Source: Zetaproteobacteria bacterium CG1_02_55_237
GTDB lineage: Bacteria > Pseudomonadota > Zetaproteobacteria > Mariprofundales > Mariprofundaceae
Length of the DNA: 63,252 bases
Reading direction: 5' to 3'
Assembly (NCBI GenBank): GCA_001871195.1
Contig: MNXA01000021.1
Coordinates: 1-63,252, forward strand
The notes below the pieces were generated by a model, which saw only the letters and a list, made by a program, of their open reading frames with translations, did not search any database and had not been told where the DNA came from. Shown one piece after another: positions 1 through 63,252 of this stretch (positions within the stretch are counted from its first letter, which is position 1; each line of letters begins with the position of its first letter). The translations under genes and the position numbers were made by a program.

Positions 1-307
1 AGAAGCACGAACGCACAGTCAACAAAGACAACACCGTCAGCTTTGAGGGCAGAACCCTGCAAATCCCCAGCAATGAATACCGACACCATTATGTCAAAGC
101 CAGAGTGCGTGTTCACTGCTATACCGATGGCAGCATGGCCATCTTCCACGGGCCAAGAAAACTCGCCGAGTTTCAGCCTCTTCTGAAGCCCAAGGCCAGC
201 AAGCCGGAACTACCACTACCAAGGCTGAAGGCAGCAATATGAACCAAAACCAAACCGGACAACCCTTGTGCTCTAAAACCGGACAACTCTATTTGTTGCC
301 AACAGCC
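1..307 (+). mobile_element. Right end of an insertion sequence (truncated by window edge)
   Basis: Bases 5-307 reappear as the reverse complement of 62950-63252 (coordinates sum to 63257), so this is one copy of a multicopy element. It carries the C-terminal part of a transposase ORF, then two TTGTCCGGTTT-type repeats (on the minus strand) just inside the end GGCTGTTGGCAAC. The boundary at about 307 is where the two copies stop matching. The left part of the element lies outside the window. Direct repeats of the target cannot be checked because only one end of each copy is present. Confidence 0.85.
3..242 (+). CDS. Transposase, C-terminal fragment (ISNCY/IS481-like)
   Basis: Open reading frame running in from the left edge and ending at TGA 240-242; about 79 residues are visible. 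The segment has a short beta-rich tail (NTVSFEGRTLQIPS, then VRVHCYTDGSMAIFHG) of the kind found after the DDE catalytic core in ISNCY- and Mu/IS481-type transposases, where it contacts DNA or the partner subunit. The catalytic core is not in the window, so the family call rests on this tail and is tentative. An identical copy lies inverted at the right edge of the window. Confidence 0.6.
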   Translation, partial: KHERTVNKDNTVSFEGRTLQIPSNEYRHHYVKARVRVHCYTDGSMAIFHGPRKLAEFQPLLKPKASKPELPLPRLKAAI

Positions 308-332
308 ATGACTTGTCTTCCTGCCGGGCGCA

Positions 333-524
333 TTAATAACCTGCAGGATGGCGTAAGGCCTTGATGGTATCGGCGGCAATAATTCTGGCACGCAGGGTCT
401 TGGCCCAGAGCTCTGCGGCCTTCTTCGTTGCAAAACAGCCACATTGCTGGGAGTGCTTGTGCAGCCAAACCTGAGCCTGAAAAGCGCAATGCGGATTATC
501 CTGTTGCTCTTTGATATTGATCAT
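333..524 (-). CDS. Small orphan protein, paralogue of the 685-876 ORF
   Basis: Encodes 63 residues. An AAGGAG Shine-Dalgarno six bases before the ATG and a consensus-like promoter upstream (548-575) support expression. The protein shares the core QCGCFATK-AAELWA-TLR-RI and the C-terminal RPAGY with the neighbouring ORF at 685-876, so the two are paralogues from a tandem duplication. The pattern of a beta-hairpin with a conserved FxTKxxAExWA helix start resembles the N-terminal arm-binding domain of tyrosine integrases, which could mean a small DNA-binding protein; this is only a resemblance. The insertion sequence lies 25 bp downstream of the stop codon. No function is assigned. Confidence 0.65.
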   Translation of the reverse strand: MINIKEQQDNPHCAFQAQVWLHKHSQQCGCFATKKAAELWAKTLRARIIAADTIKALRHPAGY

Positions 525-547
525 GACCAGCTCCTTGCCTATCCATA

Positions 548-575
548 ATTATATTATTGTTTCATAATATGTCAA
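548..575 (-). promoter_or_regulatory. Sigma-70-like promoter for the 333-524 ORF
   Basis: On the minus strand TTGACA (575-570) and TATAAT (553-548) are separated by 16 bases, both hexamers matching the consensus exactly, and the ATG of the small ORF follows 24 bases after the -10 hexamer. This is the clearest promoter in the window and suggests strong constitutive transcription of an otherwise unrecognised gene. Confidence 0.7.
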
Positions 576-684
576 ATGGCAGTGGTCACCTGCTTCGGTT
601 CACCCCGTGCTTTCAACACCCTTGTTATCGTCAGAAAAGTGCTGTGCGGAGATATTCGCTACTCAGTGTGAATGATTCCGATTC

Positions 685-876
685 CTAATACCCTGCCGGT
701 CGGCGCAGCGTCTTGATAAAATCAGCTGCCATTATCCTGCTGCGCAGAGTCCTGGCCCAAAGCTCGGCGGCAATTTTCGTTGCAAAGCAGCCGCACTGTT
801 CGGAATGTTTGTTCACCAGAACTTCCGCCTGATAATAGCAATCCGGATTATCATGCTGTTCTCTGATATTCATCAT
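685..876 (-). CDS. Small orphan protein, paralogue of the 333-524 ORF
   Basis: Encodes 63 residues from ATG 876. A GGAGG six bases upstream favours this start over an upstream in-frame codon at 960. The sequence keeps the same CGCFATK and AELWARTLRSRI core and RPAGY tail as its neighbour, with substitutions spread along the whole length, so the duplication is not recent. The upstream region 877-930 is AT-rich but has no clean promoter hexamers. The function is unknown. The arrangement of two near-identical cassettes, each with its own ribosome binding site, suggests independent units rather than an operon. Confidence 0.65.
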   Translation of the reverse strand: MMNIREQHDNPDCYYQAEVLVNKHSEQCGCFATKIAAELWARTLRSRIMAADFIKTLRRPAGY

Positions 877-990
877 GGCGCGCCTCCATTTTATTGATAG
901 TACAATATAATATTTATCGGTTACGGAATCATTGGCTTTAACCCAAGGCACAGGATTCAACCATCAACAACAAACAAGCAGCCACACCCA

Positions 991-1019
991 TTGTTACAAA
1001 GGCTTTGCCGCTTTGTTAT
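991..1019 (+). promoter_or_regulatory. Possible promoter upstream of trpS
   Basis: TTGTTA and TGTTAT are separated by 17 bases, about 50 bases before the trpS start codon. Both hexamers are imperfect, so this is a candidate only. Confidence 0.3.
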
Positions 1020-1067
1020 TGTTCGGCTCAAGATCATCATCCCGAAGGCAAGAATTGAGGGGCAACA

Positions 1068-2099
1068 GTGAGCACATCAGATATCCAGCCGAAGAAACCG
1101 CAACGCATCCTGTCCGGCATGCGCCCCACAGGCCGTCTGCATCTGGGGCATTATAAAGGCGTTCTGGTCAACTGGCTTAAGTTACAGGATGACCACCAGT
1201 GCTTTTTCTTTGCCGCTGACTGGCATGCCCTGACCACGGATTATGCCAATCCCGGCATCGTGCAGCAGACCATCTGGGATATGCTGATCGACTGGCTGGC
1301 TGTGGGCATCGACCCTGAAAAGTGCGTCATCTTCATCCAGTCCGAGGTGCCGCAGCATGCTGAACTGCATCTGCTGTTCTCCTTTATCACCCCGCTCCCC
1401 TGGCTGGAGCGCGTGCCGACCTACAAGGACCAGATCGAGCAGTTGCGCGAAAAGGATCTCGGCACCTACGGTTTCCTCGGCTATCCGCTGCTGCAGTCGG
1501 CCGATATCCTGATGTATCGCGCCGATGGCGTGCCGGTCGGCGAAGATCAGGTGCCGCATGTGGAATTAACGCGTGAAGTGGCGCGCCGTTTCAACCATCT
1601 CTACCGCAAGCCCGACCAGCCGCTGTTTCCGGAACCGGAATCCCTGCTCATGCCAGCCTCCAAGCTGCCGGGGCTGGACGGCCGCAAGATGAGCAAGTCG
1701 TACAACAACACCATCGAGCTCGGCGAAACATGGAAGGTCACCGAGCAGAAAGTGAAAACCATGCCGACCGATCCGGCACGCGTGCGCCGCGAAGACCCCG
1801 GTACGCCGGAGAAATGTGCGGTGTGGGATTTCCATAAACTATATTCGACTGAAGATGAGCGCTCCGAGGTGCATGCAGGTTGCAAGAGCGCCGGCATCGG
1901 CTGCCTCGATTGCAAAAAGGTGCTGCTCAAGCACCTCGAAGAAGAGCTGCAACCCATCCGCCAACGCCGTGCCGAACTGGCTACGCATATGGATGATGTG
2001 CGCGATATCGTGAAGAAGGGGAACGAACGCGCCCGCATTGAGGCCGAACGCACCATGGATAAGGTGCGCCGCACACTGCAAATGGGTTACCGCGTTTGA
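1068..2099 (+). CDS. trpS: Tryptophan--tRNA ligase
   Basis: Encodes 343 residues, the usual size of bacterial TrpRS, a cytoplasmic class I aminoacyl-tRNA synthetase that charges tRNA-Trp. The HIGH signature appears as HLGHYKG near residue 25, after the GMRPTGRLHLG block typical of TrpRS, and the KMSKS signature as GRKMSKSYNN near residue 205. The start is GTG at 1068, preceded by GAGGGG at six bases. The stop codon overlaps the scpA ATG by one base. Adjacency to scpA, scpB and an rluB homologue is a common proteobacterial arrangement. Confidence 0.96.
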   Translation: MSTSDIQPKKPQRILSGMRPTGRLHLGHYKGVLVNWLKLQDDHQCFFFAADWHALTTDYANPGIVQQTIWDMLIDWLAVGIDPEKCVIFIQSEVPQHAELHLLFSFITPLPWLERVPTYKDQIEQLREKDLGTYGFLGYPLLQSADILMYRADGVPVGEDQVPHVELTREVARRFNHLYRKPDQPLFPEPESLLMPASKLPGLDGRKMSKSYNNTIELGETWKVTEQKVKTMPTDPARVRREDPGTPEKCAVWDFHKLYSTEDERSEVHAGCKSAGIGCLDCKKVLLKHLEEELQPIRQRRAELATHMDDVRDIVKKGNERARIEAERTMDKVRRTLQMGYRV

Positions 2100-2871
2100 T
2101 GCTGCCGCAGACGGACTCCACTGAGCCCTTGCAAGGCGTGATGCCGGACGAGTCGGTAGCGCAGAGCGGACTTCCACCGGTTTCCCTCGATGCCTTCGAG
2201 GGGCCGTTGGATATGCTGCTGCATCTGATTCGCGAGCAGAAAATGGAGATTTTCGATATCCCCATCGCCACCCTGACCGAGCAATATCTGGAGATTCTCG
2301 AAGCGCAGCAACCGCTCAATCTCGAATACGCCGGCGATTATCTGGTTATGGCCAGCACACTCACCCAGATCAAAAGCCGCATGCTGCTGCCCCGCCCGCA
2401 ACTGGATGCGGATGGCGAGGAAATCGATCCGCGAGCCGAGCTTGTGGCCCAGTTGCTGGCCTACGAGCAATACCGCGCTGCAGCCGCCGAGCTTGAGGAA
2501 AAACCGCGTCTTGGCCGCGATGTATTCGCGCGCTGTTATTTCCCGGAATCCGATGAAGTGGAACGCCCCCTTCCCGAGCCCGATCTCGATGCGCTGCTTT
2601 CCGCATTCCGGCGTGTACTCAAGCGCGTCGGCGGCGAGGTACGGCATCAGGTATTCATGGAAACGATGAGCGTGCGCGAACGCATGAGCTTTGTCCTCGA
2701 GCGCCTGAAAGGCGGCAGCCTGTTGCTTGAGGAATTGTTCGACACCCCGGGGCGCGAGACCATTGTCACCACCTTCCTGGCCATCCTCGAACTGTGGCGC
2801 AATCAGGCCATCAGTGTGGTGCAGGAATCGTGTTATTCATCCATCAGCATCCTGCCCAAGGAGGCCGCAGT

Positions 2872-2875
<4 letters not shown>
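2099..2875 (+). CDS. scpA: Segregation and condensation protein A
   Basis: Encodes about 258 residues. ScpA is the kleisin subunit that bridges the SMC heads with ScpB in the chromosome-condensing SMC-ScpAB complex. The diagnostic N-terminal segment AFEGPLDMLLHLIREQ-MEIFDIPIA appears near residue 33, followed by LTEQYL and the ALTQIKSRMLLP-type helix. The start is taken at ATG 2099, which overlaps the trpS stop codon; a TTG one codon upstream is also open. The gene overlaps scpB by four bases, implying translational coupling. No smc gene is present in the window. Confidence 0.95.
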
Positions 2876-3504
<629 letters not shown>

Positions 3505-3531
<27 letters not shown>

Positions 3532-3770
3532 AGCGCTGCTGCCCCAAATAAGGCCAGCCAAGACGCGAGGAGAGAAGTTTGGTGAATCCAAATAAACGAC
3601 GAGCAACACCGGATGGCCTTATTTGGGGCGCAGCCCTGGGGGACGGGTTATTTTTGCGCTCCGCGGCGTTATTTCTCGCTGATGTGCAGATAGCACATCG
3701 CGCTCGAAATGCCTTGCTGATGCACAAAAATAACCTTGTCGCTGCAACCAAAATTAGTGTTAACAGGCCC
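3505..3770. repeat. Palindromic MITE-like element between scpB and rluB
   Basis: The ends are inverted repeats: 3505-3535 and 3740-3770 match over 31 bases with two mismatches (GGGCCTGTTAACACTAATTT on both strands). Inside are two more perfect inverted pairs: 3541-3556 with 3614-3629 (16 bp) and 3646-3656 with 3725-3735 (11 bp). No transposase is encoded and the short ORFs inside are unconvincing. The multi-hairpin layout and insertion exactly between two coupled genes fit a non-autonomous mobile element or a structured repeat. It provides the stop codon of scpB and ends two bases before the rluB start codon. Confidence 0.85.
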
Positions 3771-3772
3771 TA

Positions 3773-4711
3773 ATGATGACGACTCAGAAACCGAAGGGCA
3801 GTAAAGCACCGGCTCGCAAGGCAGAGGCAGACAAGAGTAAACGCCCGGACCCGGCAAAGCGTCCGAAACTCAAGACCAAGGGTTCACGCTCCACCAACAA
3901 GGGCGGCAGGCCCCTCGCGAAACAGTCCGAAGCGCCGGCTATCCAGCCGGGGCAGGCCAGTGCAGCAGCTGAAGGTGAACGACTGAACCGTTATCTGGCC
4001 AAGAGTGGCTTATGCTCGCGCCGCGAGGCGGACAAACTTATTGCCGAAGGCCGCATCGTCATCAACAACGAAAAGGTGCAGGACATGGGCCGTCGTGTGC
4101 ATGCCTCGGATATTGTGCTGGCCGATGGCAAGCCGGTCTCCCTGCTCACCGAGCACACCTATCTTCTCTACAACAAACCACCCGGCCAGCTGTGCACCCG
4201 CAGGGATGAGAAGGGCCGCGATCTGATCTACAAGCACATCGAAGTGGGTCCCAATGTGCAGTCCGTCGGCCGGCTGGACATGGACAGCGAAGGGCTGCTG
4301 CTGCTCACCGATGATGGCGAACTGGCCAACCTGATGACCAAACCGGGCACCGGTGTGGCACGCGAATATCGCGTAAGGGTCGCCGGACATCTTTCCATGG
4401 ATGCGCTGGAGAAACTGCGCAAGGGTGGCCTGGACATCGGCGAGGGCGAGAAGAGCGATCCATGGGATGTGGTGGTGGATTCGGAAACCGGCGGACACTG
4501 CTGGCTGACCCTGGTTATCCGGCGCGGGCGCAACCGCGAGGTACGTCGCACATTGGAAGCAGCCGGCCATATCGTGCGCCGCCTGATTCGCACCCGCTTC
4601 GGCCCGCTGAAGCTTGAAGACGGTGTGCGCAAGAGCACTTCGCGTCACCTCACTGCGGGCGAGGTCAAACAGCTTCGCCGCTCCGTCGGACTGGGTGAAA
4701 AAGCAGGCTAA
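3773..4711 (+). CDS. rluB: 23S rRNA pseudouridine synthase, RluB/RsuA family
   Basis: Encodes 312 residues. Members isomerise a specific uridine to pseudouridine in rRNA; the scpB neighbour suggests RluB (23S rRNA). A basic low-complexity tail (about residues 1-60, rich in K, P and A) precedes the S4 RNA-binding domain (about 66-110, RLNRYLAKSGLCSRREADKL). The catalytic block VGRLDMDSEGLLLLTDDG carries the conserved Asp, followed by REYRVRV and RNREVRR. The start at 3773 abuts the palindromic element and lacks a good Shine-Dalgarno, so the native leader may have been displaced. RsuA or RluE/F specificity is not excluded. Confidence 0.88.
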   Translation: MMTTQKPKGSKAPARKAEADKSKRPDPAKRPKLKTKGSRSTNKGGRPLAKQSEAPAIQPGQASAAAEGERLNRYLAKSGLCSRREADKLIAEGRIVINNEKVQDMGRRVHASDIVLADGKPVSLLTEHTYLLYNKPPGQLCTRRDEKGRDLIYKHIEVGPNVQSVGRLDMDSEGLLLLTDDGELANLMTKPGTGVAREYRVRVAGHLSMDALEKLRKGGLDIGEGEKSDPWDVVVDSETGGHCWLTLVIRRGRNREVRRTLEAAGHIVRRLIRTRFGPLKLEDGVRKSTSRHLTAGEVKQLRRSVGLGEKAG

Positions 4712-4730
4712 ACATGAGCAAGCGGGCAGC

Positions 4731-5366
4731 ATGAACGCGCTGCACATCTACAAGATTCTGTTCGACACCTACGGCGAGCAAGGCTGGTGGCCGGCGGATT
4801 CACCGTTTGAGGTGGTGGTCGGAGCCATTCTCACCCAGAACACCAATTGGCAGAATGTTGAGAAGGCCATTGCCAACCTGAAGGCAGCCGATGCGCTGGA
4901 TGCACAGGCCATGCTGGACATGGATGAAACCCGCTTACGCGAACTGATTCGCCCCTCCGGCTTCTACAAGCAGAAGGCCGAGCGTCTGCGCCTGTTCTGT
5001 ACCTTTTATCTTGGACAGGGTCGGGAGCAAGGCATCAAAAAACTCCCCGATCCGCGTAGTACCCTGCTGGCATTGAAGGGCATCGGCCCTGAAACCGCCG
5101 ACTCCATCCTGCTCTATGCGCTGGAGATACCCGTGTTCGTTGTCGATGCCTACACCAGGCGAATCTTCATCCGCCTCGGCCTGCTGGATTCAGCTGCCAG
5201 TTACGCTGAAACCCAAACCTGTTTTCATACGCAACTGGATAGGAATGTTTTACTGTATAAGGAATACCACGCCCTGATTGTGCAACACGCCAAGCAACAC
5301 TGTCGTGTCAAACCCCTATGCGCCTCTTGTCCGCTTACTTCGATTTGCCCTGCGGCCCTCACCTGA
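4731..5366 (+). CDS. Endonuclease III-like DNA glycosylase (HhH-GPD, Fe-S)
   Basis: Encodes 211 residues from ATG 4731. The helix-hairpin-helix LKGIGPETADSILLYAL and the catalytic Asp in VVDAYTRRIF identify the HhH-GPD base-excision superfamily. A C-terminal [4Fe-4S] motif C-x5-C-x2-C-x5-C is present, where E. coli Nth has C-x6-C-x2-C-x5-C. The hairpin carries PET where Nth has RKT with the catalytic Lys, so the enzyme probably acts as a monofunctional glycosylase, for example on alkylated bases like the MagIII/Mpg subfamily, rather than as a lyase. The gene starts 19 bases after rluB and likely shares its transcript. Confidence 0.85.
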   Translation: MNALHIYKILFDTYGEQGWWPADSPFEVVVGAILTQNTNWQNVEKAIANLKAADALDAQAMLDMDETRLRELIRPSGFYKQKAERLRLFCTFYLGQGREQGIKKLPDPRSTLLALKGIGPETADSILLYALEIPVFVVDAYTRRIFIRLGLLDSAASYAETQTCFHTQLDRNVLLYKEYHALIVQHAKQHCRVKPLCASCPLTSICPAALT

Positions 5367-5427
5367 TAATAAAAAGACCTTTCACCTTCGGGACTGGGTG
5401 ATGTTACAGATGCTGGTATTAATCAGA

Positions 5428-5805
5428 TTACTGCGAAGGTTTATCCTGATTCGCACCGTTTGTTTCCATGATGAAGTAGGCGATCAAATCTGCCCGATCC
5501 TTCTCCGCAATCGGCGGAATTGCCATTTTGGTGTTGGGCTTGATGCCGCGCGGATCCTTTAACCATGCATCCAATGCGGCTGCGTCCCAGCGGGCATACG
5601 GCACACCGCTCATGCGTGGGGCACGATTATAAATCCCCTTCAGGCCCGGACCGATTCGTATGGATTCCAGATGCAGATGATGGCACGGCGTACAGCGCAC
5701 TTCGGCCACAATCCTGCCGCGTTCGGCATCTCCCGCCTGTGCCCCAATAGAAAAGAATACAACTGAGATCACGCATGCAAGCAGGTTGGGCAGGTATCGA
5801 TTCAC
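5428..5805 (-). CDS. Periplasmic monohaem cytochrome c
   Basis: Encodes 125 residues with a signal peptide (about 1-24, cleavage after GAQA) and one haem c site CTPCH at residues 38-42. A methionine in NTKMAIPP is the probable distal ligand, giving a small class I cytochrome c. The start overlaps the stop of the upstream lipoprotein gene by four bases, making it the last gene of the long minus-strand respiratory operon. Possible electron donor to, or assembly factor for, the cbb3-type oxidase encoded upstream; the partner is inferred from position only. Confidence 0.88.
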   Translation of the reverse strand: MNRYLPNLLACVISVVFFSIGAQAGDAERGRIVAEVRCTPCHHLHLESIRIGPGLKGIYNRAPRMSGVPYARWDAAALDAWLKDPRGIKPNTKMAIPPIAEKDRADLIAYFIMETNGANQDKPSQ

Positions 5806-6224
5806 GGCTTTCCATCTGCCTGTTCGGCAGTCGCGTCGGGGGCAAGTGCAAACACCATTTCATGCTGCTCGCCCTTTCGCACCAGGCGGACATACAGGTG
5901 ATCCTGCTGCGCATCCTTGACCGGCAAAGCACGGCGAAATACACCCAGCGCCCCATCCGGCATGGCCTGTCTCCAATCTGTGTGTTCGGTACGCACATCA
6001 ACCATCAAGTCGGAGGAAAAACTGTGTTGCTGGCGATTGGCGATAACAAGAAACTCATTCATGCCTGGCTTAAGCACAGTCGGCCGGGTTTCAATGCGGA
6101 TAGCAATGTCGTTCCATGACTGTTCCGGCGCACTCCATGATGGTTCACCTGACGAACAGGCAGTAAGCAGCATGACAAGTGCGACAAGAGCAGAACGCAG
6201 CACGATCTTACTCGCCAGCCGCAT
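5802..6224 (-). CDS. FixH/CcoH-like lipoprotein
   Basis: Encodes about 140 residues starting MRLASKIV, with a lipobox LLTAC near residue 22. The remainder is a single beta-rich periplasmic domain (IRIETRP, KPGMNEFLVIAN, HLYVRLVRKGE). This resembles the extracytoplasmic part of FixH/YtkA-type proteins, usually found next to ccoG and involved in cbb3 oxidase maturation; the resemblance is moderate. A GTG at 6242 is also in frame. It overlaps the upstream cytochrome gene by 17 bases and the downstream cytochrome gene by four. Confidence 0.6.
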   Translation of the reverse strand: MRLASKIVLRSALVALVMLLTACSSGEPSWSAPEQSWNDIAIRIETRPTVLKPGMNEFLVIANRQQHSFSSDLMVDVRTEHTDWRQAMPDGALGVFRRALPVKDAQQDHLYVRLVRKGEQHEMVFALAPDATAEQADGKP

Positions 6225-6510
6225 GCAGCATAAGATAATCACGCAAAACCAGTCGATCTTTGGGAGCTATGGGAGCCATGCTGCGCTGCACAAGATGCTC
6301 CTGCATACGCTCGATCACCCCCGGCCATTCATTGGCCGGATGTGCGCTGGGCAAGGGCGGCGCATGACACTCTGAGCAATTGCTTGCATAGACATTAAAC
6401 GCCTGACTCTGTTTATCCGGATAATCCGTTTGCGGCCTGTTGGAAGAAAAATCACAGGCAGCCAGAGAAAGGCTGGCGGCACCAACAATCAAAAAAGCTA
6501 CAAGCTTCAT
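6208..6510 (-). CDS. Monohaem cytochrome c lipoprotein
   Basis: Encodes 100 residues: a lipoprotein signal with lipobox LAAC (Cys19) and a haem-binding motif CSECH at 45-49. A lipid anchor would place this very small cytochrome at a membrane surface, suited to passing electrons between the quinol side and an oxidase. It overlaps both neighbours by a few bases (ATGA-type junction with the upstream membrane protein), so it is tightly coupled within the operon. Confidence 0.85.
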   Translation of the reverse strand: MKLVAFLIVGAASLSLAACDFSSNRPQTDYPDKQSQAFNVYASNCSECHAPPLPSAHPANEWPGVIERMQEHLVQRSMAPIAPKDRLVLRDYLMLHAAGE

Positions 6511-6980
6511 TTGGGCATATCGATATCGTCGTCATCCTGATGCGTATCGCTGTCAAGGCGGCCGGCGCTTTTGGAACCATAGAGATTGGTCATGAAATAG
6601 ATGAAGCCTGCGGCGATCAAGGCATACACGGCGGCAGCAACATGCCCCCAGGTAAACCAGGCGCGCGGAGCATCCGGGCGATCCCCCCAGAAGGGTAGAG
6701 TCAGACCAAAGGCAACCATCAACACCACAATGATAATGCCGATAAACCATGCCGGCACACGACGCTGTGAATCCGGGATGTTTTCAACCAACTCCCAGTC
6801 CTCAAGTCCACGTCTGTTCTTCCGGTCCTCATCCGAGGCGTAGCCGAAATGATCTTCGGGAATCTTGCCCCATTCCTTGCTAACCGGTGCTGTCGGCCTT
6901 GCTGCCTCTTCCGGCTGCTCTTTCGTCTGCCCGTCGTTTTCTTTCATATTCTTCTGATACCTCGTTGCTTTGCCGATCAT
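6507..6980 (-). CDS. Two-helix membrane protein of oxidase operon, unknown function
   Basis: Encodes up to 157 residues. The N-terminal half is hydrophilic and charged; two transmembrane helices follow (VPAWFIGIIIVVLMVAFGL and a second around AAAVYALIAAGFIYFM), ending in an acidic tail. The WELVENIPDSQRRVPAWFIG stretch before helix 1 recalls the membrane-entry segment of CcoP-type subunits, but no haem motif is present. The ATG at 6980 overlaps the ccoG stop in an ATGA junction; an internal ATG at 6947 is an alternative start. It might be an accessory oxidase subunit or assembly factor. Confidence 0.7.
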   Translation of the reverse strand: MIGKATRYQKNMKENDGQTKEQPEEAARPTAPVSKEWGKIPEDHFGYASDEDRKNRRGLEDWELVENIPDSQRRVPAWFIGIIIVVLMVAFGLTLPFWGDRPDAPRAWFTWGHVAAAVYALIAAGFIYFMTNLYGSKSAGRLDSDTHQDDDDIDMPK

Positions 6981-8302
6981 AAGCTGGTTGGAGATTGAGA
7001 TTTTGCAAAATGCACAACCTGAAACTTTTTCGTCCAGCCGTCATCCGCAGTCACCACCACCCAAAAGCGATACAGGCCCTCAGGGAGGCCGTCGCGGACA
7101 TAGAGCACCACATCCTGACGACCCGCGCTCTCAAACTGCACTGCGTCCTTTTCCAGCGAATATTGACTGTCATCCAGACCTTCGACGCGAATATGCATCT
7201 GTTCAGGGTGGTTGACCTTGTAGGCAATATTGATGCGGTAATCGAGCAATTGATCGCCCTGCTGCGCTTCACCGCGATACACGGAGAAAGAGGCCGGCTC
7301 ATAGCTGACAATACCGTATGCAAACATCCCCGCACCAATCAGGGTGGCGAGTGTAGCTGCGCGCGCGCGACTGAAAAATGAACCAAGCGCGCCGCGATAT
7401 TTCCCCTTCCACTCGTCGCCAAAGCTGAGGCGAAGCAGGCCGGGGCCCTGCAGCTTTTTGCTCTTGCTGTGCAACTCATCGCAGGCCACCACGCATGCGC
7501 CGCAATTAACACAGCTGTCGAACACTTCCGGCTGACGGGGATCAATATCGAGGAAGCAGGAATCCACACAGTAGTTGCAGTTGCTGCAATGGTCCGAGCG
7601 CGAGGCATCGTAGGAAACATGCAGGGTATCGCGGGTCTTGAAGGAATGTTGCCAGACACGGTAAATGCACATGTATTTGCACATCAGGTGACGAATCGCC
7701 ACGATATCTATCAGCATGACGAACACGCAGACCATGTAGATCCAGTGCAGCCCACCGGCCAGTTCCTCGTCATATTGAAAGGAAACAAACGACCAGATGG
7801 CCTGCGGTGAATAGAAATAGAACATCGGAATCAGCGCATAAACCAGCGAGGCACCAAACAGCAGCGACCCGAGTATCAGGTAATTCAACAGTGATTTACG
7901 CCGCACCGCGATCTGCATGCGGGTACCCGTCGTATCCATCATCTTGGCGCGCCTGCCGAGCAGCCGATCCGTCAGATTATTGGCCCATTCCGATACCGTA
8001 TTTTGCGGGCACATCCAGCCGCAGAAAACCGATCCGACGAGTGAATACATCATGACCAGGAGACTGGCGATGAATATCCAAAAACCCATGATAATGAACA
8101 TGTCGGAGAACCAGACCAAGCGGTCCCACATCAACACACCGCCTGCTGCAACATCGATGCGAAACAGCCCGCTGGCCGGAATCAGCACCAGCAGAATCAG
8201 GGTGGCAATCTGCATGTAGCGGCGCGCCGGTCCCAGAGTGGTCGCACCGGGAACGTGTTCTTCAATAACAGGGATCTTGCTTAGTGTTTCATTGGCAGAC
8301 AT
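6977..8302 (-). CDS. ccoG: Cytochrome cbb3 oxidase accessory protein CcoG
   Basis: Encodes about 441 residues. CcoG (FixG/RdxA) is a membrane Fe-S/copper reductase required for cbb3 oxidase copper delivery. Visible features are several transmembrane helices, the FCGWMCPQNTVSEW motif, and a ferredoxin-like segment with two cysteine clusters (CSNCNYCVDSC and CVNCGACVVAC). A C-terminal periplasmic immunoglobulin-like domain follows the last helix. The start at 8302 has AAAGGA seven bases upstream and is preferred over an in-frame codon at 8344 inside the upstream gene. Confidence 0.93.
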   Translation of the reverse strand: MSANETLSKIPVIEEHVPGATTLGPARRYMQIATLILLVLIPASGLFRIDVAAGGVLMWDRLVWFSDMFIIMGFWIFIASLLVMMYSLVGSVFCGWMCPQNTVSEWANNLTDRLLGRRAKMMDTTGTRMQIAVRRKSLLNYLILGSLLFGASLVYALIPMFYFYSPQAIWSFVSFQYDEELAGGLHWIYMVCVFVMLIDIVAIRHLMCKYMCIYRVWQHSFKTRDTLHVSYDASRSDHCSNCNYCVDSCFLDIDPRQPEVFDSCVNCGACVVACDELHSKSKKLQGPGLLRLSFGDEWKGKYRGALGSFFSRARAATLATLIGAGMFAYGIVSYEPASFSVYRGEAQQGDQLLDYRINIAYKVNHPEQMHIRVEGLDDSQYSLEKDAVQFESAGRQDVVLYVRDGLPEGLYRFWVVVTADDGWTKKFQVVHFAKSQSPTSL

Positions 8303-8324
8303 CTGAGTTTCCTTTGCATAAATG

Positions 8325-10976
8325 CTATCTTTGGCGTACGTCAAAAGCCAGCGGACTTAGGCTTGCAAGCCGCTGCCGCCACTGCTCAGCTGCTTCGGCA
8401 TTGCCAGCCTGCGACTCCAGTTGCCACATGGCACGTATGCTGGCCTCATGGTCCGGGCGCAGCACCAGAATACGCTGCAGAGCTTCTCTCCTGCCCAGCC
8501 CCTGCGGATTGCCGTTTTCAAGGCTGGCAAACATCCTGTCGGCCAGCGCAAAAGCCGGCCAGCGATCATCGGCATTGGCCCGGCGAGCCAGCTGCGCCCA
8601 CTTCATCGCCTGCGCTTCATCACCACCAAGCTCCGCCTGCCACAGGCGAACATCCAAAGCACTTGCCGCCCATGCACGTTTAAAAGTGGTGAAATCCTCG
8701 GCCTCGACATGCAGCACAGCAGCTGCCTGCTCTGCATCCTCGCGCCAGGACAACATCCAGCGCCACATGGCAGAGGGATCGGCACCACCGGCGTAGCGCA
8801 CACGCGGCAGTGCGAACTCAATCACCGGCGCCCACTCGTCCTGCACTTGCACATCACCGGGAAACTCTGGAATCATTCCCCAGTAGCGCCCGAGCCATGT
8901 CCACATGCCCTCGCCACCTGTCGCGTCATCGGCAGATGCCGGCGGCATCTCCCGCCAGGCCTGTAATAAACGGGAACTCTGTATCTCACCCTGCTTCACA
9001 CCGACAAGACCCACGCGATAACCGTCGAGAAACAACAGCGCCAGATCATGCTCAGTGGAAAAAACACTGCGAAAGCTGTTCAATACCACCTTCAACATGG
9101 CCACATCGAATTGGTTGAGCGCTATCCATTGAACAAAAATACCGCCCGGCGCGAGCCGTTCTCTTGCCCTGCTGAATTGCTGCACGGAAAGAAGATTGGC
9201 GCGCCCGACCATATCGGGATGAAAGAGATCGCCGACAATCACATCGTAGTGCGCCGTATCGCTGCGCAGAAAGCGCCGCGCATCATCGCGCAACACACGC
9301 ATGTCGGCCATCACGCCGCCATTCACCGCTGCAAACGATCCGGATGCAGCAGCAATCGCCCCAGCCGACAATTCCACAGCAGTGCGTTGCAGTCCGTAAA
9401 AAGGAAGCGAGCCGGAAGCCGTGATTCCCGTACCAAGCCCGAGAAACAGGATAGAACGGGCCTCCGGATGCAAGAGCAAAGGAAGTCGTGCCTGATTCTT
9501 CTGCACGGTGACGGCTGTCGGATCACTGGATGCATCCATACGCTGCAAATCCGAGAGCAAAAGCCGCTGCCCGGATGGCTGTTCAACCACATGCGTCAAA
9601 GCCACGGCATCCTCGTAGAGAGACAGATCATGCGATGCCGCCAGCGCAGGTAGCAGACTGGCTACCGGTGGTAGCTGCCGTACAGGCCACAACAGTAGCA
9701 GCACAACAGGCAGGACCAGCCAGTAGCGCACGTCTTTCACCCAGCGCATACCACAGATAAAGAGAAGCAGTGCCCCGACTCCGAGTGAGGCTGCCGCACC
9801 CAGCCATGGCAGCAGAACAAAACCGGCCACGATGGCGCCCAACCCTGCCCCGATGCTGTTAGCGCCATACCACCAGGCACCGCTCGTGGTGCCGCCTGAA
9901 TCGTTTTCTGCTTCTTCAAAACGCCGGGCCAGAAGCGGTAGCCATGCGCCAAACGCCAGGGTCACCGGCAGGGTCAGCAACAACACCACCCCACCCTGCA
10001 TCAACATACCGCTGAACAGGGAATCAAATTCCGTTCGATTGGCCCACTGACTGACAGTCGGAAGAAAATACTGCCCGGCAATGGCAAGTGTCGCCGCAAT
10101 GGCCGGCAGTATATTTAACCAACGAGCCACGTGTCCTGCCGAACCCAGTCGTCGGGCCAGCACACTACCCAGCCCGATACCCGTGAGAAAAACAAGCAGC
10201 AGCACCGCCAGCACATATTCGGTGCGCAACAACACCATGCCGAACAAACGGCTCCAAATCACTTCGAGTATCAGTGCGGCTGCGCCAATACCTGCATAGG
10301 CCAGCAGATCAGCAAAGGGAGGCCGCAACAGACGCCCGCGCTCAGCCAAGGACTCTTCACTCTTGGACGGCAGGTTCACAGACAGCAGCCATGCCAGAGC
10401 CGCCAGCAACAAGCCGAGAGTTGCCACGGCAAGAAGCGCAGCGCGCCAGCCGAATGCCGGAAGCAGGAATAAGGGCAGCACAGCGCCCAAGGCACCACCC
10501 AGAGCATTGATGCCATACAAACCGCCCAAAGACATGCCCAGCACGCGCGCCCCCTTCAGCGCGAGCGGAAATGCATAACCCATGGCCAGCGCAGCCGGAA
10601 ACAGCAGCAACATAAGCGCCATGCCCTGAACTCCCTGCCAGAGACCAATGGAAAGATCACCAGCAAGGCTTAAAAGACCGGCATCCAACCATGGCATGAT
10701 GAGAGGAAGTGTGAGGGCATAGAGGGCAATGCCCCCTTCAAGAACGGCCAGCAAGCGCAGCGCGCGAGCTGCGCTCATAGCCCGCCCGTAACGCGCGCCG
10801 GCAAGACTCCCTGCACCGAGACCCGCCATGAATGCAGTAACGGTCAATACCACGCCGAAGATACTGATTCCGAACAGCAGGGAGAGCATGCGTGTCCAAA
10901 GGATTTCGTAGGCCAGTGCGGTAATTCCCGTTCCGCCATAGACGAGCAACAGGAGGAAGCGGGAACGCTGATTCAC
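8325..10976 (-). CDS. Large multi-spanning membrane protein with spermidine synthase-like domain
   Basis: Encodes 883 residues. The first ~450 residues form about a dozen or more hydrophobic helices with small-residue-rich transporter-like repeats (the opening GGTGITALAYEILWTRML is typical of fused spermidine-synthase-like proteins). From about 455 a Rossmann methyltransferase fold follows, with the nucleotide-binding region ILFLGLGTGITASGSLPFY and DVIVGDLFHPD, and then a helical, TPR-like C-terminus rich in Ala and Arg. The actual reaction of such fusions is not established; aminopropyl transfer is only implied by the fold. It lies in the oxidase maturation operon, 22 bases upstream of ccoG. 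Confidence 0.8.
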   Translation of the reverse strand: MNQRSRFLLLLVYGGTGITALAYEILWTRMLSLLFGISIFGVVLTVTAFMAGLGAGSLAGARYGRAMSAARALRLLAVLEGGIALYALTLPLIMPWLDAGLLSLAGDLSIGLWQGVQGMALMLLLFPAALAMGYAFPLALKGARVLGMSLGGLYGINALGGALGAVLPLFLLPAFGWRAALLAVATLGLLLAALAWLLSVNLPSKSEESLAERGRLLRPPFADLLAYAGIGAAALILEVIWSRLFGMVLLRTEYVLAVLLLVFLTGIGLGSVLARRLGSAGHVARWLNILPAIAATLAIAGQYFLPTVSQWANRTEFDSLFSGMLMQGGVVLLLTLPVTLAFGAWLPLLARRFEEAENDSGGTTSGAWWYGANSIGAGLGAIVAGFVLLPWLGAAASLGVGALLLFICGMRWVKDVRYWLVLPVVLLLLWPVRQLPPVASLLPALAASHDLSLYEDAVALTHVVEQPSGQRLLLSDLQRMDASSDPTAVTVQKNQARLPLLLHPEARSILFLGLGTGITASGSLPFYGLQRTAVELSAGAIAAASGSFAAVNGGVMADMRVLRDDARRFLRSDTAHYDVIVGDLFHPDMVGRANLLSVQQFSRARERLAPGGIFVQWIALNQFDVAMLKVVLNSFRSVFSTEHDLALLFLDGYRVGLVGVKQGEIQSSRLLQAWREMPPASADDATGGEGMWTWLGRYWGMIPEFPGDVQVQDEWAPVIEFALPRVRYAGGADPSAMWRWMLSWREDAEQAAAVLHVEAEDFTTFKRAWAASALDVRLWQAELGGDEAQAMKWAQLARRANADDRWPAFALADRMFASLENGNPQGLGRREALQRILVLRPDHEASIRAMWQLESQAGNAEAAEQWRQRLASLSPLAFDVRQR

Positions 10977-10996
10977 TGCTTAATCAGGGAAAAAAG

Positions 10997-11398
10997 TCAG
11001 TAGGGCCAGAACCAGGCAATGGAGGTGGCCGCATGCACCGCCGCCAGAGTCAGACTCAAGCCGGCGCTGATCAAGTGCGCCACAAAAACATCCTTGTCGA
11101 AAACAACCATGGCTATGCCCAGACTACCGGTGAGAAAGAGAAGAATGAGCAGTGAAATTCCCATGATAAAGAGTATCTGGTGTTTGCGCTTGGTCTCGAT
11201 GCGCCGTTCGGGTGCTTCCTCATCATCGCCGGCAAACTGCTGCATCACCGCCTCAGCGGACACCTGTGCTCCGCCAGCAACAGCTGTCACTTCGGGAGAG
11301 ACTGAATTTTCAGCCAGTGCACGCTGACCCGGCAGAAGACAAAGCAGGCAAAGCAGCAACAATAGCGGGATCATGCGCACCGGGGAGCAATCAATCAT
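10997..11398 (-). CDS. Signal-peptide membrane protein, unknown
   Basis: Encodes about 133 residues: an N-terminal hydrophobic signal (LLLLLCLLCLLPGQRALA), a polar acidic middle and two C-terminal transmembrane helices. The start at 11398 overlaps the previous ORF by eight bases; an in-frame codon at 11467 lies deep within that gene and is less likely. No family recognised. It is conserved in position within the oxidase operon and might be a small structural or assembly subunit. Confidence 0.65.
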   Translation of the reverse strand: MIDCSPVRMIPLLLLLCLLCLLPGQRALAENSVSPEVTAVAGGAQVSAEAVMQQFAGDDEEAPERRIETKRKHQILFIMGISLLILLFLTGSLGIAMVVFDKDVFVAHLISAGLSLTLAAVHAATSIAWFWPY

Positions 11399-11648
11399 GC
11401 TTTGTTCCCGTCTCGTCGCCCCCACCCCTGACATCGCGCTCCTCAGGCTTATCCCCCCGCATGGCATTGCGCAGGTGAATAATGGCAGAAAGAATCATCG
11501 GAGCGAAAACCAGAAAGAAAAGAAAAACGAAAATCATCCACGGCGTATCAATGGTTACGTGCAGATAGCGGTAGCTATCCACGGCCATGGCTTCCGATGA
11601 CCAGAAGCAAAGCAGCGTGGTCAGCAGAAGATAAGATTTCAGATTCAT
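11391..11648 (-). CDS. Small membrane protein, unknown
   Basis: Encodes 85 residues: signal-like N-terminus ending in SSEAMA, one transmembrane helix (WMIFVFLFFLVFAPMILS) and a charged cytoplasmic tail rich in Asp, Glu and Gly. It starts directly after the stop codon of the sulfatase-modifying-factor-like gene and overlaps the next gene, so it is strongly coupled in the operon. No family recognised. Confidence 0.65.
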   Translation of the reverse strand: MNLKSYLLLTTLLCFWSSEAMAVDSYRYLHVTIDTPWMIFVFLFFLVFAPMILSAIIHLRNAMRGDKPEERDVRGGGDETGTKHD

Positions 11649-12722
11649 TTATTTCTCCTCATTCGCCACGACATCGGCCGCACAGCGGAAGCCGAAAAAG
11701 TCTGAGGCATAATTGGGCATGGAATAATTGCGGTGGTAAGTATAGGACGAAAATGGATCGCTTTTCCACGACCCGCCGCGCATCACAAAATAAACCAGCC
11801 TTTCAACTTCATTCGAGCCGCGTTGATAATCCGGATCGATATCCTTGGCTTGAAATATCTCTCCGGAAGCCGGAGTGCCCGGATATGGGGTAAATTGATC
11901 AGCCACCCATTCCTGAACATTGCCTGCCATATCCATCACGCCATAAGGACTGGCACCGTTCGGATAGGCATTTACCGGCGTGGTACGACCAACTTTGTAA
12001 TAGGTATTCAGATTTTCCGGGTGCATCGCCGAACCCCACGGCCAGCTTCGCCCATCGGTTCCACGCGCAGCCTTTTCCCATTCAGCCTCTGTCGGCAGAC
12101 GTTTACCCGCCCATTCGCAGTAATCCCGTGCGTTGTACCAGGACACCATGGTAACCGGGTGAAGCTCAAGCCCTCGCGGGATATGACCATCCTTCCAGTT
12201 CAGTGGCGGACGATATTTTCCGGAAGCAACAAACCGGGCGTACTGTGCCTGAGTCACAGGGAATTTGTCGATTCGATAGGCATGGGTACGAACCTGATGT
12301 GCCGGTTTGTTCTGTTCATTGGTGCGCGGGTCATCACTGCCCATGGTGAACACACCGGCAGGAATGGAAATCATCCATTCCACATCACGCCATTGTTCGT
12401 CGCCAAGCAATGCCCGCGCCTCATCCGGTGTATAGGTACGAATGCCGGCGCCATATTTTTCGTTGGCCTCCTGCACGTAAATCTCTTCTCCCGCCGCACG
12501 GATATGCTCATGCATGTCCCGAACATCATAACCGGCCTTGCCGCGCATCTCATCCATGCGCATTGAGCCTAATTCCATGACGTGAAGAGAGCCGCCGACC
12601 ATGGCGATGGTAATACAGACAACAAGGGTGGCGCTTAACCAGCGTTTACGGCGACGTCTTTCGGCCGGAGTTATTGGGGTGCGCTTCACCTTAGCGACCG
12701 GAACCTTCCTCAAAATCGTCAT
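11649..12722 (-). CDS. Membrane-anchored formylglycine-generating-enzyme-like protein (SUMF1/FGE-sulfatase fold)
   Basis: Encodes about 357 residues. A basic cytoplasmic N-terminus and one transmembrane anchor (WLSATLVVCITIAMVGGSL) precede an FGE-sulfatase domain (about residues 120-350) with family motifs IPAGVFTMGS, VTQAQYARF, WYNARDYCEWAGKRLPTEAE, GVMDMAGNVQEW and MRGGSW. The fold is shared by formylglycine-generating enzyme, EgtB and PvdO. No sulfatase gene is present in the window, so sulfatase activation is unlikely to be its job; a role in oxidase or cytochrome maturation is inferred from the operon. GTG at 12689 is an alternative start directly after the upstream stop codon. Confidence 0.82.
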   Translation of the reverse strand: MTILRKVPVAKVKRTPITPAERRRRKRWLSATLVVCITIAMVGGSLHVMELGSMRMDEMRGKAGYDVRDMHEHIRAAGEEIYVQEANEKYGAGIRTYTPDEARALLGDEQWRDVEWMISIPAGVFTMGSDDPRTNEQNKPAHQVRTHAYRIDKFPVTQAQYARFVASGKYRPPLNWKDGHIPRGLELHPVTMVSWYNARDYCEWAGKRLPTEAEWEKAARGTDGRSWPWGSAMHPENLNTYYKVGRTTPVNAYPNGASPYGVMDMAGNVQEWVADQFTPYPGTPASGEIFQAKDIDPDYQRGSNEVERLVYFVMRGGSWKSDPFSSYTYHRNYSMPNYASDFFGFRCAADVVANEEK

Positions 12723-13203
12723 CGGGCAAGGATTCAGAATCGGCATGGTGCGGCACCACACCATCATCCCATGCATAACGTTTACGAATGAATATTTCGC
12801 CTATAAATCCGCCAATCGCACAAAATTCCATTTGCAGAATCACAAACATGATCCACATGCCCCAAGGCAGCAGTTGCGCACCAGCAGCCATATCGGCATA
12901 GGAGGGATGCTGGTAATGCCACAACATGACAAAGGCAGGTGGAAAATGGGCCAGATACTTGCCACCGAAGCCATAGATCATACCGATGGCAATACCGACA
13001 GCCACAGGAAGAGCGCTCATCGCCACGATCCATGCCATATTGAAGCTGGCCAGGCCCATGAAATATTCGAGACGTACATCGAGGAGCAACATTCCGGCTT
13101 CGTAGAGTAGCACGCCAGCAACAAAGGCGGAGATTCCCCTCAACCAGTACGGCGCCCACGTGTAACCAACGGCCGAGACTGCCTTGCTCTGTTGTTTGCC
13201 CAT
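12691..13203 (-). CDS. Four-helix membrane protein of oxidase operon, unknown
   Basis: Encodes 170 residues with about four transmembrane helices and an acidic C-terminus (DDDFEEGSGR). Histidines and tryptophans cluster near helix ends (MLWHYQHPSYAD), which could indicate haem or metal contact, though nothing identifies a cofactor. It lies between a membrane cytochrome c and the FGE-like gene, overlapping the latter by about 30 bases if the ATG is used there. Confidence 0.68.
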   Translation of the reverse strand: MGKQQSKAVSAVGYTWAPYWLRGISAFVAGVLLYEAGMLLLDVRLEYFMGLASFNMAWIVAMSALPVAVGIAIGMIYGFGGKYLAHFPPAFVMLWHYQHPSYADMAAGAQLLPWGMWIMFVILQMEFCAIGGFIGEIFIRKRYAWDDGVVPHHADSESLPDDDFEEGSGR

Positions 13204-13253
13204 CGCTGCCTGCTCCTGATTGTTATCTATTCATTGGCCCTTAGGCCACGATT

Positions 13254-13745
13254 TTACTTACCCGTCAGTTTTTTCTGCTCAGCACTGATTGTCTCGTCCA
13301 GATACCAGTCCTTTACCCGCAGACTGGCGAAATAAGCGGCTAAGACTTTGCGTTCCTTTTCAGAAAGGCTGGCAAAGGAAGGCATCTTGTATTTTTCCTT
13401 CATCCTTGAGGGCAGTATCTCCTGCGGATTTTCGGAAGAAAAGTAGCGATACAGCCATTCTTCATTGCGCAGGGAGCCAATGCCATCAAGGCTTGGCGCT
13501 GGCACGCTTTGATACACGCTCTTCACCGACCAGATGGTATGACAATTACGGCATTGAAGGCTGCGATACAAATCCGAGCCCGCCCTTTCAAGATCTGGGT
13601 CGGCAGTGGTGTAAAACGGCAACTCATTATTGGCATTTTGAACAGACGGTTTGCCCATGGATTGCACGATGGCAACAATTAGAGCCCCTGCAAAAAGGAG
13701 AATGACCGTATTGACTACGGTCATCCAGTTGATTTTAGCCAGCAT
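13254..13745 (-). CDS. Membrane-anchored monohaem cytochrome c
   Basis: Encodes 163 residues: an uncleaved N-terminal anchor (about 8-29), then a class I cytochrome c domain with CRNCH at 65-69 and a probable Met ligand in YKMPSFASL. The pattern of a membrane-tethered cytochrome with the motif shortly after the helix is that of CcoO/CcoP/NorC-type subunits, so this could substitute for the missing CcoP as electron entry. Three bases separate it from the CcoS-like gene. Confidence 0.85.
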   Translation of the reverse strand: MLAKINWMTVVNTVILLFAGALIVAIVQSMGKPSVQNANNELPFYTTADPDLERAGSDLYRSLQCRNCHTIWSVKSVYQSVPAPSLDGIGSLRNEEWLYRYFSSENPQEILPSRMKEKYKMPSFASLSEKERKVLAAYFASLRVKDWYLDETISAEQKKLTGK

Positions 13746-13748
13746 CGA

Positions 13749-14027
13749 CTAGTTCTGCGCCCGAGCGGCAGCCTCTTTTTCCGCAAGAACCTCTGTGCGG
13801 CGTTTCTCCTGCCGTGCATTCACTTCCTGGGATTTGGCAAACTCTTCAGGTTTCATTTTATCTTTGTCGTTTTCATCGAAAACCAGATATTTGATGTCTT
13901 CGTCAAACTGTTCATTGCGGGCAGCCCAGCGAATGCCGAACACGACACCAACCAGAATGGCAGCTCCGCTGAGTAGCCAGATGTAAATCGTCCAACCGTC
14001 CTGTAATTCAACTCCAAACATTTTCAA
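13749..14027 (-). CDS. CcoS-like cbb3 oxidase maturation protein
   Basis: Encodes 92 residues: one transmembrane helix (IYIWLLSGAAILVGVVFGI) directly followed by RWAARNEQFDEDIKYLVFDEND. This matches the CcoS pattern in which a single helix ends in a W-A-x-R-x-x-Q-F-D-D segment and a conserved FD(D/E). CcoS is needed for cofactor insertion into cbb3 oxidases. A charged, probably helical C-terminal tail of about 35 residues is longer than usual for CcoS. GGAGG lies a few bases before the ATG. Confidence 0.65.
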   Translation of the reverse strand: MKMFGVELQDGWTIYIWLLSGAAILVGVVFGIRWAARNEQFDEDIKYLVFDENDKDKMKPEEFAKSQEVNARQEKRRTEVLAEKEAAARAQN

Positions 14028-14054
14028 TCCTCCATGATTGTGATGATTGTCTAT

Positions 14055-14363
14055 TTAGAATAAAACACCGTCAAGCAACTGCACTGCTGCAAATATTGAT
14101 GCAGCGATCACGCCCAGGATAATCATGCCAAACAGGACATATTCACCCCTTTTTATTTTCTCACCCTTGGTAGAACTGATGAAAGACCAGACAATGCCTA
14201 CAAATACAGCGATAGCAATCATCATAAAGATAAAAATCGCAACGCTATAGCCATGGCTACGCATGCTTTCAATACCCAGATCAAAGGTTTGATAGGTTTC
14301 ATCCGCTGTAGCGGCTTGAGCAGATATCGCAGAAAATATTAAAGCAGTCATGTGCGGAAGCAC
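14055..14363 (-). CDS. Small two-helix membrane protein, first gene of the maturation operon
   Basis: Encodes 102 residues from GTG 14363, chosen because AGGAG lies eight bases upstream; an internal ATG is at 14351. A signal-like start (cleavage after ISAQA possible) is followed by two transmembrane helices. No family recognised. It lies immediately downstream of the terminator for the ccoN operon, so it starts a separate transcription unit. Confidence 0.65.
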   Translation of the reverse strand: MLPHMTALIFSAISAQAATADETYQTFDLGIESMRSHGYSVAIFIFMMIAIAVFVGIVWSFISSTKGEKIKRGEYVLFGMIILGVIAASIFAAVQLLDGVLF

Positions 14364-14444
14364 TGGAGTCGCTCCTGTATCGAGAAGGTAGCGTAGCGTA
14401 CCTGAACTAGTCCGCTAACGGAAATAATAAAACCCTGTATTAAC

Positions 14445-14475
14445 AAAAAAGGCGCCGCCCATAAGGGCGGCGCCT
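14445..14475 (-). terminator. Rho-independent terminator of the ccoN operon
   Basis: Perfect 11-bp stem 14450-14460 / 14465-14475 (AGGCGCCGCCC) with a four-base loop, followed on the minus strand by a run of six T. It separates the ccoN-ccoO operon from the maturation operon downstream. Confidence 0.9.
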
Positions 14476-14497
14476 ACAAGCTTGCAGGATTACCGGA

Positions 14498-14632
14498 TTA
14501 AAACGAGTTCTTACGCGGATCCGGTGAACCTTTCTTATGATTATCCACAAAGAAGCTGTAGATGATCGGTACAACCAGTGCAATTGTCGTGACAATCAAG
14601 CCACCGATAAATGGGTTATCCAAATCAATCAT
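14498..14632 (-). CDS. Tiny CcoQ-like membrane peptide
   Basis: Encodes 44 residues (begins MIDLDNPFIGG, ends RKNSF) with one transmembrane helix (about 9-28) and a basic, polar tail. AAGGAG sits seven bases before the ATG, and the gene fits exactly between the 217-residue oxidase-operon protein and the terminator. Size, topology and position match CcoQ, the small stabilising subunit of cbb3 oxidases, but sequence identity to CcoQ cannot be asserted. It is too short for most gene callers. Confidence 0.72.
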   Translation of the reverse strand: MIDLDNPFIGGLIVTTIALVVPIIYSFFVDNHKKGSPDPRKNSF

Positions 14633-14643
14633 CTTATATCTCC

Positions 14644-15297
14644 TTAGTGAGCAATCGTGTGATCAGGGCGCCATGAGAAGTGCGGCAACCGTTTCACAGT
14701 AATAATAACAGCCAGGCAGAAACCAATGAAGTACCAGAAAGAAATCTGATAGCCCTTATCCCACCAAGGCTGTTTGGCAATCACGGTGCCGTCCGGCTGG
14801 ATGTTGAAGAAGTTCGACTTGACCACATTCGGGCCAATAACGCTGTACTCTTCAAGATCAACACCGGCACGCTGTAACTCAATAATTGCCGGTCCAATCA
14901 CCCGCAGCTGATCCAGATCAATCGGATGCTGAGCCCGCTGGAAGGTGTACTTCGAATCGAAGTGAGCCAGCGAGTCCTCAATCAGTGCCATTGCCTTCTG
15001 GTTCGCAGCATCATGAGTGATCGTACGATCATTCATCACTTCCTGCACCATGGTGCTGTTCATCAACGACACGTAGTCGAGATAAATAGCCGCAGTCGGA
15101 CGCTGTCCGTACAGAGGGAAGGTAATGGCGATTGCTGTTGCAAAGGTCAGCAGCAGCAGACCAATCACCGGACGTGGAAGCGGATTGTTGTTCTCCGCAA
15201 TTCCGCCCAAGCTCTCGTGTTCCCAAGTATGCTTAGCTTCCTTGTTCTGGTCATCCGTAGTCAATGAAAACAGCGGATTATTAAATGTCCATCCCAT
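14644..15297 (-). CDS. Two-helix oxidase-operon protein without haem motif (CcoP position)
   Basis: Encodes 217 residues with one transmembrane helix near 45-63, a periplasmic domain of about 115 residues and a second helix near the C-terminus (ISFWYFIGFCLAVIITVK). It sits directly after ccoO where ccoP is usually found, but lacks any CxxCH motif, so it cannot be a dihaem CcoP. The domain mentions no recognisable cofactor site. It probably is a structural subunit of this unusual oxidase; that is inference from operon position and topology. Confidence 0.72.
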   Translation of the reverse strand: MGWTFNNPLFSLTTDDQNKEAKHTWEHESLGGIAENNNPLPRPVIGLLLLTFATAIAITFPLYGQRPTAAIYLDYVSLMNSTMVQEVMNDRTITHDAANQKAMALIEDSLAHFDSKYTFQRAQHPIDLDQLRVIGPAIIELQRAGVDLEEYSVIGPNVVKSNFFNIQPDGTVIAKQPWWDKGYQISFWYFIGFCLAVIITVKRLPHFSWRPDHTIAH

Positions 15298-15309
15298 TAT
15301 TATCCTCCC

Positions 15310-16245
15310 TTATTTCAGATTGATGACGAAGTCGATGAGTTTGCGTGCCTCACTATCGGCAGCAGGCATCGGCACCGCAGGCGGATAAATGCTTTCGCCA
15401 CGTGCATATGCCAGATACTTCTCATCCCATCCTGGCAGATCAACTGCATTGCCATCCGCATCCACGTCGCCCCACAGGTAATCGTAGCGCGGCATAATAG
15501 AATGTGGCTGCACAAGGCGTGGGTTGAAGAAGTGCATCACCATCCACTCACGCGATGAGTTGCGCGAACCAACGTGCAGCAGATCAGGGGCCTTGCGGTC
15601 GGAACCGAAGGTGGTCGGGCTTTCACCGTTAAAGTCACCCACCAGCGGCGGACGACCGAACGACTGCCAATCCTGTGTCTGCTCAGGCAGCAGGGTATGG
15701 CACCACCAGCAGCCTTCACGCACAAACATGGTCTTGCCGGAACCTGCCAGCAATTTCTCGTCAGCAGCCTTCAGTGTTGCATCCGCAGTCCAACCCTTGG
15801 TTGCGGTTGCAAACTCGATGTATGGAACGTCATCAGCAGTAGAGCGAACAAGGAATACACCACCCTGTGCCTCATCAGCCTGACCGATCTTACCTAACTC
15901 TTCCGAAGCCTTCTGCACGTCATCGCCCAGAATGCCGTCGTGAGTCAAGCCGCTCGGGAAATGTGTCCCGGCCGGAAAAACAAACGCGTCAGTCTTGTCG
16001 ATGGCCTTACCGGTCATCGGGTCCTTGGTCAACACAACCTTGACGGGCTTGTCCTTACCCTGCAGGAATGGGTCGTAGTAGTTGAAGCCAGTCTCCCAAC
16101 CGTAGGTCAACTGCTTCTCCAGAGCGATTTTTGTCGAGGACATCGACGAAATATCAAGGCCTGGCAGAATGATGGTAACAAACATCGACAAACTCAGCGC
16201 AAAGCCAAACATCCAACATCCGATTCTATATTCTCTAAATGCCAC
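15310..16245 (-). CDS. ccoO: Cbb3-type cytochrome c oxidase subunit II (CcoO), long form
   Basis: Encodes 311 residues. An N-terminal anchor (about 10-28) precedes a periplasmic domain with the haem motif CWWCH at 179-183 and the CcoO-like surroundings FVREGCWWCHTLLPEQT and HSIMPRYDYLW, where Met is the distal ligand. CcoO transfers electrons to CcoN. Canonical CcoO is about 200 residues with the haem close to the anchor; here some 120 extra residues (30-150) are inserted, which is unusual. Follows ccoN by 68 bases. Confidence 0.88.
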   Translation of the reverse strand: MAFREYRIGCWMFGFALSLSMFVTIILPGLDISSMSSTKIALEKQLTYGWETGFNYYDPFLQGKDKPVKVVLTKDPMTGKAIDKTDAFVFPAGTHFPSGLTHDGILGDDVQKASEELGKIGQADEAQGGVFLVRSTADDVPYIEFATATKGWTADATLKAADEKLLAGSGKTMFVREGCWWCHTLLPEQTQDWQSFGRPPLVGDFNGESPTTFGSDRKAPDLLHVGSRNSSREWMVMHFFNPRLVQPHSIMPRYDYLWGDVDADGNAVDLPGWDEKYLAYARGESIYPPAVPMPAADSEARKLIDFVINLK

Positions 16246-16313
16246 GGAAATCTCCTCCCTATAATTAAAATTTATTTTGAGAAGCCGGCCCGAAGGCCGG
16301 CCCTCATTTATTA

Positions 16314-17720
16314 TTAACGCGTGTAGGCGATTTCAGCCGGCTGACGACCAACAGGCACTGGATCACCAGCACGTGCGGTCATAATCATATTGTACAGCCA
16401 GATGATATTACCGAAGAACACCATGGTGCCACCCAACCAGCGAACGATCATGTAAGGATGCTCTGCGATCACAACGTCCACATAAGGAACCTCGTAAATC
16501 TTGGCAGCACCCTGGATCAGGCCGGAAATGGTCATCGACGTCCAGTACAGCGAGAAGCCGATCAGCAGCATCCAGAAGTGGAAGTTGGCCAGCGATGCGG
16601 ACCACAGCTTGCGACGCAGCAACACCTGCATGCCGTAGTACACCGAGGCAGCTTCAGCAAAGGTCGAGAAGCCGAGCAGAGCCAGATGGGCATGTGCCAC
16701 AATCCAGCCTGTACCATGGATGTACCAGTTGATGGCACGAGTCTGCTGGAAACCACCCTGCATGTTCAGCGGAATAGCAAGCAGCACACCGGTGATGGTG
16801 AACTTGATCTCGATATTCTCGACGAACAAGGCCCAACGACCCTGCATGGTCAGCAAGATGTTACACACATAGGCAACAGCCGGCACCAGAATCAGCACGC
16901 CTTCCACAGACGCGAAGGACTTCAGCCATTCCGGAAGCGGTGAGCTCATCAGATGATGGGCAGCCGGCGTGGAGTAGAACACCACAATGGACCAGAAGTG
17001 CAGATGACCCACACGATGCGAATACAGCGGGTTACCGGTGATCTTCGGCACGATGTAGTAGGTAATAGCAGCAGCAACCGGGGTAATCAGCAGACCCAGG
17101 ATGTTATGTGCGAACCACCATGTCATGTATGCCTCGTTCAGACCGGTCAAATGGAGCCATTCAGGAGTGTTACCGATAAGGAACACAATGATGGTCATGA
17201 ACATACAGCCGGCGAAGAACCAGTTGGTGGTATAGATACCCTGTGTACGACGATTAACGATCGTCATCCACACGTTCAGGGACCAAGGCACTACCATCAC
17301 AAAGGCAATGTACAGGTCGATTGGCCAGATATGGTCGGAATACTCACGGCCGGAAGTAACACCGGACCAGAGCAATGCCAGAGCCAAGCACAGGCCCACA
17401 TTATACAGCAAGCAATTCCAGACGCCGAGTTTCTCGGACCACAGCTTGGTATTACCCAGAGCCGGGGTGATGTACATCATGGAAGCAGCAAAAGCCATGG
17501 CAATCCAGCCGAAAATCACGGCATGCACATGGACCTGACGCATATGACCGAACTGCAGCGAATACAGGCCATGGAACAAGTCAGGAAAAGCGAGCTTGGC
17601 AGCATTAAAAGACCCAAGACCTGTTCCGATAACGAACCAGGCAATGGACGATATGCCAAAGAAAATCGCCGCAGTACCCTGCGGGATATCATCTTCTTTT
17701 GAAAACAAATATTTCAGCAT
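16314..17720 (-). CDS. ccoN: Cbb3-type cytochrome c oxidase subunit I (CcoN), divergent
   Basis: Encodes 468 residues, about twelve transmembrane helices; catalytic subunit of a C-family haem-copper O2 reductase. Ligand residues are present: RQVHVHAVIFGW (low-spin haem His), WWFAHN (CuB His), FYSTPAAHHL (two CuB His, with the Tyr six residues upstream that is cross-linked in this family) and IVAHAHLALLG (haem His pair). The presence of the Tyr supports oxygen rather than nitric oxide reduction. The HVHAVIFGW motif differs from the HTNAVIFA of typical proteobacterial CcoN, so it belongs to a divergent branch. Confidence 0.92.
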   Translation of the reverse strand: MLKYLFSKEDDIPQGTAAIFFGISSIAWFVIGTGLGSFNAAKLAFPDLFHGLYSLQFGHMRQVHVHAVIFGWIAMAFAASMMYITPALGNTKLWSEKLGVWNCLLYNVGLCLALALLWSGVTSGREYSDHIWPIDLYIAFVMVVPWSLNVWMTIVNRRTQGIYTTNWFFAGCMFMTIIVFLIGNTPEWLHLTGLNEAYMTWWFAHNILGLLITPVAAAITYYIVPKITGNPLYSHRVGHLHFWSIVVFYSTPAAHHLMSSPLPEWLKSFASVEGVLILVPAVAYVCNILLTMQGRWALFVENIEIKFTITGVLLAIPLNMQGGFQQTRAINWYIHGTGWIVAHAHLALLGFSTFAEAASVYYGMQVLLRRKLWSASLANFHFWMLLIGFSLYWTSMTISGLIQGAAKIYEVPYVDVVIAEHPYMIVRWLGGTMVFFGNIIWLYNMIMTARAGDPVPVGRQPAEIAYTR

Positions 17721-17768
17721 CTTTAAAAAGACCCCCTAGAAATTTTAATCACGGATTTGAACATCTTA

Positions 17769-17876
17769 TCAATCATCCTGCTCTTCGTCATGCTGGCCAG
17801 GCATCAGCAGATACCAAGCAAACCACATGCTCGAGAAAGCAAGCAAAACACCCAGAATCGAAGCGATCGTATCCAT
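17769..17876 (-). CDS. 35-residue membrane peptide upstream of ccoN
   Basis: Encodes 35 residues: one helix (IASILGVLLAFSSMWFAWYLL) and a short acidic tail (MPGQHDEEQDD). AAGGAGG lies eight bases before the ATG. Position directly before ccoN, within the same transcript, suggests a small oxidase subunit of the CcoQ/CcoM type. No homologue is recognised by eye. Confidence 0.68.
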   Translation of the reverse strand: MDTIASILGVLLAFSSMWFAWYLLMPGQHDEEQDD

Positions 17877-17879
17877 TTT

Positions 17880-18146
17880 CTATTCCTCCTTCCGCAGGCC
17901 TTCAAGCAAAGCATGCTGCTTGAGTGCATAACCGAGAATCAACGCAAATGCGATACCAAAGATAAACATGATCCAGTCTGCCGTACCCTGATAGGTGCGC
18001 GGATCGTAGGGGTCCATAAACCAAAGACCAGCCTCACCGAACGGCCCACGGCCAACAGCCAGCAAAAACGCACAGGTAAACACTGAACCGTTACCCATGC
18101 CTGTGGTCATTCCGGCAATGATTGTCAACCAGATTGAACTTTTCAT
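17880..18146 (-). CDS. Small two-helix membrane protein, first gene of ccoN operon
   Basis: Encodes 88 residues with two transmembrane helices (SSIWLTIIAGMTTGMGNGS, and ADWIMFIFGIAFALILGYAL) joined by a hydrophilic loop. A GAGG-type ribosome binding site precedes the ATG, and the following 35-residue gene starts three bases after the stop. Function unknown; co-transcription with ccoN is likely. Confidence 0.68.
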   Translation of the reverse strand: MKSSIWLTIIAGMTTGMGNGSVFTCAFLLAVGRGPFGEAGLWFMDPYDPRTYQGTADWIMFIFGIAFALILGYALKQHALLEGLRKEE

Positions 18147-18203
18147 TCAGCCCTCCTCTTCCTTTCTATGAACTCAAGATGAATTCCCTTTAATCAAACC
18201 GGA

Positions 18204-18231
18204 ACCTTATCTCCAGCTATATGCATGTCAA
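18204..18231 (-). promoter_or_regulatory. Candidate promoter of the ccoN operon
   Basis: On the minus strand TTGACA (18231-18226) is followed after 16 bases by TAAGGT (18209-18204). The -35 is perfect, the -10 weak, so an activator may be needed. No FNR-type TTGAT-N4-ATCAA site is visible in the adjacent sequence. Confidence 0.4.
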
Positions 18232-18362
18232 GCACCATGATACCCGCACTGCCCACGATACAAGACAGCTTGGCACCTGCCTGCCACACCACCCATCAAC
18301 CTGTAGACACTATTCATATTCCCCTGCTTGCCCGATGCGCCATAGCCATTCATCATTTGGCG

Positions 18363-18554
18363 ATGAAAGAAATCCTTGTCTACGGCATCAGTGGAATCGC
18401 GTCGCTATTTATTTTCGGGTACAGCGTGCATATGTTTGTCGGCGGGCTGGTCAGCGAGCAGGTTGAAATCGGCCTTATTGCAATGGTCGTGCTTGCTGCC
18501 GCTGCTGCTGAAGTTTATTTCATCCGGGACGCACTGATAAACAGGCGAATGTAG
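18363..18554 (+). CDS. Small two-helix membrane protein, unknown
   Basis: Encodes 63 residues from ATG 18363 (MKEILVYGISG), with two predicted transmembrane helices separated by a short polar loop and ending in the basic INRRM. An upstream in-frame start at 18225 would add a low-complexity stretch overlapping the candidate ccoN promoter, so the shorter form is preferred, although no clear Shine-Dalgarno is seen. It is the only plus-strand gene between two respiratory operons and converges on the 18568 gene. Function unknown. Confidence 0.5.
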   Translation: MKEILVYGISGIASLFIFGYSVHMFVGGLVSEQVEIGLIAMVVLAAAAAEVYFIRDALINRRM

Positions 18555-18567
18555 CGGGCCTCTGCCC

Positions 18568-19032
18568 CTACTTATACTTGTCCAGCGCCTTGATGACTGC
18601 CATAAAATCATCTTCGATAAACTGTTTGCGGTGAAATACATATTGGCGCTTGGTGCCCATGGCATCCATGCCGGTGAGACCAAATGATTTACCCGCCTGA
18701 TCCGCAAAAAAGCGAATATCCTTCATCAGGGATGCGTATTGCCCGCCCTTCAGCTTCATGCGCACACGCTCACGATTAATATCCAGAGACACCGGAGCCT
18801 GCGGATGAATCAGCAGACGGCGCATCACCCGCCCTCCACCGACCATCATAAAAAAGAAGCCCAGAAACATCAGCGCATAGCCTATCCACTGCTCATCGCC
18901 ACCGGCATACCACAACTTCATCCCCCAAAGCAGAAGCACACCAACGGTGGGAACATACAAAGCCAGATCCCATAAGGTGCCGGCCTTGTCCGGCCGAAGA
19001 TCACACTGTACTTCCTGCCAGTTGCGCGCCAT
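18568..19032 (-). CDS. Two-helix membrane protein of the mini-oxidase-like operon
   Basis: Encodes 154 residues. Two transmembrane helices lie around 25-42 and 50-66 (a PH-like or DUF-type arrangement), followed by a soluble C-terminal domain (about 75-154) with basic strands and GKSFGLTGMDAMGTKRQY. It starts one base after the thioredoxin-like lipoprotein gene and is the last gene of this operon. No family assigned; an assembly or anchoring role for the neighbouring complex is possible. Confidence 0.62.
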   Translation of the reverse strand: MARNWQEVQCDLRPDKAGTLWDLALYVPTVGVLLLWGMKLWYAGGDEQWIGYALMFLGFFFMMVGGGRVMRRLLIHPQAPVSLDINRERVRMKLKGGQYASLMKDIRFFADQAGKSFGLTGMDAMGTKRQYVFHRKQFIEDDFMAVIKALDKYK

Positions 19033-19566
19033 TTATTTCCCCTGCCCCGTCTGCTTAGCCTCACCGGTCAAATCGGCCAGTATCGGATCGATCTCCTGAT
19101 AAAGCATGCGCCCCGGATATACCACTTCCACATTGCCCTGCGCATTGATCACAAAGGTCCACGGCTCACCGCGCACCTGGAAGGCATCGTAGGCCTCGGG
19201 GTTGTAGTATTGATCCATATGCAGGAACAGAACCTTGTGCTCGTATTTGTTGAGCATCTCCTTCATCAACTGCAGCTGCTTGTCGCACTGCGTGCAGTGA
19301 CCCGGCGTGGCAAACTCAAGCACAATCGGCTTGTTCAGCTTGAGCGCTTCATCAACGGACAGTTCATACATGCGCGGGTCGGGATAGCGATAACTGGTCA
19401 ATTTGGCCATATCGCCACCCACATCGGCCAGCGTCTTGGTCTTCAACGACGGTACCGGCTTGCCCTGCATGAATACCCCGCCACCACCAACACTGCCAAA
19501 ATCCATGTCGCACGCACCAAGTGCGGCAACACCCAGCAGCATCAAGCCAAGCGCAAGGGATTTCAT
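19033..19566 (-). CDS. Thioredoxin-fold lipoprotein (CxxC)
   Basis: Encodes 177 residues with a lipoprotein signal (lipobox LGAC, Cys19). The thioredoxin-like domain has FATPGHCTQCDKQ (Cys91, Cys94), a typical redox site, and the cis-Pro region RGEPWTFVINAQG. Such envelope thioredoxins keep the cysteines of apocytochromes reduced for haem attachment or handle copper-site thiols. It overlaps the half-length oxidase-like gene by four bases, implying a role with that complex. Confidence 0.85.
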   Translation of the reverse strand: MKSLALGLMLLGVAALGACDMDFGSVGGGGVFMQGKPVPSLKTKTLADVGGDMAKLTSYRYPDPRMYELSVDEALKLNKPIVLEFATPGHCTQCDKQLQLMKEMLNKYEHKVLFLHMDQYYNPEAYDAFQVRGEPWTFVINAQGNVEVVYPGRMLYQEIDPILADLTGEAKQTGQGK

Positions 19567-20078
19567 CGTGATTGCCGCCAGCCGGCACAGGTGCGGAAAA
19601 TGTTATAGGCCCATATGCAGTTGGCCAGCAGCACCAGAGTGCCGAAGATGCCCATCACCGCAAGCCATGGCCGAACCAGGACTTCCACTTCAGCCGGCGT
19701 CATGGTCACACTGGCCATACCACCGATGGTGCCCGCTACGCTGAAGAACACCACCATGCCGAGTAAGCCAAAGTTATGCGTCCAGAAATGCAGCTTGACC
19801 AGCGGCATACTGTAGATCGGCCGCCTTACCAGGCGTGGGATGATGTAGTACACCGCAGCAAAAATAGCCATCTCCACCCAGCCCAGCAGGTTGATATGCG
19901 TATGAGCGCGGACAATAAGCTTGCCGAACATGCGATGATCAACGAAATGCCTGAACTCATGAATACCACCCATCAGGGCACCCCATGAGAACCCGATGAT
20001 GCTGTAGATAACACAGGCAAATACAAACCAGAGCGTGTATTTTACGTATTCCTCATCTTCCCATGGCTGGTAGTTCAT
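19563..20078 (-). CDS. Half-length haem-copper oxidase subunit I-like protein
   Basis: Encodes 171 residues with about four transmembrane helices. Two segments recall CcoN/NorB: RAHTHINLLGW (compare VHVHAVIFGW of the CcoN in this window) and YYIIPRLVRRPIYSMPLVKLHFW. Only the first third to half of a full subunit I (460-480 residues) is represented; the CuB and high-spin haem ligand helices are absent, so oxygen or NO reduction is not expected. It may bind a b-type haem as an electron relay or sensor. Four-base overlaps on both sides bind it to the cytochrome c and thioredoxin-like genes. Confidence 0.72.
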   Translation of the reverse strand: MNYQPWEDEEYVKYTLWFVFACVIYSIIGFSWGALMGGIHEFRHFVDHRMFGKLIVRAHTHINLLGWVEMAIFAAVYYIIPRLVRRPIYSMPLVKLHFWTHNFGLLGMVVFFSVAGTIGGMASVTMTPAEVEVLVRPWLAVMGIFGTLVLLANCIWAYNIFRTCAGWRQSR

Positions 20079-20695
20079 GGCTTCTTCATCTCCTGAGTTG
20101 CGGCATCATTGGCGCGCTTGAACGCATCCGGATCATCGCGCACATCTTTGTATTTTTCTTTCCATTCCTTCGGCGCCCACGTCTTGACCATTGAATCGAT
20201 GAACGGCGAATCTCCCTTGGGGGGAATCGGAGCAGAAGAAGAACCCTGCTCGGATTTCAACTCCGACAGAAAAACGGCAAGGGCATGCAGATCCTCAGCA
20301 GGCAGCTTCGCCACATAGGCCGCAGAAGTCTGCCCTGCCTTATGGTCCATGGTTGCCGCCGGATAGTTTGTTTCAGGATCCTGCAGGAAGGCAAACATCC
20401 ACTGCATGGTCCGGCGCGAGCCGATGCCATCCAGATCCGCCGTCTGCCCCATATTGGTGCCGTTACGCAGGGCGCGATGACAGGTAGTGCAGCCGTTGGT
20501 GCGGAACAGATAGGAGCCGCGCTGACCCTCGGCAGACAGATTTGCTGTTGTCTTGGTTTCAAATAAAGGCTTGTCGGAGTTGGCTATGAAAACCTGCATG
20601 ATGATGTAGGCGATCACCGCAAACACGACAAAAACACCGGCTACGGTAAAGAGAATTTTCTCCCCGGGCTTCAGTGGCTGTTTATTGCTTGCCAT
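20075..20695 (-). CDS. Membrane-anchored cytochrome c (NorC/CcoO-like)
   Basis: Encodes 206 residues from ATG 20695, chosen for the AGAGAG upstream; longer in-frame starts exist to 20773. One anchor helix (14-37), then a haem motif CTTCH at 69-73 in GSYLFRTNGCTTCH, the spacing and context seen in NorC and CcoO. A Met in NYPAATMDHKAG may be the distal ligand. It is the first gene of a four-gene operon and probably donates electrons to, or accepts them from, the half-length subunit I-like protein that follows. Confidence 0.83.
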   Translation of the reverse strand: MASNKQPLKPGEKILFTVAGVFVVFAVIAYIIMQVFIANSDKPLFETKTTANLSAEGQRGSYLFRTNGCTTCHRALRNGTNMGQTADLDGIGSRRTMQWMFAFLQDPETNYPAATMDHKAGQTSAAYVAKLPAEDLHALAVFLSELKSEQGSSSAPIPPKGDSPFIDSMVKTWAPKEWKEKYKDVRDDPDAFKRANDAATQEMKKP

Positions 20696-20947
20696 ATAAT
20701 AGATCTCTCTTGTGGTTCTGTGATTTCTGCATATTTCCGGCACCCGGTTGCGCGGCGGACCGCACTTTAGCATAGCCTTCCGCCTCGCGGCAAACCCTGA
20801 CTTGGCAAACCACCCACTCGAGATTTAAACCCTGCAGATATACTTATTATTATATATATAAATACGCAAGCAGTGCCCTTGACAGGGATGACCCCGAAAC
20901 TAATGCTTTACCCTCGAACACCGAACAGCTTCATAAGGAGATACAAC

Positions 20948-21946
20948 ATGCATCGAATTCTTTCCTCTTTTGCCATTACCCTGTTCCTTTTCGGCATCGG
21001 CACAGCCCAGGCAGGCAGCAGGCCAGCCGACGTCCCCGATGGTATGGGACCGCTTCCCGCTGTTGCACCTATTCCGGCCGACAACCCCATGAGCGCGGGT
21101 AAAATAGAACTCGGCAAGAAACTGTATTTCGATCCCGCACTTTCCAAGAGCGGCAATATCTCCTGCAACTCCTGCCACAACCTGGCCAACGGCGGCGTCG
21201 ACAACCAGCGCTTCTCTATTGGCCATCTATGGCAACACGGCGGCCGCAATGCCCCGACCGTACTCAATTCTGCGTTCTGGACCACCCAGTTCTGGGATGG
21301 TCGCGCACCGCAACTTGAGGACCAGGCCAAGGGACCGCCGATGAATCCGGTTGAAATGGCCGATGACAATCCCAAGCAACTGATGGCCCGCCTGAAGGAT
21401 GCCGGCTATGCGCCGTTGTTTTCCAAGGTGTTCGGTAAAAACTCTCTGAATTACGACAATATGGCCAAGGCCATTGCTGCCTTTGAACGCACCCTGCTCA
21501 CCCCGGATGCGCCGTTTGATCGCTATGTGCGCGGCGAGGCAGATATATCCAAGGCAGCCAAACGCGGCATGCGCAAAGTGGATGAAATCGGCTGCACCGG
21601 CTGTCATTCGGGCCCGCTGTTCACCAACAACAGCTTCCAGCGCTTTGATTATGGCACGGATGCCGGACGCAAGGCTGTAACCGGCAAGGCCGAGGACGAC
21701 CATTTCTTCCGCGTACAATCATGGCGCAATGTCGCCCTGACCGCCCCTTATTTCCACGACGGCTCCGTTGCCACCCTTGATGAAGCTGTACGCATCATGG
21801 CCAAGAAGCAGCTGGATACCGACCTCTCAAACAAGGATGTCTCGGATATTGTCGCCTTTTTGAACACCCTCACCGGCACCCAGCCTGAAGTAATCTACCC
21901 GCTGCTTCCCCGCCCTGCCGGTCGGGCGCTGGACTTCCGCGACTGA
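20948..21946 (+). CDS. ccpA: Dihaem cytochrome c peroxidase
   Basis: Encodes 332 residues with a signal peptide (cleavage after GTAQA). Two haem c motifs, CNSCH (73-77) and CTGCH (216-220), plus NAPTVLNSAFWTTQFWDGRAP and SWRNVALTAPYFHDGSVATL, are characteristic of bacterial di-haem peroxidases that reduce periplasmic H2O2 with cytochrome electrons. ATG 20948 has AAGGAG at the right distance. The gene is divergent from the mini-oxidase-like operon; 20696-20947 holds the shared AT-rich promoter region, with TTGGCA and TTAAAC 17 bases apart as a candidate. Confidence 0.93.
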   Translation: MHRILSSFAITLFLFGIGTAQAGSRPADVPDGMGPLPAVAPIPADNPMSAGKIELGKKLYFDPALSKSGNISCNSCHNLANGGVDNQRFSIGHLWQHGGRNAPTVLNSAFWTTQFWDGRAPQLEDQAKGPPMNPVEMADDNPKQLMARLKDAGYAPLFSKVFGKNSLNYDNMAKAIAAFERTLLTPDAPFDRYVRGEADISKAAKRGMRKVDEIGCTGCHSGPLFTNNSFQRFDYGTDAGRKAVTGKAEDDHFFRVQSWRNVALTAPYFHDGSVATLDEAVRIMAKKQLDTDLSNKDVSDIVAFLNTLTGTQPEVIYPLLPRPAGRALDFRD

Positions 21947-21967
21947 TAGAATATTGGCCATGGAGCT

Positions 21968-22537
21968 GTGAAACATAGCATTCTCCCGGAACATCTTGGC
22001 CCGCTGGCGCCATTGGTCGGGATATGGGAGGGGGCCGAAGGAATAGATGTGGCCCCCTCCTCCAGACCTGATGGATCGGCACAAACCGAATTCCGGGAGC
22101 GCATGTGCTTCGAAGCCCTTGGCCCCGTCTGCAACGGACCGCAAACCCTCTATGGCCTGCGATACAGCACCACGGTATGGCCGCTCGGCGATGATGAGCC
22201 ATTCCATGAGGAAACAGGCTACTGGTTGTGGGATAGCCAGCGCGCGCAGGTGATGCGCTGTTTTATGGTGCCGCGCGGCGTCACGGTACTGGCAGGCGGC
22301 AAGACAACTCCGGATGCCACCAGCTTCACCATGAGCGCCAAACTTGGGTCTGCATGCTTCGGCATTCTATCCAACCCCTTTCTTGATGAGCATTTCAGAA
22401 CAGTGCACTACGATGTCACCGTCACCCTTAGCCCGGATGGTGCGCTCTCCTACCATGAAGATGCGCAATTGCTTATCCCGGGGCTTTCCGAACCCTTCCA
22501 CCATACCGACTGTAACCGCCTGCTGCGCAACGAATAA
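21968..22537 (+). CDS. Nitrobindin-like haem-binding beta-barrel protein
   Basis: Encodes 189 residues from GTG 21968. The opening LGPLAPLVGIWEGAEGIDVAP matches the GxWxGxG signature of the nitrobindin/THAP4-type fatty-acid-binding-protein-like barrel, which in known members binds ferric haem and NO or isomerises peroxynitrite. The remainder is beta-rich without membrane segments, so it is cytoplasmic. It follows the cytochrome c peroxidase gene by 21 bases, suggesting a shared oxidative or nitrosative stress theme. Confidence 0.72.
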   Translation: MKHSILPEHLGPLAPLVGIWEGAEGIDVAPSSRPDGSAQTEFRERMCFEALGPVCNGPQTLYGLRYSTTVWPLGDDEPFHEETGYWLWDSQRAQVMRCFMVPRGVTVLAGGKTTPDATSFTMSAKLGSACFGILSNPFLDEHFRTVHYDVTVTLSPDGALSYHEDAQLLIPGLSEPFHHTDCNRLLRNE

Positions 22538-22614
22538 GGATGGAATTCATCATACCGACACATTTAATATATTAGCTATTGAATATATATTGCGAATCGA
22601 ATATCTTTCGCCGC

Positions 22615-22926
22615 ATGCAAGCAATACCTGAAGAAAAAATACGTTCCGCCAGTGAGGGCCTACGCGCTCTGGCACATGAAGTCCGCCTGTCGGTCCTCTG
22701 TCACCTGATGAACGGACCTCTGTGTGTGCAGGATCTGATGCAGGCCACTGGCACCTCGCAATCCAATCTTTCACAACACCTGGCAAAAATGCGTATGATG
22801 GGGCTACTGACCACCCAGAAAGACGGGCAGCGCGTGATTTATTCCATCTCCTCCCCTGAAATCGGCGGGCTGTTGGAGGCATTGCGTCGCATGTATTGCC
22901 CCGACGACTGCGCAGACTTGGGCTGA
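22615..22926 (+). CDS. ArsR-family regulator, BigR/SqrR-type persulfide sensor
   Basis: Encodes 103 residues with the winged helix SQSNLSQHLAKMRMMGLL. Cys29 (VLCHL) and Cys95 (RRMYC) occupy the positions of the redox pair in BigR/SqrR; the separation of 66 residues equals that of Cys41 and Cys107 in SqrR. In that family the pair forms a polysulfide bridge on exposure to persulfide, releasing DNA. Two more cysteines (37, 99) are extra. It heads a plus-strand run of sulfur-metabolism genes. The upstream 22560-22610 is AT-rich with two GAATAT motifs, the likely operator. Confidence 0.78.
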   Translation: MQAIPEEKIRSASEGLRALAHEVRLSVLCHLMNGPLCVQDLMQATGTSQSNLSQHLAKMRMMGLLTTQKDGQRVIYSISSPEIGGLLEALRRMYCPDDCADLG

Positions 22927-22936
22927 GGAGGCTGGC

Positions 22937-24358
22937 ATGGCTTTTTTTTCAACTGATATATCAGCAAATAAGCATGCATTAATTCGCTGGCGGTTGGTGC
23001 TGAGAGTAATCATCGGGCCGTTGGTGTTTATCGGCTCATCATTCGCCTTTGCCGAAGACAAGGACCCGGCATCACTCAACCTTCAGCAGGCCGTGAACAG
23101 GGCGTTGCAATACAACCAACTGCTACTCGCAGAGGATGCCAGACTTGAAGAAGCTGCGGCAAACGTGCAGCAGGCGAATGGCAATCTGATGCCACACCTC
23201 AATGCCGCTTCGGCGGTATCGCGATCCAATTCGCCGATGAACAGCTTCGCCGGCAAACTCCTGCAGAAACGGGTTACCTCAGCCGATTTCGTCCCCGCCA
23301 ACCTGAACAATCCATCCTTCCTGACCAACTACCGCAACAGCCTAACCCTGGAGGCTCCTCTTTATCAGGGGGGAAGGATGTGGGCTGCCAGAGAACGCGC
23401 CGAGCAAACCGAGCAGGCCACACGCAATGAAATCGCCCTTGCCCGGCAGCAACTGACCTTCGCTGTAATTCAGGCCTATACCAACGTTTTCCGTCTGCAA
23501 TCCCGTGAGAAAGCAGCGCAAAGTGCACATGACGCCGCCACAAGCCACCTGCAGCAAACCACAGCCCTGCTTGATCGTGGTATCGGCATTCAAAGCGATA
23601 TCCTCGATGCGCAGGCGCATATGTCGGACACACAGCTCGCCCTCACCCAAACCCGCAATGCACACCTGCGGGCCATGGATGAACTGCACCGTCTGCTGGG
23701 CCTGGAGTCAACATCGCTGGCGAGCACCGTGAATCTGCAGGGCAGCCCGGATATGCAGCTGCGCGATATCAACGAAAACATGCCTGTCGACCCGATCATC
23801 GCACAGCACCCCAGGATCACTGCGCTTGAGCGCCAGCTTGATGCGGCAAAAGCAGGTGTCAGCGAGGCCTCCGCAGGCCTGCGGCCGAATGTCGGCCTGC
23901 TTGCCGTGCAGGAATGGAACAATAAGACCATCACGCCCAGCCATCCCAATACCAGCATTGGTGCAGAAGTCAGCTTCAACCTGTTTGCCGGTGGTTCCGA
24001 TATGGCGGCGCGGCGTGCCGCCGAGGCACGCTTTGCCCACCTGCAATACCAGCTTCAGGACGAAAAACAGGTGCTGCGCAACACCCTGGCTGATGCCTGG
24101 CGACAACTGCACGAAGCAGAGGAAGCCGCATCAGCCCGGCACAACACCCTGCGCCAGACCGCCGAATCCCTGCGTATCCAGAACCTGCGTTTTGAACAGG
24201 GTCTGGAAAAGAGCACCGACGTACTTGATGCCCATACGCGCAACGACCGTGCCGTGGCCAATGATATTGATGCACGCTTTAATCTGATTGTCAGCCGCGC
24301 GGCCCTGCTGCTTGCGGCCGGCCGTCTCACCCCGGAGGTGTTGAATGCTTCTCTCTAA
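22937..24358 (+). CDS. TolC-family outer membrane efflux protein
   Basis: Encodes 473 residues with an N-terminal signal (cleavage after SFAFA). Long amphipathic helices rich in Ala, Gln and Arg and repeated ITALERQLDAAKAGV/QQANGNLMPHLN-type motifs are those of TolC/NodT exit ducts. GAGGAGG lies five bases before the ATG. The gene overlaps the membrane fusion protein gene by 14 bases, so it forms a tripartite pump with the following two genes. Confidence 0.9.
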   Translation: MAFFSTDISANKHALIRWRLVLRVIIGPLVFIGSSFAFAEDKDPASLNLQQAVNRALQYNQLLLAEDARLEEAAANVQQANGNLMPHLNAASAVSRSNSPMNSFAGKLLQKRVTSADFVPANLNNPSFLTNYRNSLTLEAPLYQGGRMWAARERAEQTEQATRNEIALARQQLTFAVIQAYTNVFRLQSREKAAQSAHDAATSHLQQTTALLDRGIGIQSDILDAQAHMSDTQLALTQTRNAHLRAMDELHRLLGLESTSLASTVNLQGSPDMQLRDINENMPVDPIIAQHPRITALERQLDAAKAGVSEASAGLRPNVGLLAVQEWNNKTITPSHPNTSIGAEVSFNLFAGGSDMAARRAAEARFAHLQYQLQDEKQVLRNTLADAWRQLHEAEEAASARHNTLRQTAESLRIQNLRFEQGLEKSTDVLDAHTRNDRAVANDIDARFNLIVSRAALLLAAGRLTPEVLNASL

Positions 24359-25391
24359 GCTGAAACGTTTTACTGTCCTGCGCTACGCAGGTGCACTCCT
24401 GCCTGCAGCCATGCTGCTCGCCTCCTGTTCACACGAGCCGGAGAGCACTGCCGCGCAGGCTGTCAGCATCAACGTGCCGCTCATCACCCTGCAAGCCGCA
24501 GATGTTGCCGAGCACACCATCAGTAGCGGCAGCGTTACCTCCGATAAACGTATCTCTATCGCCTCAAGGCTTTCCGGCTACATCGGCAATATCGCCGTTC
24601 GTGAGGGTGATCGCGTCAAGCAGGGCGATGCGATGTTCCGTGTCGATCCCGTGGATGTAATGCAGGCGGTCAACCAGGCCCGCGCCGACCTGCGCGATGC
24701 AGAAACCGACCGCGCCCGTTACACGGCGCTGCTTAAAGAAAACGCAGTCAGCAAACAGCAGTTCGACAAGGTCCAACTGCGCTACGCCGTTGCCAAATCG
24801 AAGCTGACCCAGGCGGAAAATCAGCTGCAGTACGCCGAGGTGAAAGCCCCGGTGGATGGCACGGTGGTTAAGAAGCTTCTCAACACGGGTGATCTGGCCT
24901 CACCGGGTGCGACCGTACTTATCCTGGAAAATGCGCAACAGCTTTCCGTGGAAACATATATCTCCGAGCGCTTCATTGCCGCCATCCATGAGGGCGATGA
25001 GGCCAGCGTGGAACTGGCTTCACTGCGCCAGCCGCTCAAGGCTGTCATCAGGCAGGTAGTGCCGGCTGCCGATCCGCTGACCCACCAGTTTCTCGTCAAG
25101 CTCAGCATGCCGCAAATGCCCGAGGTCTTGCCCGGCATGTTCGCCGAGGTGCGTTTCGCCATCGGCAGCCGCAAGGCACTGCTTGTACCACTCACTGCTG
25201 TTGTGGAGCGTCACGGCCTGCATGGTGTTTACGTGGCCGATGCCGACAACACCCTGCATTACCGACTTATCCGTCCCGGCCGTGAAATCGATGGCCGTAT
25301 CGAAGCACTTGCCGGCCTGAGTGATGGCGACCGCATTGCCGCCGAAATCCGTCCGGACATGGTGTCCGGCATGCAGGCCTCCGGGTCCTGA
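24345..25391 (+). CDS. RND efflux periplasmic adaptor (membrane fusion lipoprotein)
   Basis: Encodes 348 residues. Lipobox LLASC (about Cys28) indicates lipidation; then a barrel-sandwich (GYIGNIAVREGDRVKQGDAMFRVDP), a coiled-coil hairpin (about 100-160), the second half of the barrel (VKAPVDGTVVKKL) and a beta-barrel domain. This is the HlyD/AcrA-type adaptor connecting the RND pump and TolC-like duct encoded on either side. It ends five bases before the pump gene. Confidence 0.92.
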   Translation: MLLSKLKRFTVLRYAGALLPAAMLLASCSHEPESTAAQAVSINVPLITLQAADVAEHTISSGSVTSDKRISIASRLSGYIGNIAVREGDRVKQGDAMFRVDPVDVMQAVNQARADLRDAETDRARYTALLKENAVSKQQFDKVQLRYAVAKSKLTQAENQLQYAEVKAPVDGTVVKKLLNTGDLASPGATVLILENAQQLSVETYISERFIAAIHEGDEASVELASLRQPLKAVIRQVVPAADPLTHQFLVKLSMPQMPEVLPGMFAEVRFAIGSRKALLVPLTAVVERHGLHGVYVADADNTLHYRLIRPGREIDGRIEALAGLSDGDRIAAEIRPDMVSGMQASGS

Positions 25392-25396
25392 TCCCG

Positions 25397-28300
25397 ATGT
25401 CGACAACGCCGAAACTGAATATTGCCGGTCGCCTAGGGGCGGCTGCCATGTATTCCCATCTCACGCCGATCATCAGCATCCTGATTTTCCTGATCGGCGT
25501 GGTGGCGCTGTTTGTCACGCCGCGCGAGGAAAACCCCCAGATCGACGTGCCCGCCGCCAATGTACTGGTGCAGATGCAGGGCGCCAGCCCTGAAGAAGTG
25601 CAAAATCTGATCGTCCGCCCGATGGAAATGGTGCTGCGCGAAATGAACGGCGTGGATCACACCTTTGGCACTGCCATGGATTCGATGGGTGTGGTCACCG
25701 TGATGTTCAAGGTTGGCGAAGACAAGGAATCCAGCCTGGTCAAGCTCTATGACCGCGTCATGCACAATCTGGACCGCATTCCGCCGGGTGCCGGTCAACC
25801 GCTGGTCAAGCCGATGGATGTGGACGATGTGCCGGTTTCGGTCATCACCCTGGCCTCGACCAAACTAGATGGACTGGCGCTGCGTCAGCTGGCCGAGCGG
25901 GTACGCGAGCAACTCGCACCGCTTGAAGGCGTGTCGGTGGCCGACATCATTGGTGGTCGCAAGCGCGAAATCAGCATCGATATCGATCCGGCCCGGCTTG
26001 CCGCCTATCACATCTCGCTGGATCAATTGCACAACGTCCTCATCGCAGCCAACGCCGGCGGCCCTGTCGGCACCCTGATCGGCGACAATCATGTCAGCCG
26101 CATCTGGCTGGATGGATTCCTCACCAGCGCCGATGACGTAGCCCACCTGATTGTCGGCGAACGCAAGGATGCCGATGGCGAACTTAGTCGCCCGATCTAT
26201 CTCGGCGATGTCGCCCGCATCAGCGATGGCCCTGCTGAACTGAGTGCTTTGCACCGCATCGGCTTCGGCCCGGCATCCAAATCGCAGCTTTCCGGCGAGC
26301 CTGAAGTGCCTGCTGTTTCCATCACCCTGGCCAAAAAGCCGCACACCAATGCTGTGGTTGTCACCGGCCGCATCGAGAGCAAACTGGAAGAGCTGAAAGG
26401 CGACTTCATCCCGGACAATGTCAGCGTCACCATCAGCCGCGACTCAGGCCTGCGCGCCGATGCCGCGGTGAATATGCTGGTTGAGCATCTGGGTATCGCT
26501 ATCGCCAGTGTGATTATCATTCTGCTGCTATTCCTCGGCTGGCGCGAGGCAGCTATTGTCACCATGAACATCCCGCTGATTCTGTTCATCGTGCTGGCTA
26601 TCGGTATGTTTGCCGATCAGACCATCAACCGTATCACCCTGTTCGCCCTGATTCTGGCGCTGGGCCTGCTGGTCGACGACGCCATCGTGGTAGTGGAGAA
26701 CATTCACCGCCATCTGCATAAGGGCGCTTCCAGCCTGAAGGACAAGGCCCGTATTATCATCGAGGCCACCAACGAAACGGGGCGGCCGACCATCATCGCC
26801 ACCATCGCCGTGATTCTGGCCTTCATCCCGATGGCCTTTGTCACCGGCATGATGGGCCCGTATATGGGCCCCATCCCCTTCAATGCCCCACTGGCCATGG
26901 CCGCCTCACTGGTTATCGCCTATATGGTAACGCCGTGGATCGCACAGCGCTGGCTGCCCTGCAAAATGAGTGACCCGAATCTTGAGGAGCAGGATGCGCA
27001 GCCGCAGGACTGGGTACATCGCGGCTACCTGCGTCTGGCCACACCGCTCATCGAGAGCCCGGCTGTGCGCCGAACCTTCTGGATCGTGGTCGCCGTACTG
27101 TTCGTCGCAGCCATGTGGCAACCACTGTGGCAGTTCGTGCGCCCCTCCGGCATCAATGGACCGCTGACCGCAGGCACAGTGGAACTGAAAATGCTGCCCA
27201 AGGGCAACCAGAACACCTTCAACATCACTGTCGACATGCCTGAAGGCGCAACCCTTGAGGCAACCGACCGCGTGCTGCGCGATATCGGCGATGTGTTGCG
27301 CAAACACCCGCAGGTTACCGATTACGAAACCTTCACCGGCCAGCCCGGCCCGATTGATTTCAACGGTATGCTGCGCGGTGCCGCCCTGTTCAGAAACTCC
27401 CCGCATCTGGCCGAAATCCGCGTGAATCTGGTCGACAAGCGCGAGAGAGCCGAGCAGTCATCAGAAATCGTGCTGGACATGCGCGGCATGCTCGAAGCTG
27501 TGCGCACTGCGCACCCCGAAGCAAATATCAAGCTGGTTGAAGATCCACCGGGACCGCCCGTGCGCGCCACCCTGCTGGCTGAGCTGTACGGCCCGGATTA
27601 TAACGTGTTGCGCCAGATGGCCGGTAAAGTTCGCCAAACCTTTGCTTCCACCTACGACGTGGTCGATGTGGACGACTCGGTAGGCAGCGATCAGGAACAG
27701 TGGAACGTGGAAATCAACAAGGAAAAGGCTGCACGCCTCGGCATCAGCACTGGCCAGGTAGAAGGCGTGTTGCGTGATTTCCTCGAAGGCTACGACCTTG
27801 GTGCCGTGCATAGTCCGGATGAACGCCATTCCGTGCGTCTTCATGTGCAACTGCCACACGCCATGCGAGCCCACGCCGAGGATCTCGACCGCATCTATGT
27901 TTCAGGCTCTCAGGGTGCCATCCCCTTATCGAGCATTGCCAGCATGCGCCGCACCATGGCCAGCAAGCCTGTGTTTTCCAAGGACGGGCATCCGGTGGTC
28001 TATGTGACCGGCGAACCGAAGCAGGGCTCGCAGGTGTATTCGCTGCTGGATATGGATGCCAAACTCGATGGTGCAGAACTTGTGCCAGGTTATCCTCTGA
28101 AAACCGGCGGCATGCGTTTCACAGATACCGCACCTGACGACACGTCCGGCTATCACATGCTATGGAACGGCGAGATGCGCCTGACCCTGGACGTATTCCG
28201 CGATCTGGGTGCGGCATTTATCGTGGCAATGCTGCTGATCTATCTGCTGATGGTGGCCTATTACGGTCAGTTCATCCTGCCGATGCTGGTCATGGCCCCC

Positions 28301-28690
28301 ACCGCCCTGACCATGATCGGCATCTTCCCCGGCCATCTGCTCACCGGGCAACCGTTCACTGCCACCTCGATGATCGGCATGATCGCGCTGGCCGGTATCG
28401 TGGTGCGCAACTCCACCCTGCTGATCGATTTCATCATCGACTACCGCAATCAGGGGCACGATGTGAAGACGGCTGTACTGGAGGCGGGTGCTGTGCGCGC
28501 ACGTCCCATTCTGCTGACAGCTCTGGCCGTGGTGGCAGGAACATCGATCATGATTTCTGACCCGGTATTTGGCGGACTTGGCGTATCCATGGCCTTCGGC
28601 ACGCTGGCTGCCACCGTGCTGACCATGTTCATCATTCCACTGGCCTATTACCTGTGGCAACGCAACAAGCCGTGGGAAACAACCGCTTAA
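25397..28690 (+). CDS. RND efflux transporter permease
   Basis: Encodes 1097 residues with the RND layout of twelve transmembrane helices and two large periplasmic loops. The proton-relay aspartates lie in LALGLLVDDAIVVVENI of helix 4. An extended hydrophilic N-terminus precedes helix 1 (MYSHLTPIISILIFLIGVVA). Substrates of this subfamily are not predictable from sequence; co-occurrence with a persulfide-type regulator and rhodaneses suggests export of a sulfur-related or thiol-bearing toxicant, which is inference. Confidence 0.92.
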   Translation: MSTTPKLNIAGRLGAAAMYSHLTPIISILIFLIGVVALFVTPREENPQIDVPAANVLVQMQGASPEEVQNLIVRPMEMVLREMNGVDHTFGTAMDSMGVVTVMFKVGEDKESSLVKLYDRVMHNLDRIPPGAGQPLVKPMDVDDVPVSVITLASTKLDGLALRQLAERVREQLAPLEGVSVADIIGGRKREISIDIDPARLAAYHISLDQLHNVLIAANAGGPVGTLIGDNHVSRIWLDGFLTSADDVAHLIVGERKDADGELSRPIYLGDVARISDGPAELSALHRIGFGPASKSQLSGEPEVPAVSITLAKKPHTNAVVVTGRIESKLEELKGDFIPDNVSVTISRDSGLRADAAVNMLVEHLGIAIASVIIILLLFLGWREAAIVTMNIPLILFIVLAIGMFADQTINRITLFALILALGLLVDDAIVVVENIHRHLHKGASSLKDKARIIIEATNETGRPTIIATIAVILAFIPMAFVTGMMGPYMGPIPFNAPLAMAASLVIAYMVTPWIAQRWLPCKMSDPNLEEQDAQPQDWVHRGYLRLATPLIESPAVRRTFWIVVAVLFVAAMWQPLWQFVRPSGINGPLTAGTVELKMLPKGNQNTFNITVDMPEGATLEATDRVLRDIGDVLRKHPQVTDYETFTGQPGPIDFNGMLRGAALFRNSPHLAEIRVNLVDKRERAEQSSEIVLDMRGMLEAVRTAHPEANIKLVEDPPGPPVRATLLAELYGPDYNVLRQMAGKVRQTFASTYDVVDVDDSVGSDQEQWNVEINKEKAARLGISTGQVEGVLRDFLEGYDLGAVHSPDERHSVRLHVQLPHAMRAHAEDLDRIYVSGSQGAIPLSSIASMRRTMASKPVFSKDGHPVVYVTGEPKQGSQVYSLLDMDAKLDGAELVPGYPLKTGGMRFTDTAPDDTSGYHMLWNGEMRLTLDVFRDLGAAFIVAMLLIYLLMVAYYGQFILPMLVMAPTALTMIGIFPGHLLTGQPFTATSMIGMIALAGIVVRNSTLLIDFIIDYRNQGHDVKTAVLEAGAVRARPILLTALAVVAGTSIMISDPVFGGLGVSMAFGTLAATVLTMFIIPLAYYLWQRNKPWETTA

Positions 28691-28716
28691 TCATCATCTA
28701 TCAACAGGAGAAACAA

Positions 28717-28938
28717 ATGAATATTGAACGCACCATCCGCATCATCGCCGGCAGCTTTATCATGCTGTCCATCATTCTCGCCTCGATTTACAACGGTGTG
28801 CAGCTGTCCGAGCCCACCTGGCTGTGGTTCACGCTGTTTGTCGGCGCCAACCTCTTCCAGTCCGGCTTCACCCAGTGGTGCCTGATGGCCATCATCCTCA
28901 AGAAAGCAGGCCTGAAATCCTGCTGCGATAAGGGCTGA
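28717..28938 (+). CDS. DUF2892 (YgaP-like) membrane protein
   Basis: Encodes 73 residues: MNIERTIRIIAGSFIMLSIIL, two transmembrane helices, and a C-terminal Cys pair (SCCDKG). The opening and topology fit the DUF2892 family, which forms the membrane part of the YgaP rhodanese. AGGAG precedes the ATG. It is followed by a membrane-linked rhodanese, consistent with a split YgaP-like unit. Confidence 0.85.
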   Translation: MNIERTIRIIAGSFIMLSIILASIYNGVQLSEPTWLWFTLFVGANLFQSGFTQWCLMAIILKKAGLKSCCDKG

Positions 28939-29044
28939 AACGCCCGACCGAATGGTAGGTGCGGGCGAACCATCCTTCCCCTCTCCCCTGGACTTCGTCC
29001 GTACCTGCCACCTTTTAATATTTTAATTCAGGAGAAACAAAACC

Positions 29045-29455
29045 ATGAGTGAGTGGATGCAAGCCAACGGCGTATATCTGTTTATGGCCCTGCTGGTGGG
29101 CTGGATGCTGTGGCAACGCCTGCTGGCGCCGATGCTATCCGGCGTAAAGGGTCTCGATGCTGCGGAATACATGAAGATGCGCAGCACGGACCATGTACTG
29201 ATCGATGTGCGCTCGGCTTCCGAATGGGCCTCCGGCCACGCGACAAAGGCTCTGCATATCCCACTGGGGGAAATCTCGACCCGCATGCGGGAAATCCCCG
29301 GGAATAAACCGGTGGTCGTGGTATGCGCCTCCGGTAACCGCTCGGCGATGGCCGCAACCGCGCTGGCCAAAAATGGCTTTAGCCCGGTGTTTAATTTTTC
29401 CGGTGGCATGGGGGCCTGGAGATCGGCTGGCCTGCCGGTTAAGTCAGGCAGATAA
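29045..29455 (+). CDS. Membrane-anchored rhodanese
   Basis: Encodes 136 residues: one N-terminal helix (about 8-25) and a rhodanese domain with active-site loop CASGNRS (Cys94), the persulfide-carrying residue, plus VLIDVRSASEWASGH. It transfers sulfane sulfur between donors and thiols. AGGAG lies upstream. First of three rhodanese genes in this run. Confidence 0.92.
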   Translation: MSEWMQANGVYLFMALLVGWMLWQRLLAPMLSGVKGLDAAEYMKMRSTDHVLIDVRSASEWASGHATKALHIPLGEISTRMREIPGNKPVVVVCASGNRSAMAATALAKNGFSPVFNFSGGMGAWRSAGLPVKSGR

Positions 29456-29459
29456 TAGT

Positions 29460-30224
29460 ATGAATTTGGCTGTATGGCTTGTTGCGCCATTGATTGGCCT
29501 GCTGCTGTCGCTGTTTGCAGCAGGGGGAGGTCTTGTCGCTGTTCCCCTGCTCAATGCAGGGCTGGGCATGCCACTCAAACAAGCCATTGCGGCAAGCCTC
29601 ATCATTGTCGCCTTCACCAGCTTTGTCGCCTTGTTCCAGAAGAACGGCTGGAGGCTTATCAATTGGCACTTGCATCGTTTCTTTGCTATCGGCGCCATGT
29701 TGGGCGGATTCTCCGGAGCGAGTATCGGGATTGAAATCTCCGAGCAATTGCAGGCAGTGCTTTTTACCATACTGGTATTGATCATAGTCTGGTGGATCAA
29801 TAGCGATTCTATGAAAAATCTGGCGCAGCCGGCTGAAAAGAAAACGTGCAATTGCCCGTATGCCCTGCTTGCCGGCTTTGCATCCGGTGTGATCACAGGC
29901 CTGTTGGGTGTCGGAGGCGGCTTCATCATCGTGCCGATACTCATGATGCTGGGCGTAACGAATCATCAAACAGCCGTCGCACACTCGCTGCTGCTGATTA
30001 TTTCCAGTTCACTGGTGGCCTCAGCAAGGTATTACGAATATTTCTCGATTTCCTGGCAGCCGATGCTGGCCATTCTTGCTCTGGCCGCTGTTGGCGTATG
30101 GGTCGGCGGATGGATTGCAGGCAAAGTGTCATCTTCAAAGCTGCAAAAAGGCTTCAGTCTGGTGCTTTGCCTGTTGGCTGTATGGATGTTGTTCCGGATT
30201 TATGTGTTCGAGAGCGCATCATGA
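29460..30224 (+). CDS. TauE/SafE-family membrane exporter
   Basis: Encodes 254 residues from ATG 29460, five bases after the rhodanese stop codon. Two TauE/SafE repeats with GGGLVAVPLL and GVGGGFIIVPIL and about eight transmembrane helices identify the family, which exports sulfite and other sulfur oxyanions or organic sulfonates. In BigR-type operons a TauE/SafE protein commonly accompanies sulfide detoxification, in agreement with the neighbours here. Confidence 0.9.
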   Translation: MNLAVWLVAPLIGLLLSLFAAGGGLVAVPLLNAGLGMPLKQAIAASLIIVAFTSFVALFQKNGWRLINWHLHRFFAIGAMLGGFSGASIGIEISEQLQAVLFTILVLIIVWWINSDSMKNLAQPAEKKTCNCPYALLAGFASGVITGLLGVGGGFIIVPILMMLGVTNHQTAVAHSLLLIISSSLVASARYYEYFSISWQPMLAILALAAVGVWVGGWIAGKVSSSKLQKGFSLVLCLLAVWMLFRIYVFESAS

Positions 30225-30345
30225 ACCGGGAATCAGGTACGGAAAGACCACATAGTCCCGACGGGTCTTTGGTGACAAACTCACAGAACAACAATTTTTT
30301 ACCGGCCAGCATCGGCCGCGTGAAACACTGAACAGGAGAAAAGAT

Positions 30346-30762
30346 ATGAAACGCGTATTATTGAGTATGACACTGATCGCAGCACTGCCGCTGATGGCCG
30401 CTGCCTGCGGCATGGGCGAGCAGACGCCGGATGGCTACGAAAATGCACCGATATCGCATGTGCATGAGCATGTCGTGATGGGCGAAGCATCACCGATTCC
30501 ATTCATATTACTTGATGTGCGCACCCCGGAAGAATACGCGGAAGGGCATATTCAGGGCGCAATACTGATCCCCCTGCAGGTGCTGGCAGAGCGTCTGGCC
30601 GAGGTGCCGAAGGACAAACAGGTATACGTCTACTGCCATTCCGGCAGACGTTCAGCCATGGCCTCTAAACTGCTCACCGAGCATGGCTACACACGCATCG
30701 AGAATGTGATGGGCGGCATTACCGCATGGAAAGATGCAGGCTACGAGGTGGTGAAATCATGA
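30346..30762 (+). CDS. Lipoprotein rhodanese
   Basis: Encodes 138 residues with a lipobox LMAAAC (Cys21) and a rhodanese domain whose active-site loop is CHSGRRS (Cys97), preceded by ILLDVRTPEEYAEGH. Being lipid-anchored it acts on the periplasmic side. AGGAG lies upstream. The stop overlaps the next rhodanese start by four bases. The 120 bases before it (30225-30345) hold only a doubtful 36-codon frame starting in the TauE stop. Confidence 0.9.
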   Translation: MKRVLLSMTLIAALPLMAAACGMGEQTPDGYENAPISHVHEHVVMGEASPIPFILLDVRTPEEYAEGHIQGAILIPLQVLAERLAEVPKDKQVYVYCHSGRRSAMASKLLTEHGYTRIENVMGGITAWKDAGYEVVKS

Positions 30763-31115
30763 GCCAGACCAATACACAAATGAGCGTCAATGAATTCTAT
30801 CCGCGCTGGCTGGTCGCCACCGAAAAAGGCGAGGACTGCATCATCGTTGATGTTCGCTCGCCCGGGGAATACAGCAAAGGGCATGTGCCATCGGCCCGTC
30901 TCCTGCCGCTGGACAGCCTGCCCGGTGCGGCACACGTCATCGCACGCGACAAACCCGTCTATCTGATCTGTCAGGGCGGTATGCGCTCCTTACAAGCCAT
31001 GGATTACCTCGCCCGTGAACACGGCCTTGCGAATCTGGTCAATATCACCGGTGGCACCATGGCATGGATCAATGCAGGCTATCCGGTCAAACAGGGAGGG
31101 CATGATGGAAGCTGA
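30759..31115 (+). CDS. Cytoplasmic rhodanese
   Basis: Encodes 118 residues without signal peptide; rhodanese domain with CIIVDVRSPGEYSKGH and active-site loop CQGGMRS (Cys71). The ATG overlaps the previous stop (ATGA), so translation is coupled. With a membrane rhodanese and a lipoprotein rhodanese in the same run, sulfane sulfur could be handled on both sides of the membrane. Confidence 0.9.
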   Translation: MSQTNTQMSVNEFYPRWLVATEKGEDCIIVDVRSPGEYSKGHVPSARLLPLDSLPGAAHVIARDKPVYLICQGGMRSLQAMDYLAREHGLANLVNITGGTMAWINAGYPVKQGGHDGS

Positions 31116-31503
31116 TTACGGCATGCGTTGTGAATTTAACGGCAGTATTGAGGCGGCGGAAGCGGCCATATGCAATGCCCTCAAGGATGTCGGCTTCGGC
31201 ATACTTACCCGCATTGATGTCGCTGAAACCCTGAAGAAGAAGATTGATGTGGATCGCTCACCCTACGTCATTCTCGGGGCGTGCAATCCGAAGCTGGCCA
31301 ATCGGGCGCTCGGCCTTGAGCCGGAACTGGGGCTGATGCTGCCGTGCAATGTCATTGTTTATACAAATGAAACCGGCAAAACAGTGGTGTCGATTATCGA
31401 TCCGGCAGCCATGGTCGGCATGATAGACAACCCGCAACTGGTCTGCCTCGTTGAAGAGGCCAGACCACTGCTGCAAAAGGCGCTTTCAGCCATCCAGGCT
31501 TAA
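31105..31503 (+). CDS. DUF302 family protein
   Basis: Encodes 132 residues. The fold signature includes VGFGILTRIDVAETLKKKI, YVILGACNPKLANRAL and LMLPCNVIVY, as in DUF302 proteins that accompany sulfide and thiol stress genes. The two conserved Cys (in GACNP and MLPCN) may be functional. GGGAGG precedes two tandem ATG codons (31102 and 31105); the second is better spaced. The gene overlaps the preceding rhodanese by about ten bases. Confidence 0.85.
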   Translation: MEADYGMRCEFNGSIEAAEAAICNALKDVGFGILTRIDVAETLKKKIDVDRSPYVILGACNPKLANRALGLEPELGLMLPCNVIVYTNETGKTVVSIIDPAAMVGMIDNPQLVCLVEEARPLLQKALSAIQA

Positions 31504-31512
31504 TAAATAAAA

Positions 31513-31542
31513 ACGGGTGCCCGGCTGCAGCCGGACACCCGT
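31513..31542 (+). terminator. Hairpin downstream of the DUF302 gene
   Basis: Stem ACGGGTG-C-CCGGC / GCCGG-A-CACCCGT with one mismatch and a TGCA loop. T-rich sequence follows but is interrupted (TCCATTTTCC), so termination on the plus strand would be partial. Confidence 0.55.
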
Positions 31543-31602
31543 CCATTTTCCACTCAACCGCGTTTTTTTTATAAAACACCCGGAAGGTTGTGTGGTTAAG
31601 GA

Positions 31603-31624
31603 GGGGCTGGGCTTGCCCAGCCCC
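31603..31624. other. GC-rich hairpin before the sqr remnant
   Basis: Perfect inverted repeat GGGGCTGGG / CCCAGCCCC with loop CTTG, about 70 bases before the remnant start codon. No T-run follows. It could affect the 5' leader of the downstream genes; no specific role is evident. Confidence 0.4.
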
Positions 31625-31693
31625 CACCCTGCCCGCGAGGCCAGGCAATACCGATGGTATCGCATAAGTGGCCCCACGAAGGAGATGAATACT

Positions 31694-31729
31694 ATGGCAC
31701 ATTTAGTCATTATGGGAGCAGGGTTTTAA
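31694..31729 (+). pseudogene. Remnant N-terminus of a sulfide:quinone oxidoreductase-like gene
   Basis: The frame encodes MAHLVIMGAGF and stop. GAAGGAG lies at proper distance before the ATG. MAHLVIMGAG is the start of the FAD-binding Rossmann fold of sulfide:quinone oxidoreductase and flavocytochrome c sulfide dehydrogenase, which normally continues with GGMPAAYE-type residues. Here TAA comes immediately, overlapping the next gene's ATG. A deletion that removed the rest of sqr and fused its leader to the next gene explains this best. It could equally now act as a short leader peptide coupling translation. Confidence 0.6.
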
Positions 31730-31977
31730 TGCTGAACTGGTTGCGCTGCCCTTCGACACCCATGCTACTGCTGGCTGCTGTGCTGCTCGGCCTGGCTCCA
31801 TTTGTTCCGGAACCGCACCTACTGGAAAAAGCGCGCTGGATTCTGCATGGCGAGCCATTTCGCCCTGTCGATATATTCGACGTCCTGTGGCACACATGGC
31901 CGATACTCTGGCTACTGCTGCGCTTGTTTGTGCCTGCTTCGGCTGCTTGCAGCATCAATCAAGACAAGGCCGGATAA
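31729..31977 (+). CDS. Small membrane protein, unknown
   Basis: Encodes 82 residues from the ATG overlapping the remnant stop codon (TAATG). Two hydrophobic helices flank the segment FVPEPHLLEKARWILHGEPFRPVDIFDVLWH. No function is recognised; proteins of this look often stand next to sulfide oxidation genes, which is recollection rather than a database result. Translation likely depends on coupling to the 11-codon remnant. Confidence 0.6.
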   Translation: MLNWLRCPSTPMLLLAAVLLGLAPFVPEPHLLEKARWILHGEPFRPVDIFDVLWHTWPILWLLLRLFVPASAACSINQDKAG

Positions 31978-31983
31978 ACAGTC

Positions 31984-32301
31984 ATGCTCACCGTGCTGGA
32001 TATAGCCCTGCTTGTTGGCATTGCCCTGCTTTGCTGGCGCGGCTATCGTGAAAACGGATTATGGTTGTGCTATGTCGGTCAACTGCTACACCGACTGTTG
32101 CGTGGAAAGGGCTTCTGGGGACAACTATTCAGATTCGCACCTGTAGTGGTTGGCTGGCTGCTACTCTGCCACTGGGTCAATACGGCAGGCTGGCATGCCA
32201 CCGCAGCCGGCGGCATCCTGCTGGCCATGACCGTTGGACTGGATGCCATGCGTAAACTGGAAGAACAACAGAAACTGGAGAAAACATCATGCGAAAAATA
32301 A
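31984..32301 (+). CDS. Membrane protein, unknown
   Basis: Encodes 105 residues: an N-terminal helix (VLDIALLVGIALLCW), a basic middle and two further hydrophobic segments, ending in a charged tail (RKLEEQQKLEKTSCEK). It begins six bases after the previous stop and overlaps the next gene by 13 bases. No family assigned. Confidence 0.6.
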   Translation: MLTVLDIALLVGIALLCWRGYRENGLWLCYVGQLLHRLLRGKGFWGQLFRFAPVVVGWLLLCHWVNTAGWHATAAGGILLAMTVGLDAMRKLEEQQKLEKTSCEK

Positions 32302-32759
32302 TCAGTCTATTGGCCTTGATGCCGACGGCAGCATTTGCTGATCCATTGGACAAGGGCGAGGCCTACACCACCAGGCAAGGCCCGCCCGAATGGATGGATG
32401 GGGTCGATCTTAGTTGGCTCCTGGTCGATTACGGTATCTTTGCATTGATGATCGTCGCCATCGGCTGGGTACTGACCAAACGAATTACTGCCTTCGAACG
32501 TTTCGAATCGGTCATCAGGTGGCCTTTCAGTCAAATGCTGAAGCTTGCTTCCCACCTACCCATTATTCTACGCGAACTGGCTCAGGGCATTACCGGACTT
32601 ATCATTCTGTTCCTGATTGTGGCATGGGTGATATTCTGCCAGTGGCTGAAACATCAGGGCCTCGGAGCGATTTCGATGGCGGGTCTGGCGCTGGAAGCGG
32701 TAATTTTGGTACGGTTGATCAAACAGGGCGAGAAACCCCCGCTGGTTTCCCAACCCTGA
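32289..32759 (+). CDS. Membrane protein with signal-like N-terminus, unknown
   Basis: Encodes 156 residues: signal peptide (cleavage after AAFA), then helices at about 44-62, 92-112 and 120-142, with polar loops. No motif identifies a cofactor. Overlap with the upstream gene and close spacing to the AhpD-like gene indicate a single transcript with the sulfur genes. Confidence 0.6.
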   Translation: MRKIISLLALMPTAAFADPLDKGEAYTTRQGPPEWMDGVDLSWLLVDYGIFALMIVAIGWVLTKRITAFERFESVIRWPFSQMLKLASHLPIILRELAQGITGLIILFLIVAWVIFCQWLKHQGLGAISMAGLALEAVILVRLIKQGEKPPLVSQP

Positions 32760-32782
32760 ACAAGCATAAGCAAGGAGACCGC

Positions 32783-33130
32783 ATGAGCGATGCATACCAG
32801 AAACTGACCCAGGAACTCTCCGCGACTATCGGCGGCATCCGCAAGGACATCCCCGATGTCATGAAAGGCTTTTCGGCCATGGCCAGCGCAGCATTGGAAG
32901 ACGGTGCGCTGAGCAAGAAGAACAAGGAAATGATCGCTCTTGCTATCGGTGTTGCCACGCACTGCAAGGGTTGCATCGGCTTTCACGTCAAGGCGCTGAT
33001 TGCACTGGGCATCACCCGCGAAGAACTGGTTGAGGTGCTGGGCATGGCGATTTATATGGGTGGCGGCCCTTCCCTTATGTACGCCGCCGAGGCCATGCAG
33101 GCCTTTGAAGAATTTTCTCAAGGGAAATAA
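32783..33130 (+). CDS. AhpD-like carboxymuconolactone decarboxylase family protein
   Basis: Encodes 115 residues from ATG 32783 with AAGGAG upstream. The redox motif CKGCIGFHVKALI is the CxxCxxxH active site of the AhpD-like thiol peroxidase fold. Family members act as disulfide reductases or peroxidases; here the setting suggests persulfide or peroxide handling. The stop TAA overlaps the next ATG. Confidence 0.9.
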   Translation: MSDAYQKLTQELSATIGGIRKDIPDVMKGFSAMASAALEDGALSKKNKEMIALAIGVATHCKGCIGFHVKALIALGITREELVEVLGMAIYMGGGPSLMYAAEAMQAFEEFSQGK

Positions 33131-33714
33131 TGCGTATGCAACATGAATGGGAAAAACGATATCAAAGCGGTGAAACAGGCTGGGACCGAGGGGCTTTCAG
33201 CCCTGCCCTTTCAACCTGGCTTGAAACTGGTCGGATTGATGCCGGCTGCCGCATGCTTGTACCCGGTTGCGGGCGAGGGCATGAGGTAGTGCATCTGGCC
33301 GATCTCGGCTTTAAGGTCACGGGGATCGATATCGCCCCCTCAGCCGTCACACATCTGCAACAGGTCCTGCAAAACAAAGGGTTACGCGCAGAGGTACTGC
33401 TTGCCGATCTGTTCCAGTTCCAACCTGCTGCACCCTTTGATGCCATCTACGAGCAAACCTGCCTGTGTGCCATCCAACCGAAGCAACGCGAAAGCTACGA
33501 AGCGCTGCTGCATGGTTGGCTGAAGCCTGGCGGCACCCTGTTCGCCCTGTTCATGCAAACAGCGGCCGAAGGCGGTCCGCCCTTCCACTGTGATCTACTG
33601 GCCATGCGACGCCTGTTTCCGGATGCGCGCTGGGAATGGCCAGCCACCGAGCCTGTCTTCGTGCCGCACCGCAATGGTCGTTTTGAGTTGGGTTACCAGC
33701 TAGTCAGGAAATAG
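33130..33714 (+). CDS. TPMT-like thiol S-methyltransferase
   Basis: Encodes 194 residues. The start WEKRYQSGETGWDRGAFSPAL is typical of the thiopurine methyltransferase family, followed by the SAM-binding MLVPGCGRGHEVVHLADLGFKVTGIDIA motif (split over residues 42-68). Members S-methylate thiols, halides or tellurite. Methylation of sulfide or small thiols would make sense at the end of this sulfur gene run. The ATG overlaps the AhpD-like stop codon. Confidence 0.85.
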   Translation: MRMQHEWEKRYQSGETGWDRGAFSPALSTWLETGRIDAGCRMLVPGCGRGHEVVHLADLGFKVTGIDIAPSAVTHLQQVLQNKGLRAEVLLADLFQFQPAAPFDAIYEQTCLCAIQPKQRESYEALLHGWLKPGGTLFALFMQTAAEGGPPFHCDLLAMRRLFPDARWEWPATEPVFVPHRNGRFELGYQLVRK

Positions 33715-33725
33715 TACGCATGGAC

Positions 33726-33747
33726 AGGCAGGGGCGATTCCCTGCCT
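33726..33747. terminator. Hairpin between converging genes
   Basis: Inverted repeat AGGCAGGG / CCCTGCCT with a six-base loop lies between the plus-strand methyltransferase and the minus-strand zinc-ribbon gene. There is no strong T-run, so it may be a weak bidirectional terminator. Confidence 0.4.
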
Positions 33748-33786
33748 TAATGCAAAGTGCGCATACCCAAACGTCGTGTGGACCTT

Positions 33787-34092
33787 CTACTTGGCCTTGC
33801 CATGCCAGATGCTAAAAAACACAGCCAGGCCAAGGCCAAACAAGCCTCCCATGATGCCAAGCCCGCCGAGGATGGTTGTTGCCAGAAGACGTGGAGGGGC
33901 TTCACTTATTAGATAGTGATGGCCTGTAAACTGGTAATATGAATACACCACCATGGCAATGCCAAGGGCAATGATAATGCTGTATGTGCGCATCTGGCGC
34001 TTCCATGTTTCTTTAATCAAACGTTCGCGACAGGGCATGCATTTTTTCTGATTGCCACTCAAGGGCTGACCACAATCCGGGCATTCACTCAT
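33787..34092 (-). CDS. Zinc-ribbon two-helix membrane protein
   Basis: Encodes 101 residues. The N-terminus has CPDCGQ and CMPCRE, a four-cysteine zinc ribbon, followed by two transmembrane helices (about 37-55 and 70-95). Similar short proteins are common and poorly characterised. It stands alone between the sulfur run and the cytochrome c4-like gene. Confidence 0.75.
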   Translation of the reverse strand: MSECPDCGQPLSGNQKKCMPCRERLIKETWKRQMRTYSIIIALGIAMVVYSYYQFTGHHYLISEAPPRLLATTILGGLGIMGGLFGLGLAVFFSIWHGKAK

Positions 34093-34170
34093 AACAACTC
34101 TCCGCGCACTTCGTTTTAAATAGATGGGTTAAAACATTCAAAGTCTTGTCGTATGCAAAGCACTTTCACA

Positions 34171-34199
34171 TAAAAAAAACGGGGGGCCGAAGCCCCCCG
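34171..34199 (-). terminator. Rho-independent terminator of the cytochrome c4-like gene
   Basis: Stem CGGGGGGC / GCCCCCCG (34180-34187, 34192-34199) with a TTCG loop on the minus strand, followed by eight T. The UUCG loop closed by C-G is an unusually stable tetraloop. Confidence 0.92.
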
Positions 34200-34223
34200 A
34201 AATTCTTTCAAGCCTCAAGCTTA

Positions 34224-35012
34224 TTAGTCGCGGCTTGGTGAACGCGGATTACCCGGCGTTGTTGGCTTGGCCAGTGTCAGGAATGCGGCGAGGTTCTGGA
34301 TATCCTCATCCGTCAGGTTCTTGGCCACTGCGCGCATCTGACCCATGTAGTCGTTGGTGCGTGCGTTATCTGCCTTGCTGGCAATCTCTTCGGCAGTAAG
34401 CGTTTTGCTACCAAACTCATTCGCTGCATTGCGGAACGAGGTCAACTCATGCTGCAGGTAAACGTAGTTCTGACCACCGACAGCTGGATACATACGGCCA
34501 GCGGAACGACCGTGGAAACCATGGCAGCTCTCGCAAGCAGGAACACCATGATCAGGAGCTCCATACTCAGCAATCATCTTGCCCTTCGCCGGATCACCGA
34601 CTTCGGCACCGTCACGACGCAACTGATCAAGATTGGAACCAATATATGGTGTCTTCAGGGTGTGCACATAGGAAGCCACATCCTTCATGTCCTGCTCCGA
34701 CAAAGCCTTGCCGATATCGTTCATCTGATACATCGTATCATCAGTACGTGCGCCTGATGCAAAATCAGCCAACTGCTTCAGCACATAAGTATCGATCTGG
34801 TAGGCCAAGCGTGGTGTACCCACATTGTCGTCACCCAAGCCGTCCGCAGCATGACAGCCCTGACAAGCCGGGACATCATCGCCCTTACCAAACTGGTAAA
34901 TAACACGGCCCCTGTCGACATTGCCCAGTCCTTCCTCAGCACTGACAGTCGCCGGCGCAACAAAGCAAGCAGCAATTGCCACAAAACTCGTGGTAATTAT
35001 TATCCGTTTCAT
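34224..35012 (-). CDS. Dihaem cytochrome c4-like protein
   Basis: Encodes 262 residues with a signal peptide (cleavage after TVSA). Two homologous cytochrome c domains carry CQGCH (50-54) and CESCH (160-164), each with a downstream Met (MYQMNDIG and YMGQMRAVAK). This is the layout of cytochrome c4, a periplasmic electron shuttle to terminal oxidases. A strong terminator follows. Upstream lies a 45-residue membrane peptide likely in the same transcript. Confidence 0.9.
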   Translation of the reverse strand: MKRIIITTSFVAIAACFVAPATVSAEEGLGNVDRGRVIYQFGKGDDVPACQGCHAADGLGDDNVGTPRLAYQIDTYVLKQLADFASGARTDDTMYQMNDIGKALSEQDMKDVASYVHTLKTPYIGSNLDQLRRDGAEVGDPAKGKMIAEYGAPDHGVPACESCHGFHGRSAGRMYPAVGGQNYVYLQHELTSFRNAANEFGSKTLTAEEIASKADNARTNDYMGQMRAVAKNLTDEDIQNLAAFLTLAKPTTPGNPRSPSRD

Positions 35013-35038
35013 GCACTTCCCTCCTGAATTTAATTAAA

Positions 35039-35176
35039 CTATTCGATTTTGTTTTTCATGGCAGAAAAATACGTTGCGCCACACATAATCGCTAATACAC
35101 CAAACACGATGGCATACCCCAACAGCACATCGCTGGTCTGAAACATGACCGAAGCCTCTAAGAAATGAGCAACCAT
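35039..35176 (-). CDS. 45-residue membrane peptide upstream of cytochrome c4-like gene
   Basis: Encodes 45 residues (begins MVAHFLEASVMFQ) with one helix (LLGYAIVFGVLAIMCGATYF) and a basic end (MKNKIE). GGGAGGT lies seven bases before the ATG, and the frame ends 26 bases before the cytochrome gene. Similar in size and topology to the tiny peptides of the ccoN operon, so it may anchor or stabilise a cytochrome complex. Not seen by usual length cut-offs. Confidence 0.66.
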   Translation of the reverse strand: MVAHFLEASVMFQTSDVLLGYAIVFGVLAIMCGATYFSAMKNKIE

Positions 35177-35326
35177 AATCTGACCTCCCTAAGATTTCTC
35201 TAAGAAAAAATGAACTCTGCACACCAAATTAAAAAAGGCAAGCGCAAAATTAATCCTTTCTTAATGTCCTGAGGAAGCGACTCCCCGGCAGAAAACCAAC
35301 TTTACCACGCCATTAATCAGCCGCAA

Positions 35327-35710
35327 TTAGTCCGGCGCAATCAATAGTGCCCCGGAAAGAAAGACAAACAAGCGGATAATAATAATACCACGACTCTGCA
35401 CACGATGACTTTCACGCGCTGTTTCATCTCTGGCAAGCAACTGACGACCTGCGAGTGCCTGCAGGACGTATAAGGAGTACAAGGTCAGAATCAGAAAAAA
35501 ATGTGTCCAGACAAGAAAAGAAAAAAGATCACCATCATCAATCAAGCGCTTTTTCCAATCGTGGGTAAGGTACAGCCAAACGGGAAATAACATGTCAAAA
35601 AGCACCACGCTGCTCATGAGCGCGATATGCCAGTTATGGCGCTTGCGCAAATAATAAGCCAGCGCCAAAACAAGGAAGCTGATCAGAACAAGAATCACGG
35701 ATAATTTCAT
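35327..35710 (-). CDS. Four-helix membrane protein, unknown
   Basis: Encodes about 127 residues from MKLSVIL with four hydrophobic helices. Histidines occur at helix ends (RKRHNWHIALM, WTHFFLILTLYSLYVL), a pattern seen in DUF420-type or haem-associated small membrane proteins, but no firm family match. It precedes no obvious partner; the cytochrome c4-like unit lies downstream. Confidence 0.6.
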   Translation of the reverse strand: MKLSVILVLISFLVLALAYYLRKRHNWHIALMSSVVLFDMLFPVWLYLTHDWKKRLIDDGDLFSFLVWTHFFLILTLYSLYVLQALAGRQLLARDETARESHRVQSRGIIIIRLFVFLSGALLIAPD

Positions 35711-35854
35711 AAGGTAGAGCCTAGCGACATTACTCAGGCACACCAGTATCGATCAGAGACACCCTGCTGCAAAATCGCCGGGCAACTCTGCTGTAGCGCA
35801 TGACTCCATGATGGGGCTATGTGCCCCGTTGTCGCCTATCACCTTCGTGTTTAT

Positions 35855-36322
35855 TCAAGCAATACGCCACTCGGCCAGCGATGCTCGCGCCGTACCTTTG
35901 CTGATATCCGGAATAATGCACAGCTCCAGCGCCGATACGCCGTGCAGTTCAACCACGTAATCTTCAAGCTCGCGGGTTGAGTCCGGCGAGCTGAAATTGT
36001 ACTGCTGCCGGGCAATGTCATGGTAGGACTGGCGATCTGCAGACCAGCGCAAGACAAATTCCTGCGTGCGCTCCTGACTGTTTTCCTCGAAGATTAAACG
36101 AATCATCCCGATCTTCTGTGCCGCATCAAACAGCAGGCGAATCGTCTGTTCTCCGGCCGCTGCAGCCCGCCAGCATCCACCACCCGGAACCAGCGCCGCC
36201 TCAACCGGAAAGGCCTCGTCCTCGGATGTAATCTCTACCTGTGCGACAGCTTCCAGATTCAGCCAGGCATGCTCCACCTCCGAGGCTTCCTTAATATCCC
36301 GCTCTATGACCCGTTTGCGCAT
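35855..36322 (-). CDS. Discoidin-like (F5/8 type C-like) beta-sandwich protein
   Basis: Encodes 155 residues, no signal peptide or membrane segment. The strands (IRLLFDAAQKIGMIRLIFEE, EFVLRWSADRQSYHDIARQQYNF, DISKGTARASLAEWRIA) follow the pattern of cytoplasmic discoidin-like proteins sometimes annotated as carbohydrate-binding. Ligand unknown. Confidence 0.6.
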   Translation of the reverse strand: MRKRVIERDIKEASEVEHAWLNLEAVAQVEITSEDEAFPVEAALVPGGGCWRAAAAGEQTIRLLFDAAQKIGMIRLIFEENSQERTQEFVLRWSADRQSYHDIARQQYNFSSPDSTRELEDYVVELHGVSALELCIIPDISKGTARASLAEWRIA

Positions 36323-36503
36323 CTTCTACCCCTTGTCGCCCGTTCCGGCGCTATCCGGACTATAGACCTATCATGGACTTATTGCATTCAGGGGGTGTTT
36401 GGCAGGCCCGTACGGTTGGCTGGTGGAACAAGCCGTAATCATCCTATAGCCTGCTCTGAATCAAGTAGCATGAGTGGCGCTGTCGAGACTGAGGGGTTAT
36501 GCA

Positions 36504-37370
36504 ATGAAGGGAATTATTCTTGCCGGCGGATCGGGAACACGACTGTATCCAGCCACATATGTGGTCAGTAAACAATTACTGCCAATCTACGACAAGCCAA
36601 TGATTTATTATCCGCTTTCCACCCTGATGCTCGCAGGCATCCGTGATGTCCTGGTCATCTCGACTGAAGCTGACCTTCCCAGATTTGAGCAGTTATTGGG
36701 CGATGGCACTCAGTGGGGCATGAACTTTTCCTATGCTGTACAGCAGGAGCCTCGAGGGCTGGCTGAGGCATTCATCATCGGCAGGGAATTCGTTGGTAAA
36801 GATACGGTTTCGCTTATCCTCGGAGATAATATCTTTTATGCCCAGGGCCTAGCTGCGAAACTGGAAAAAGCCGTTGAAAAAACTGAAGGGGCAAGCATCT
36901 TCTGCTATCAGGTGCGCGATCCCGAGCGCTACGGCGTGGCTGAGATCAACACATCCGGAAGGGTACTCTCCATTGTTGAAAAACCATCCAAGCCTGCTTC
37001 ACACTGGGCTGTAACCGGACTTTATTTCTACGACAATCAGGTGATTGATATCGCACGGGAAGTACAACCTTCGGAGAGAGGCGAACTGGAAATCACAACG
37101 GTCAATCAATGGTATCTTGAACACAACCTTCTGACCGCAGAACTACTGGGGCGTGGTGCTGCGTGGCTGGATACGGGAACGCACGAATCACTGATGGATG
37201 CGGCTCAATATGTCGAGGTCATCGAGCGCAGGCAAGGCATGAAAATCGGCTGCCCGGAAGAAGTGGCATGGCGAATGGGCTTTATCGGCGATGCGGAGCT
37301 TGAACGATTGGGCGATGCGCTGGGAAAAAGCGGCTATGGGGAATATCTGAAAGGTCTTCTGCCACACTGA
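36504..37370 (+). CDS. rfbA: Glucose-1-phosphate thymidylyltransferase
   Basis: Encodes 288 residues from ATG 36504 (GAGGGG upstream). The nucleotidyl-transferase signature [11 protein letters not shown] and the [20 protein letters not shown] block identify RfbA/RmlA, which makes dTDP-glucose, the first step of dTDP-rhamnose synthesis. RELEITTVN and the C-terminal [10 protein letters not shown] are typical. The other rml genes are not in the window, so they lie elsewhere. Confidence 0.95.
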
Positions 37371-37500
37371 GGCCAGCAAAGAACACGCTATTTATGTGTG
37401 CCTTCAGCTCACCGCAATCGTAAGTTGGGCTGGATGGCTGGCTGCTATTTAATACATCCCTATCTTGCGCTGGCTATTTCCGACGTTAGCCTGCCAACGC

Positions 37501-38040
37501 ATGTCAAACTCCCCTTCCCCCACTGGTTCAAATAACGAGCATCTTTATCTGGTTAAATTCCTGATCATGTCGGTTGTTTCGTTTTTCATCGGCACCGTAC
37601 ATGGCCTCTTGCAGGTCATCCCGTCGGTGCGCGCCTGGCTGGATTCCATCGGCAGCCCCTATGGCGGCCCTGGCCACATGATTGATCCACTGGCGCATGC
37701 CCATATCAATCTTGTCGGCGGCGTCACCATCCTCGGCATGGCCGTTACCTATTACATGCTGCCCAAAATTACCGGCAAACACATCCATTCGCACTGGATG
37801 GCCGAGCACTCCTTCTGGTGGACAACCATCGGCGTAAGCACTTTCTACACAGCCCTGCTTATCTTCGGCTTTATTGAAGGCAACCTGTGGCTGACCGATC
37901 CTGCGCAGGTTCCGGCAGTGCACAAATATTACGGACCGGTTATTTCGGTTTCCGCCAGCGTTCTTGCCGTCGGTTTCTGGTTCTATCTGGCCAACGTCAT
38001 GCTCACCCTGAAGGATATTTATAAAAAACCCTCTGCATGA
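37501..38040 (+). CDS. Half-length haem-copper oxidase subunit I-like protein (second copy)
   Basis: Encodes 179 residues from ATG 37501. About four or five transmembrane helices with LAHAHINLVGGVTILGMAVTYYMLPKITGKHIHS: the AHAHIN motif and the YYxxP loop are shared with the protein at 19563-20078 and with CcoN/NorB helix 2-3. The distal half of subunit I is missing. Other histidines (H near VHGLLQ, HSFWW, HKYYGP) could ligate a b-type haem. It overlaps the following cysteine-rich gene by four bases. Confidence 0.7.
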   Translation: MSNSPSPTGSNNEHLYLVKFLIMSVVSFFIGTVHGLLQVIPSVRAWLDSIGSPYGGPGHMIDPLAHAHINLVGGVTILGMAVTYYMLPKITGKHIHSHWMAEHSFWWTTIGVSTFYTALLIFGFIEGNLWLTDPAQVPAVHKYYGPVISVSASVLAVGFWFYLANVMLTLKDIYKKPSA

Positions 38041-38585
38041 GTTCTGAGTTAAACGTAACAGGCATGCTCGACTGCGGATGCCCATCCGAATATCCGCAGT
38101 GGGATGGGAAGGATGTTGATCTTGGTGCCTGGCTGGTACACGAACAACGCGTGCCGATGTTCCTGCATATGCCGATTGGCTATGAGGCGGCACTCGACCG
38201 GCAGCACAAGGATATCAAACGCCTGCACCTCACCGAGCGCTGGCCGGGTTTTGTGTTAACCCAGTCGGCGGCATTTCGGGGCCGCATTCTATGCCCGCTG
38301 AGCGAAGACACCTCTCCGGCCCGGCGCACCTTTCGTCTGAAGAACCCCTACCATGTACGCTGCAAGCTGATGCACGGCGATATCGGCGGCAGCGTCAGGG
38401 GTGCGGTGCAGACCATGCAGTCGGCCCTGCTCGACGAAGGCAAAATGCCCAAGGAGCTTTTTCTCTGCTACCTGACCTGCCCGCGCTGCCGCGATGAACG
38501 TGGCGGCATTAAAATCCTGCTGCTCAGACATTGGGTGAAGAGCAAGAAACTGCAGGAACGCCTGGATAAGCAGCAGAAACGCTGA
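38037..38585 (+). CDS. Cysteine-rich soluble protein, unknown
   Basis: Encodes 182 residues without signal or membrane helix. Cysteines are arranged as DCGCPSEYP at the N-terminus and CYLTCPRCRDERGG near the C-terminus, with further Cys in RILCPL and VRCKLM; this suggests a metal centre. No family recognised. Coupled by an ATGA overlap to the half-length oxidase-like gene, so the two probably work together. Confidence 0.62.
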   Translation: MSSELNVTGMLDCGCPSEYPQWDGKDVDLGAWLVHEQRVPMFLHMPIGYEAALDRQHKDIKRLHLTERWPGFVLTQSAAFRGRILCPLSEDTSPARRTFRLKNPYHVRCKLMHGDIGGSVRGAVQTMQSALLDEGKMPKELFLCYLTCPRCRDERGGIKILLLRHWVKSKKLQERLDKQQKR

Positions 38586-38600
38586 TGATTGATACAAGCA

Positions 38601-38625
38601 AAGGGCCCTATGCGGCCCTTTTTTC
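38601..38625 (+). terminator. Rho-independent terminator
   Basis: Stem AAGGGCC / GGCCCTT with a six-base loop, followed by TTTT-C. It ends the two-gene unit containing the second half-length oxidase-like protein. Confidence 0.8.
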
Positions 38626-38698
38626 TTGGCTGCCCATTACTTTACATTGTAAGCGAAAACGCTCAGCAATAGACCAAGCAGGAAACAGGGAGGCTTGC

Positions 38699-39127
38699 AT
38701 GAGCGACTGGCAAAACCCGAATGACGAACAACTAACCGAACTGCTCCAATCCGCAAAAACCATTGCCGTAGTCGGCTGCTCCCCCAAGCCCGAGCGAACC
38801 AGCCACCAGATCGCCGCCTTCCTGCTGGAAAAGGGTTATCACGTAATCCCCGTGCACCCACAGGCCAAAGAAATCCTCGGCCAGAAGGCCTACGCCTCGC
38901 TCGCCGACATTCCGGTGCCGGTGGATATCGTGGACGTATTCCGCAAACCCGAATTCACCCCGCCCATTGCCGAAGAAGCCGTTGCCATCAGCGCCAAAGC
39001 CCTGTGGTTGCAACAGGGCATCGTCAACGAAGATGCCTACCGCATCGCCACCACCGGTGGCCTGACCTGCGTGATGGACCTCTGCATCGCCGTCATGCAC
39101 CGCCTGATTATCCGAAACCAAGAGTAA
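38699..39127 (+). CDS. CoA-binding domain protein (YccU-like)
   Basis: Encodes 142 residues from ATG 38699 with GGAGG upstream. The Rossmann motif AVVGCSPKPERTSHQIAAFL and VIPVHPQ are typical of the succinyl-CoA-synthetase-type CoA-binding fold of the YccU family. The reaction is unknown; it may bind CoA derivatives. Monocistronic by position. Confidence 0.88.
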   Translation: MSDWQNPNDEQLTELLQSAKTIAVVGCSPKPERTSHQIAAFLLEKGYHVIPVHPQAKEILGQKAYASLADIPVPVDIVDVFRKPEFTPPIAEEAVAISAKALWLQQGIVNEDAYRIATTGGLTCVMDLCIAVMHRLIIRNQE

Positions 39128-39272
39128 AACCGAACCCAATCAGCATTACGAAAGATGAAAATAAAGACTATGTGCACCTAACCCTCAAAGAGGGCGGCTG
39201 GAAGCGCTTAAATCCCTTGTATACAAGACATTTATAAATTGCTGTATTCTTAACTTGTCTCAAACTTCCCAC

Positions 39273-39288
39273 TTCGGAAATTTCCGAA
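39273..39288. promoter_or_regulatory. Perfect 16-bp palindrome, candidate operator
   Basis: TTCGGAAATTTCCGAA reads identically on both strands and ends two bases before the GGAG of the 39303 gene. It is too short-looped to be a terminator and sits where a dimeric repressor would block transcription or translation. A second short palindrome, TTGTATACAA, is at 39218-39227. Confidence 0.6.
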
Positions 39289-39302
39289 CTGGAGATACAA
39301 CT

Positions 39303-39569
39303 ATGGTAACGCAACAAAGAATTGAAAGTCTTAAGACATATTGTCAGAGATGGAGAGACCGCATTAATGATGCAGAGGAATCCAAGACAGAACTTCTTTC
39401 CCTCTCTGGCATTTGGATTACAAACGACATAGATCAGCTTCAGGAAGAAAATGAGAATCAACTTTCCAATTTCATTGAAGAAATAGATGGTACAATTAGG
39501 TCATACAATAAAATACTGAATGCAATGGAGTCGCTACTAGATAGAGCAATTGCTGGGGAAGATGTTTAG
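39303..39569 (+). CDS. AT-rich orphan coiled-coil-like protein
   Basis: Encodes 88 residues from ATG 39303 (GGAG eight bases upstream); an in-frame TTG at 39255 is less likely. The sequence is charged and helical (ESLKTYCQRWRDRINDAEES, QLQEENENQLSNFIEEIDG), suggesting a coiled coil. Base composition is clearly more AT-rich than the neighbours, a sign of horizontal origin. The palindrome in its leader suggests it is regulated. Function unknown; a phage- or toxin/antitoxin-related role cannot be decided. Confidence 0.55.
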   Translation: MVTQQRIESLKTYCQRWRDRINDAEESKTELLSLSGIWITNDIDQLQEENENQLSNFIEEIDGTIRSYNKILNAMESLLDRAIAGEDV

Positions 39570-39666
39570 ATTAATTCTTCAGCAAACGCGTTATTCATAA
39601 GAGTACTTCGCATGCCCTTTTTGTCCGATTCAGATCTTACGATTCTGTAGCAGTGGTGAAAAAATG

Positions 39667-39690
39667 AGGCTCCCGAGGGAGCCTTTTTTA
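39667..39690. terminator. Bidirectional terminator
   Basis: Stem AGGCTCC / GGAGCCT with CGAG loop, flanked by TTTTTT on the plus side and by AAAAAA upstream, so it can serve both the 39303 gene and the minus-strand pdh operon ending at 39707. Confidence 0.88.
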
Positions 39691-39706
39691 TTTCGACAAC
39701 AAACGA

Positions 39707-41542
39707 TCAGATGTGAATCGCGCGACCTTCGGAGTCGAGGACCGACTCGTGAATCATTTCGGAGAGCGTCGGATGCGGGAACATGTGATGTGCCAGCTCC
39801 GCCTCGGTGGTTTCCAGCGTACGCGCCAGTTGCAGAGAAACAATCAACTCCGTGGCTTCGGCACCCACGATGTGCGCACCCAGCAGTTCGCCTGTTTCGG
39901 CGTGGAAGATGGTTTTGACCATGCCCTCGGTTTCGGCCAAGCCCATGGCCTTGCCGTTCGGGGCATAGGACATGCGGCCGATCTTCACCGGAATACCCTC
40001 TTCCTTGCACTGGTTCTCCGTCTTGCCGCATGAGCCGACCTGCGGCTGGCAGTAGGTGCAGCCCGGCACATTGCCATAGTCCACCTTGTGCGGATGACCG
40101 CCAGCGATGGCCTCGACACAGACAATGCCTTCATGCGACGCCACATGCGCCAGCGCGGGCGCGCCGATCACATCGCCGATGGCATACACGCCGGGATGAT
40201 CGGTGCGATACCAGTCGTCCACGGCGATGGTATTGCGCTCGATCTGCATCGAGGTGTTCTCGGCACCGATGTTCTCCGTGTTGCCGAGCACGCCGACAGC
40301 AACCAGCACGCAATCACCTTCAATTGAATTCAGCTTGCCCTTCAACTCGTACTCAACCAAACCCTCGACCTTCACCTTCTTGGCGGATTTAACCATCGCG
40401 CCGGTGATAATCTTGATGCCGTTCTTCTTGAACGAACGATCTACCACTTTGGAAATCTCGTGATCCTCAAGCGGAAGAATCTGCGGGGCGGCCTCGATGA
40501 CCGTCACCTCGGAGCCCATGGCATTGTAGAAATAGGCGAACTCCATACCGATGGCACCGGAGCCGATGACCACCAGCCTCTTGGGCAGCTTCTCCATGGA
40601 CAGCGCCTTCTTGTAGGTGATCACCACCTCACCATCCACTTCCATCCCGGGGAAGGCGCGTGCACGCGCACCGGTAGCGACAATCACATGCTTGGCCGTG
40701 ACCTGCTTTTCAGCGCCATCAGCGCCCTTCACCATCAGCTTGTTACCTGCGGCAAACGATGCAAAGCCCTCGATATGGGTAATCTTGTTCTTCTTGAACA
40801 GGAAGCCGATACCGCCGGAGAGTTTATTCGCAATACCGCGACTGCGCCCGATGGCGGCCTCCAGATTCGGTTTTGCCTTGCTCACGCCGATGCCAAGCTC
40901 CTCGCCATGATGCTCGATGACATTGATGATTTCGGCGGTGCGCAGCAGCGCCTTGGTCGGAATACAGCCCCAGTTCAGGCAGATGCCGCCCAGATGCGTG
41001 GACTCGACACAGGCGACCTTCAGGCCAAGCTGTGCAGCACGAATCGCCGCCACATAACCGCCGGGACCGGCACCGATCACCACCACATCGTATTCGCCAT
41101 CGGCATTGAATACGCCGGCAGGCTTCAGCTTCAGCTCGAACTCGTCATCCTCTTCAGAGGCCGGAGCAACGGCTGCGGCAGCCAGTGATTCGACCACCTG
41201 CTGCGGGCTGGCGGCCGGGGCAGCTGGTTCGGCAGGTGCTTCTGGAGCAGCGGCTTCAACCATGCCAGAGCCATCCGGCATATAATCGGCCGGCACCTCT
41301 TCGCCATCTTCGGCAATGACTGCAATCGGCATGCCGACCGAAACGATGGCGCCTTCAGGTTGCAGGATTTTATGCAGGATGCCTTCGTCGACGACCTCCA
41401 TTTCCATGGTCGCCTTATCGGTTTCCACCTCGGCCATCACCTCGCCGGAAGCCAGCTCCTCGCCTTCCTTCTTCAGCCAACGGACAATCTTGCCCTCGGT
41501 CATAGTCGGGGAAAGCTGGGTCATATAAACATCAATCGGCAT
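39707..41542 (-). CDS. lpdA: Dihydrolipoyl dehydrogenase with N-terminal lipoyl domain
   Basis: Encodes 611 residues. An N-terminal lipoyl domain (residues 1-80, lipoyl Lys43 in ETDKATMEM) is joined by an Ala/Pro/Glu linker to the FAD enzyme: VVIGAGPGGYVAA, the redox-active GGICLNWGCIPTKALL disulfide and the C-terminal HPTLSEMIHE with the catalytic His. It reoxidises lipoyl groups of the pyruvate dehydrogenase E2. An unusual cysteine-rich stretch (PGCTYCQPQVGSCGKTENQC) replaces the usual PACTYTHPEIA region. Last gene of the pdh operon. Confidence 0.94.
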   Translation of the reverse strand: MPIDVYMTQLSPTMTEGKIVRWLKKEGEELASGEVMAEVETDKATMEMEVVDEGILHKILQPEGAIVSVGMPIAVIAEDGEEVPADYMPDGSGMVEAAAPEAPAEPAAPAASPQQVVESLAAAAVAPASEEDDEFELKLKPAGVFNADGEYDVVVIGAGPGGYVAAIRAAQLGLKVACVESTHLGGICLNWGCIPTKALLRTAEIINVIEHHGEELGIGVSKAKPNLEAAIGRSRGIANKLSGGIGFLFKKNKITHIEGFASFAAGNKLMVKGADGAEKQVTAKHVIVATGARARAFPGMEVDGEVVITYKKALSMEKLPKRLVVIGSGAIGMEFAYFYNAMGSEVTVIEAAPQILPLEDHEISKVVDRSFKKNGIKIITGAMVKSAKKVKVEGLVEYELKGKLNSIEGDCVLVAVGVLGNTENIGAENTSMQIERNTIAVDDWYRTDHPGVYAIGDVIGAPALAHVASHEGIVCVEAIAGGHPHKVDYGNVPGCTYCQPQVGSCGKTENQCKEEGIPVKIGRMSYAPNGKAMGLAETEGMVKTIFHAETGELLGAHIVGAEATELIVSLQLARTLETTEAELAHHMFPHPTLSEMIHESVLDSEGRAIHI

Positions 41543-41609
41543 AATAAGTCCTCAATACCTTGGCCACGAAATCACAAGAAACAAACCCCCGTGCTTTCGC
41601 AGCGTTGTT

Positions 41610-42908
41610 TTAGATCAGCACGCTGGCCGGGGTTTCGATATGCTTCTTCAGCGCGGCAAGGAATTCGGCACCAACGGCACCGTCCACCACGCGATGGTCG
41701 CAGGACAGGGTCAGGCTCATCACCTTGCGCACCACGATCTGACCATTTTCAACGACTGCCCGATCCTCGGTGCCACCCACGGCAAGAATCGCACCCTCGG
41801 GCGGATTGACGATGGCCGAGAACTTCTTGATGCCATACATACCGAGATTGGAAATCGAGAAGGTGCCACCGCTATATTCCTCGGGCTTGAGTGCGCCTTC
41901 GCGCGCCCTACCAGCCAGTTCCTTCACGGCGTTGGATATCTCCACGATGCCCTTCTGTTCAGCAAAGCGCACCACCGGCGTAATCAGGCCGCCCTCAATG
42001 GCCACAGCCACCGAGATGTGTGCATGCTTGTGCTTGAGGGTATGCGTGTCTGTCCACGAGGCATTGGCTGCCGGTACATCCACCAGTGCCTTGGCCACAG
42101 CCTTGATGATGAAATCATTGACCGACAACTTGAAGTTGCCATTGGCGGCATCATTGAGCTGGGCGCGCAGATCCATCAGGCGATCCATGGACACATCGAT
42201 GGTCAGATAGAAATGCGGCACATGCTGCTTGGATTCGCTCAAACGGCGCGCAATGGCCTTGCGCATCATCGAATTCTCGACTCGCTCGAACTCATCGGCA
42301 TGATAAGGCAGCGGGCCTGCCGGCAATGGGCGAACCGGCGGCGCAACAAAGGCTGCCGTACCTGCGCCCAGGCTGATACCACGTTTGCCGGCCAGCTCGA
42401 TGTCGGCACGGGTGATGCGGCCATTCGGGCCGGTGCCGGTGATGGCTGCCAGATTGATACCTTTCTGTTTGGCCAGCCTCTTGGCCAGCGGGCTTGCCTT
42501 GATGCGTCCACCGCGGGCAGCAGGCGCCGGGGCTGGAGCAGCAGCTACGGCTGCAGGCGCGGGAGCCGGAGCCGCCGCAGGTGCTGGCGCAGCGGCTGCA
42601 ACCGGGGCTTCCACCTTGGGTGCTTCCTGTTGGCCTGCGTCCGGTTTGTAATCCGCCGGAACCTCTTCGCCGTCCTCCGCGATCACTGCGATCGGCGAGC
42701 CGACCGGAACAATCGAACCTTCCGGCGCAAGAATGCTGTGCAGCACACCCTCGTCGACGACTTCCATTTCCATGGTCGCCTTGTCGGTTTCCACCTCGGC
42801 CATGACATCGCCGGAGTTCAATTCATCCCCTTCCTTCTTCAACCAGCGGGCAATCTTGCCCTCGGTCATGGTCGGTGACAGCTGGGTCATAAATACATCA
42901 ATCGGCAT
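41610..42908 (-). CDS. pdhC: Pyruvate dehydrogenase E2, dihydrolipoyl acetyltransferase
   Basis: Encodes 432 residues: lipoyl domain (1-80, nearly identical to that of lpdA, lipoyl Lys43), an Ala/Pro-rich swinging linker (about 90-135), the E1/E3-binding domain (RIKASPLAKRLAKQKGINL) and the catalytic acetyltransferase core with the HxxxDG active site in CDHRVVDGA. It transfers acetyl groups from E1 to CoA. A single lipoyl domain is of the alpha-proteobacterial/mitochondrial type rather than the three-domain E. coli type. Confidence 0.95.
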   Translation of the reverse strand: MPIDVFMTQLSPTMTEGKIARWLKKEGDELNSGDVMAEVETDKATMEMEVVDEGVLHSILAPEGSIVPVGSPIAVIAEDGEEVPADYKPDAGQQEAPKVEAPVAAAAPAPAAAPAPAPAAVAAAPAPAPAARGGRIKASPLAKRLAKQKGINLAAITGTGPNGRITRADIELAGKRGISLGAGTAAFVAPPVRPLPAGPLPYHADEFERVENSMMRKAIARRLSESKQHVPHFYLTIDVSMDRLMDLRAQLNDAANGNFKLSVNDFIIKAVAKALVDVPAANASWTDTHTLKHKHAHISVAVAIEGGLITPVVRFAEQKGIVEISNAVKELAGRAREGALKPEEYSGGTFSISNLGMYGIKKFSAIVNPPEGAILAVGGTEDRAVVENGQIVVRKVMSLTLSCDHRVVDGAVGAEFLAALKKHIETPASVLI

Positions 42909-42985
42909 TGTTTTACCTCGTAATCACTTGCTACGAAGGGCGGCTGACTGCTTCGCACGCTTCGGGGTGAACAGAATATCTGTCA

Positions 42986-43966
42986 TCAGGCGCGGTTGCA
43001 GACCACGCGGGCGGCTTCAACGATATCGGCCACACTGGGCAGCGTCATGCGCTCAAGATTGGCGGCATAGGCCATCGGCACATCCTTGCCGGTGACACGC
43101 GCCACCGGCGCATCCAGATTATCGAAGCCCTTCTCCATGATGCGCGCTGAAATCTCGGCACCGATACCGGCAAAACGCCAGCCTTCTTCGGCCACCACAC
43201 AGCGGTTGGTTTTGGCCACCGAAGCCAGAATGGTGTTCTCATCCAGCGGCTTGATGGTGCGCGGATCCACCACCTCGGCCTCGATGCCCTGCTTGGCCAG
43301 CTCTTCGGCGGCCAGCAACGCAAAACCGGTCATGCGCGAATGCGCCACAATGGTCACATCCGAACCGACACGCTTGATGTCGGCCTTGCCCAGCGGAATG
43401 ATGTATTCCTCATCCGGCACTTCACCGACATCACCGTAATTGATCTCGTTCTCGATGAAGCAGACGGTATCGTTGTCGCGAATCGCTGCCTTCAACAGCC
43501 CCTTGGCATCAGCCGGATTGGAAGGCATTACCACCTTCAGGCCCGGCACATTGGCCAGCCAGTTCTCCAGCGACTGCGAATGCTGCGAACCGACGCGTGC
43601 GGCAGAACCGCCGGCGCCGCGGAACACCATCGGCACATTGTATTGACCGGCCGACATATACTTCATCTTGGCTGCCGCATTGACGATCTGATCGAGCGCC
43701 AGAATGGCGAAGTTCCAGGTCATGAACTCGATAATCGGCCGCAGGCCCGCCATCGCCGCACCCACACCGAGACCGGCAAAGCCCAGCTCGGTAATCGGCG
43801 TATCAATCACCCGCTTGGAGCCGAATTTCTCCAGCATGCCCTGCGACACCTTGTAGGCGCCATTGTATTCGGCCACCTCTTCGCCCATCAGGAAGACGCG
43901 CTCATCGCGCCTCATTTCCTCGCACATGGCCTGATTCAATGCTTCACGGTATGTAATCTTGCTCAT
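42986..43966 (-). CDS. pdhB: Pyruvate dehydrogenase E1 beta subunit
   Basis: Encodes about 326 residues from ATG 43966, preceded by AAGGTG and located just after the pdhA stop. Family features: ITYREALNQAMCEEM at the start, GEEVAEYNGAYKVSQGML, and the C-terminal VARVTGKDVPMAYA. With E1 alpha it forms the thiamine-diphosphate-dependent decarboxylase. Confidence 0.95.
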   Translation of the reverse strand: MSKITYREALNQAMCEEMRRDERVFLMGEEVAEYNGAYKVSQGMLEKFGSKRVIDTPITELGFAGLGVGAAMAGLRPIIEFMTWNFAILALDQIVNAAAKMKYMSAGQYNVPMVFRGAGGSAARVGSQHSQSLENWLANVPGLKVVMPSNPADAKGLLKAAIRDNDTVCFIENEINYGDVGEVPDEEYIIPLGKADIKRVGSDVTIVAHSRMTGFALLAAEELAKQGIEAEVVDPRTIKPLDENTILASVAKTNRCVVAEEGWRFAGIGAEISARIMEKGFDNLDAPVARVTGKDVPMAYAANLERMTLPSVADIVEAARVVCNRA

Positions 43967-43968
43967 GT

Positions 43969-45030
43969 TCAACCCACCTTGCCCGGATACGGATATGCAC
44001 CCTCAATAGGATCGGAATACACATCCGTCCACATCTCGGCCCCATCAGGCTCCGGCATGGCCTCGGCTGCCTTGGCAATCTCGCCGACCTCTTTTTTGAT
44101 TTCCCGGTCCTTCTGCTTGAAGTCATCCTCAGTGGCCAGACCTGCATCAATCATCTGCACCTGCAGGCGGGCAATCGGATCGCGACCGGTACGCCATTCA
44201 TCCACTTCCTCACGCGAACGGTAGGTCGCAGGATCGGACATCGAATGACCGCGGTAACGATAGGTCATGACCTCGACGATAATCGGGCCCTGCCCTGAAC
44301 GCGCATGCTCAATCGCCTCGCTCATCTTCTGCTCCACCGCCAGCACATCCATGCCGTCGATGTGCATGCCCGGCACCTTGAAGGAAATACCGCGCTTGAA
44401 CAAAGAGGTTTCCGCCGATGCGCGGCCGATAGATGTGCCCATGGCATACTGATTGTTTTCGACCACGAAGACGACCGGCAGCTTCCACAGCGAAGCCATA
44501 TTCAATGATTCGTACACCGCGCCCTGATTGATGGCGCCGTCACCCATGAAACACAGCGTGACGCGACCGTCGTCGCGATACCACGAGGCAAAACCGAAAC
44601 CGAGGCCAATTGGCACCTGCTCGCCGACAATGCCGTTACCGCCAGCGAAATTCAGCTTGGAGTCGAACATATGCATCGAGCCGCCTTTGCCCTTCACAAT
44701 GCCACCGGCTCTACCGAGCAACTCGGCCATGATGGCCGTCGGATCGGCGCCGCGGGCCAGAATATGACCGTGGTCGCGGTAGCCGGTCATCATGTAATCG
44801 GTGGCCTGCGCGGCATGCTGCACACCCACGCACACAGCCTCCTGACCATTGCACAGGTGACAGAAGCCACCAATCTTCTTCAGGCCATACAGTTGCCCCG
44901 CCTTCTCTTCGAAGCGGCGGATAAACAACATGGAATCGTGCATTTCGTGCAGGGTTTTGGCGCTGTATTCGCGACCTTCATGGCTCAGGCCCGGAGCGGC
45001 CTTGGCTGTCTTGCTTTGTTTAGCGGACAT
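43969..45030 (-). CDS. pdhA: Pyruvate dehydrogenase E1 alpha subunit
   Basis: Encodes about 353 residues from ATG 45030 (GGGAG upstream; GTG at 45036 is possible). The thiamine diphosphate motif GDGAINQGAVYESLNMA ends in VVENN, and the phosphorylation-loop region RYRGHSMSDPATYR is typical of E1 alpha. First gene of the pdhA-pdhB-pdhC-lpd operon. The 227 bases upstream to 45257 contain the promoter and a long hairpin facing the divergent gene. Confidence 0.95.
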   Translation of the reverse strand: MSAKQSKTAKAAPGLSHEGREYSAKTLHEMHDSMLFIRRFEEKAGQLYGLKKIGGFCHLCNGQEAVCVGVQHAAQATDYMMTGYRDHGHILARGADPTAIMAELLGRAGGIVKGKGGSMHMFDSKLNFAGGNGIVGEQVPIGLGFGFASWYRDDGRVTLCFMGDGAINQGAVYESLNMASLWKLPVVFVVENNQYAMGTSIGRASAETSLFKRGISFKVPGMHIDGMDVLAVEQKMSEAIEHARSGQGPIIVEVMTYRYRGHSMSDPATYRSREEVDEWRTGRDPIARLQVQMIDAGLATEDDFKQKDREIKKEVGEIAKAAEAMPEPDGAEMWTDVYSDPIEGAYPYPGKVG

Positions 45031-45169
45031 GAACACTCCCGTATAAACTTTCGGTGGCGCATGCTGCCTCAGTGGAATGGCAGCAGCAACCAGATTAGGA
45101 ACAGGGAAATATCACGATTTGCGATACCTGTCACAGTTTCAGCAACATACACCTATAAAGTCCGCTCTT

Positions 45170-45221
45170 CCACCCGGCGGTCCTCCTGCCACCTCATATT
45201 CTTCGGCAAACCGCCGGGTGG
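45170..45221 (+). promoter_or_regulatory. Long hairpin in the leader of the 45258 gene
   Basis: Perfect 12-bp arms CCACCCGGCGGT (45170-45181) and ACCGCCGGGTGG (45210-45221) enclose 28 bases containing a second small stem TGCC/GGCA. It ends 36 bases before the start codon and is not followed by a T-run. The shape suggests a structured 5' leader or an operator; TATAAA at about 45154 could be the -10 of the promoter. Confidence 0.5.
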
Positions 45222-45257
45222 CAGATTCAAACGGCAAGAGGAGAAGAGGACGAGTCC

Positions 45258-46037
45258 ATGGCGCGCACATTACAATTCCACAAAGGTGATGTTCTGATGC
45301 GTCAGGGCGATGATGGCGATGCTGCCTATCTGATTCAAGAGGGTTGGCTGGAGGTTTTCCGCACAAACGCGGGAAAGAAAAAACTGACAACCAAACTCGG
45401 GCCCGGCGAAATCGCCGGTGAACTCGCTCTGACGGGCGCTGCGAACAAGCGTACGGCAACGGTGCGCGCCCTGACTGATGGTTGTGCCGAAATCATCGAC
45501 CGCGGCAGCCTGATTCGCCTGGTAAACGGCCCGGGAACCCGCCTGATGCCACTGCTTGGCGCACTGTTCTCGCGTCTACAGGACACACTGGTTGATGCGG
45601 AAGTAGAGGGCACAGCGGAGACAATCAGCCATGCCACACTGCATGGTGTGAACGACAAGGCGAAACGCACGCTATGCAATACTTCTTGCCGTGTGAGCCA
45701 TTTACCCTGGGTGTTCGGCGCCTACATCAACCCGGTCAGCGTCACCGAGTTGTTCAGTGGTCGCCATATGCCAGAAGTACGCCTGCCTGACGAAGGCCGA
45801 AAGCTGCGAGAGCAGCACCTGAAAATTGAAGCCTGCCCCGATGGCGGCCTGCAATTACGCGTCATGAATCATGGCGATTACTGCACGCTGGATGAGGAGC
45901 GCATCGCCTACGGCAGCGCATCTGATATTGCCCGCCTCGAACCCGGCCGGCATGAAATTACCTTCGGCCCACTCAACGATCCATACATCTTTGTTATTGA
46001 GGTGCCGGAAGAACAGCCCGAGACCCAACTCTCCTAA
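45258..46037 (+). CDS. Cyclic-nucleotide-binding-domain protein without DNA-binding domain
   Basis: Encodes 259 residues. The N-terminal part (1-115) is a cNMP-binding fold: FHKGDVLMRQGDDGDAAYLI, GPGEIAGELALTG and RTATVRALTDG. No CRP-type helix-turn-helix follows. The C-terminal part (about 165-250) is beta-rich with LREQHLKIEACPDGGLQLRV, faintly like an FHA domain. This suggests a signalling adaptor rather than a transcription factor. GAGGAG lies upstream. It converges by a four-base overlap with the minus-strand membrane protein gene. Confidence 0.75.
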   Translation: MARTLQFHKGDVLMRQGDDGDAAYLIQEGWLEVFRTNAGKKKLTTKLGPGEIAGELALTGAANKRTATVRALTDGCAEIIDRGSLIRLVNGPGTRLMPLLGALFSRLQDTLVDAEVEGTAETISHATLHGVNDKAKRTLCNTSCRVSHLPWVFGAYINPVSVTELFSGRHMPEVRLPDEGRKLREQHLKIEACPDGGLQLRVMNHGDYCTLDEERIAYGSASDIARLEPGRHEITFGPLNDPYIFVIEVPEEQPETQLS

Positions 46038-46600
46038 CGGCGAGAAGACACCACAGACAGAAGCACTGAAATATCCGGCACCAGACGGCGCACTGCCTTC
46101 ATCGCCGACCAGAACAGACAGAATATGCCCGGCAGCAGCAGATATACATAGCACTGATAGGAATCCAGTCGCGCATCGTAGGCGGCATAGGGCAATGCGA
46201 AAAGCAAGGTCAGCACAACCGGCCAGAGCAGGCGCAACAAAAGCGGCAGCGGGTCGTACAACACGCGCAGCAGTCCCGACACCTGCATCAGCGACACAAT
46301 CACCAGCACGCAAAGCATGGCCGCCAGCGCCAGCTCAAGCGAGGTCTGCGAGTAAGGGGTCAAGGCAAGCACCTCGTTAATCAAACGGGCTGCCTCCGGA
46401 TTAATCTCTGCGAAATACTGCCCCGTATGCGTTTCTCCATACACCCGCCAAGCCACCTTCCCAGCATATAACAGAGCGAAATTAAGCAGGACCACGCCCA
46501 ACGTCGCCAACAGCAAGCGGGCCAACTCCTGCAATGCATCCTTCACATACGATAACACCTGCTCCATCAACATCCCCATATAAATAGAAAGCCGCGCCAT
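46034..46600 (-). CDS. Four-helix membrane protein, unknown
   Basis: Encodes about 188 residues. Helices lie around ELARLLLATLGVVLLNFALL, the SLELALAAMLCVLVIVSLM segment, LLWPVVLTLLFALPYAAY and a C-terminal one. The start codon is uncertain (46642, 46600, 46579 and 46567 are in frame; no clear ribosome binding site decides). No family recognised. Confidence 0.6.
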   Translation of the reverse strand: MARLSIYMGMLMEQVLSYVKDALQELARLLLATLGVVLLNFALLYAGKVAWRVYGETHTGQYFAEINPEAARLINEVLALTPYSQTSLELALAAMLCVLVIVSLMQVSGLLRVLYDPLPLLLRLLWPVVLTLLFALPYAAYDARLDSYQCYVYLLLPGIFCLFWSAMKAVRRLVPDISVLLSVVSSRR

Positions 46601-46688
46601 TTCAGGCCCGTCCGGGCAATCCGTCAAGGACCCCTTTGCCATCCGGGGTGCATCATCATATGTTGCCGCATGTGATGGAGGCCGAGAT

Positions 46689-47051
46689 ATGACAAATAAG
46701 GGAAGGTTGGTTTATTCAACCGAACACGGGCAGATCGGCAAACCGATGCCGGGCAAGGACAAAAAGAAGTCAGCGCCACCCACTGCCGCCAGCAGCATTA
46801 AAAACCCGGCCAAGCAGGGCATACGCATCGGGCGTGAAAGCAAAGGCCGCGGTGGTAAAACCGTTTGCATCATCAGCGGACTGGACCTGCCTGAAGCAGC
46901 CTTGAAAAACCTGCTCAAAAACCTGAAAAACCAGCTCGGTACGGGTGGTGCGGTAAAGAATGGCTGCATCGAAATTCAGGGAGACCATCGCGACAAACTG
47001 CTTGCCATGCTGGAGAAAGAGGGCCACAAGGCCAAGCTGGCCGGAGGTTAA
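46689..47051 (+). CDS. SUI1/eIF1-family translation factor (YciH-like)
   Basis: Encodes 120 residues. A basic, disordered N-terminal half precedes an eIF1/SUI1 domain (about 45-118) with RESKGRGGKTVCIISGLDL, LKNLLKNLKNQLGTGGAVK and IEIQGDHRDKLLAMLEKEG. In E. coli YciH helps reject aberrant initiation complexes at the ribosomal P site. A GGAGG precedes the start. Monocistronic, followed by a hairpin at 47059-47088. Confidence 0.92.
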   Translation: MTNKGRLVYSTEHGQIGKPMPGKDKKKSAPPTAASSIKNPAKQGIRIGRESKGRGGKTVCIISGLDLPEAALKNLLKNLKNQLGTGGAVKNGCIEIQGDHRDKLLAMLEKEGHKAKLAGG

Positions 47052-47058
47052 GGCAAGC

Positions 47059-47088
47059 CTGAATAAATGCAGCCCTGCACTTATTCAG
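47059..47088. terminator. Hairpin after the YciH-like gene
   Basis: Stem CTGAATAA / TTATTCAG with an inner TGCA/TGCA pair and a CCC-containing loop. No T-run follows, so termination would be weak. The rest of 47089-47314 contains no ORF I can support. Confidence 0.4.
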
Positions 47089-47314
47089 CACACCACAGGC
47101 AAAAGCGCGGTTTTGCCTATGCTTCACAAAATCAAGCACTTACGCGCATGCTTTTGGCGGCCCGCCCATGAGCCGCACGGACTCTCTGAGTTTCCCAGAG
47201 CATCCTTTATTCCGTGACGGGGATGGTCATGCCTGTTATCCGGTAGTATGATCACTCGTGTTTTGAAGCATCACACCAACAGAGCATCAAACCAACGAAA
47301 GTGAGCCTTTGCCG

Positions 47315-48970
47315 ATGACCCAGAAGGACCTGACCGCCCAACCCGATCTGACACAGCACGACACAGGAACCGGAGCCCAACGCAGTCGCATCCCGGTTTA
47401 CATGGATTTTCTCCCGCCATGCAACCATGCCTGCCCTGCCGGCGAAGACATCCAGGCCTGGCTGGCTCTGGCCCAGGAAGGGCTGTATGAAGCCGCATGG
47501 CAGAAGCTGATTGAAAACAATCCATTCCCCGCCATTCACGGTCGCGTCTGTTATCACCCCTGCGAAACGTCCTGCAACCGCGCCCTCACCGATCAGGAGG
47601 TGAGCATCCACGCCGTCGAACGTTTTCTCGGTGATTTGGCTCTGGAAAAAGGCTGGACGCCAAGCTTCACGGCGCCGCCGAACGGCAAAAAGGTTCTGAT
47701 CATCGGCGCCGGCCCCAGCGGCCTGTCCTGCGCCTATCACCTCAAACGCCTCGGACATGATGTAGAAGTTCGTGAGGCAGGTCCGTTTGCCGGCGGCATG
47801 ATTCATTTCGGCATCCCGGCCTACCGCATGCCGCGCAATGAGCTCAATGCCGAAATTAAACGTGTTGAGGACATGGGCGTGAAGATCGTGCTCAATCATC
47901 GGGTTGAGGATGTGCTGGCCGAAAAAGAGGCAGGCTGTTTTGATGCCGTATTCATCGCTGTCGGCGCACACCTCTCCAAGAATATCGACATCCCCGGCCG
48001 CGATGCGGCCAAAATCATGGATGCGGTCAGCTTCCTCAAGAGCGTGGAAAATGGCGAAGAACTGCATATGGGTCGGCGCGTAGCCATTTATGGCGGCGGC
48101 AATACAGCCATGGATGCGGCACGCACCGCCAAACGTCTGGGCGCAACAGAGGCGGTCATCATCTACCGCCGCGACCGTGCCAGCATGCCGGCGCATGATT
48201 TTGAGGCCGATGAAGCCATCGAGGAAGGCGTGAAGATCAACTGGCTGCGCACCATCAAGGAAATCGATGCCACCACCTTCAAGGTTGAGGTCATGGAACT
48301 GGATGACAAGGGCCGCCCACAACCCACCGGACGCTACGAATCACTGGAAGTCGATTCGCTGATTATGGCTGTTGGTCAGGATACCGATACCGCTTTCCTG
48401 CGGCAGATCCCCGGGATCGAATTCAACCGCGACGACACGGTGATTGTGAACAATGGCATGATGACCGGTGCCGACGGCATCTTCGCCGGCGGCGATATGG
48501 TGCCTTCCGAGCGCTCGGTCACCATTGCCACCGGCCATGGCAAGAAGGCGGCACGGCATATCGACGCGTGGCTGCATGGCAGCACCTATCAGACCGCCGA
48601 CAAGCATCCCATCGTCGGCCATGAAAGCCTGCACCTGTGGTATCGCACGGAAGCGCCGAAGAAGAAACAGGGTGAACTGGCTCCGGAGAATCGTCTCGGC
48701 GGTTTCGAGGAAATCATGCAGGGACTTACCGAGCAGGAGGCGCAGTTCGAGGCACGCCGCTGCCTGTCCTGCGGTAACTGCTTCGAATGCGACGGCTGCT
48801 ACGGATCGTGTCCGGAGGATGCGATTATTAAGCTAGGCAAGGGCAACCGCTACCAGTACAACTACGATCGCTGTACCGGCTGCGCCACCTGCTACGAACA
48901 GTGCCCATGTCACGCTATCGAAATGGTTATCGACACCTCCGCACAAACAGCAAAGGGAGGTGCCGCATGA
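47315..48970 (+). CDS. GltD-like NADPH:ferredoxin oxidoreductase with two [4Fe-4S] clusters
   Basis: Encodes 551 residues from ATG 47315. The N-terminal CNHACPAGEDIQAW and GRVCYHPCETSCNR segment is a Fer4_20 Fe-S domain; a FAD Rossmann fold (IIGAGPSGLSCAYHL) and an NAD(P) fold (YGGGNTAMDAARTAKRLG, with downstream IIYRRDR favouring NADPH) follow. The C-terminus has an 8Fe-8S ferredoxin-like domain (CLSCGNCFECDGC and CTGCATCYEQCPCHAI). It probably shuttles electrons between NADPH and ferredoxin or directly with the pyruvate:ferredoxin oxidoreductase, with which it overlaps by four bases. Confidence 0.87.
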   Translation: MTQKDLTAQPDLTQHDTGTGAQRSRIPVYMDFLPPCNHACPAGEDIQAWLALAQEGLYEAAWQKLIENNPFPAIHGRVCYHPCETSCNRALTDQEVSIHAVERFLGDLALEKGWTPSFTAPPNGKKVLIIGAGPSGLSCAYHLKRLGHDVEVREAGPFAGGMIHFGIPAYRMPRNELNAEIKRVEDMGVKIVLNHRVEDVLAEKEAGCFDAVFIAVGAHLSKNIDIPGRDAAKIMDAVSFLKSVENGEELHMGRRVAIYGGGNTAMDAARTAKRLGATEAVIIYRRDRASMPAHDFEADEAIEEGVKINWLRTIKEIDATTFKVEVMELDDKGRPQPTGRYESLEVDSLIMAVGQDTDTAFLRQIPGIEFNRDDTVIVNNGMMTGADGIFAGGDMVPSERSVTIATGHGKKAARHIDAWLHGSTYQTADKHPIVGHESLHLWYRTEAPKKKQGELAPENRLGGFEEIMQGLTEQEAQFEARRCLSCGNCFECDGCYGSCPEDAIIKLGKGNRYQYNYDRCTGCATCYEQCPCHAIEMVIDTSAQTAKGGAA

Positions 48971-51900
48971 GCGACACAAACAGCCCCGTAGAACAGGCAC
49001 AACAGGTTGCCATGGATGGCGGCACGGCGGTGGCGCACATCGCCTACCGCGTCAGCGAAGTCATTTCCATCTACCCCATCACCCCGTCCACCGATATGGC
49101 CGAACTATCCGACAACTGGTCCTCACAGAAGAAACCGAACATCTGGGGACAGGTGCCGGATGTCATTGAAATGCAGAGTGAGGGCGGTGCCGCCGGCACA
49201 GCGCACGGCGCGTTGCAAACCGGAGCGCTGACCACCACATTCACCGCTTCGCAGGGCCTGATGCTGATGCTGCCCAATATGTACAAGATTGCCGGCGAGT
49301 TGACCGCCTGTGTCTTTCATGTGGCCGCCCGTTCGCTGGCAGCTCAGGGCCTGTCCATTTTCGGCGATCATCAGGATGTGATGGCAGCGCGCACCACAGG
49401 CTTTGCCATGCTCGCCTCCTCCTCCGTGCAGGAAGCGCACGATGCTGCCCTGATCACCCATGCAGCCACCCTTGAAGCGCGTATTCCCTTTATTAATTTC
49501 TTCGATGGCTTCCGCACCTCGCATGAAATCAACAAAATCCGTCTGATTCCCGATGCGCATATCCGGGCAATGATCGACGATGAGCTGGTCTTCGCGCACC
49601 GCAACCGGGCGCTGAATCCGAGCAATCCGTTTATCCGCGGCACCGCGCAAAATCCGGATGTTTATTTTCAGGGCCGCGAAAGTGTGAACAGTTTCTATGC
49701 CGCAACGCCGGAAATCGTGCAAGGCTGCATGGATCGCTTCGCCAAACTCACTGGCCGGCAGTATCACCTGTTCGATTACCACGGCGCTCCTGATGCCGAG
49801 CATGTCATCATCATCATGGGCTCGGGTGCTGAAACCGTTTGCGAAACCATTGATGTACTCAATGCCAATGGGGCCAAATTCGGCGTGCTTATCGTGCGTC
49901 TGTATCGTCCATTCAGTGCAAAGCACCTGATTGGCGCCCTTCCGGCAAGCTGCAAACGCATCGCCGTACTGGATCGCACCAAGGAGCCCGGCTCCGGCGG
50001 TGAGCCGTTGTATCTGGATGTGGTGACGGCTCTGGTGGAATGTGTGGCCGACGGCAGCTTCCCGCAGATGCCTGCCATCATCGGCGGGCGTTATGGCCTG
50101 TCCTCCAAGGAATTCACCCCGGCCATGGTCAAAGCGATTTACGCGGAGCTGGCCAAGGATAAGTCAAAGAACCACTTCACCATCGGTATCAATGATGATG
50201 TAACCCACTCAAGTCTGGAGTACGACCCATCCTTCAGCATCGAGCCCAAGTCGGTCACCCGCGCCCTGTTCTTCGGTCTGGGCTCCGATGGCACGGTGTC
50301 GGCCAACAAGAACAGCATCAAGATCATCGGCGAAAGCACCGATCTCTACTGTCAGGGTTATTTTGTCTACGACTCGAAGAAGGCCGGCTCACACACCATT
50401 TCGCATTTGCGATTCGGCCCGGAGCCGATTCATGCCCCCTATCTGATCGAATCGGCCAATTTCATCGCCTGCCACAAGGCCACCTTCATCGATGAGGTGG
50501 ATATGCTGGACAAGGCGGCCGATGGCGCTGTTTTCCTGCTCAACACGCCGCATTCCGCCGATGAGATATGGGCCACCCTGCCGCTGCCTGTGCAGCAGCA
50601 GATGATTGAGCACCATGTACACTTTTACGTGATTGATGCATCAAGCGTAGCCCGCGACACCGGCATGCGCGGCCGCATCAACACCATCATGCAGACCTGC
50701 TTCTTCGCCCTCTCCGGCGTGCTTCCACGCGAGGAAGCTATTGCGAAAATCAAGACGGCCATCGAAAAAACCTACTCCAAAAAGGGTGCGGAGATCGTCA
50801 AGCAGAACTTCGTTGCCGTGGATGCAGCGCTGGATCATCTGCATGAGGTAAAGATACCGCAAACAGCCGACAGCCTGCGCGGCATGCATCTGCCTGTACC
50901 TGCTGCCGCACCGAAGTTCGTACAGGAAGTCACCGGCCCGATGCTGGCCGGACACGGCGATGCCCTGCCGGTAAGCATGCTGCCGGTGGATGGCACCTAT
51001 CCATCGAGCACGGCCAAGTGGGAGAAACGCAACATCTCCGATTTCGTGCCCAAATGGGAACCGGACACCTGTATTCAATGCGGCAATTGCAGCTATGTAT
51101 GCCCGCACAGTGTGATTCGCGCCAAGTTCTACCATGAAGACCATCTGGAGAAGGCCGACGAGGGCTTCCATTCCGCACCGGTTAGTGCGCGCGGCTTCCC
51201 CGAAACCCGCTATACCCTGCAAATCTATGTTGAGGACTGCACCGGCTGCGAACTGTGCGTGCATGCCTGCCCGGCGCTGGATCCGGCGGATCCGACGCGC
51301 AAGGCCATCAACATGGACGACAAGGCGCCGCTGCTGGAACAGGAAAAGAAAAATATCGAATTCTTCGAAACCATCCCCTACAACGAACGCGCCAATATCG
51401 ACTTCTCCTCAGTGCGCGGTGCACAGTTCCTCGAACCTTTGTTCGAGTTCTCCGGGGCCTGCTCCGGTTGTGGAGAAACACCGTATATCCGCCTGCTCAC
51501 CCAGCTCTTCGGCCCACGCCTGCTGGTTGCCAATGCCACCGGCTGTTCGTCGATCTTCGGCGGCAACCTGCCGGCCACGCCATGGAGCAAGAATGCCGAT
51601 GGCAAGGGGCCAGCCTGGTCGAATTCATTATTCGAGGACAATGCGGAATTCGGCCTCGGCATGCGCATCTCGGCCGACCATCAACTGGCCATGGCCAAGC
51701 AACGCCTGCACGAAATGGGTGCCGACTATCTCGATCTGGAGTTTATCGAGGCCCTGTGCAACACCGACCAGCACATCGGTTCGGAGATGCACAAGCAGGC
51801 CCTTCGCGTGAAAGCCCTGAAGAGCAAGCTGGCCGAACTAGACACACCGGCGTCACGCGAACTGCTGACTGTTGCCGATCATCTGCTCAGGCGCAGCGTG

Positions 51901-52560
51901 TGGCTGGTCGGTGGTGATGGCTGGGCCTACGATATCGGCTCATCTGGTCTGGATCATGCCCTGGCCACCGGGCGTAATATCAATGTGCTGGTGCTGGATA
52001 CCGAGGTTTATTCCAATACCGGCGGGCAGGCTTCGAAATCCACGCCAACCGCTGCCACAGCCAAATTTGCTGCCGCCGGCAAGCGTGTCGGCAAGAAGGA
52101 CCTGGCCTTGCAGGCCATCTCCTACGGCAATGTTTATGTGGCACGTGTCGCCATGGGGGCAAATCCGCAGCAGACGCTTCTGGCCATGCGTGAGGCTGAG
52201 GAATACGACGGCCCGTCGCTGATTCTTGCGTATAGTCACTGCATCGCCCACGGTATCGATATGACCCAGGGACTCACCCAGCAGGATCTGGCAGTAGCTA
52301 GCGGCTACTGGCCGCTGATCCGCTACAACCCTGCACTGCGACGCGCCGGCAAGAAGCCGTTCGTGCTGGATTCACCGGCTCCGCGCATCAAGCTGAAGGA
52401 ATACGCCTACAACGAAATGCGCTACAAGTCGATTCTGCGCACCAACCCGGAGGAAGCCGAACGCCTGATGACCCAGGCGCAGGCCACACTGGAGCGGCGC
52501 TGGAATACCTACGAGCACATGGCCACGCAGGAGTCTTCGGACTTCCAGCCAACCGGCTGA
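48967..52560 (+). CDS. nifJ: Pyruvate:ferredoxin (flavodoxin) oxidoreductase
   Basis: Encodes 1197 residues from ATG 48967 in an ATGA overlap with the GltD-like gene; fused single-chain form. Domains in order: pyrimidine-binding TPP domain (ISIYPITPSTDMAE), gamma domain, the ferredoxin domain (CIQCGNCSYVCPHSVI, CTGCELCVHACP) and the C-terminal pyrophosphate-binding TPP domain (GGDGWAYDIGSSGLDH, LDTEVYSNTGGQ). It interconverts pyruvate and acetyl-CoA with reduced ferredoxin and is oxygen-sensitive. The genome thus has both PDH and PFOR. A strong terminator follows. Confidence 0.95.
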   Translation: MSDTNSPVEQAQQVAMDGGTAVAHIAYRVSEVISIYPITPSTDMAELSDNWSSQKKPNIWGQVPDVIEMQSEGGAAGTAHGALQTGALTTTFTASQGLMLMLPNMYKIAGELTACVFHVAARSLAAQGLSIFGDHQDVMAARTTGFAMLASSSVQEAHDAALITHAATLEARIPFINFFDGFRTSHEINKIRLIPDAHIRAMIDDELVFAHRNRALNPSNPFIRGTAQNPDVYFQGRESVNSFYAATPEIVQGCMDRFAKLTGRQYHLFDYHGAPDAEHVIIIMGSGAETVCETIDVLNANGAKFGVLIVRLYRPFSAKHLIGALPASCKRIAVLDRTKEPGSGGEPLYLDVVTALVECVADGSFPQMPAIIGGRYGLSSKEFTPAMVKAIYAELAKDKSKNHFTIGINDDVTHSSLEYDPSFSIEPKSVTRALFFGLGSDGTVSANKNSIKIIGESTDLYCQGYFVYDSKKAGSHTISHLRFGPEPIHAPYLIESANFIACHKATFIDEVDMLDKAADGAVFLLNTPHSADEIWATLPLPVQQQMIEHHVHFYVIDASSVARDTGMRGRINTIMQTCFFALSGVLPREEAIAKIKTAIEKTYSKKGAEIVKQNFVAVDAALDHLHEVKIPQTADSLRGMHLPVPAAAPKFVQEVTGPMLAGHGDALPVSMLPVDGTYPSSTAKWEKRNISDFVPKWEPDTCIQCGNCSYVCPHSVIRAKFYHEDHLEKADEGFHSAPVSARGFPETRYTLQIYVEDCTGCELCVHACPALDPADPTRKAINMDDKAPLLEQEKKNIEFFETIPYNERANIDFSSVRGAQFLEPLFEFSGACSGCGETPYIRLLTQLFGPRLLVANATGCSSIFGGNLPATPWSKNADGKGPAWSNSLFEDNAEFGLGMRISADHQLAMAKQRLHEMGADYLDLEFIEALCNTDQHIGSEMHKQALRVKALKSKLAELDTPASRELLTVADHLLRRSVWLVGGDGWAYDIGSSGLDHALATGRNINVLVLDTEVYSNTGGQASKSTPTAATAKFAAAGKRVGKKDLALQAISYGNVYVARVAMGANPQQTLLAMREAEEYDGPSLILAYSHCIAHGIDMTQGLTQQDLAVASGYWPLIRYNPALRRAGKKPFVLDSPAPRIKLKEYAYNEMRYKSILRTNPEEAERLMTQAQATLERRWNTYEHMATQESSDFQPTG

Positions 52561-52590
52561 TGGCCTAGACAGGAAACACTGCAAACGAGG

Positions 52591-52620
52591 ATGCCCTGCT
52601 TGTCAGGGCATTTTTTTTTT
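52591..52620 (+). terminator. Rho-independent terminator of the PFOR operon
   Basis: Stem ATGCCCTG / CAGGGCAT with a five-base loop followed by ten T on the plus strand. Confidence 0.95.
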
Positions 52621-52623
52621 GTA

Positions 52624-53562
52624 TCAGCCTTCCAGAATCCGCAAAGCACCGGCCTTGTCGGCGGCCTCTACGGCAGACTCCCCCTCCTCCATGGCCTCCG
52701 TGGCGCGATCGAATTCCATCAGCCCCATATGCCCGAGATGCGGTTCAATCAGAACATCGGGCGGATTCCTGCTTAGGCGATTGCGGGTCAGAATGTCCTG
52801 CATGATGTCGATTGAGCCGACGACAACCTCGAACAAATTCGGCCGGCGCGGTGCATTGTCTGACAGCAGTCCGTTCTCGGGCAGCCATGCCTGCACCCGC
52901 TCTTTGAGCGGCGCCAACTCCTGGGTAATACGCTGAAAGAATTCGCTCTCGGGCAGATTGAGAGACAAGCGTGTTTCCCGGCCGGCGAAGCGCGCCTTGC
53001 GACCGGCCGGTTCACCATTGAGGTTAATTCCGATCACCACCTCGGCACCCAGTTCGCGACAAATGGATACCGGCACCGGATTAACCAGCCCCCCGTCCAC
53101 CAGCCAGCGATGGTCGCGACACACCGGTGCAAACAGACCCGGCAATGCCATGGAAGCTCGCACCGCCAGTGGTAAAGACCCGTTACGCAGGCACAACTCC
53201 TGCCCGCTATCCAGATCGGCGGCCACTGCTGCATAGGCCATCGGAAGAGATTCAATGGGCACATCCGACACAAAGGAATCCAGCTCTTGCATCAAACGAC
53301 TACCCTGAATCAAGCCGCCGCTGGTCAGGGAAAAATCCATCAGGCGCAACACCTGCCGGTTGGTGAGCTTCGCTGCCCATTCGGCAAGTCCGTCGAGATG
53401 CCCGCAGGCCAAAGCTGCACCAATCATGGCTCCCATCGACGAGCCGCAGACAACATGCGGCCGGATGCCGCGACGTTCGAGAGCCCGGATCACGCCGATA
53501 TGCCCCCAGCCGCGCGCCGCGCCACTACCCAAAGCCAGACCAATCCGTTTTTCTTTACGCAT
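52624..53562 (-). CDS. Patatin-like phospholipase (RssA-like)
   Basis: Encodes 312 residues from ATG 53562 (GGGG seven bases upstream). The patatin fold has LALGSGAARGWGHIGVI (oxyanion loop), the nucleophile in GSSMG (Ser42) and the dyad Asp in LVDGGLVNPVP. Members are serine lipases/esterases acting on lipids; RssA and NTE-like proteins are closest by motif. No signal peptide. Convergent with the PFOR operon. Confidence 0.9.
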   Translation of the reverse strand: MRKEKRIGLALGSGAARGWGHIGVIRALERRGIRPHVVCGSSMGAMIGAALACGHLDGLAEWAAKLTNRQVLRLMDFSLTSGGLIQGSRLMQELDSFVSDVPIESLPMAYAAVAADLDSGQELCLRNGSLPLAVRASMALPGLFAPVCRDHRWLVDGGLVNPVPVSICRELGAEVVIGINLNGEPAGRKARFAGRETRLSLNLPESEFFQRITQELAPLKERVQAWLPENGLLSDNAPRRPNLFEVVVGSIDIMQDILTRNRLSRNPPDVLIEPHLGHMGLMEFDRATEAMEEGESAVEAADKAGALRILEG

Positions 53563-53658
53563 GATGCACCCCAATGATTCGTATTATGGCACAAACAATG
53601 GGCTTGTTTCATTTCACATGGGGAGCAAGTAAGATGCGGCCGTCCGCAATATCCCAAC

Positions 53659-53735
<77 letters not shown>

Positions 53736-53898
53736 GTTTCTTTAAACTGACGATTAGCCTGCATGCCAGAAAATTCACCTGAAATCCTGCCAACACCAAA
53801 TTATTTATTCTCATATCCAATTGAGATATCTATATTTAGTGACCACGACCCCATAGCTTTCTACAGCACCAGCGTCGTGCCATACCCACGGGGAGAGT

Positions 53899-54687
53899 AT
53901 GAAATTCTTAACACTGGCATTCCGAATGACACTGACAGCATACTGCTTCGCGCAGTTTGCCATTCAGGTCCTTTGGCTTGGCAAACAAGTCATGCCTCAA
54001 ATCATGAGGTACCAGGGCCAAGTGTCTGAAAAGCGCAAACATGCGCTGTTTCATGCGCATAAACATGTTGTCATTTACCTGAATACGCTCACCAGACTCG
54101 GGCTGGTCTCATTCAGGTTTGTTGGCACCCCGATAAACGAGCCATCAGTCATTGTCGCCAACCATCCCTCTCTACTTGATTTTATTGTTTTGCTCAAAGA
54201 TTTCCCCAATGCCGTTTGCCTCTACAAATCAAAAACGCGCGATAATCCGATCCTTTCTAATTTCGTAAAGGTCGCGGGCTATATTGAAGGCATGGATGGA
54301 ACCAGAGAGGCCAGCAAACGAATTATCAATGAGTGTTGTCAGCGTCTGGATGAGGGTCATCATGTCATTGTTTTTGCTGAAGGCACAAGATCCAGGTCGA
54401 GCGTATCCATCGGTCGTTTCCACACGACCAGCTTCCTCGCTGCGTTTAAGTCCAACTGTGTCGTTCAACCTGTTGTGATCTACTGCGACCCTCTTTTTCT
54501 GGGTAAAAAACAGTCGTGGACGGAATTCTCCAGAGGGAGAAATCGAATGGTGATTGAGTATCAAGAACCAATCAGGGTCGCAGAACTGCCAAAGGAGTTA
54601 AGGTCAACAAAAGGCTTGGTTGACCATACCAGGGCAACGATAAAAAAACGCCTGCTGGAATTAAGCGTAGAAGAAAATAGTGCATAG
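53899..54687 (+). CDS. PlsC-like 1-acyl-sn-glycerol-phosphate acyltransferase
   Basis: Encodes 262 residues. The acyltransferase block has NHPSLLDFIVLL (the HxxxxD-type motif as NHPSLLD) and VFAEGTRSRS (motif III). An N-terminal hydrophobic segment suggests a membrane-anchored enzyme that transfers acyl chains from acyl-ACP or acyl-CoA. AT-richer than flanking genes. GGGGAG precedes the ATG. First gene of a plus-strand lipid or natural-product-like cluster. Confidence 0.85.
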   Translation: MKFLTLAFRMTLTAYCFAQFAIQVLWLGKQVMPQIMRYQGQVSEKRKHALFHAHKHVVIYLNTLTRLGLVSFRFVGTPINEPSVIVANHPSLLDFIVLLKDFPNAVCLYKSKTRDNPILSNFVKVAGYIEGMDGTREASKRIINECCQRLDEGHHVIVFAEGTRSRSSVSIGRFHTTSFLAAFKSNCVVQPVVIYCDPLFLGKKQSWTEFSRGRNRMVIEYQEPIRVAELPKELRSTKGLVDHTRATIKKRLLELSVEENSA

Positions 54688-54819
54688 AATATCGCCTTGC
54701 CTGAAAGTAAAACTCATTAGCCTCAAGCTTTATGCACAGAGCAGCTACTCTTTACAGAACATAGACAATAGACTCTGAGCTGTCCAAAACCATCACCAAG
54801 CCGCAACCGAGGGGGCATC

Positions 54820-55053
54820 ATGCATGATGAACTGAAAAGTTTTGTTTTCCGGGAGTTGGTCCATGTTCTCGATGAGACATCATTTTCCGGTGATGACGAT
54901 CTTCTGGAGGCAGGCCTGGACAGTATGGGCATTATGCGACTGGTGTTGTTTATCGAGGAGCGGTTCGGCGTCACGCTCCCGGACGAGGAAATCGAGCCGG
55001 ACAATATCCAGACGCTGAACCGGATCAGCAGTTGGATAGAGCGTCACCGCTAA
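54820..55053 (+). CDS. Discrete acyl/peptidyl carrier protein
   Basis: Encodes 77 residues. The phosphopantetheine attachment site is LLEAGLDSMGIMRLV with the modifiable Ser in DSM; helices and acidic surface (PDEEIEPDNIQ) are typical of discrete carriers. GAGGGGG precedes the ATG. A carrier outside the fab genes, next to adenylation and condensation-like genes, indicates a dedicated biosynthetic carrier. Confidence 0.9.
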   Translation: MHDELKSFVFRELVHVLDETSFSGDDDLLEAGLDSMGIMRLVLFIEERFGVTLPDEEIEPDNIQTLNRISSWIERHR

Positions 55054-55070
55054 AGACAGGATGCGCTGGT

Positions 55071-56351
55071 ATGCCCGGAGCCCTTAATACCGCAGATCAC
55101 TTTACCTTGATGATGGATCACGAGATCCGTCGTTCGGGCCTGGCTGGCAACATGTGTGCTCTTGTTTATGAACTGGAGAGCAGTCCCGATGTGGATGTGA
55201 TCAGTAGCCGGTGCAAAGCATTTATTGCACGCTTTCCCGATACGAATGTCAGGTTGAGGCAGAAAGGACGCCGCTACTATTGGGAGAGGAATGGCGACCC
55301 GAATCCAGCTGTGTTTTTTCGCCATTCAGCAAAGAGCAGGGATGAGGCTCTGGAGACAATAGGCAAGATCATCAATGTTACAACGCCTGCTGATGCTGTC
55401 GCTCCAATCGAATTCCATCTGGTCGAGATGGCTGAAAGAGCCTTCTTCATGATGCGCTGGTTTCATCCGATCTGCGATGCCAAGGGCGCAGAATTGGTTG
55501 TCTGGCATCTGCTTGGTGATGCAGAGCCATCGGATGGCGTGGATGCCTTCGGGCAACTCACGTCAAAATGGGGTTTGTGGAAAAAACTGGGGATGATATT
55601 CAGGGCCAAGCGCCATATCAGTGCCCTGGATAAAACTGCCAGCTCATTGCCAAAGACGATCGCCATTCAGGCGGACAGGCTGGACTTCCATATCGTACGT
55701 ATTGATGCCGAAACATCCAAAGTAATCATGGCGCGTGCCATGAAAGAAGCAGGGATGACCGGGATAGCGCTCTATTTTATCGGCTGCCTTATGCGTGCGC
55801 TGGAGAAGGCCGGCTGTGACGAGAAGGAGGGCTTCTGCGTTCCCTATGCGATGAATATGCGCAAGCGTAAAGCCCTGTTTCCGATGCTGGGCAATCAGGT
55901 CAGCTTCCTCTTTGCTCAGGCTAAGCTGGAAGAGGTGCGTGATCGCAAAAAACTTTTTCAGGCCCTTCGCGAGCAACACAAGGCGACGGTACGTTCAGGG
56001 CTGGATCATGCCCTGGTTCCCCTGATGCAGGCGGGCAGCTGGCTATCGCTGGAGAAATACGGGCGCATCATACGTAACACAGGGAAAGGACAGGAGCGTA
56101 GCTCTTTCTGGTTTTCATACACGGGCGAAGCCGATCCGAAAGTGAGCGAGATTGCCGGTGCGAAGGTGATGTCGATGTTCCAGCTCAGTCAGGTCACGGC
56201 CCCTCCTTCACTTGCCATACTGGTAAGTCAGTTCAACGGTTGCATCACATTGAGTTTTAACTATGTGTCCAGCCAGATCGACCGGCAGTGGCTTGAGTCC
56301 CTGACCGGAGCCATGTCTGCAGAGCTGAAGGGCGAGGAGACAGACACTTAA
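55071..56351 (+). CDS. Condensation-domain-like acyltransferase
   Basis: Encodes about 426 residues from ATG 55071. The overall pattern is that of NRPS condensation/chloramphenicol-acetyltransferase-like folds, with a degenerate active-site motif FHPICDAKGAE in place of HHxxxDG and a later YAMNMRKRKALFPMLGNQVSFLF (split here to keep it short) segment corresponding to the DFGWG-side region. The catalytic second His may be absent or shifted, so activity is uncertain. It is placed between the carrier and the adenylation enzyme, two bases from the latter, so it likely transfers the carrier-bound unit to an acceptor. Confidence 0.68.
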   Translation: MPGALNTADHFTLMMDHEIRRSGLAGNMCALVYELESSPDVDVISSRCKAFIARFPDTNVRLRQKGRRYYWERNGDPNPAVFFRHSAKSRDEALETIGKIINVTTPADAVAPIEFHLVEMAERAFFMMRWFHPICDAKGAELVVWHLLGDAEPSDGVDAFGQLTSKWGLWKKLGMIFRAKRHISALDKTASSLPKTIAIQADRLDFHIVRIDAETSKVIMARAMKEAGMTGIALYFIGCLMRALEKAGCDEKEGFCVPYAMNMRKRKALFPMLGNQVSFLFAQAKLEEVRDRKKLFQALREQHKATVRSGLDHALVPLMQAGSWLSLEKYGRIIRNTGKGQERSSFWFSYTGEADPKVSEIAGAKVMSMFQLSQVTAPPSLAILVSQFNGCITLSFNYVSSQIDRQWLESLTGAMSAELKGEETDT

Positions 56352-56352
56352 G

Positions 56353-57792
56353 ATGCTCGTTGCCGATCACTTGATAAAACAGCAAATGCACACCCCGGAT
56401 CGCATTGCCTTCAGCGAAAACGGCCGGGATACAACATATCGAAGCTTCTTCGTGAATGCAGGGCGCATCAGTCATGTTCTGCTGCATCACGGCGTGCGCC
56501 CCGGAGATCGGGTATGCCTGCTATTGTCGCGCGGCATTGATGCGGCTCAAGGCATCTACGGCATCCTTTTTGCCGGCGCCTGTTATGTGCCGCTGGATCC
56601 CCAGAACCCTGCATCCAGGCTCGCTTATATTATGGGCGATGTGCGGCCACGCTGCATCATCGGCATCGGGGCATGCCCTGAGTGGTGTGACGCATCTGTT
56701 GAATGGATCGATCTCAATAATCCGCAGTTGTTCGGAGATGAGCAGCATGGGGATATCGATGGGGTTTACCGCTCTTCCCCCGAAGATCTGGCGGCGATTC
56801 TCTATACCTCGGGTTCGACAGGAAACCCGAAGGGTGTATCGATCAGCTGTCGCGCCATTGATGCCTTTGTGTTCTGGTCGGCAACGACATTTGGTATCGG
56901 TAAGGAAGACCGGATTGCCAGCCTGGCCCCGTTTCACTTCGACCTGTCCCTGTTCGATTTGTTCACCGGCGTTTATTGCGGGGCACGAACCTGTTTCGTG
57001 CCGCAATCACTGACGCTGTCACCGAAAAAGCTCGTTGCCTGGTTCGATGAAGTGGCGATTACGAGTTGGTATACCGTTCCCTCAATACTCGGCTTTCTGG
57101 CCTTGCGCGGCGGACTGGCTCCCGGGCAGTTGCCTGCCATGAAGCGCATTCTTTTTGCCGGCGAGGTGTTCCCGCTTCCAGGCCTGATCAGGCTGGCACA
57201 GGCACTTCCTCATGTTGCGCTTTACAACCTGTTCGGGCCGACCGAAACAAATGTTTGCACCTTTTGGCCTGTGCAGCGATCAAGACTGGAGACACTGGAG
57301 TCCGTCCCGATTGGCGGGTCGGCTTGCGAAGCGGAACTCATGATCAGTGATTCGGGTGAGTTGTTGGTCAACGGCCCGTGCCTGATGAGTGGCTACTGGC
57401 AGGAAGGACATGTTCAGGCGCTGGATCACCCGTGGTATCACACGGGTGATCGGGTATCGCGTAACGATCATGATGAGCTTCTTTACCACGGGCGAATGGA
57501 CCGTATGATCAAATCGTCCGGGTATCGAATCGAACCCGCCGAGATCGAGGCCGTCATCAACCGTTTCGAAGCGGTGCGAGGTTCGGTGCTGGTTGGCGAG
57601 AGTGACCCCATCTGCGGTCAGCGACTGGTGGCCGTGGTGGCCGGCAAGAGTGTTGATCTGGAAGCCCTGCGGGCGTATTTGAAACAAAATCTTGTGGCCT
57701 ATATGCAGCCTTACCGCTTCGTGCAGTTGCAGGCGATACCGCTATTGACGAACGGCAAGGTGGATTACCGGGCTGTCGCAGGGATGATTTAG
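56353..57792 (+). CDS. Stand-alone adenylation enzyme (PltF-like amino-acid or acid:carrier ligase)
   Basis: Encodes 479 residues of the ANL superfamily. Core motifs are present: YTSGSTGNPKGVSIS (A3), LFGPTETNVCTFWPV (A5), YHTGDRV (A7) and GRMDRMIKSSGYRIEPAEIE (A8), with the catalytic Lys in LLTNGKVDYRA (A10). The WYTVPSILGFL and LFAGEVFPLPGLIRL segments resemble PltF-type ligases that load an amino acid onto a free-standing carrier. The amino acid cannot be named from sequence alone. Its start is one base after the upstream stop. Confidence 0.84.
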   Translation: MLVADHLIKQQMHTPDRIAFSENGRDTTYRSFFVNAGRISHVLLHHGVRPGDRVCLLLSRGIDAAQGIYGILFAGACYVPLDPQNPASRLAYIMGDVRPRCIIGIGACPEWCDASVEWIDLNNPQLFGDEQHGDIDGVYRSSPEDLAAILYTSGSTGNPKGVSISCRAIDAFVFWSATTFGIGKEDRIASLAPFHFDLSLFDLFTGVYCGARTCFVPQSLTLSPKKLVAWFDEVAITSWYTVPSILGFLALRGGLAPGQLPAMKRILFAGEVFPLPGLIRLAQALPHVALYNLFGPTETNVCTFWPVQRSRLETLESVPIGGSACEAELMISDSGELLVNGPCLMSGYWQEGHVQALDHPWYHTGDRVSRNDHDELLYHGRMDRMIKSSGYRIEPAEIEAVINRFEAVRGSVLVGESDPICGQRLVAVVAGKSVDLEALRAYLKQNLVAYMQPYRFVQLQAIPLLTNGKVDYRAVAGMI

Positions 57793-57801
57793 GAGGGTGT
57801 T

Positions 57802-58878
57802 TTGAGCAATCATTTTATTCCTGAGATAGGACCTGCTGTTGATCTCAGCATCAAAGAGGCAAAGCAGCGACTGAAACTGTGCGGGAAAGCGGGACTTTTC
57901 AGGCATGCCGTTTCCAATGAGTTCGGGGGACTGGGTGACAGTTTTGAAAAACTTTGTGGGGATCACGAACTGCTGGGAAGGGCAACGCGCGACCCGGGAT
58001 TGATCCTTGCCGCCAACGCGCATATCTGGGGCATTGTCTTTCCGCTGATCCGTTTCGGCAGCGACAGCCAGAAGCGGGAGTTGCTTCCCCGGCTTGTGAG
58101 TGGAGAGTTGATTGGTGGCCATGCCATCACTGAACCGCAGGCCGGTTCGGACACCCAAGCCATGCAGGCAAGCGCAGTGGCTACGGCCGACGGCTACCTG
58201 CTCAATGGCTGCAAACGCTATATCACCAATACCCCCATTGCCGATGTGCTGGTGGTTTATGCGAAGTACGAGGGGAAAATTTCGGCGTTCCTGGTTCGCC
58301 ATGACGATCCGGGTGTGAATTTTTCCGAAGGTCCTGTCGTGCAGGGCTGCGCTACAGCGACCATGGGCGACGTAATCATGTCAGATTGCCGGATTCCCTC
58401 TGACCGCCTGCTTGGCAAAGCGTGCTCGGGCAACATCATGATTCATTTGGCCCTGGAGCTTGAGCGTGCCTTCATTTTTTCCGGCATTGCCGGTGTGATG
58501 CAGTGGCAACTCGATGAGGTTGTGAGGTTTGCCAGAACACGGCAGGTGAAGGGTGCCCCCCTCTCCGATAATCAAGCGATCAGCCACCGCATTGCCGAAA
58601 TGAAACTACGCCTGGATACGGTGCGTATGTGGGTGGCCAAGTGCGCCGATCACTCTGACCGACGCAAACGCATTACGGTGGAGAGTGCGGCAACCAAATG
58701 GTATGCGAGTGAGGCATTCCTGAGTTCATGCCTTGATGCTGTTCAAATTCTGGGAACGAAGGGGCTGGAAGACGAGCATGCCGTTCTTGTTCAGGATGCG
58801 ATGGCAGGGCGGCTGTTTTCCGGCAGCACCGAGATTCAGAAGAATATTATTGCCGCCATGCTTGGCATGGGGAATTGA
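57802..58878 (+). CDS. Acyl-CoA-dehydrogenase-like flavoprotein (PltE-like)
   Basis: Encodes 358 residues from TTG 57802, supported by AGGAGG five bases upstream. The family signature GHAITEPQAGSDTQAM (FAD/substrate region) and ALELERAFIFSGIAG, with an ELER Glu in the place of the catalytic base, fit the acyl-CoA dehydrogenase fold; FSGSTEIQKNIIA is the C-terminal block. In PltE-type pathways such enzymes oxidise carrier-bound proline to pyrrole; next to an adenylation enzyme and carrier this function is likely here, though the substrate is unknown. Confidence 0.83.
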   Translation: MSNHFIPEIGPAVDLSIKEAKQRLKLCGKAGLFRHAVSNEFGGLGDSFEKLCGDHELLGRATRDPGLILAANAHIWGIVFPLIRFGSDSQKRELLPRLVSGELIGGHAITEPQAGSDTQAMQASAVATADGYLLNGCKRYITNTPIADVLVVYAKYEGKISAFLVRHDDPGVNFSEGPVVQGCATATMGDVIMSDCRIPSDRLLGKACSGNIMIHLALELERAFIFSGIAGVMQWQLDEVVRFARTRQVKGAPLSDNQAISHRIAEMKLRLDTVRMWVAKCADHSDRRKRITVESAATKWYASEAFLSSCLDAVQILGTKGLEDEHAVLVQDAMAGRLFSGSTEIQKNIIAAMLGMGN

Positions 58879-58890
58879 TTTGAAAATCCG

Positions 58891-59736
58891 ATGGCGCAGA
58901 TATTCTCAACAATGAGAATTCTGTTGGCCTTCCTGATCCTGGCTTGTGCTGTCCCCGCAGTTGCGGAAGAAATACCCAAGCCTCTCTGGGAGATCGGACT
59001 TGCAGGCGGCATCTTTACCATTCCCCAATATGTAGGCAGCGATCAGCGTTATACATTACCGCTTGGCTTGCCCTACCTCATCTATCGCGGAGAGATTCTG
59101 CGCGCCGATCGTGACGGCGTTCGCGGACGCCTGTTCGAAGCAGATGGGCTATCTCTGGATCTGAGTTTCTCATTCGGCTTGCCGGTAAGGAACAGCAATG
59201 ATGCGCGTCGGGGCATGCCTGCATTGCATCTGGTGGGTCAGGTCGGGCCAAAGTTGAACTGGATCATTGAACATCACGATGCGGACAAGCTGAGCCTGCA
59301 TCTTCCGTTGCGGATCGCTGCGGATACCAGCCAGACATTTCTCGGCTGGGTAGCCGAGCCGAGCCTGCGTTATGAACGTTACGATATTCTTCCCCGGATG
59401 GAAAAGCTCATCCTGCGCCTGGACGGAGGGCTGATGTACGCATCTAGGCGCTATAATCAATACTATTATGGCGTCGATCCGATCTATGCCACCACTACGC
59501 GGCCTGCTTACCGAGCCAGGCAAGGACTACACAGCTATTTCCTTGATACTTCGCTAAGTTATCAGTACGACGATGAGCTGAATGTCGGGCTCATGGTCAG
59601 CATGCGGACATTATCGGGCGGGGTAAACGCAGGCAGTCCGCTGGTGCGGAACAGGTTTTATCTTTCCGCCGGTCTTGGATTTACCTGGAGATTGTGGGCT
59701 TCTGAAGCGATGGTGCCGCCTGCAGATTCTCATTGA
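58891..59736 (+). CDS. MipA/OmpV-family outer-membrane protein
   Basis: Encodes up to 281 residues with a signal peptide (cleavage after VPAVA). Alternating beta strands typical of small barrels follow (GLAGGIFTIPQYVGSDQRYTLPLG, LPYLIYRGEILRADRDG, ending TWRLW). OmpV/MipA members include scaffolds for murein enzymes and porin-like proteins. ATG 58912 is an alternative start; neither has a clear ribosome binding site. Location within the cluster suggests a role in exporting or anchoring its product at the outer membrane. Confidence 0.8.
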   Translation: MAQIFSTMRILLAFLILACAVPAVAEEIPKPLWEIGLAGGIFTIPQYVGSDQRYTLPLGLPYLIYRGEILRADRDGVRGRLFEADGLSLDLSFSFGLPVRNSNDARRGMPALHLVGQVGPKLNWIIEHHDADKLSLHLPLRIAADTSQTFLGWVAEPSLRYERYDILPRMEKLILRLDGGLMYASRRYNQYYYGVDPIYATTTRPAYRARQGLHSYFLDTSLSYQYDDELNVGLMVSMRTLSGGVNAGSPLVRNRFYLSAGLGFTWRLWASEAMVPPADSH

Positions 59737-59984
59737 AAGCTCCGGACGATAACGCTCCGAAATCCCGAGCGTCCCGGGAGTGCACCGATGCCGGTTTGCG
59801 AACAACGCCGTGCTGCGCATGGCTTCCCGCCATATCCACTTCCGCAAGGACACACTGTTAAATGTCAGGGCTTGGGAAAACTTGCTTTCATTTTCCAATA
59901 TATCGATATTGCATGATATGGACGTCATCGTGGCACCGGGCGCCATTGTGGCACTGATCCCGGCAATTCTTCCCCGGCACTTGC

Positions 59985-60788
59985 ATGCGTAATGCGCGAT
60001 GGAAACCGTTGTTGCTGATTCGCGCAACGATCATCCTGCATTTATTGGCGGCAATCTTCGTCATGCTGGAACCTGCGCAATGGCGCTGGATGCTGGGCGC
60101 TGTTTTTGCCAATCACGCGCTGCTCGCCATGCTCGGACTGTGGCCGCGTAGCCACTGGCTGGGAGCGAACTGGACACGACTGCCGACTGCTGCCATAGCC
60201 AGAAATGAAGTCGCACTGACTATCGACGATGGCCCCGATCCTGTCGTTACACCGCAGGTCCTGGATATCCTTGATCGTTACGCTATCCGAGCGACCTTTT
60301 TCTGTATCGGTGAAAAAGTGGAGCGCTATCCGGACTTGTGCCGTGAAATTGTGCGCCGTGGTCATGCCGTTGAAAATCATAGCCAGCATCACCTCCACCA
60401 TTTTTCCCTGATGGGACCTTCTGCTATCACGCGTGAATTGCAGGCCGCTCAGGACACGCTCACTAGTATTACCGGCCAGCGCCCCCTGTTTTTTCGCGCA
60501 CCCGCCGGTTTGCGCAATCCCTTTCTTGATCCGGTACTCACTCGATTTGGTCTACAGCTCGCCAGCTGGTCGGCACGCGGTTTCGACACCCGGATCGGCG
60601 ATGCCGAACGCGTAAAAAGCAAACTGCTGCATGATCTGCGGGCGGGGGCCATATTGCTGATGCACGATGGCAATGCTGCGTGCACACCCGACGGCATTCC
60701 TGTGATTCTCGAAGCCCTCCCCGACATACTGGCCACAGTCAAAGCAGCTAGGCTGCATTTTGTCACCTTGCGTCAGGCCCTTTCATGA
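59985..60788 (+). CDS. Membrane polysaccharide deacetylase (NodB domain)
   Basis: Encodes 267 residues. Two hydrophobic helices (about 9-25 and 35-52) precede the NodB domain: TIDDGPDPVVTPQVLD (first catalytic/metal Asp), HSQHHLHHFS (metal His) and FRAPAGLRNPF. The carbohydrate-esterase family 4 removes acetyl groups from GlcNAc polymers or related glycolipids. The 248 bases upstream (59737-59984) hold only an unconvincing 70-codon frame. Its stop overlaps the start region of the next gene. Confidence 0.86.
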   Translation: MRNARWKPLLLIRATIILHLLAAIFVMLEPAQWRWMLGAVFANHALLAMLGLWPRSHWLGANWTRLPTAAIARNEVALTIDDGPDPVVTPQVLDILDRYAIRATFFCIGEKVERYPDLCREIVRRGHAVENHSQHHLHHFSLMGPSAITRELQAAQDTLTSITGQRPLFFRAPAGLRNPFLDPVLTRFGLQLASWSARGFDTRIGDAERVKSKLLHDLRAGAILLMHDGNAACTPDGIPVILEALPDILATVKAARLHFVTLRQALS

Positions 60789-60822
60789 CGGGTCATCTGC
60801 CGCATCTCATGGTGAAAAGGCC

Positions 60823-61494
60823 TTGAACGAAAACAAACAGCTGATGCCCTGGTACCGGCAAATTGCCGCAGTGATGCTCAGGGATGTGTATCTCAAAGCT
60901 ATTGGTACGCCAATTTTCATTGGTCTGTTTTTCGGCGCTTACTTCTATTTGCTCAACAATCCGGTCTACCCGGTAACGGTGATGCCCATGACCTCGCTGG
61001 ATCGGCTGATCGGCTTTCATCCGCTGACATTGTTCCTGTATCTATCACTGTGGGTCTATGTTTCCCTGCCCCCGGCATTATTGGCGACGCGGCGCGAGCT
61101 ATATGCTTATGTTAAAGCCATGGCCTGGATGTGCCTTGCAGCCCTGATCGTTTTCTACTTCTGGCCCACGGCCGTTCCGGTGGCCAATGTCGACTGGGCT
61201 GAGTATCCCGGTGTGGCTTTCCTTAAGAGCATGGATGCATCGGGCAATGCCTTCCCTTCGCTTCACGTAGCCACAGCCATTTTTTCGGGTATCTGGTTAC
61301 ATCACTTGCTGCGCCGCTTTGCTACGCCGCCGTGGGTTCTATTGGTCAACTGGGTATGGTGTATCGCTATCGTCTATTCCACGCTGGCCACACGCCAGCA
61401 TGTAGTGGTGGATGTGCTGGCCGGCATCATGCTGGGGGCGTTGGCTGCCATAGTATCATTGCGACCTCGCGCCTACGGAACCACAAACGATTAA
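60823..61494 (+). CDS. PAP2-type membrane phosphatase / inositolphosphotransferase-like
   Basis: Encodes about 223 residues from TTG 60823 (ATG 60844 also possible). Five or six helices; the active-site motifs PSLHVATA and TLATRQHVVVDVLAG match the PSxH and H...D of PAP2 enzymes, in the sub-type seen in inositol-phosphotransferases. The first KxxxxxxRP motif is not evident. It probably acts on a lipid phosphate on the outer face of the inner membrane. The 236 bases after it (61495-61730) hold no supported gene. Confidence 0.8.
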   Translation: MNENKQLMPWYRQIAAVMLRDVYLKAIGTPIFIGLFFGAYFYLLNNPVYPVTVMPMTSLDRLIGFHPLTLFLYLSLWVYVSLPPALLATRRELYAYVKAMAWMCLAALIVFYFWPTAVPVANVDWAEYPGVAFLKSMDASGNAFPSLHVATAIFSGIWLHHLLRRFATPPWVLLVNWVWCIAIVYSTLATRQHVVVDVLAGIMLGALAAIVSLRPRAYGTTND

Positions 61495-61730
61495 GCCCCT
61501 GCATCTATGGGTGAGATGATTCCGATTTCGAACAGCCATCGTTTTCCGACAGCCGCCGCGTATGATGGACCAAACTTGCCACCCATTAAGGTTGAAAGTG
61601 GCCATCTGGAATGCCTGAAAACCAACCAGTGCTGCTGGTAGCTGACAGACGTAGTTCGACCATTTATGGACATTAAACCTGCCATACATTCTAGGGGCCA
61701 CTTCAAAGATAATGCTGCTTTTTCGATAGT

Positions 61731-62948
61731 CTATGAACTGAATCGATAGGTGTTTTTTCCACTTTCCTTGGCGGCATACATGGCATCATCGGCTTTGCTC
61801 AAAAGATCTTCTGCAGCTGTTCCATCTTGCGGATACATCGCTATGCCAATGCTTGCGCCAACAGAGCACGAGTGGTCGTTGAGCATGATCGGTTCCGACA
61901 GTACATTGATAACCTTTGTGGCAATGGTGCCTGCCGCCTCTGAATCTGTTGTGGATGTCATCACCAGAACGAACTCATCCCCGCCCAATCTTGCAACGGT
62001 ATCCGATCCCCGGAGGCATTGCTGCAGACGGCTCGACACTTCTTTAAGCACATGGTCTCCCGCCTCGTGTCCAAGGCTGTCGTTAACATCCTTGAAGCCA
62101 TCCAGATCAAGGAAAAAGATGGAAATAATTTGCTTATTACGCTTCGCATTTGCTAATGCCATGCCCAGCCTGTCGTAAAGCAGGGGGCGATTCGGCAAGC
62201 CCGTTAGCAGGTCATAATGAGCCATATTCTCAATTATATCTTCAGCAATGCGGTGTCTCACCTTTGCCCTGGCCAGCAAACAGATGCCAATTCCTGCCAA
62301 CAGCGCAAACATTGCATTGAAGATTAAAAGCACTGTCCGTAATTCATGCGTCATACCCAGAATGGCTTCGCGCGGTGTGAAGCAGACAATCTTCCATCGG
62401 TATTCAGATTCACCTATATACTTGACGCTGGAACCCGATGCCTCGGGCGCCCCGGAACTGTTTTTTTGCCACTCTGCAAGCGGGAAGATCATGGAGAAAG
62501 TAAATAGCCCCTGCGCATCCATAAACTGACCGGATGGGGTGTCTGCGATTTTACCCCAGATGGCAGGGAATAAATTGGCAAATGTGTTGCCTTTCCTTTC
62601 GGGCAACATAAACCCCCATTCATCATCGCTACGTATTGCCCTGAGGAAATAGCCATCTCGGTTAAGCAACATGTCGTACATTGGTATTTCGTTATGCTTA
62701 AACTTATCCAGTTGTTCAAGGACCTTTCCCCCGAGATACGTCAATACGATAATACCCCGTTTTTCACCCCCGCTGTTGAAGATGGGCATACCGAAACGGA
62801 TGACCGGCTTGAACGGTCGTTCAATCATTCCGTGCTCCATATTCAGATCAAAGGGGGAGATAAATATCTCGCCCTCTTTAAGGCGGAATGTATCCTTGAA
62901 GTAATAGCGCCCGCTTTTGTCTTGTAGTTGATCCGGCGGCACGATCAT
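61731..62948 (-). pseudogene. Diguanylate cyclase, N-terminus removed by insertion sequence
   Basis: The remaining 405 codons encode the end of a dCache-like sensor (LQDKSGRYYFKDTF, FISPFDLNMEHG), one transmembrane helix (about 207-228) and a GGDEF domain with LGGDEFV and an RxxD-type region (RGSDTV) before it. Native proteins of this type begin with a transmembrane helix and about 100-150 more sensor residues; these are missing because the insertion sequence begins at 62950. An ATG at 62948 is one base from the junction, so a truncated protein could be made only if a promoter and ribosome binding site read out of the element. Confidence 0.85.
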
Positions 62949-62949
62949 G

Positions 62950-63252
62950 GGCTGTTGGCAACAAATAGAGTTGTCCGGTTTTAGAGCACAAGGGTTGTCC
63001 GGTTTGGTTTTGGTTCATATTGCTGCCTTCAGCCTTGGTAGTGGTAGTTCCGGCTTGCTGGCCTTGGGCTTCAGAAGAGGCTGAAACTCGGCGAGTTTTC
63101 TTGGCCCGTGGAAGATGGCCATGCTGCCATCGGTATAGCAGTGAACACGCACTCTGGCTTTGACATAATGGTGTCGGTATTCATTGCTGGGGATTTGCAG
63201 GGTTCTGCCCTCAAAGCTGACGGTGTTGTCTTTGTTGACTGTGCGTTCGTGC
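62950..63252 (-). mobile_element. End of an insertion sequence, inverted copy of 5-307
   Basis: Reverse complement of 5-307, base for base by inspection, starting with GGCTGTTGGCAAC and the two TTGTCCGGTTT repeats. The element disrupts the diguanylate cyclase gene. The window stops inside it. Confidence 0.88.
63015..63252 (-). CDS. Transposase, C-terminal fragment (second copy)
   Basis: Same reading frame as 3-242 on the other strand, stop codon at 63015-63017. Identical residues over the visible part. The rest lies beyond the right edge. Confidence 0.6.
   Translation of the reverse strand, partial: HERTVNKDNTVSFEGRTLQIPSNEYRHHYVKARVRVHCYTDGSMAIFHGPRKLAEFQPLLKPKASKPELPLPRLKAAI

Follow-up and report, generated by a model that had tools for sequence, protein, structure and literature searches.

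We found that three overlapping genes, encoding a membrane-anchored monohaem cytochrome c (cytA), a third-length homologue of haem-copper oxidase subunit I (mini) and a thioredoxin-like CxxC lipoprotein (trxL), head the operon for a complete divergent cbb3-type oxidase in the window, by which we mean the whole 63,252-nucleotide stretch of zetaproteobacterial DNA that was analysed. The proposal that mini and cytA form the c/b-haem electron-input arm of this oxidase has, in our judgement, an even chance of being right: homology, fold, invariant histidines, a shared operon, co-occurrence with CcoN and a CcoP-like subunit without haem were computed, and from these we infer haem binding, membership of the complex and the direction of electron transfer. 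The original prediction saw a stand-alone mini complex and overlooked both the oxidase operon around the cassette and a paralogue of mini at 37501-38040; because the operon is shared and mini co-occurs with the oxidase, a stand-alone complex is unsupported. The b/c-haem relay that it suggested is still the role we consider most likely, and nothing was found in favour of the NO sensor or quinol oxidase that it offered beside this.

All three cassette genes lie on the reverse strand: cytA at 20075..20695 (206 aa, with the motif CTTCH), mini at 19563..20078 (171 aa) and trxL at 19033..19566 (177 aa, with a lipobox-like LGAC and a CTQC motif). They are joined, as had been read, by four-base overlaps, both of which are ATGA (20075-20078 for cytA/mini and 19563-19566 for mini/trxL), and the AHTHINLLGW and YYxxP segments (the latter as YYIIP) are present in the mini ORF. 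A PF00115 match of 52.6 bits (cut-off 34.8, E 4e-14), conserved relatives and an AlphaFold2 model confirm that mini is not a chance ORF. It had been described as a half-length subunit I; at 171 versus 468 aa it is closer to one third, and its best match is to the C-terminal third (PF00115 profile positions 309-435 of 436; CcoN 3mk7_A residues 344-460, from mini residue 58, E 2.8e-9, for the single sequence against structures), the other two thirds of 3mk7_A being matched as well, more weakly. A reading of mini as an N-terminal half of subunit I was rejected on the PF00115, 3mk7_A and profile comparisons, and is understandable because in NorB (4xyd_A) it is the N-terminal third to which the mini profile aligns (E 9e-9) and mini recognises all three repeats. 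The length of one third of CcoN would also suit a broken or split subunit I, a reading that can be almost entirely discounted given the complete CcoN downstream and the strong conservation of mini in the best 80 of 219 loci; a separate gene for the missing part, which had been named in advance as grounds for giving up the interpretation, was not found.

Because the best match is to the C-terminal third of CcoN, H59 and H61 of mini align with both haem ligands of helix X, residues 345 and 347 of 3mk7_A, which we take to be the ligand of high-spin haem b3 and one of the two ligands of low-spin haem b, the second of that pair being His60. Thus, of the helices thought to be missing, those carrying the CuB ligands are indeed absent, but the high-spin haem helix is not. 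NorB binds FeB through three histidines and a glutamate, a set that is lacking in mini, which is one third of a subunit I only. The CuB ligands of P. stutzeri CcoN are given as His207, 257 and 258 in the portion of PMC3578206 available to us, and under the 3mk7_A alignment neither these three histidines nor His60 has an equivalent in one mini chain; the active-site tyrosine helix is also absent. Ordinary O2 or NO reduction by mini alone is unlikely because there are no CuB-ligand helices, in agreement with the original prediction.

The fold places mini in the same family as its PF00115 score, with CcoN at the top in both Foldseek and VIA. The AlphaFold2 model (46 aligned sequences, pLDDT 84.8, pTM 0.78) has four long helices and one short one, against about 12 transmembrane helices in a subunit I, and residues 41-70 around the HxH motif were modelled with lower confidence. 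CcoN chains led the Foldseek search at a probability of 1.00, but with weak E-values (0.02-0.11); VIA returned five CcoN chains at Z 10.2-10.9 and NorB 4xyd at Z 9.7, and we leaned on rows above Z 10 alone because unrelated helical bundles are mixed in at Z of about 8 to 9.

The cytochrome had been called NorC-like, and Foldseek bears this out as a NorC/CcoO-like architecture: the cytA model (pLDDT 84.8) has one N-terminal helix (10-39) and one class I cytochrome c domain, and its top matches were NorC 4xyd_B and CcoO 3mk7_B, 9g6b_B and 6xkw_o (probability 0.99-1.00, with weak E-values of 0.011-0.022). By sequence profile the picture is less clear: the top match was Alternative Complex III subunit A, with NorC at E 0.007, and a further comparison placed the NorC-like 4xyd_B at E 0.008; the FixO score was 21.2 bits, under the cut-off of 29.6, and the longer ORF form matched PF00034 at 31.6 bits. 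CxxCH is kept in cytA in 79/79 loci from the best 80 of 219, and CxxC in trxL, which matches PF00085 at 27.2 bits (cut-off 23.5), in all 80 of them. Divergent to cytA lies a MauG/dihaem peroxidase-like gene (20948-21946; PF03150, 204 bits), which is present in 1/80 loci (best 80 of 219); farther on, at 22579-28690, are an ArsR-like regulator and then outer-membrane efflux, membrane-fusion and RND-type genes, as judged by eye from the ORFs.

Downstream of trxL the same strand carries two conserved membrane proteins, p154 (18568..19032; in 79/80 loci of the best 80 of 219, with no match in Pfam or NCBIfam) and the small p88 (17880..18146; 57/80 of these loci), followed by the oxidase itself. CcoN is complete (16314..17720; PF00115, 267.5 bits; 3mk7_A, E 2e-60); its nearest relatives in the PDB are cbb3 CcoN chains, and its divergence is reflected in a ccoN equivalog score of 242 against a cut-off of 583 bits. 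It has the three CuB histidines, the tyrosine and the three haem histidines of a cbb3-type oxidase, the ligand positions (H or Y) 64, 205, 249, 255 and 256 being kept in 47/47 sequences and positions 343 and 345 in 46/47, where the sole exception is a gap. The CcoO-like monohaem cytochrome (15310..16245; PF02433, 67.2 bits) keeps CxxCH in 44/44. The CcoP-like subunit (14644..15297; PF14715 FixP_N, 19.0 bits, below the cut-off of 24.9) has CxxCH in 0/40, while the motif is kept in cytA, CcoO and cytB. We thus regard the oxidase as a cbb3 variant, because the dihaem CcoP that is part of the usual cbb3 set is missing.

The operon continues, still on the reverse strand, with the small membrane proteins p44 (14498..14632; 33/80 loci), p102 (14055..14363; 30/80) and p92 (13749..14027; weakly CcoS/FixS-like, PF03597 at 16.8 bits, below the cut-off of 23.1), a second membrane-anchored monohaem cytochrome c, cytB (13254..13745; PF00034, 28.6 bits; CxxCH in 32/32), the conserved membrane protein p170 (12691..13203; 31/80, no Pfam match), a protein of the FGE type (sulfatase-modifying-factor fold; 11649..12776; PF03781, 194.4 bits), the conserved p156 (10997..11467; 27/80), an 883-aa SpeE-like large membrane protein (8325..10976; PF01564, 20.7 bits, just below the cut-off of 22.9) and a CcoG-like [4Fe-4S] oxidase assembly protein (6977..8344; TIGR02745, E 2e-30, below its cut-off), all counts out of 80 referring to the best 80 of 219 loci. 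We know of no link between FGE-fold or SpeE-like proteins, which are regular in this locus, and oxidase biogenesis. In the whole genome of the window PF00115 was found in five places, namely a CcoN on contig C30, a protein on contig C10 (G000:C10:21214-22515) that we take from its motifs to be NorB-like, the window CcoN, mini and mini2.

The last of these, mini2, is a second third-length COX1 paralogue that keeps the HxH motif (37501..38040, forward strand; PF00115, 42.4 bits; our searches used 37492-38040, three codons longer). HxH is invariant in its 11 sequences. Compared as profiles, mini and mini2 match across 160 columns (98.5%, E 2.5e-15); when the window's own two proteins are put through plain BLASTP, they align at 25% across 106 residues. 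In the window mini2 overlaps by 4 bases a gene for p182 (38037..38585, forward strand; PF20603 'bacterial hydrolase', 34.2 bits, cut-off 27), which adjoins mini2 in 10/10 compared regions that hold mini2. Both mini2 and CcoN are found in 8/11 compared regions (L151-L157 and L144), the other three holding one end only, and between the two there are always p182, p157 and CcoG. Just past mini2 in five zetaproteobacterial regions (L151, L152, L153, L156 and L157) come a c4-type dihaem cytochrome and a DUF420-like protein, which are syntenic with two reverse-strand genes of the window: a dihaem c4-type cytochrome, probably Cyc1 (34224..35012; PF00034, 62.4 bits in two stretches), and p138, a DUF420-like small membrane protein (35327..35743; PF04238, 19.4 bits, below the cut-off of 30.5). 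Mini2, p182, the dihaem cytochrome and p138 therefore belong to the same ancestral locus as the oxidase. The block is near CcoG in related genomes, but in the window it is displaced to 34224-38585, across the oxidase operon from there, and is split into halves by what looks by eye like a sugar nucleotidyltransferase gene (36474-37370).

When named genomes were scanned with an alignment of mini, 219 relatives came up, and the best 80 loci were analysed. These best 80 come from Zetaproteobacteria (among them Mariprofundus ferrooxydans PV-1, M. erugo and strain EBB-1) and from gammaproteobacterial MAGs, one of which is a Candidatus Tenderia; the mini relatives in them show 71-92% identity. In all 80 the order cytA-mini-trxL is kept, so the two genes first paired by the original prediction do lie side by side in homologues. 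CcoN lies 1.7-5.5 kb downstream of the cassette in 53/80 of these best loci, 22/80 have less than 5 kb of downstream sequence in which to judge it, and 5/80 have at least 5 kb without CcoN; all 4 genomes tested of those 5 carry CcoN elsewhere (83-91%). A CcoN search in 20 genomes, most of them picked for a CcoN-less locus, found it at 72-94% in 14/20, one 33% match only in another, and no match at E 1e-60 in five. In PV-1 CcoN closes one scaffold, and mini is found close to the beginning of a second.

Co-occurrence also held in wider samples. Among 299 genomes of the phylum, mini was found in 44 (E 1e-30), CcoN in 41 (E 1e-140) and mini2 in 43 (E 1e-25), positives that are not independent because all are in the window's order. 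Restricted to the 239 good genomes, each of the three was found in 24; mini and CcoN occur in the same 24, and mini2, when the three lists were compared by eye, in 23 of these (G017 being without it) and in G063. Of 274 gammaproteobacterial genomes, 24 have mini at 60-80% identity; all 24 have mini2 and 22 have CcoN, which in one case lies in two frames with a stop. The mini-bearing genomes without CcoN (2/24 Gammaproteobacteria and 5/20 in the search above) weaken the case for an input arm, though they may be incomplete drafts. One of two short frames in other Gammaproteobacteria lies inside a longer, unrelated-looking ORF. Mini matched 319 plasmid records, in every case at less than 60% identity; among the 40 matches listed, those named by gene were cbb3 subunit I. 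Of three plasmid neighbourhoods, full-length genes were present in two, both taken from the mini2 search, and the third was without annotation there.

The five of the best 80 loci in which the cassette is distant from CcoN equally suit a separate complex, and count against an input arm. One could envision cytA and mini as a membrane cytochrome c:quinone oxidoreductase of their own, between periplasmic cytochromes and the quinone pool, serving for example the uphill electron transfer of iron oxidisers. Such an enzyme would make sense of a four-gene cassette that stands apart from CcoN in 5/80 loci (best 80 of 219), of a c haem beside a putative b haem, and of hosts such as iron-oxidising Mariprofundus and the organism behind a Candidatus Tenderia MAG. 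However, no quinone-site signature was identified, the role does not demand the co-occurrence with CcoN, and we consider the reading quite unlikely. Moreover, bc1 genes occur in all zetaproteobacterial groups covered by the part of PMC7029218 available, and therefore the need for such a link is not evident.

Conservation sets mini beside the catalytic subunit. H59, H61, H97 and H101 are histidine in 80/80 of the best 80 of 219 loci, which settles in its favour the conservation that the original prediction had made decisive, and H44 is histidine in 72/80 and tyrosine in 8. Median identities to the window among 39 loci taken as gammaproteobacterial (n 22-39; sequences covering less than 70% of the query were left out) are 77.8% for CcoN, 75.6% for mini, 61.4% for p92, 59.9% for CcoO, 56.1% for trxL, 53.9% for the FGE-type protein and 53.6% for cytA, with p154 at 46.4%; mini is thus held about as tightly as the catalytic subunit. 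This core-subunit pattern also speaks against a sensor of NO or redox state derived from an oxidase third and its HxH haem-ligand motif, which we think very improbable, mini having no output domain and the conserved genes tested including no regulator.

Alternatively, mini (and mini2) could be assembly factors that mimic the haem-binding third of CcoN and hand over haem b to nascent CcoN, or hold it open, assisted by trxL, CcoG and the DUF420-like protein. The strict co-occurrence with CcoN, the resemblance to CcoN's own third and the linkage of CcoG-like, thioredoxin-like and DUF420-like genes would all be expected of such a factor, and the last of these counts against an input arm. On the other hand, mini is far more conserved than trxL or p154, its gene overlaps that of a haem c protein in the style of NorC and CcoO, and to our knowledge canonical cbb3 oxidases assemble without any mini-like protein; we regard an assembly role as unlikely.

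In the input-arm reading, cytA and mini together would be a small c/b cytochrome of the membrane that reproduces the NorC-NorB and CcoO-CcoN pairing in reduced form. Electrons may enter at cytA, delivered by a carrier in the periplasm for which the Cyc1-like dihaem cytochrome encoded in this locus is one candidate, and move on from the haem c of cytA to a haem b held by mini, and from there toward the CcoO haem and CcoN. H59/H61 would bind this haem b where mini meets another mini chain, mini2 or CcoN, an interface being proposed because the partner ligand helix is missing from one mini chain. CytA and mini might thereby stand in for the missing CcoP haems, and mini itself would carry out no O2 chemistry. 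If this is true, then in an oxidase of iron-oxidising, possibly electrode-oxidising bacteria the catalytic fold recurs as two additional single thirds, each with a gene of its own, and candidate electron-entry parts can be named for an oxidase with a haem-less CcoP-like subunit.

Mini is also a direct test case for the construction of haem-copper oxidases from repeats. In profile comparisons it matched third 3 of CcoN at 98.6% (E 1.3e-15), third 1 at 93.9% (E 1.6e-7) and third 2 at 91.1% (E 1.1e-6), whereas the thirds matched one another at 1.5-56.7%; the corresponding profile scores were 44 to 98 for mini against each third and 18 to 33 between thirds. HMMs against four other subunit I proteins gave the same trend in 2/4, and for the remaining two proteins mini gave less than 5 bits with either of the first two thirds. 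Mini2 matched third 3 (96.6%) and third 2 (96.2%) of CcoN, and third 1 at just 1.8%. The pattern of mini would be expected of a homotrimer filling all three roles or of a near-ancestral unit, although a slowly evolving fragment might give the same pattern. In an IQ-TREE analysis with constraint tests (143 columns, 5000 resamplings), seven constraints and the free tree all had AU p >0.2 and the best-scoring tested tree joined mini with mini2; the trees do not decide between truncation and an ancient single repeat, and mini is not forced inside the C-terminal third. Since mini matches each CcoN third better than the thirds match each other, one may picture it, alone or with mini2, as a trimer of four-helix units forming a pseudo-oxidase barrel with interface bis-histidine haem b (H59 of one chain, H61 of the next), which would make it a present-day survivor of the ancestral single repeat. 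We hold this to be a long shot; if true, such a repeat could have given rise to the three-repeat haem-copper oxidases.

The locus probably corresponds to the distal cbb3/Cyc1 cluster of PV-1, Sideroxydans ES-1 and Ca. Tenderia electrophaga. In the passages available of PMC7029218 and PMC8788666, 'proximal' and 'distal' cbb3 forms are distinguished in Zetaproteobacteria and Sideroxydans, from which we infer that the window CcoN belongs to the 'distal' subtree of Ducluzeau et al. 2008. According to the accessible part of PMC5371394, Ca. Tenderia shows very high expression of a non-canonical complex IV-2, and its cyc1 region shares synteny with two PV-1 contigs, which fits the split of CcoN and mini over two PV-1 scaffolds. 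An excerpt of PMC3770913 gives 20 genes in common order in Sideroxydans ES-1 and PV-1, mostly hypothetical, 14 of them with Leptospirillum homologues. Two third-length subunit I paralogues are not described for this cluster in the accessible portions of PMC7029218, PMC5371394 and PMC3770913, nor did we find in the open-licence literature a description of short or truncated subunit I proteins or of the repeat idea, which is weak evidence of absence.

Among known systems, mini shares fold and sequence family with CcoN/FixN of the C-family haem-copper oxidases, corresponding to about their C-terminal third, but is one third of their length and lacks the helices that would carry the active-site tyrosine, the partner histidine of the low-spin haem and the three histidines that bind CuB. 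The NorC-NorB pair (cNOR) offers a second likeness, cytA being NorC-like and the mini profile matching the N-terminal third of NorB, whereas NorB's catalytic helices are not present in mini. In Pseudomonas aeruginosa the orphan CcoN is of full length and able to replace CcoN, in contrast to mini, which cannot replace it. In the part of PMC5697931 available to us the orphan CcoN is, like mini, a CcoN-related product beyond one operon set.

Follow-up and report, generated by a model that had tools for sequence, protein, structure and literature searches.

A single-repeat COX1 protein and its cysteine-containing partner as possible accessory factors of a distal-type cbb3 oxidase in Zetaproteobacteria

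Distal cbb3 oxidases are highly expressed terminal oxidases of the neutrophilic iron oxidizers (Zetaproteobacteria, Gallionellaceae), and to our knowledge little has been learned so far about their subunits and maturation. Two cbb3 forms with differing subunit make-up occur in Zetaproteobacteria and Gallionellaceae (PMC7029218, PMC8788666, PMC10734462). In the Firmicutes, DUF420 proteins (CtaM) are required for oxidase assembly (PMC8239418). In this article we analyse two overlapping genes, P1 and P2, in a 63,252-nucleotide stretch of zetaproteobacterial DNA (contig MNXA01000021.1, hereafter the window, to which all positions refer). Our preferred, still tentative reading is that their products are heme-handling accessory or assembly factors of a distal-type cbb3 oxidase.

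An earlier note, made from the DNA letters of the window, had described a 179-residue membrane protein with the motifs LAHAHINLVGG and YYMLPKI, and precisely such a protein is encoded by P1 (forward strand, ATG at 37501 to TGA at 38040). It passed the cut-off of Pfam COX1 (PF00115; E 4.9e-11, 42.6 bits against 34.8), the match covering only its C-terminal region (profile positions 309-411 of 436), and missed that of the CcoN equivalog TIGR00780 (40.6 bits against 583, model positions 305-455). A search of the PDB with the single P1 sequence gave chance matches only and a profile was required; with the one built from 37 relatives the top matches were solved cbb3 CcoN chains (9g6b, E 4.9e-10; 3mk7, E 3e-8). 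In 3mk7 the best match covers residues 343-451, two earlier stretches match weakly, and H66-A-H68 of P1 is aligned with H345-V-H347, whose two histidines on helix X bind the high-spin and the low-spin heme. The same profile matches three regularly spaced stretches in the CcoN of the window, corresponding to all three repeats, and this pattern recurred in each of the eight other CcoN proteins in which the profile scored. From this regularity we conclude that P1, as judged by its sequence, corresponds to one of the three four-helix repeats that make up the subunit I fold, and most closely to the last (helices IX-XII). The protein had been called half-length and an alignment to CcoN helices 1-4 had been proposed for it; both points have to be corrected, since P1 corresponds to one third of subunit I, four helices out of twelve, and fits the C-terminal repeat best.

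The AlphaFold model of P1 (pLDDT 78, with a weak stretch at residues 51-60) consists of four long helices. In many oxidases the region on which it superposes is the final third of subunit I (Z 14.7 with 9g6b, 15.5 with the best chain); since helical bundles may reach Z 13 by chance, the identity of the protein rests on the sequence match. The twelve core helices in three repeats which define subunit I are not found in these 179 residues, and among the six canonical histidine ligands, including the three of CuB, P1 has an equivalent only for the helix-X H-x-H. The copper ligands of subunit I are located in helices VI and VII, and because these helices are absent, P1 is no oxidase by itself. Nevertheless it is well conserved: all 37 aligned rows share R44, the GSPxxGPG loop, D62-P-L-A-H66-A-H68, H103, W106-W107 and H141, and H34 and H59 are kept in more than 90% of them. 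The conserved histidines that a true family would be expected to show (H66, H68, H103, H141) are thus present in a wider alignment. L019, a distant relative from genome G029, keeps H34, H59 and H68 and has lost H66 and H103.

P2 (forward strand, ATG at 38037 to 38585) codes for a soluble protein of 182 residues, in which both motifs reported for the cysteine-rich partner, DCGC and CYLTCPRC, were found. Its coupling to P1 through an ATGA is also real, the junction (GC-ATGA-GTT) being a 4-base overlap. A GC-rich hairpin stands about 15 bases past the P2 stop, and together with a T run it forms a terminator-like site on the forward strand (38600-38621, a consensus match only). The terminator-like pattern said to close the pair is accordingly present; such patterns barely exceed chance in the stretch (6 found, 4.2 expected). 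No Rfam family or promoter was matched at the P1-P2 locus.

The pairing extends far beyond this genome. P1 was detected in 43 of 78 Zetaproteobacteria genomes and P2 in exactly those 43, among them the cultured Mariprofundus ferrooxydans PV-1, M. erugo P3 and Mariprofundus sp. EBB-1, and the two genes lie side by side in 42 of the 52 named loci. The start of P2 falls between -4 and +27 bases from the P1 stop in nearly all of these 42, the exceptions being a 136-base gap (L092) and a locus where the P1 frame is broken (L095). The ten loci lacking the pair comprise two contig ends (L084, L125), L111, and seven in which P2 is missing (L115, L116, L119-L123). The suspicion that the arrangement might be confined to one genome can be dropped, and the family with a conserved cysteine-protein partner is a real one. 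In Gallionella-like genomes P1 stands inside the oxidase cluster and P2 was not found in the five searched, so P2 is dispensable for the P1 family. Two further genomes deserve mention. In G299 one P1 lies beside, and overlaps, a DUF420-like gene with no adjacent P2 (L111), and an apparent second P1, in another frame, precedes P2 on the ccoN contig (L150). At L123:1355-2799 the most distant named P1 (48% identity) is transcribed divergently from an adjacent CcsA-like gene for cytochrome c biogenesis; P2 is missing from this genome, and the only ccoN there is a remote one (33%).

The protein encoded by P2 scored above the cut-off of PF20603 ('Bact_hydrolase'; 34.2 bits against 27), as did 26 of the 26 rows of its alignment. 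C13, C15, C148 and C151 are invariant among its relatives, C144 (the C of 'CYL') is not, and H35 and H44 are conserved in more than 90%. Its model (pLDDT 84.7) has a GyrI-like fold; it resembles the C-terminal effector domain of EcmrR (Foldseek E 1.2e-3, VIA Z 13.1), the Listeria hydrolase lin2189 (VIA Z about 11.7-11.8) and the heme-binding SOUL/HEBP proteins (VIA Z about 10-11, with 11.0 for heme-bound HEBP1 in the 1000-chain list), the GyrI domains scoring higher than the last group. By sequence, Pfam returned no SOUL family match for P2, and a PDB sequence search returned nothing significant. An evident signal peptide was not seen in the sequence, and P2 comes directly after P1, which would have its C terminus in the cytosol given the orientation of CcoN; P2 is therefore probably a cytosolic protein. 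Canonical PF20603 proteins (CCP...H-I-P...TTCPxC; L130-L134) occur in unrelated Pseudomonadota, at loci where no oxidase genes were seen, and a match exists in Methanosarcina acetivorans.

Both the Pfam name of this family and the shared fold of lin2189 (Z about 11.7) could be taken to mean that P2 is a detoxifying GyrI-like hydrolase and P1 a mere neighbour. We regard this as most improbable: GyrI-like cyclopropanoid hydrolases require two glutamates (PMC5684135), and hydrolase activity of P2 is unlikely because the alignment of its relatives contains no invariant acidic residue; moreover, the exact co-occurrence with P1 points to a joint role. The best fold matches, the effector-binding domains of EcmrR and BmrR, together with the gene overlap would rather suit a sensor pair, in which P1 perceives O2, NO or redox state through a heme and P2, with its GyrI/BmrR effector-domain fold, relays the signal. 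However, no DNA-binding or signalling domain was found within the 182 residues of P2, and such a function seems improbable to us.

The window carries a second single-repeat COX1 protein, sCOX3 (P0003; reverse strand, 19563-20078), which belongs to the same oxidase system. It matches the same part of COX1 as P1 (Pfam E 4.4e-14) and the same part of the NCBI ccoN model. The resemblance of the two proteins, which share about 24% identity, was rightly noticed. They had been regarded as two independent copies with different soluble partners; instead they co-occur across genomes, and in the relatives a single cbb3 gene cluster holds them inside it or at its ends, so that they are two components of one system. 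The catalytic subunit of this system is encoded by a divergent ccoN (reverse strand, 16314-17720), and a ccoO-like subunit with a FixO domain by 15310-16245 on the same strand. The ccoN product is far below the ccoN equivalog cut-off and about 33% identical to other CcoN proteins; given that two cbb3 forms have been reported, we infer that it represents the 'distal' form of Ducluzeau et al. Around sCOX3, an operon at 18568-20773, conserved in Gallionella-like genomes, contains a cytochrome c, a thioredoxin-like lipoprotein (CTQC, with a 4-base overlap to sCOX3) and a 154-residue membrane protein. A MauG/MbnH-like diheme enzyme (20873-21946) adjoins the oxidase operon.

In the 78 genomes P1 and sCOX3 are found together in 40, P1 only in 3, sCOX3 only in 4 and neither in 31; within one patchy genus the corresponding numbers are 14, 1, 1 and 7. 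The Fisher p values (8e-14 and 2e-4, respectively) ignore kinship and are descriptive only. Three of the four genomes with sCOX3 only are less than 90% complete. P1 and the DUF420-like gene are distributed in the same manner (41, 2, 2 and 33). Among 398 genomes of the phylum, full-strength matches to the ccoN of the window were restricted to Zetaproteobacteria, in nearly the same genomes as P1; outside the class a ccoN of this type (73-78% identity) was detected in 9 of 12 P1 genomes. In the relatives P1 adjoins or lies inside the cluster of oxidase and ccoG-like genes, and in Gallionella-like loci (L115, L116, L119-L122) the oxidase cluster itself encodes P1 along with sCOX3 and the thioredoxin-like lipoprotein. 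One genome, G009, has the oxidase and no P1.

The relatives mostly share one gene order. A diheme cytochrome c and a DUF420-like gene are on one strand and P1-P2 on the other, followed by genes for a small cytochrome c, a lipoprotein and another c-type cytochrome and by a ccoG-like gene, then by spermine-synthase-like and FGE-domain genes and c-type cytochromes up to ccoO/ccoN. In the window this order is disrupted and P1-P2 is about 17 kb away from the oxidase genes. The diheme cytochrome c (34224-35012) and the DUF420-like gene, M127 (35327-35710), are here on the reverse strand, as are the small cytochrome c (5440-5808) and the lipoprotein (5826-6158), which adjoin P1-P2 in relatives. M127 codes for a four-helix protein with four invariant histidines; it scored below the DUF420 cut-off (E 0.0017, 19.1 bits against 30.5) with nearly the whole profile covered, and its homologues in relatives are divergent and adjacent to P1. 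A local rearrangement has taken place here: an rmlA-type gene (36474-37370) and an F5/8-type protein (35855-36322) stand between M127 and P1, and the block 35330-37500 flanks the oxidase cluster on the side opposite to that seen in relatives. By the order of the relatives, the region 6977-12776 holds the ccoG-like, the spermine-synthase-like large membrane and the FGE-sulfatase-domain genes, between the small cytochromes and ccoO/ccoN.

The strong co-occurrence of P1, sCOX3 and the distal ccoN, the high conservation of P1 and its location inside the oxidase cluster of Gallionella-like genomes would all agree with stable structural or electron-transfer subunits, that is, with P1 (and sCOX3) as small b-type cytochromes which extend or regulate CcoN, and P2 as a cytosolic regulatory subunit. 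This is the strongest rival of the accessory or assembly role, and we consider it rather unlikely: the zetaproteobacterial pair forms a divergent transcription unit of its own at the edge of the cluster, followed in the window by the terminator-like site, P2 is less conserved and missing from several P1 genomes, and G009 possesses the oxidase without P1.

The origin of the single repeat was approached with a tree of 44 repeat units, in which long branches are present. P1 joined the third repeats of CcoN, beside the group formed by the proximal and distal sequences (support 84/87), and sCOX3 was placed elsewhere; constrained trees were not rejected (p-AU 0.08-0.19). A common clade of P1 and sCOX3, separated in the best tree, gave p-AU 0.08, and P1 as a recent fragment of distal ccoN, disfavoured by the tree, gave 0.19. 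That P1 is similar chiefly to the last third of CcoN could hint at a decaying fragment of a duplicated ccoN, which is scarcely credible: P1 is intact across dozens of species at 48-90% identity with its invariant residues, and it stands beside, not inside, the repeat-3 group of CcoN, with the reservation that the test did not reject distal CcoN as its source (p-AU as given above). It is conceivable, if very unlikely, that P1 and/or sCOX3 form oligomers of single subunit I repeats with heme bound between the protomers; were this true, they would be a living counterpart of the four-helix unit whose triplication would have given rise to the twelve-helix heme-copper oxidases. With a free-standing repeat of subunit I at hand, the idea that the oxidase was assembled from repeated four-helix units becomes accessible to experiment.

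The accessory or assembly role that we favour is suggested by the fact that three small proteins travel together, namely P1 and M127, both four-helix membrane proteins with conserved histidines, and the soluble P2, and it is supported by the predicted fold of P2, a type that binds small ligands and, in the SOUL branch, heme. P1 would reside in the inner membrane, where H34 and the helix-X-type pair H66-x-H68 would probably hold a b-type heme at the periplasmic face. P2 would be a cytosolic GyrI/SOUL-fold protein with a putative four-cysteine metal site, its synthesis kept in step with that of P1 by the overlapping genes. P1, P2 and the neighbouring DUF420-like protein would then likely hold heme and pass it to CcoN, or protect heme there. 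Several observations speak against this role. Four Zetaproteobacteria genomes hold sCOX3 without P1, hence P1 is not strictly required, and Gallionella-like genomes manage without P2. The GyrI fold takes many ligands and the SOUL match is lacking by sequence, H66 and H103 are missing in the distant relative from G029, and a structural subunit is equally compatible with the co-occurrence.

In the literature searched, whose coverage excludes most subscription journals, we found no description of short or single-repeat CcoN proteins or of the P1-P2 pair, and neither is described in the accessible parts of the reports on the proximal and distal cbb3 forms of iron oxidizers, where two forms with different subunits are known (PMC7029218, PMC8788666, PMC10734462). 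What looks new is the single-repeat form and the pairing of P1 with P2, whereas the parts belong to kinds already known. The single-repeat COX1 proteins, the DUF420-like protein and P2 provide a short list of testable factors for the distal cbb3 oxidase.

Compared with the known systems, P2 is a member of PF20603 above the Pfam cut-off and differs from the canonical genes outside the class, beside which the 3.5-kb loci examined showed no COX1-like gene. Its predicted fold resembles that of GyrI-like/BmrR effector domains and, with lower scores, those of SOUL/HEBP proteins and cyclopropanoid hydrolases. The identity to these structures is about 10%, the CxC and CxxC cysteines are additional, and of the marks of the hydrolases, a catalytic glutamate pair and an aromatic cage, no glutamate is seen among the invariant residues. 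P1 shares with CcoN, the subunit I of the C family, the last repeat with the H-x-H of helix X and, one helix further on, the FW motif, and repeats 1 and 2 show a weak likeness too; unlike CcoN it has 4 helices instead of 12 and no copper ligands of helices VI and VII, which makes a heme-copper site impossible in P1 alone. DUF420/CtaM in its relation to CtaA is, like P1, a four-helix fraction of a larger heme protein and is tied to oxidase assembly (PMC8239418); P1 differs in being a COX1 repeat, the DUF420-like protein of this locus being its neighbour M127.

Follow-up and report, generated by a model that had tools for sequence, protein, structure and literature searches.

Genes predicted to convert L-proline into a carrier-bound pyrrole lie within a locus of the aryl-polyene type in the genome of Zetaproteobacteria bacterium CG1_02_55_237. 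We consider it probable, at roughly 0.74, that the proline-derived pyrrolyl group is passed into the aryl-polyene lipid pathway of the same locus. The window (the whole 63,252-nucleotide stretch of DNA that was analyzed) makes up contig C18 in full; the genome is 2.33 Mb in size. On the basis of strong homology, the enzymes encoded at 54820–58878 would attach L-proline to its own carrier protein and oxidize it to a pyrrole-2-carbonyl group. The condensation-like protein would then transfer this group to the polyene lipid pathway. By analogy with aryl-polyene precedents, the polyene lipid would be finished and put in the outer membrane by the PlsC-type acyltransferase, an LpxL-like acyltransferase, a glycosyltransferase, MMPL/LolA export, and MipA. 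Prior halogenation of the pyrrole by a Bmp2-like enzyme is predicted in most relatives; the window's genome lacks such an enzyme.

Organization and Predicted Chemistry of the Pyrrole Cassette

The first-pass annotation described eight plus-strand genes with tight spacing in the middle. All eight open reading frames are found where it placed them (table 1). With the condensation-like gene taken to start at its ATG, the core genes are 17, 1, 9, and 12 bases apart.

Table 1. Genes of the pyrrole cassette and its surroundings in the window
Feature	Position	Strand	Basis
PlsC-type acyltransferase (ApeD/ArcD-like)	53899–54687	+	Pfam PF01553, 2.5e-16
Stand-alone carrier protein (PltL-like role)	54820–55053	+	PP-binding, 4.3e-10
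Condensation-like acyltransferase	55071–56351	+	Pfam none; AlphaFold fold match; ATG at 55071, longer TTG ORF from 55032
L-proline--carrier ligase (adenylation enzyme)	56353–57792	+	AMP-binding; PigI/PltF matches
Prolyl-carrier dehydrogenase (PltE/RedW/PigA/AnaB type)	57802–58878	+	Acyl-CoA-dehydrogenase fold; NCBIfam RedW/PigA
MipA-family outer-membrane protein (ArcC-like)	58891–59736	+	PF06629, 1.7e-41
Polysaccharide deacetylase, aryl-polyene type (ArcN-like)	59985–60788	+	PF01522, 3.4e-30
PAP2-family membrane phosphatase, membership in locus unproven	60760–61494	+	PF14378, 1.7e-12
Sensor diguanylate cyclase, C-terminal part	61731–62948	-	GGDEF, 1.8e-50

The reading of the core as a PltF/PltL/PltE-like system agrees with sequence comparisons, in which the best scores are obtained with proline ligases for the ligase and with prolyl-carrier dehydrogenases for the dehydrogenase. 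Among solved structures, the nearest to the ligase in single-domain scores are PigI (234.6 bits) and PltF (224 bits), with one other NRPS entry ranking between the two; multi-domain gramicidin synthases outscore both by adding up two domains. Over the pocket segment alone, PltF ranks first and PigI second. The first-pass annotation had proposed examining the adenylation pocket for substrate residues. The specificity code read by eye from the alignment is D, L, F, Y, L, A, L, V, and C, of which eight residues match PltF and one differs, pointing to a pocket of the proline type. Pocket residues are invariant in the seven of seven cassette ligases compared.

Against NCBIfam models, the dehydrogenase scores 268 bits with RedW, 263 with PigA, and 172 with FadE, all below the respective curated cut-offs, and is thus to be regarded as a relative of the prolyl-carrier dehydrogenases, not a certified member. 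Among solved structures, it matches the prolyl-ACP dehydrogenase 4irn best (201 bits). Residue Glu221 is invariant in all eight cassettes and aligns with the position at which 6af6 has Ala in place of Glu; judging from this alignment, it is the conserved catalytic Glu of the dehydrogenase. The carrier proteins are 62–90% identical and share an invariant GLDSMG motif, with the phosphopantetheine Ser, in eight of eight cassettes. Given a proline-type ligase, a dehydrogenase of the prolyl-carrier type with its Glu, and the invariant carrier Ser, we strongly infer that 54820–58878 should yield a pyrrolyl-carrier from proline.

In five relatives, the gene for a flavin-dependent halogenase-like protein, FAD1, sits between those of the dehydrogenase and MipA. 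The closest match of FAD1 is the pyrrole brominase Bmp2 (211–229 bits, against 137–154 for the next best). FAD1 keeps the WxWxIP motif and an invariant Lys. Of the three positions changed in the Bmp2 triple mutant, two are aromatic in FAD1, as they are in Bmp2. From these features we infer that the pyrrole would be brominated or chlorinated in relatives. In the window's genome, the search for a Bmp2-like halogenase matched only a second protein, FAD2 (31%), which fits a general flavin-halogenase profile.

The Condensation-like Protein

The condensation-like protein had no match in the profile search of Pfam and a weak match to WS/DGAT (wax-ester synthase). Since a sequence search of solved structures with its alignment returned nothing credible, a fold search was used. 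An AlphaFold (AF2) model built from eight sequences (mean pLDDT 70.6, pTM 0.78) matches folds of the NRPS condensation type, and the stand-alone protein AzeD is matched over its full length. In all eight proteins, the motif FHPxxDAKG is invariant. It corresponds to the second His and the Asp of HHxxxDG (His132 and Asp136, both invariant), with the first His replaced by Phe. By its modeled fold and HxxxD motif, the protein fits the condensation-domain superfamily. A search of plasmids with this protein gave no match.

An Aryl-Polyene Locus Spread over Three Contigs

Polyene genes of the window's genome are on two other contigs, C49 and C23, and encode a ketosynthase, reductase, dehydratase, halogenase-like protein, aryl-acid ligase, LolA, and MMPL exporter. 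The top structures for the ketosynthase are the ApeO proteins 6qsp and 7f28, the chain-length-factor partner matches ApeC of both, and the ketosynthase exceeds the curated cut-off of PRK09185. When its pocket was compared with the AbApeO/AbApeC residues reported previously (PMC8358021), Ala166, Cys167, Phe205, and His257 were universal and the position of His138 was variable in all groups; at the numbers given for Tyr135 and ApeC Glu142, the residues disagreed with that paper. The 4-HBA-thioesterase-like gene of the polyene operon of relatives is a fragment in the window's genome (L046:2989–3180, on C23). The gene of the polyene carrier is likewise on C23, at L046:6832–7122 (minus strand).

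The ends of the three contigs bear the two ends of one insertion sequence (IS): window 1–305 and 62952–63252, L018:1–320 and 8323–8639, and L046:1–96 and 19329–19647. The assembly breaks at IS copies, so neighboring contigs can be ordered. The 5′ ends of C23 and C49 have identical 15-base flanks, AAAAACGGCTCCGGG, in the right orientation, as do the 3′ end of C49 and the 3′ end of the window (IS end at 62952), CGGCACGATCATGGG. When all pairs were compared, the remaining pairings of left and right ends agreed at no more than 8 of 15 flank positions. The join between C49 and the window also restores a gene for a sensor diguanylate cyclase that an IS copy interrupts. The N-terminal half, on C49 (L018:7918–8322), ends at MIVP and the C-terminal half in the window restarts with MIVP. 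On the strength of two IS joins with 15/15 target duplications, one of which reunites the split sensor gene, we conclude that the window's genome, too, has its polyene genes and cassette in a single convergent locus, the joins themselves being deduced from the target duplications. In most of the cassette-bearing Mariprofundaceae, the cassette is convergent with genes for the MMPL exporter, the ketosynthase and its chain-length factor, the dehydratase, the reductase, and halogenase-like FAD2.

The genes that flank the cassette are of the same type. Homologues of the PlsC-type acyltransferase, 57–69% identical, are present at most cassette loci, and in a Chromatiales genome (L047) a relative of it is upstream of the polyene carrier gene. 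MipA is also found at most cassette loci of relatives, where it adjoins the cassette or the polyene genes. No deacetylase turned up at the cassette loci of relatives; in four other aryl-polyene clusters, counterparts that are 53–62% identical lie between the exporter (MMPL) and ketosynthase genes. The arcuflavin cluster of Azoarcus (arcA-X) includes a halogenase, XanB2, a MipA protein (arcC), an acyltransferase, and a polysaccharide deacetylase (PMC3949708). From the content of that cluster and the four deacetylase counterparts, it follows by homology that PlsC, MipA, and the deacetylase belong to a locus of the aryl-polyene type, and the PlsC-type acyltransferase likely attaches the polyene to a lipid. 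The first-pass annotation assigned PlsC, the deacetylase, PAP2, and outer-membrane genes a role in placing the product on a lipid or glycan. This idea needs to be revised in part, in that PlsC, MipA, and the deacetylase are aryl-polyene components, which it did not recognize, and the inclusion of PAP2 lacks comparative support (no match in the seven relatives searched: three cassette-bearing relatives and four cassette-free Mariprofundaceae).

Distribution of the Cassette and Descent of the Ketosynthase

Genes for the carrier, condensation-like protein, ligase, and dehydrogenase form a block whose order is shared by seven other genomes, with 45–90% protein identity, and a block order conserved to this extent is more than chance. 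The first-pass annotation had named conserved co-occurrence of 54820–58878 as a check on its reading, and the set is indeed kept together in these seven, which are from five other Mariprofundaceae and two Gammaproteobacteria (Chromatiales and Thiohalobacter).

The polyene ketosynthase is present in eight of eight cassette genomes. Across 100 genomes (that of the window and 99 relatives), four have the condensation-like protein and five the polyene ketosynthase, including all four of the former; these counts come from linked genes that are not independent, and they do not amount to a probability. In a sample of 398 genomes across the phylum, 67 have the ketosynthase at an E value of 1e-75 or better, and among these, eight Mariprofundaceae show 57% identity or more, whereas none of the others exceeds 49%. 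Identity is 55–60% in the two cassette-bearing gammaproteobacterial genomes. In the ketosynthase tree, the eight cassette genomes and two more, G031 and G274, form one clade (support 96/97) apart from the other sampled ketosynthases. No cassette was detected in G031, where the contig ends inside the reductase gene. Genome G274 is 56% complete, and its polyene cluster (L085) shows MipA and PlsC, with neither FAD2 nor the cassette beside the polyene genes. This reflects either a loss or the incomplete genome. In the Thiohalobacter genome, the polyene half and the cassette half are on separate contigs.

Possible Uses of the Pyrrole

We lean slightly toward the pyrrole being a cap, as a tentative proposal at somewhat short of even odds. 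Hydroxybenzoate from UbiC would start the polyene via an ApeH-type ligase, and the condensation-like enzyme would couple the (halo)pyrrolyl group through an ester or amide bond to the polyene or its lipid anchor, at a hydroxyl or an amine. All eight cassettes include the condensation-like enzyme, which is not true of the Bmp2-like halogenase, and conserved condensation-type enzymes more often form amides or esters. The predicted fold and the motif of the condensation-like enzyme are those of amide- and ester-forming enzymes, and it has weak similarity to WS/DGAT. With the aryl-acid ligase retained in the polyene clusters and UbiC found in 10 of the 11 genomes tested, 4-hydroxybenzoate can still serve as the chain starter, its role in E. 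coli (PMC8253772), and the polyene may form without pyrrole. However, no such aryl polyene was found described in open-licence literature.

It is also possible, if doubtful, that pyrrole is the starter. The pyrrolyl group would be moved to the polyene carrier by the condensation-like protein or the ketosynthase and extended by the type II machinery, with hydroxybenzoate replaced. A XanB2-type starter synthase was not found, as TIGR04444 had no match in nine genomes including that of the window, in a search whose control responded in 1 of 14 cases and below the cut-off. Additionally, the ketosynthases of cassette genomes form their own clade, and the cassette and halogenase adjoin MipA where the arcuflavin cluster has halogenase–XanB2–MipA (PMC3949708). 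The ApeO–ApeC pair has a much higher affinity for its own ACP1 than for ACP2 (PMC8358021), and this would give a shuttle step to the polyene carrier a function. Conversely, the retained aryl-acid ligase and UbiC speak against a pyrrole starter, as does the polyene cluster that G274 keeps without a detected cassette, but UbiC occurs nearly everywhere and its presence therefore cannot decide the starter. In known pyrrole pathways, moreover, the ketosynthase accepts the pyrrolyl-carrier directly. In its full form, an aryl-polyene-type class of outer-membrane lipid whose type II chain is started from a proline-derived, often halogenated pyrrole by way of a condensation-domain-like carrier-to-carrier shuttle, the starter proposal is rather unlikely.

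Physical linkage of the cassette and polyene genes does not prove that they make one product. Bmp-type pathways yield free bromopyrroles (PMC7730127), and the cassette could make a separate small molecule and merely share its locus with the polyene genes, as the separate contigs in Thiohalobacter and the polyene cluster of G274 might suggest. We regard this as improbable: cassette genomes from two classes, all eight of them, share one polyene ketosynthase clade, MipA and PlsC directly flank the cassette, and the cassette has no thioesterase. That these are ordinary genes for fatty-acyl activation and oxidation with no pyrrole chemistry, as the acyl-CoA-dehydrogenase fold and the Pfam homology of PlsC could imply, is most improbable and is rejected on the scores of the two enzymes, because the prolyl-specific models lead FadE by about 95 bits and the ligase has the score profile of a proline/amino-acid adenylation enzyme. 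Neither enzyme scores best against fatty-acid enzymes, an affinity that the first-pass annotation had said would count against its reading.

Relationship to Known Systems

Passage of the pyrrolyl group into the polyene pathway would join two systems that are each known. Like PltF/PltL/PltE, PigI/PigA, RedM/RedW, and Bmp1-4, the cassette has a proline ligase, a carrier, and a prolyl-carrier dehydrogenase, to which relatives add a Bmp2-like halogenase. Unlike them, it holds a condensation-like protein, has no thioesterase, and is linked to aryl-polyene genes. The locus shares with xanthomonadin and arcuflavin clusters (PMC3949708) an ApeO/ApeC-type pair, reductase, dehydratase, aryl-acid ligase, carrier, LpxL-like acyltransferase, glycosyltransferase, LolA, MMPL, MipA, PlsC, deacetylase, and halogenase-like protein. 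It differs from those clusters in having the proline-to-pyrrole cassette and no XanB2 that was found, and most relatives have a second halogenase, of the Bmp2 type.

The first-pass annotation knew of no named pathway with its gene set. This holds for the combination of a pyrrole cassette with aryl-polyene genes, but not for the surroundings, which are of the xanthomonadin/arcuflavin type. A search of open-licence papers, and so weak evidence of absence, found nothing on pyrrolyl aryl polyenes or on the two systems joined. Pyrrolyl polyenes of the DKxanthene and rumbrin types are made by modular bacterial or fungal synthases. They would be analogues of the product (a pyrrole on a polyene chromophore) if pyrrole is the starter, yet their modular synthases contrast with the type II aryl-polyene system of the present locus.

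Aryl-polyene clusters rank with the most widespread pigment clusters of bacteria, and those characterized in open-licence literature use starters of the benzoic-acid type. A conserved, patchily distributed version with a proline-to-pyrrole cassette would widen aryl-polyene chemistry. The pairing would also assign a role to an uncharacterized condensation-like family, and it predicts that relatives of marine iron oxidizers make (halo)pyrrole pigments.

Other Features of the Window

Between the PlsC and carrier genes, relatives (L013, L014, L015, L022, and L023) have a recurring set that encodes an epimerase, a TauE-like exporter, a DUF4410 protein, a YbjQ-like protein, and an SH3-like protein; this set is absent from the window. 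A tRNA-Arg (CCG) gene at window 53659–53735, 163 bases 5′ of the PlsC gene, is a possible insertion point. Window 47309–52560 holds a gene for a ferredoxin-containing NAD(P)-binding oxidoreductase, followed by one for a fused pyruvate:ferredoxin oxidoreductase, both identified by eye.
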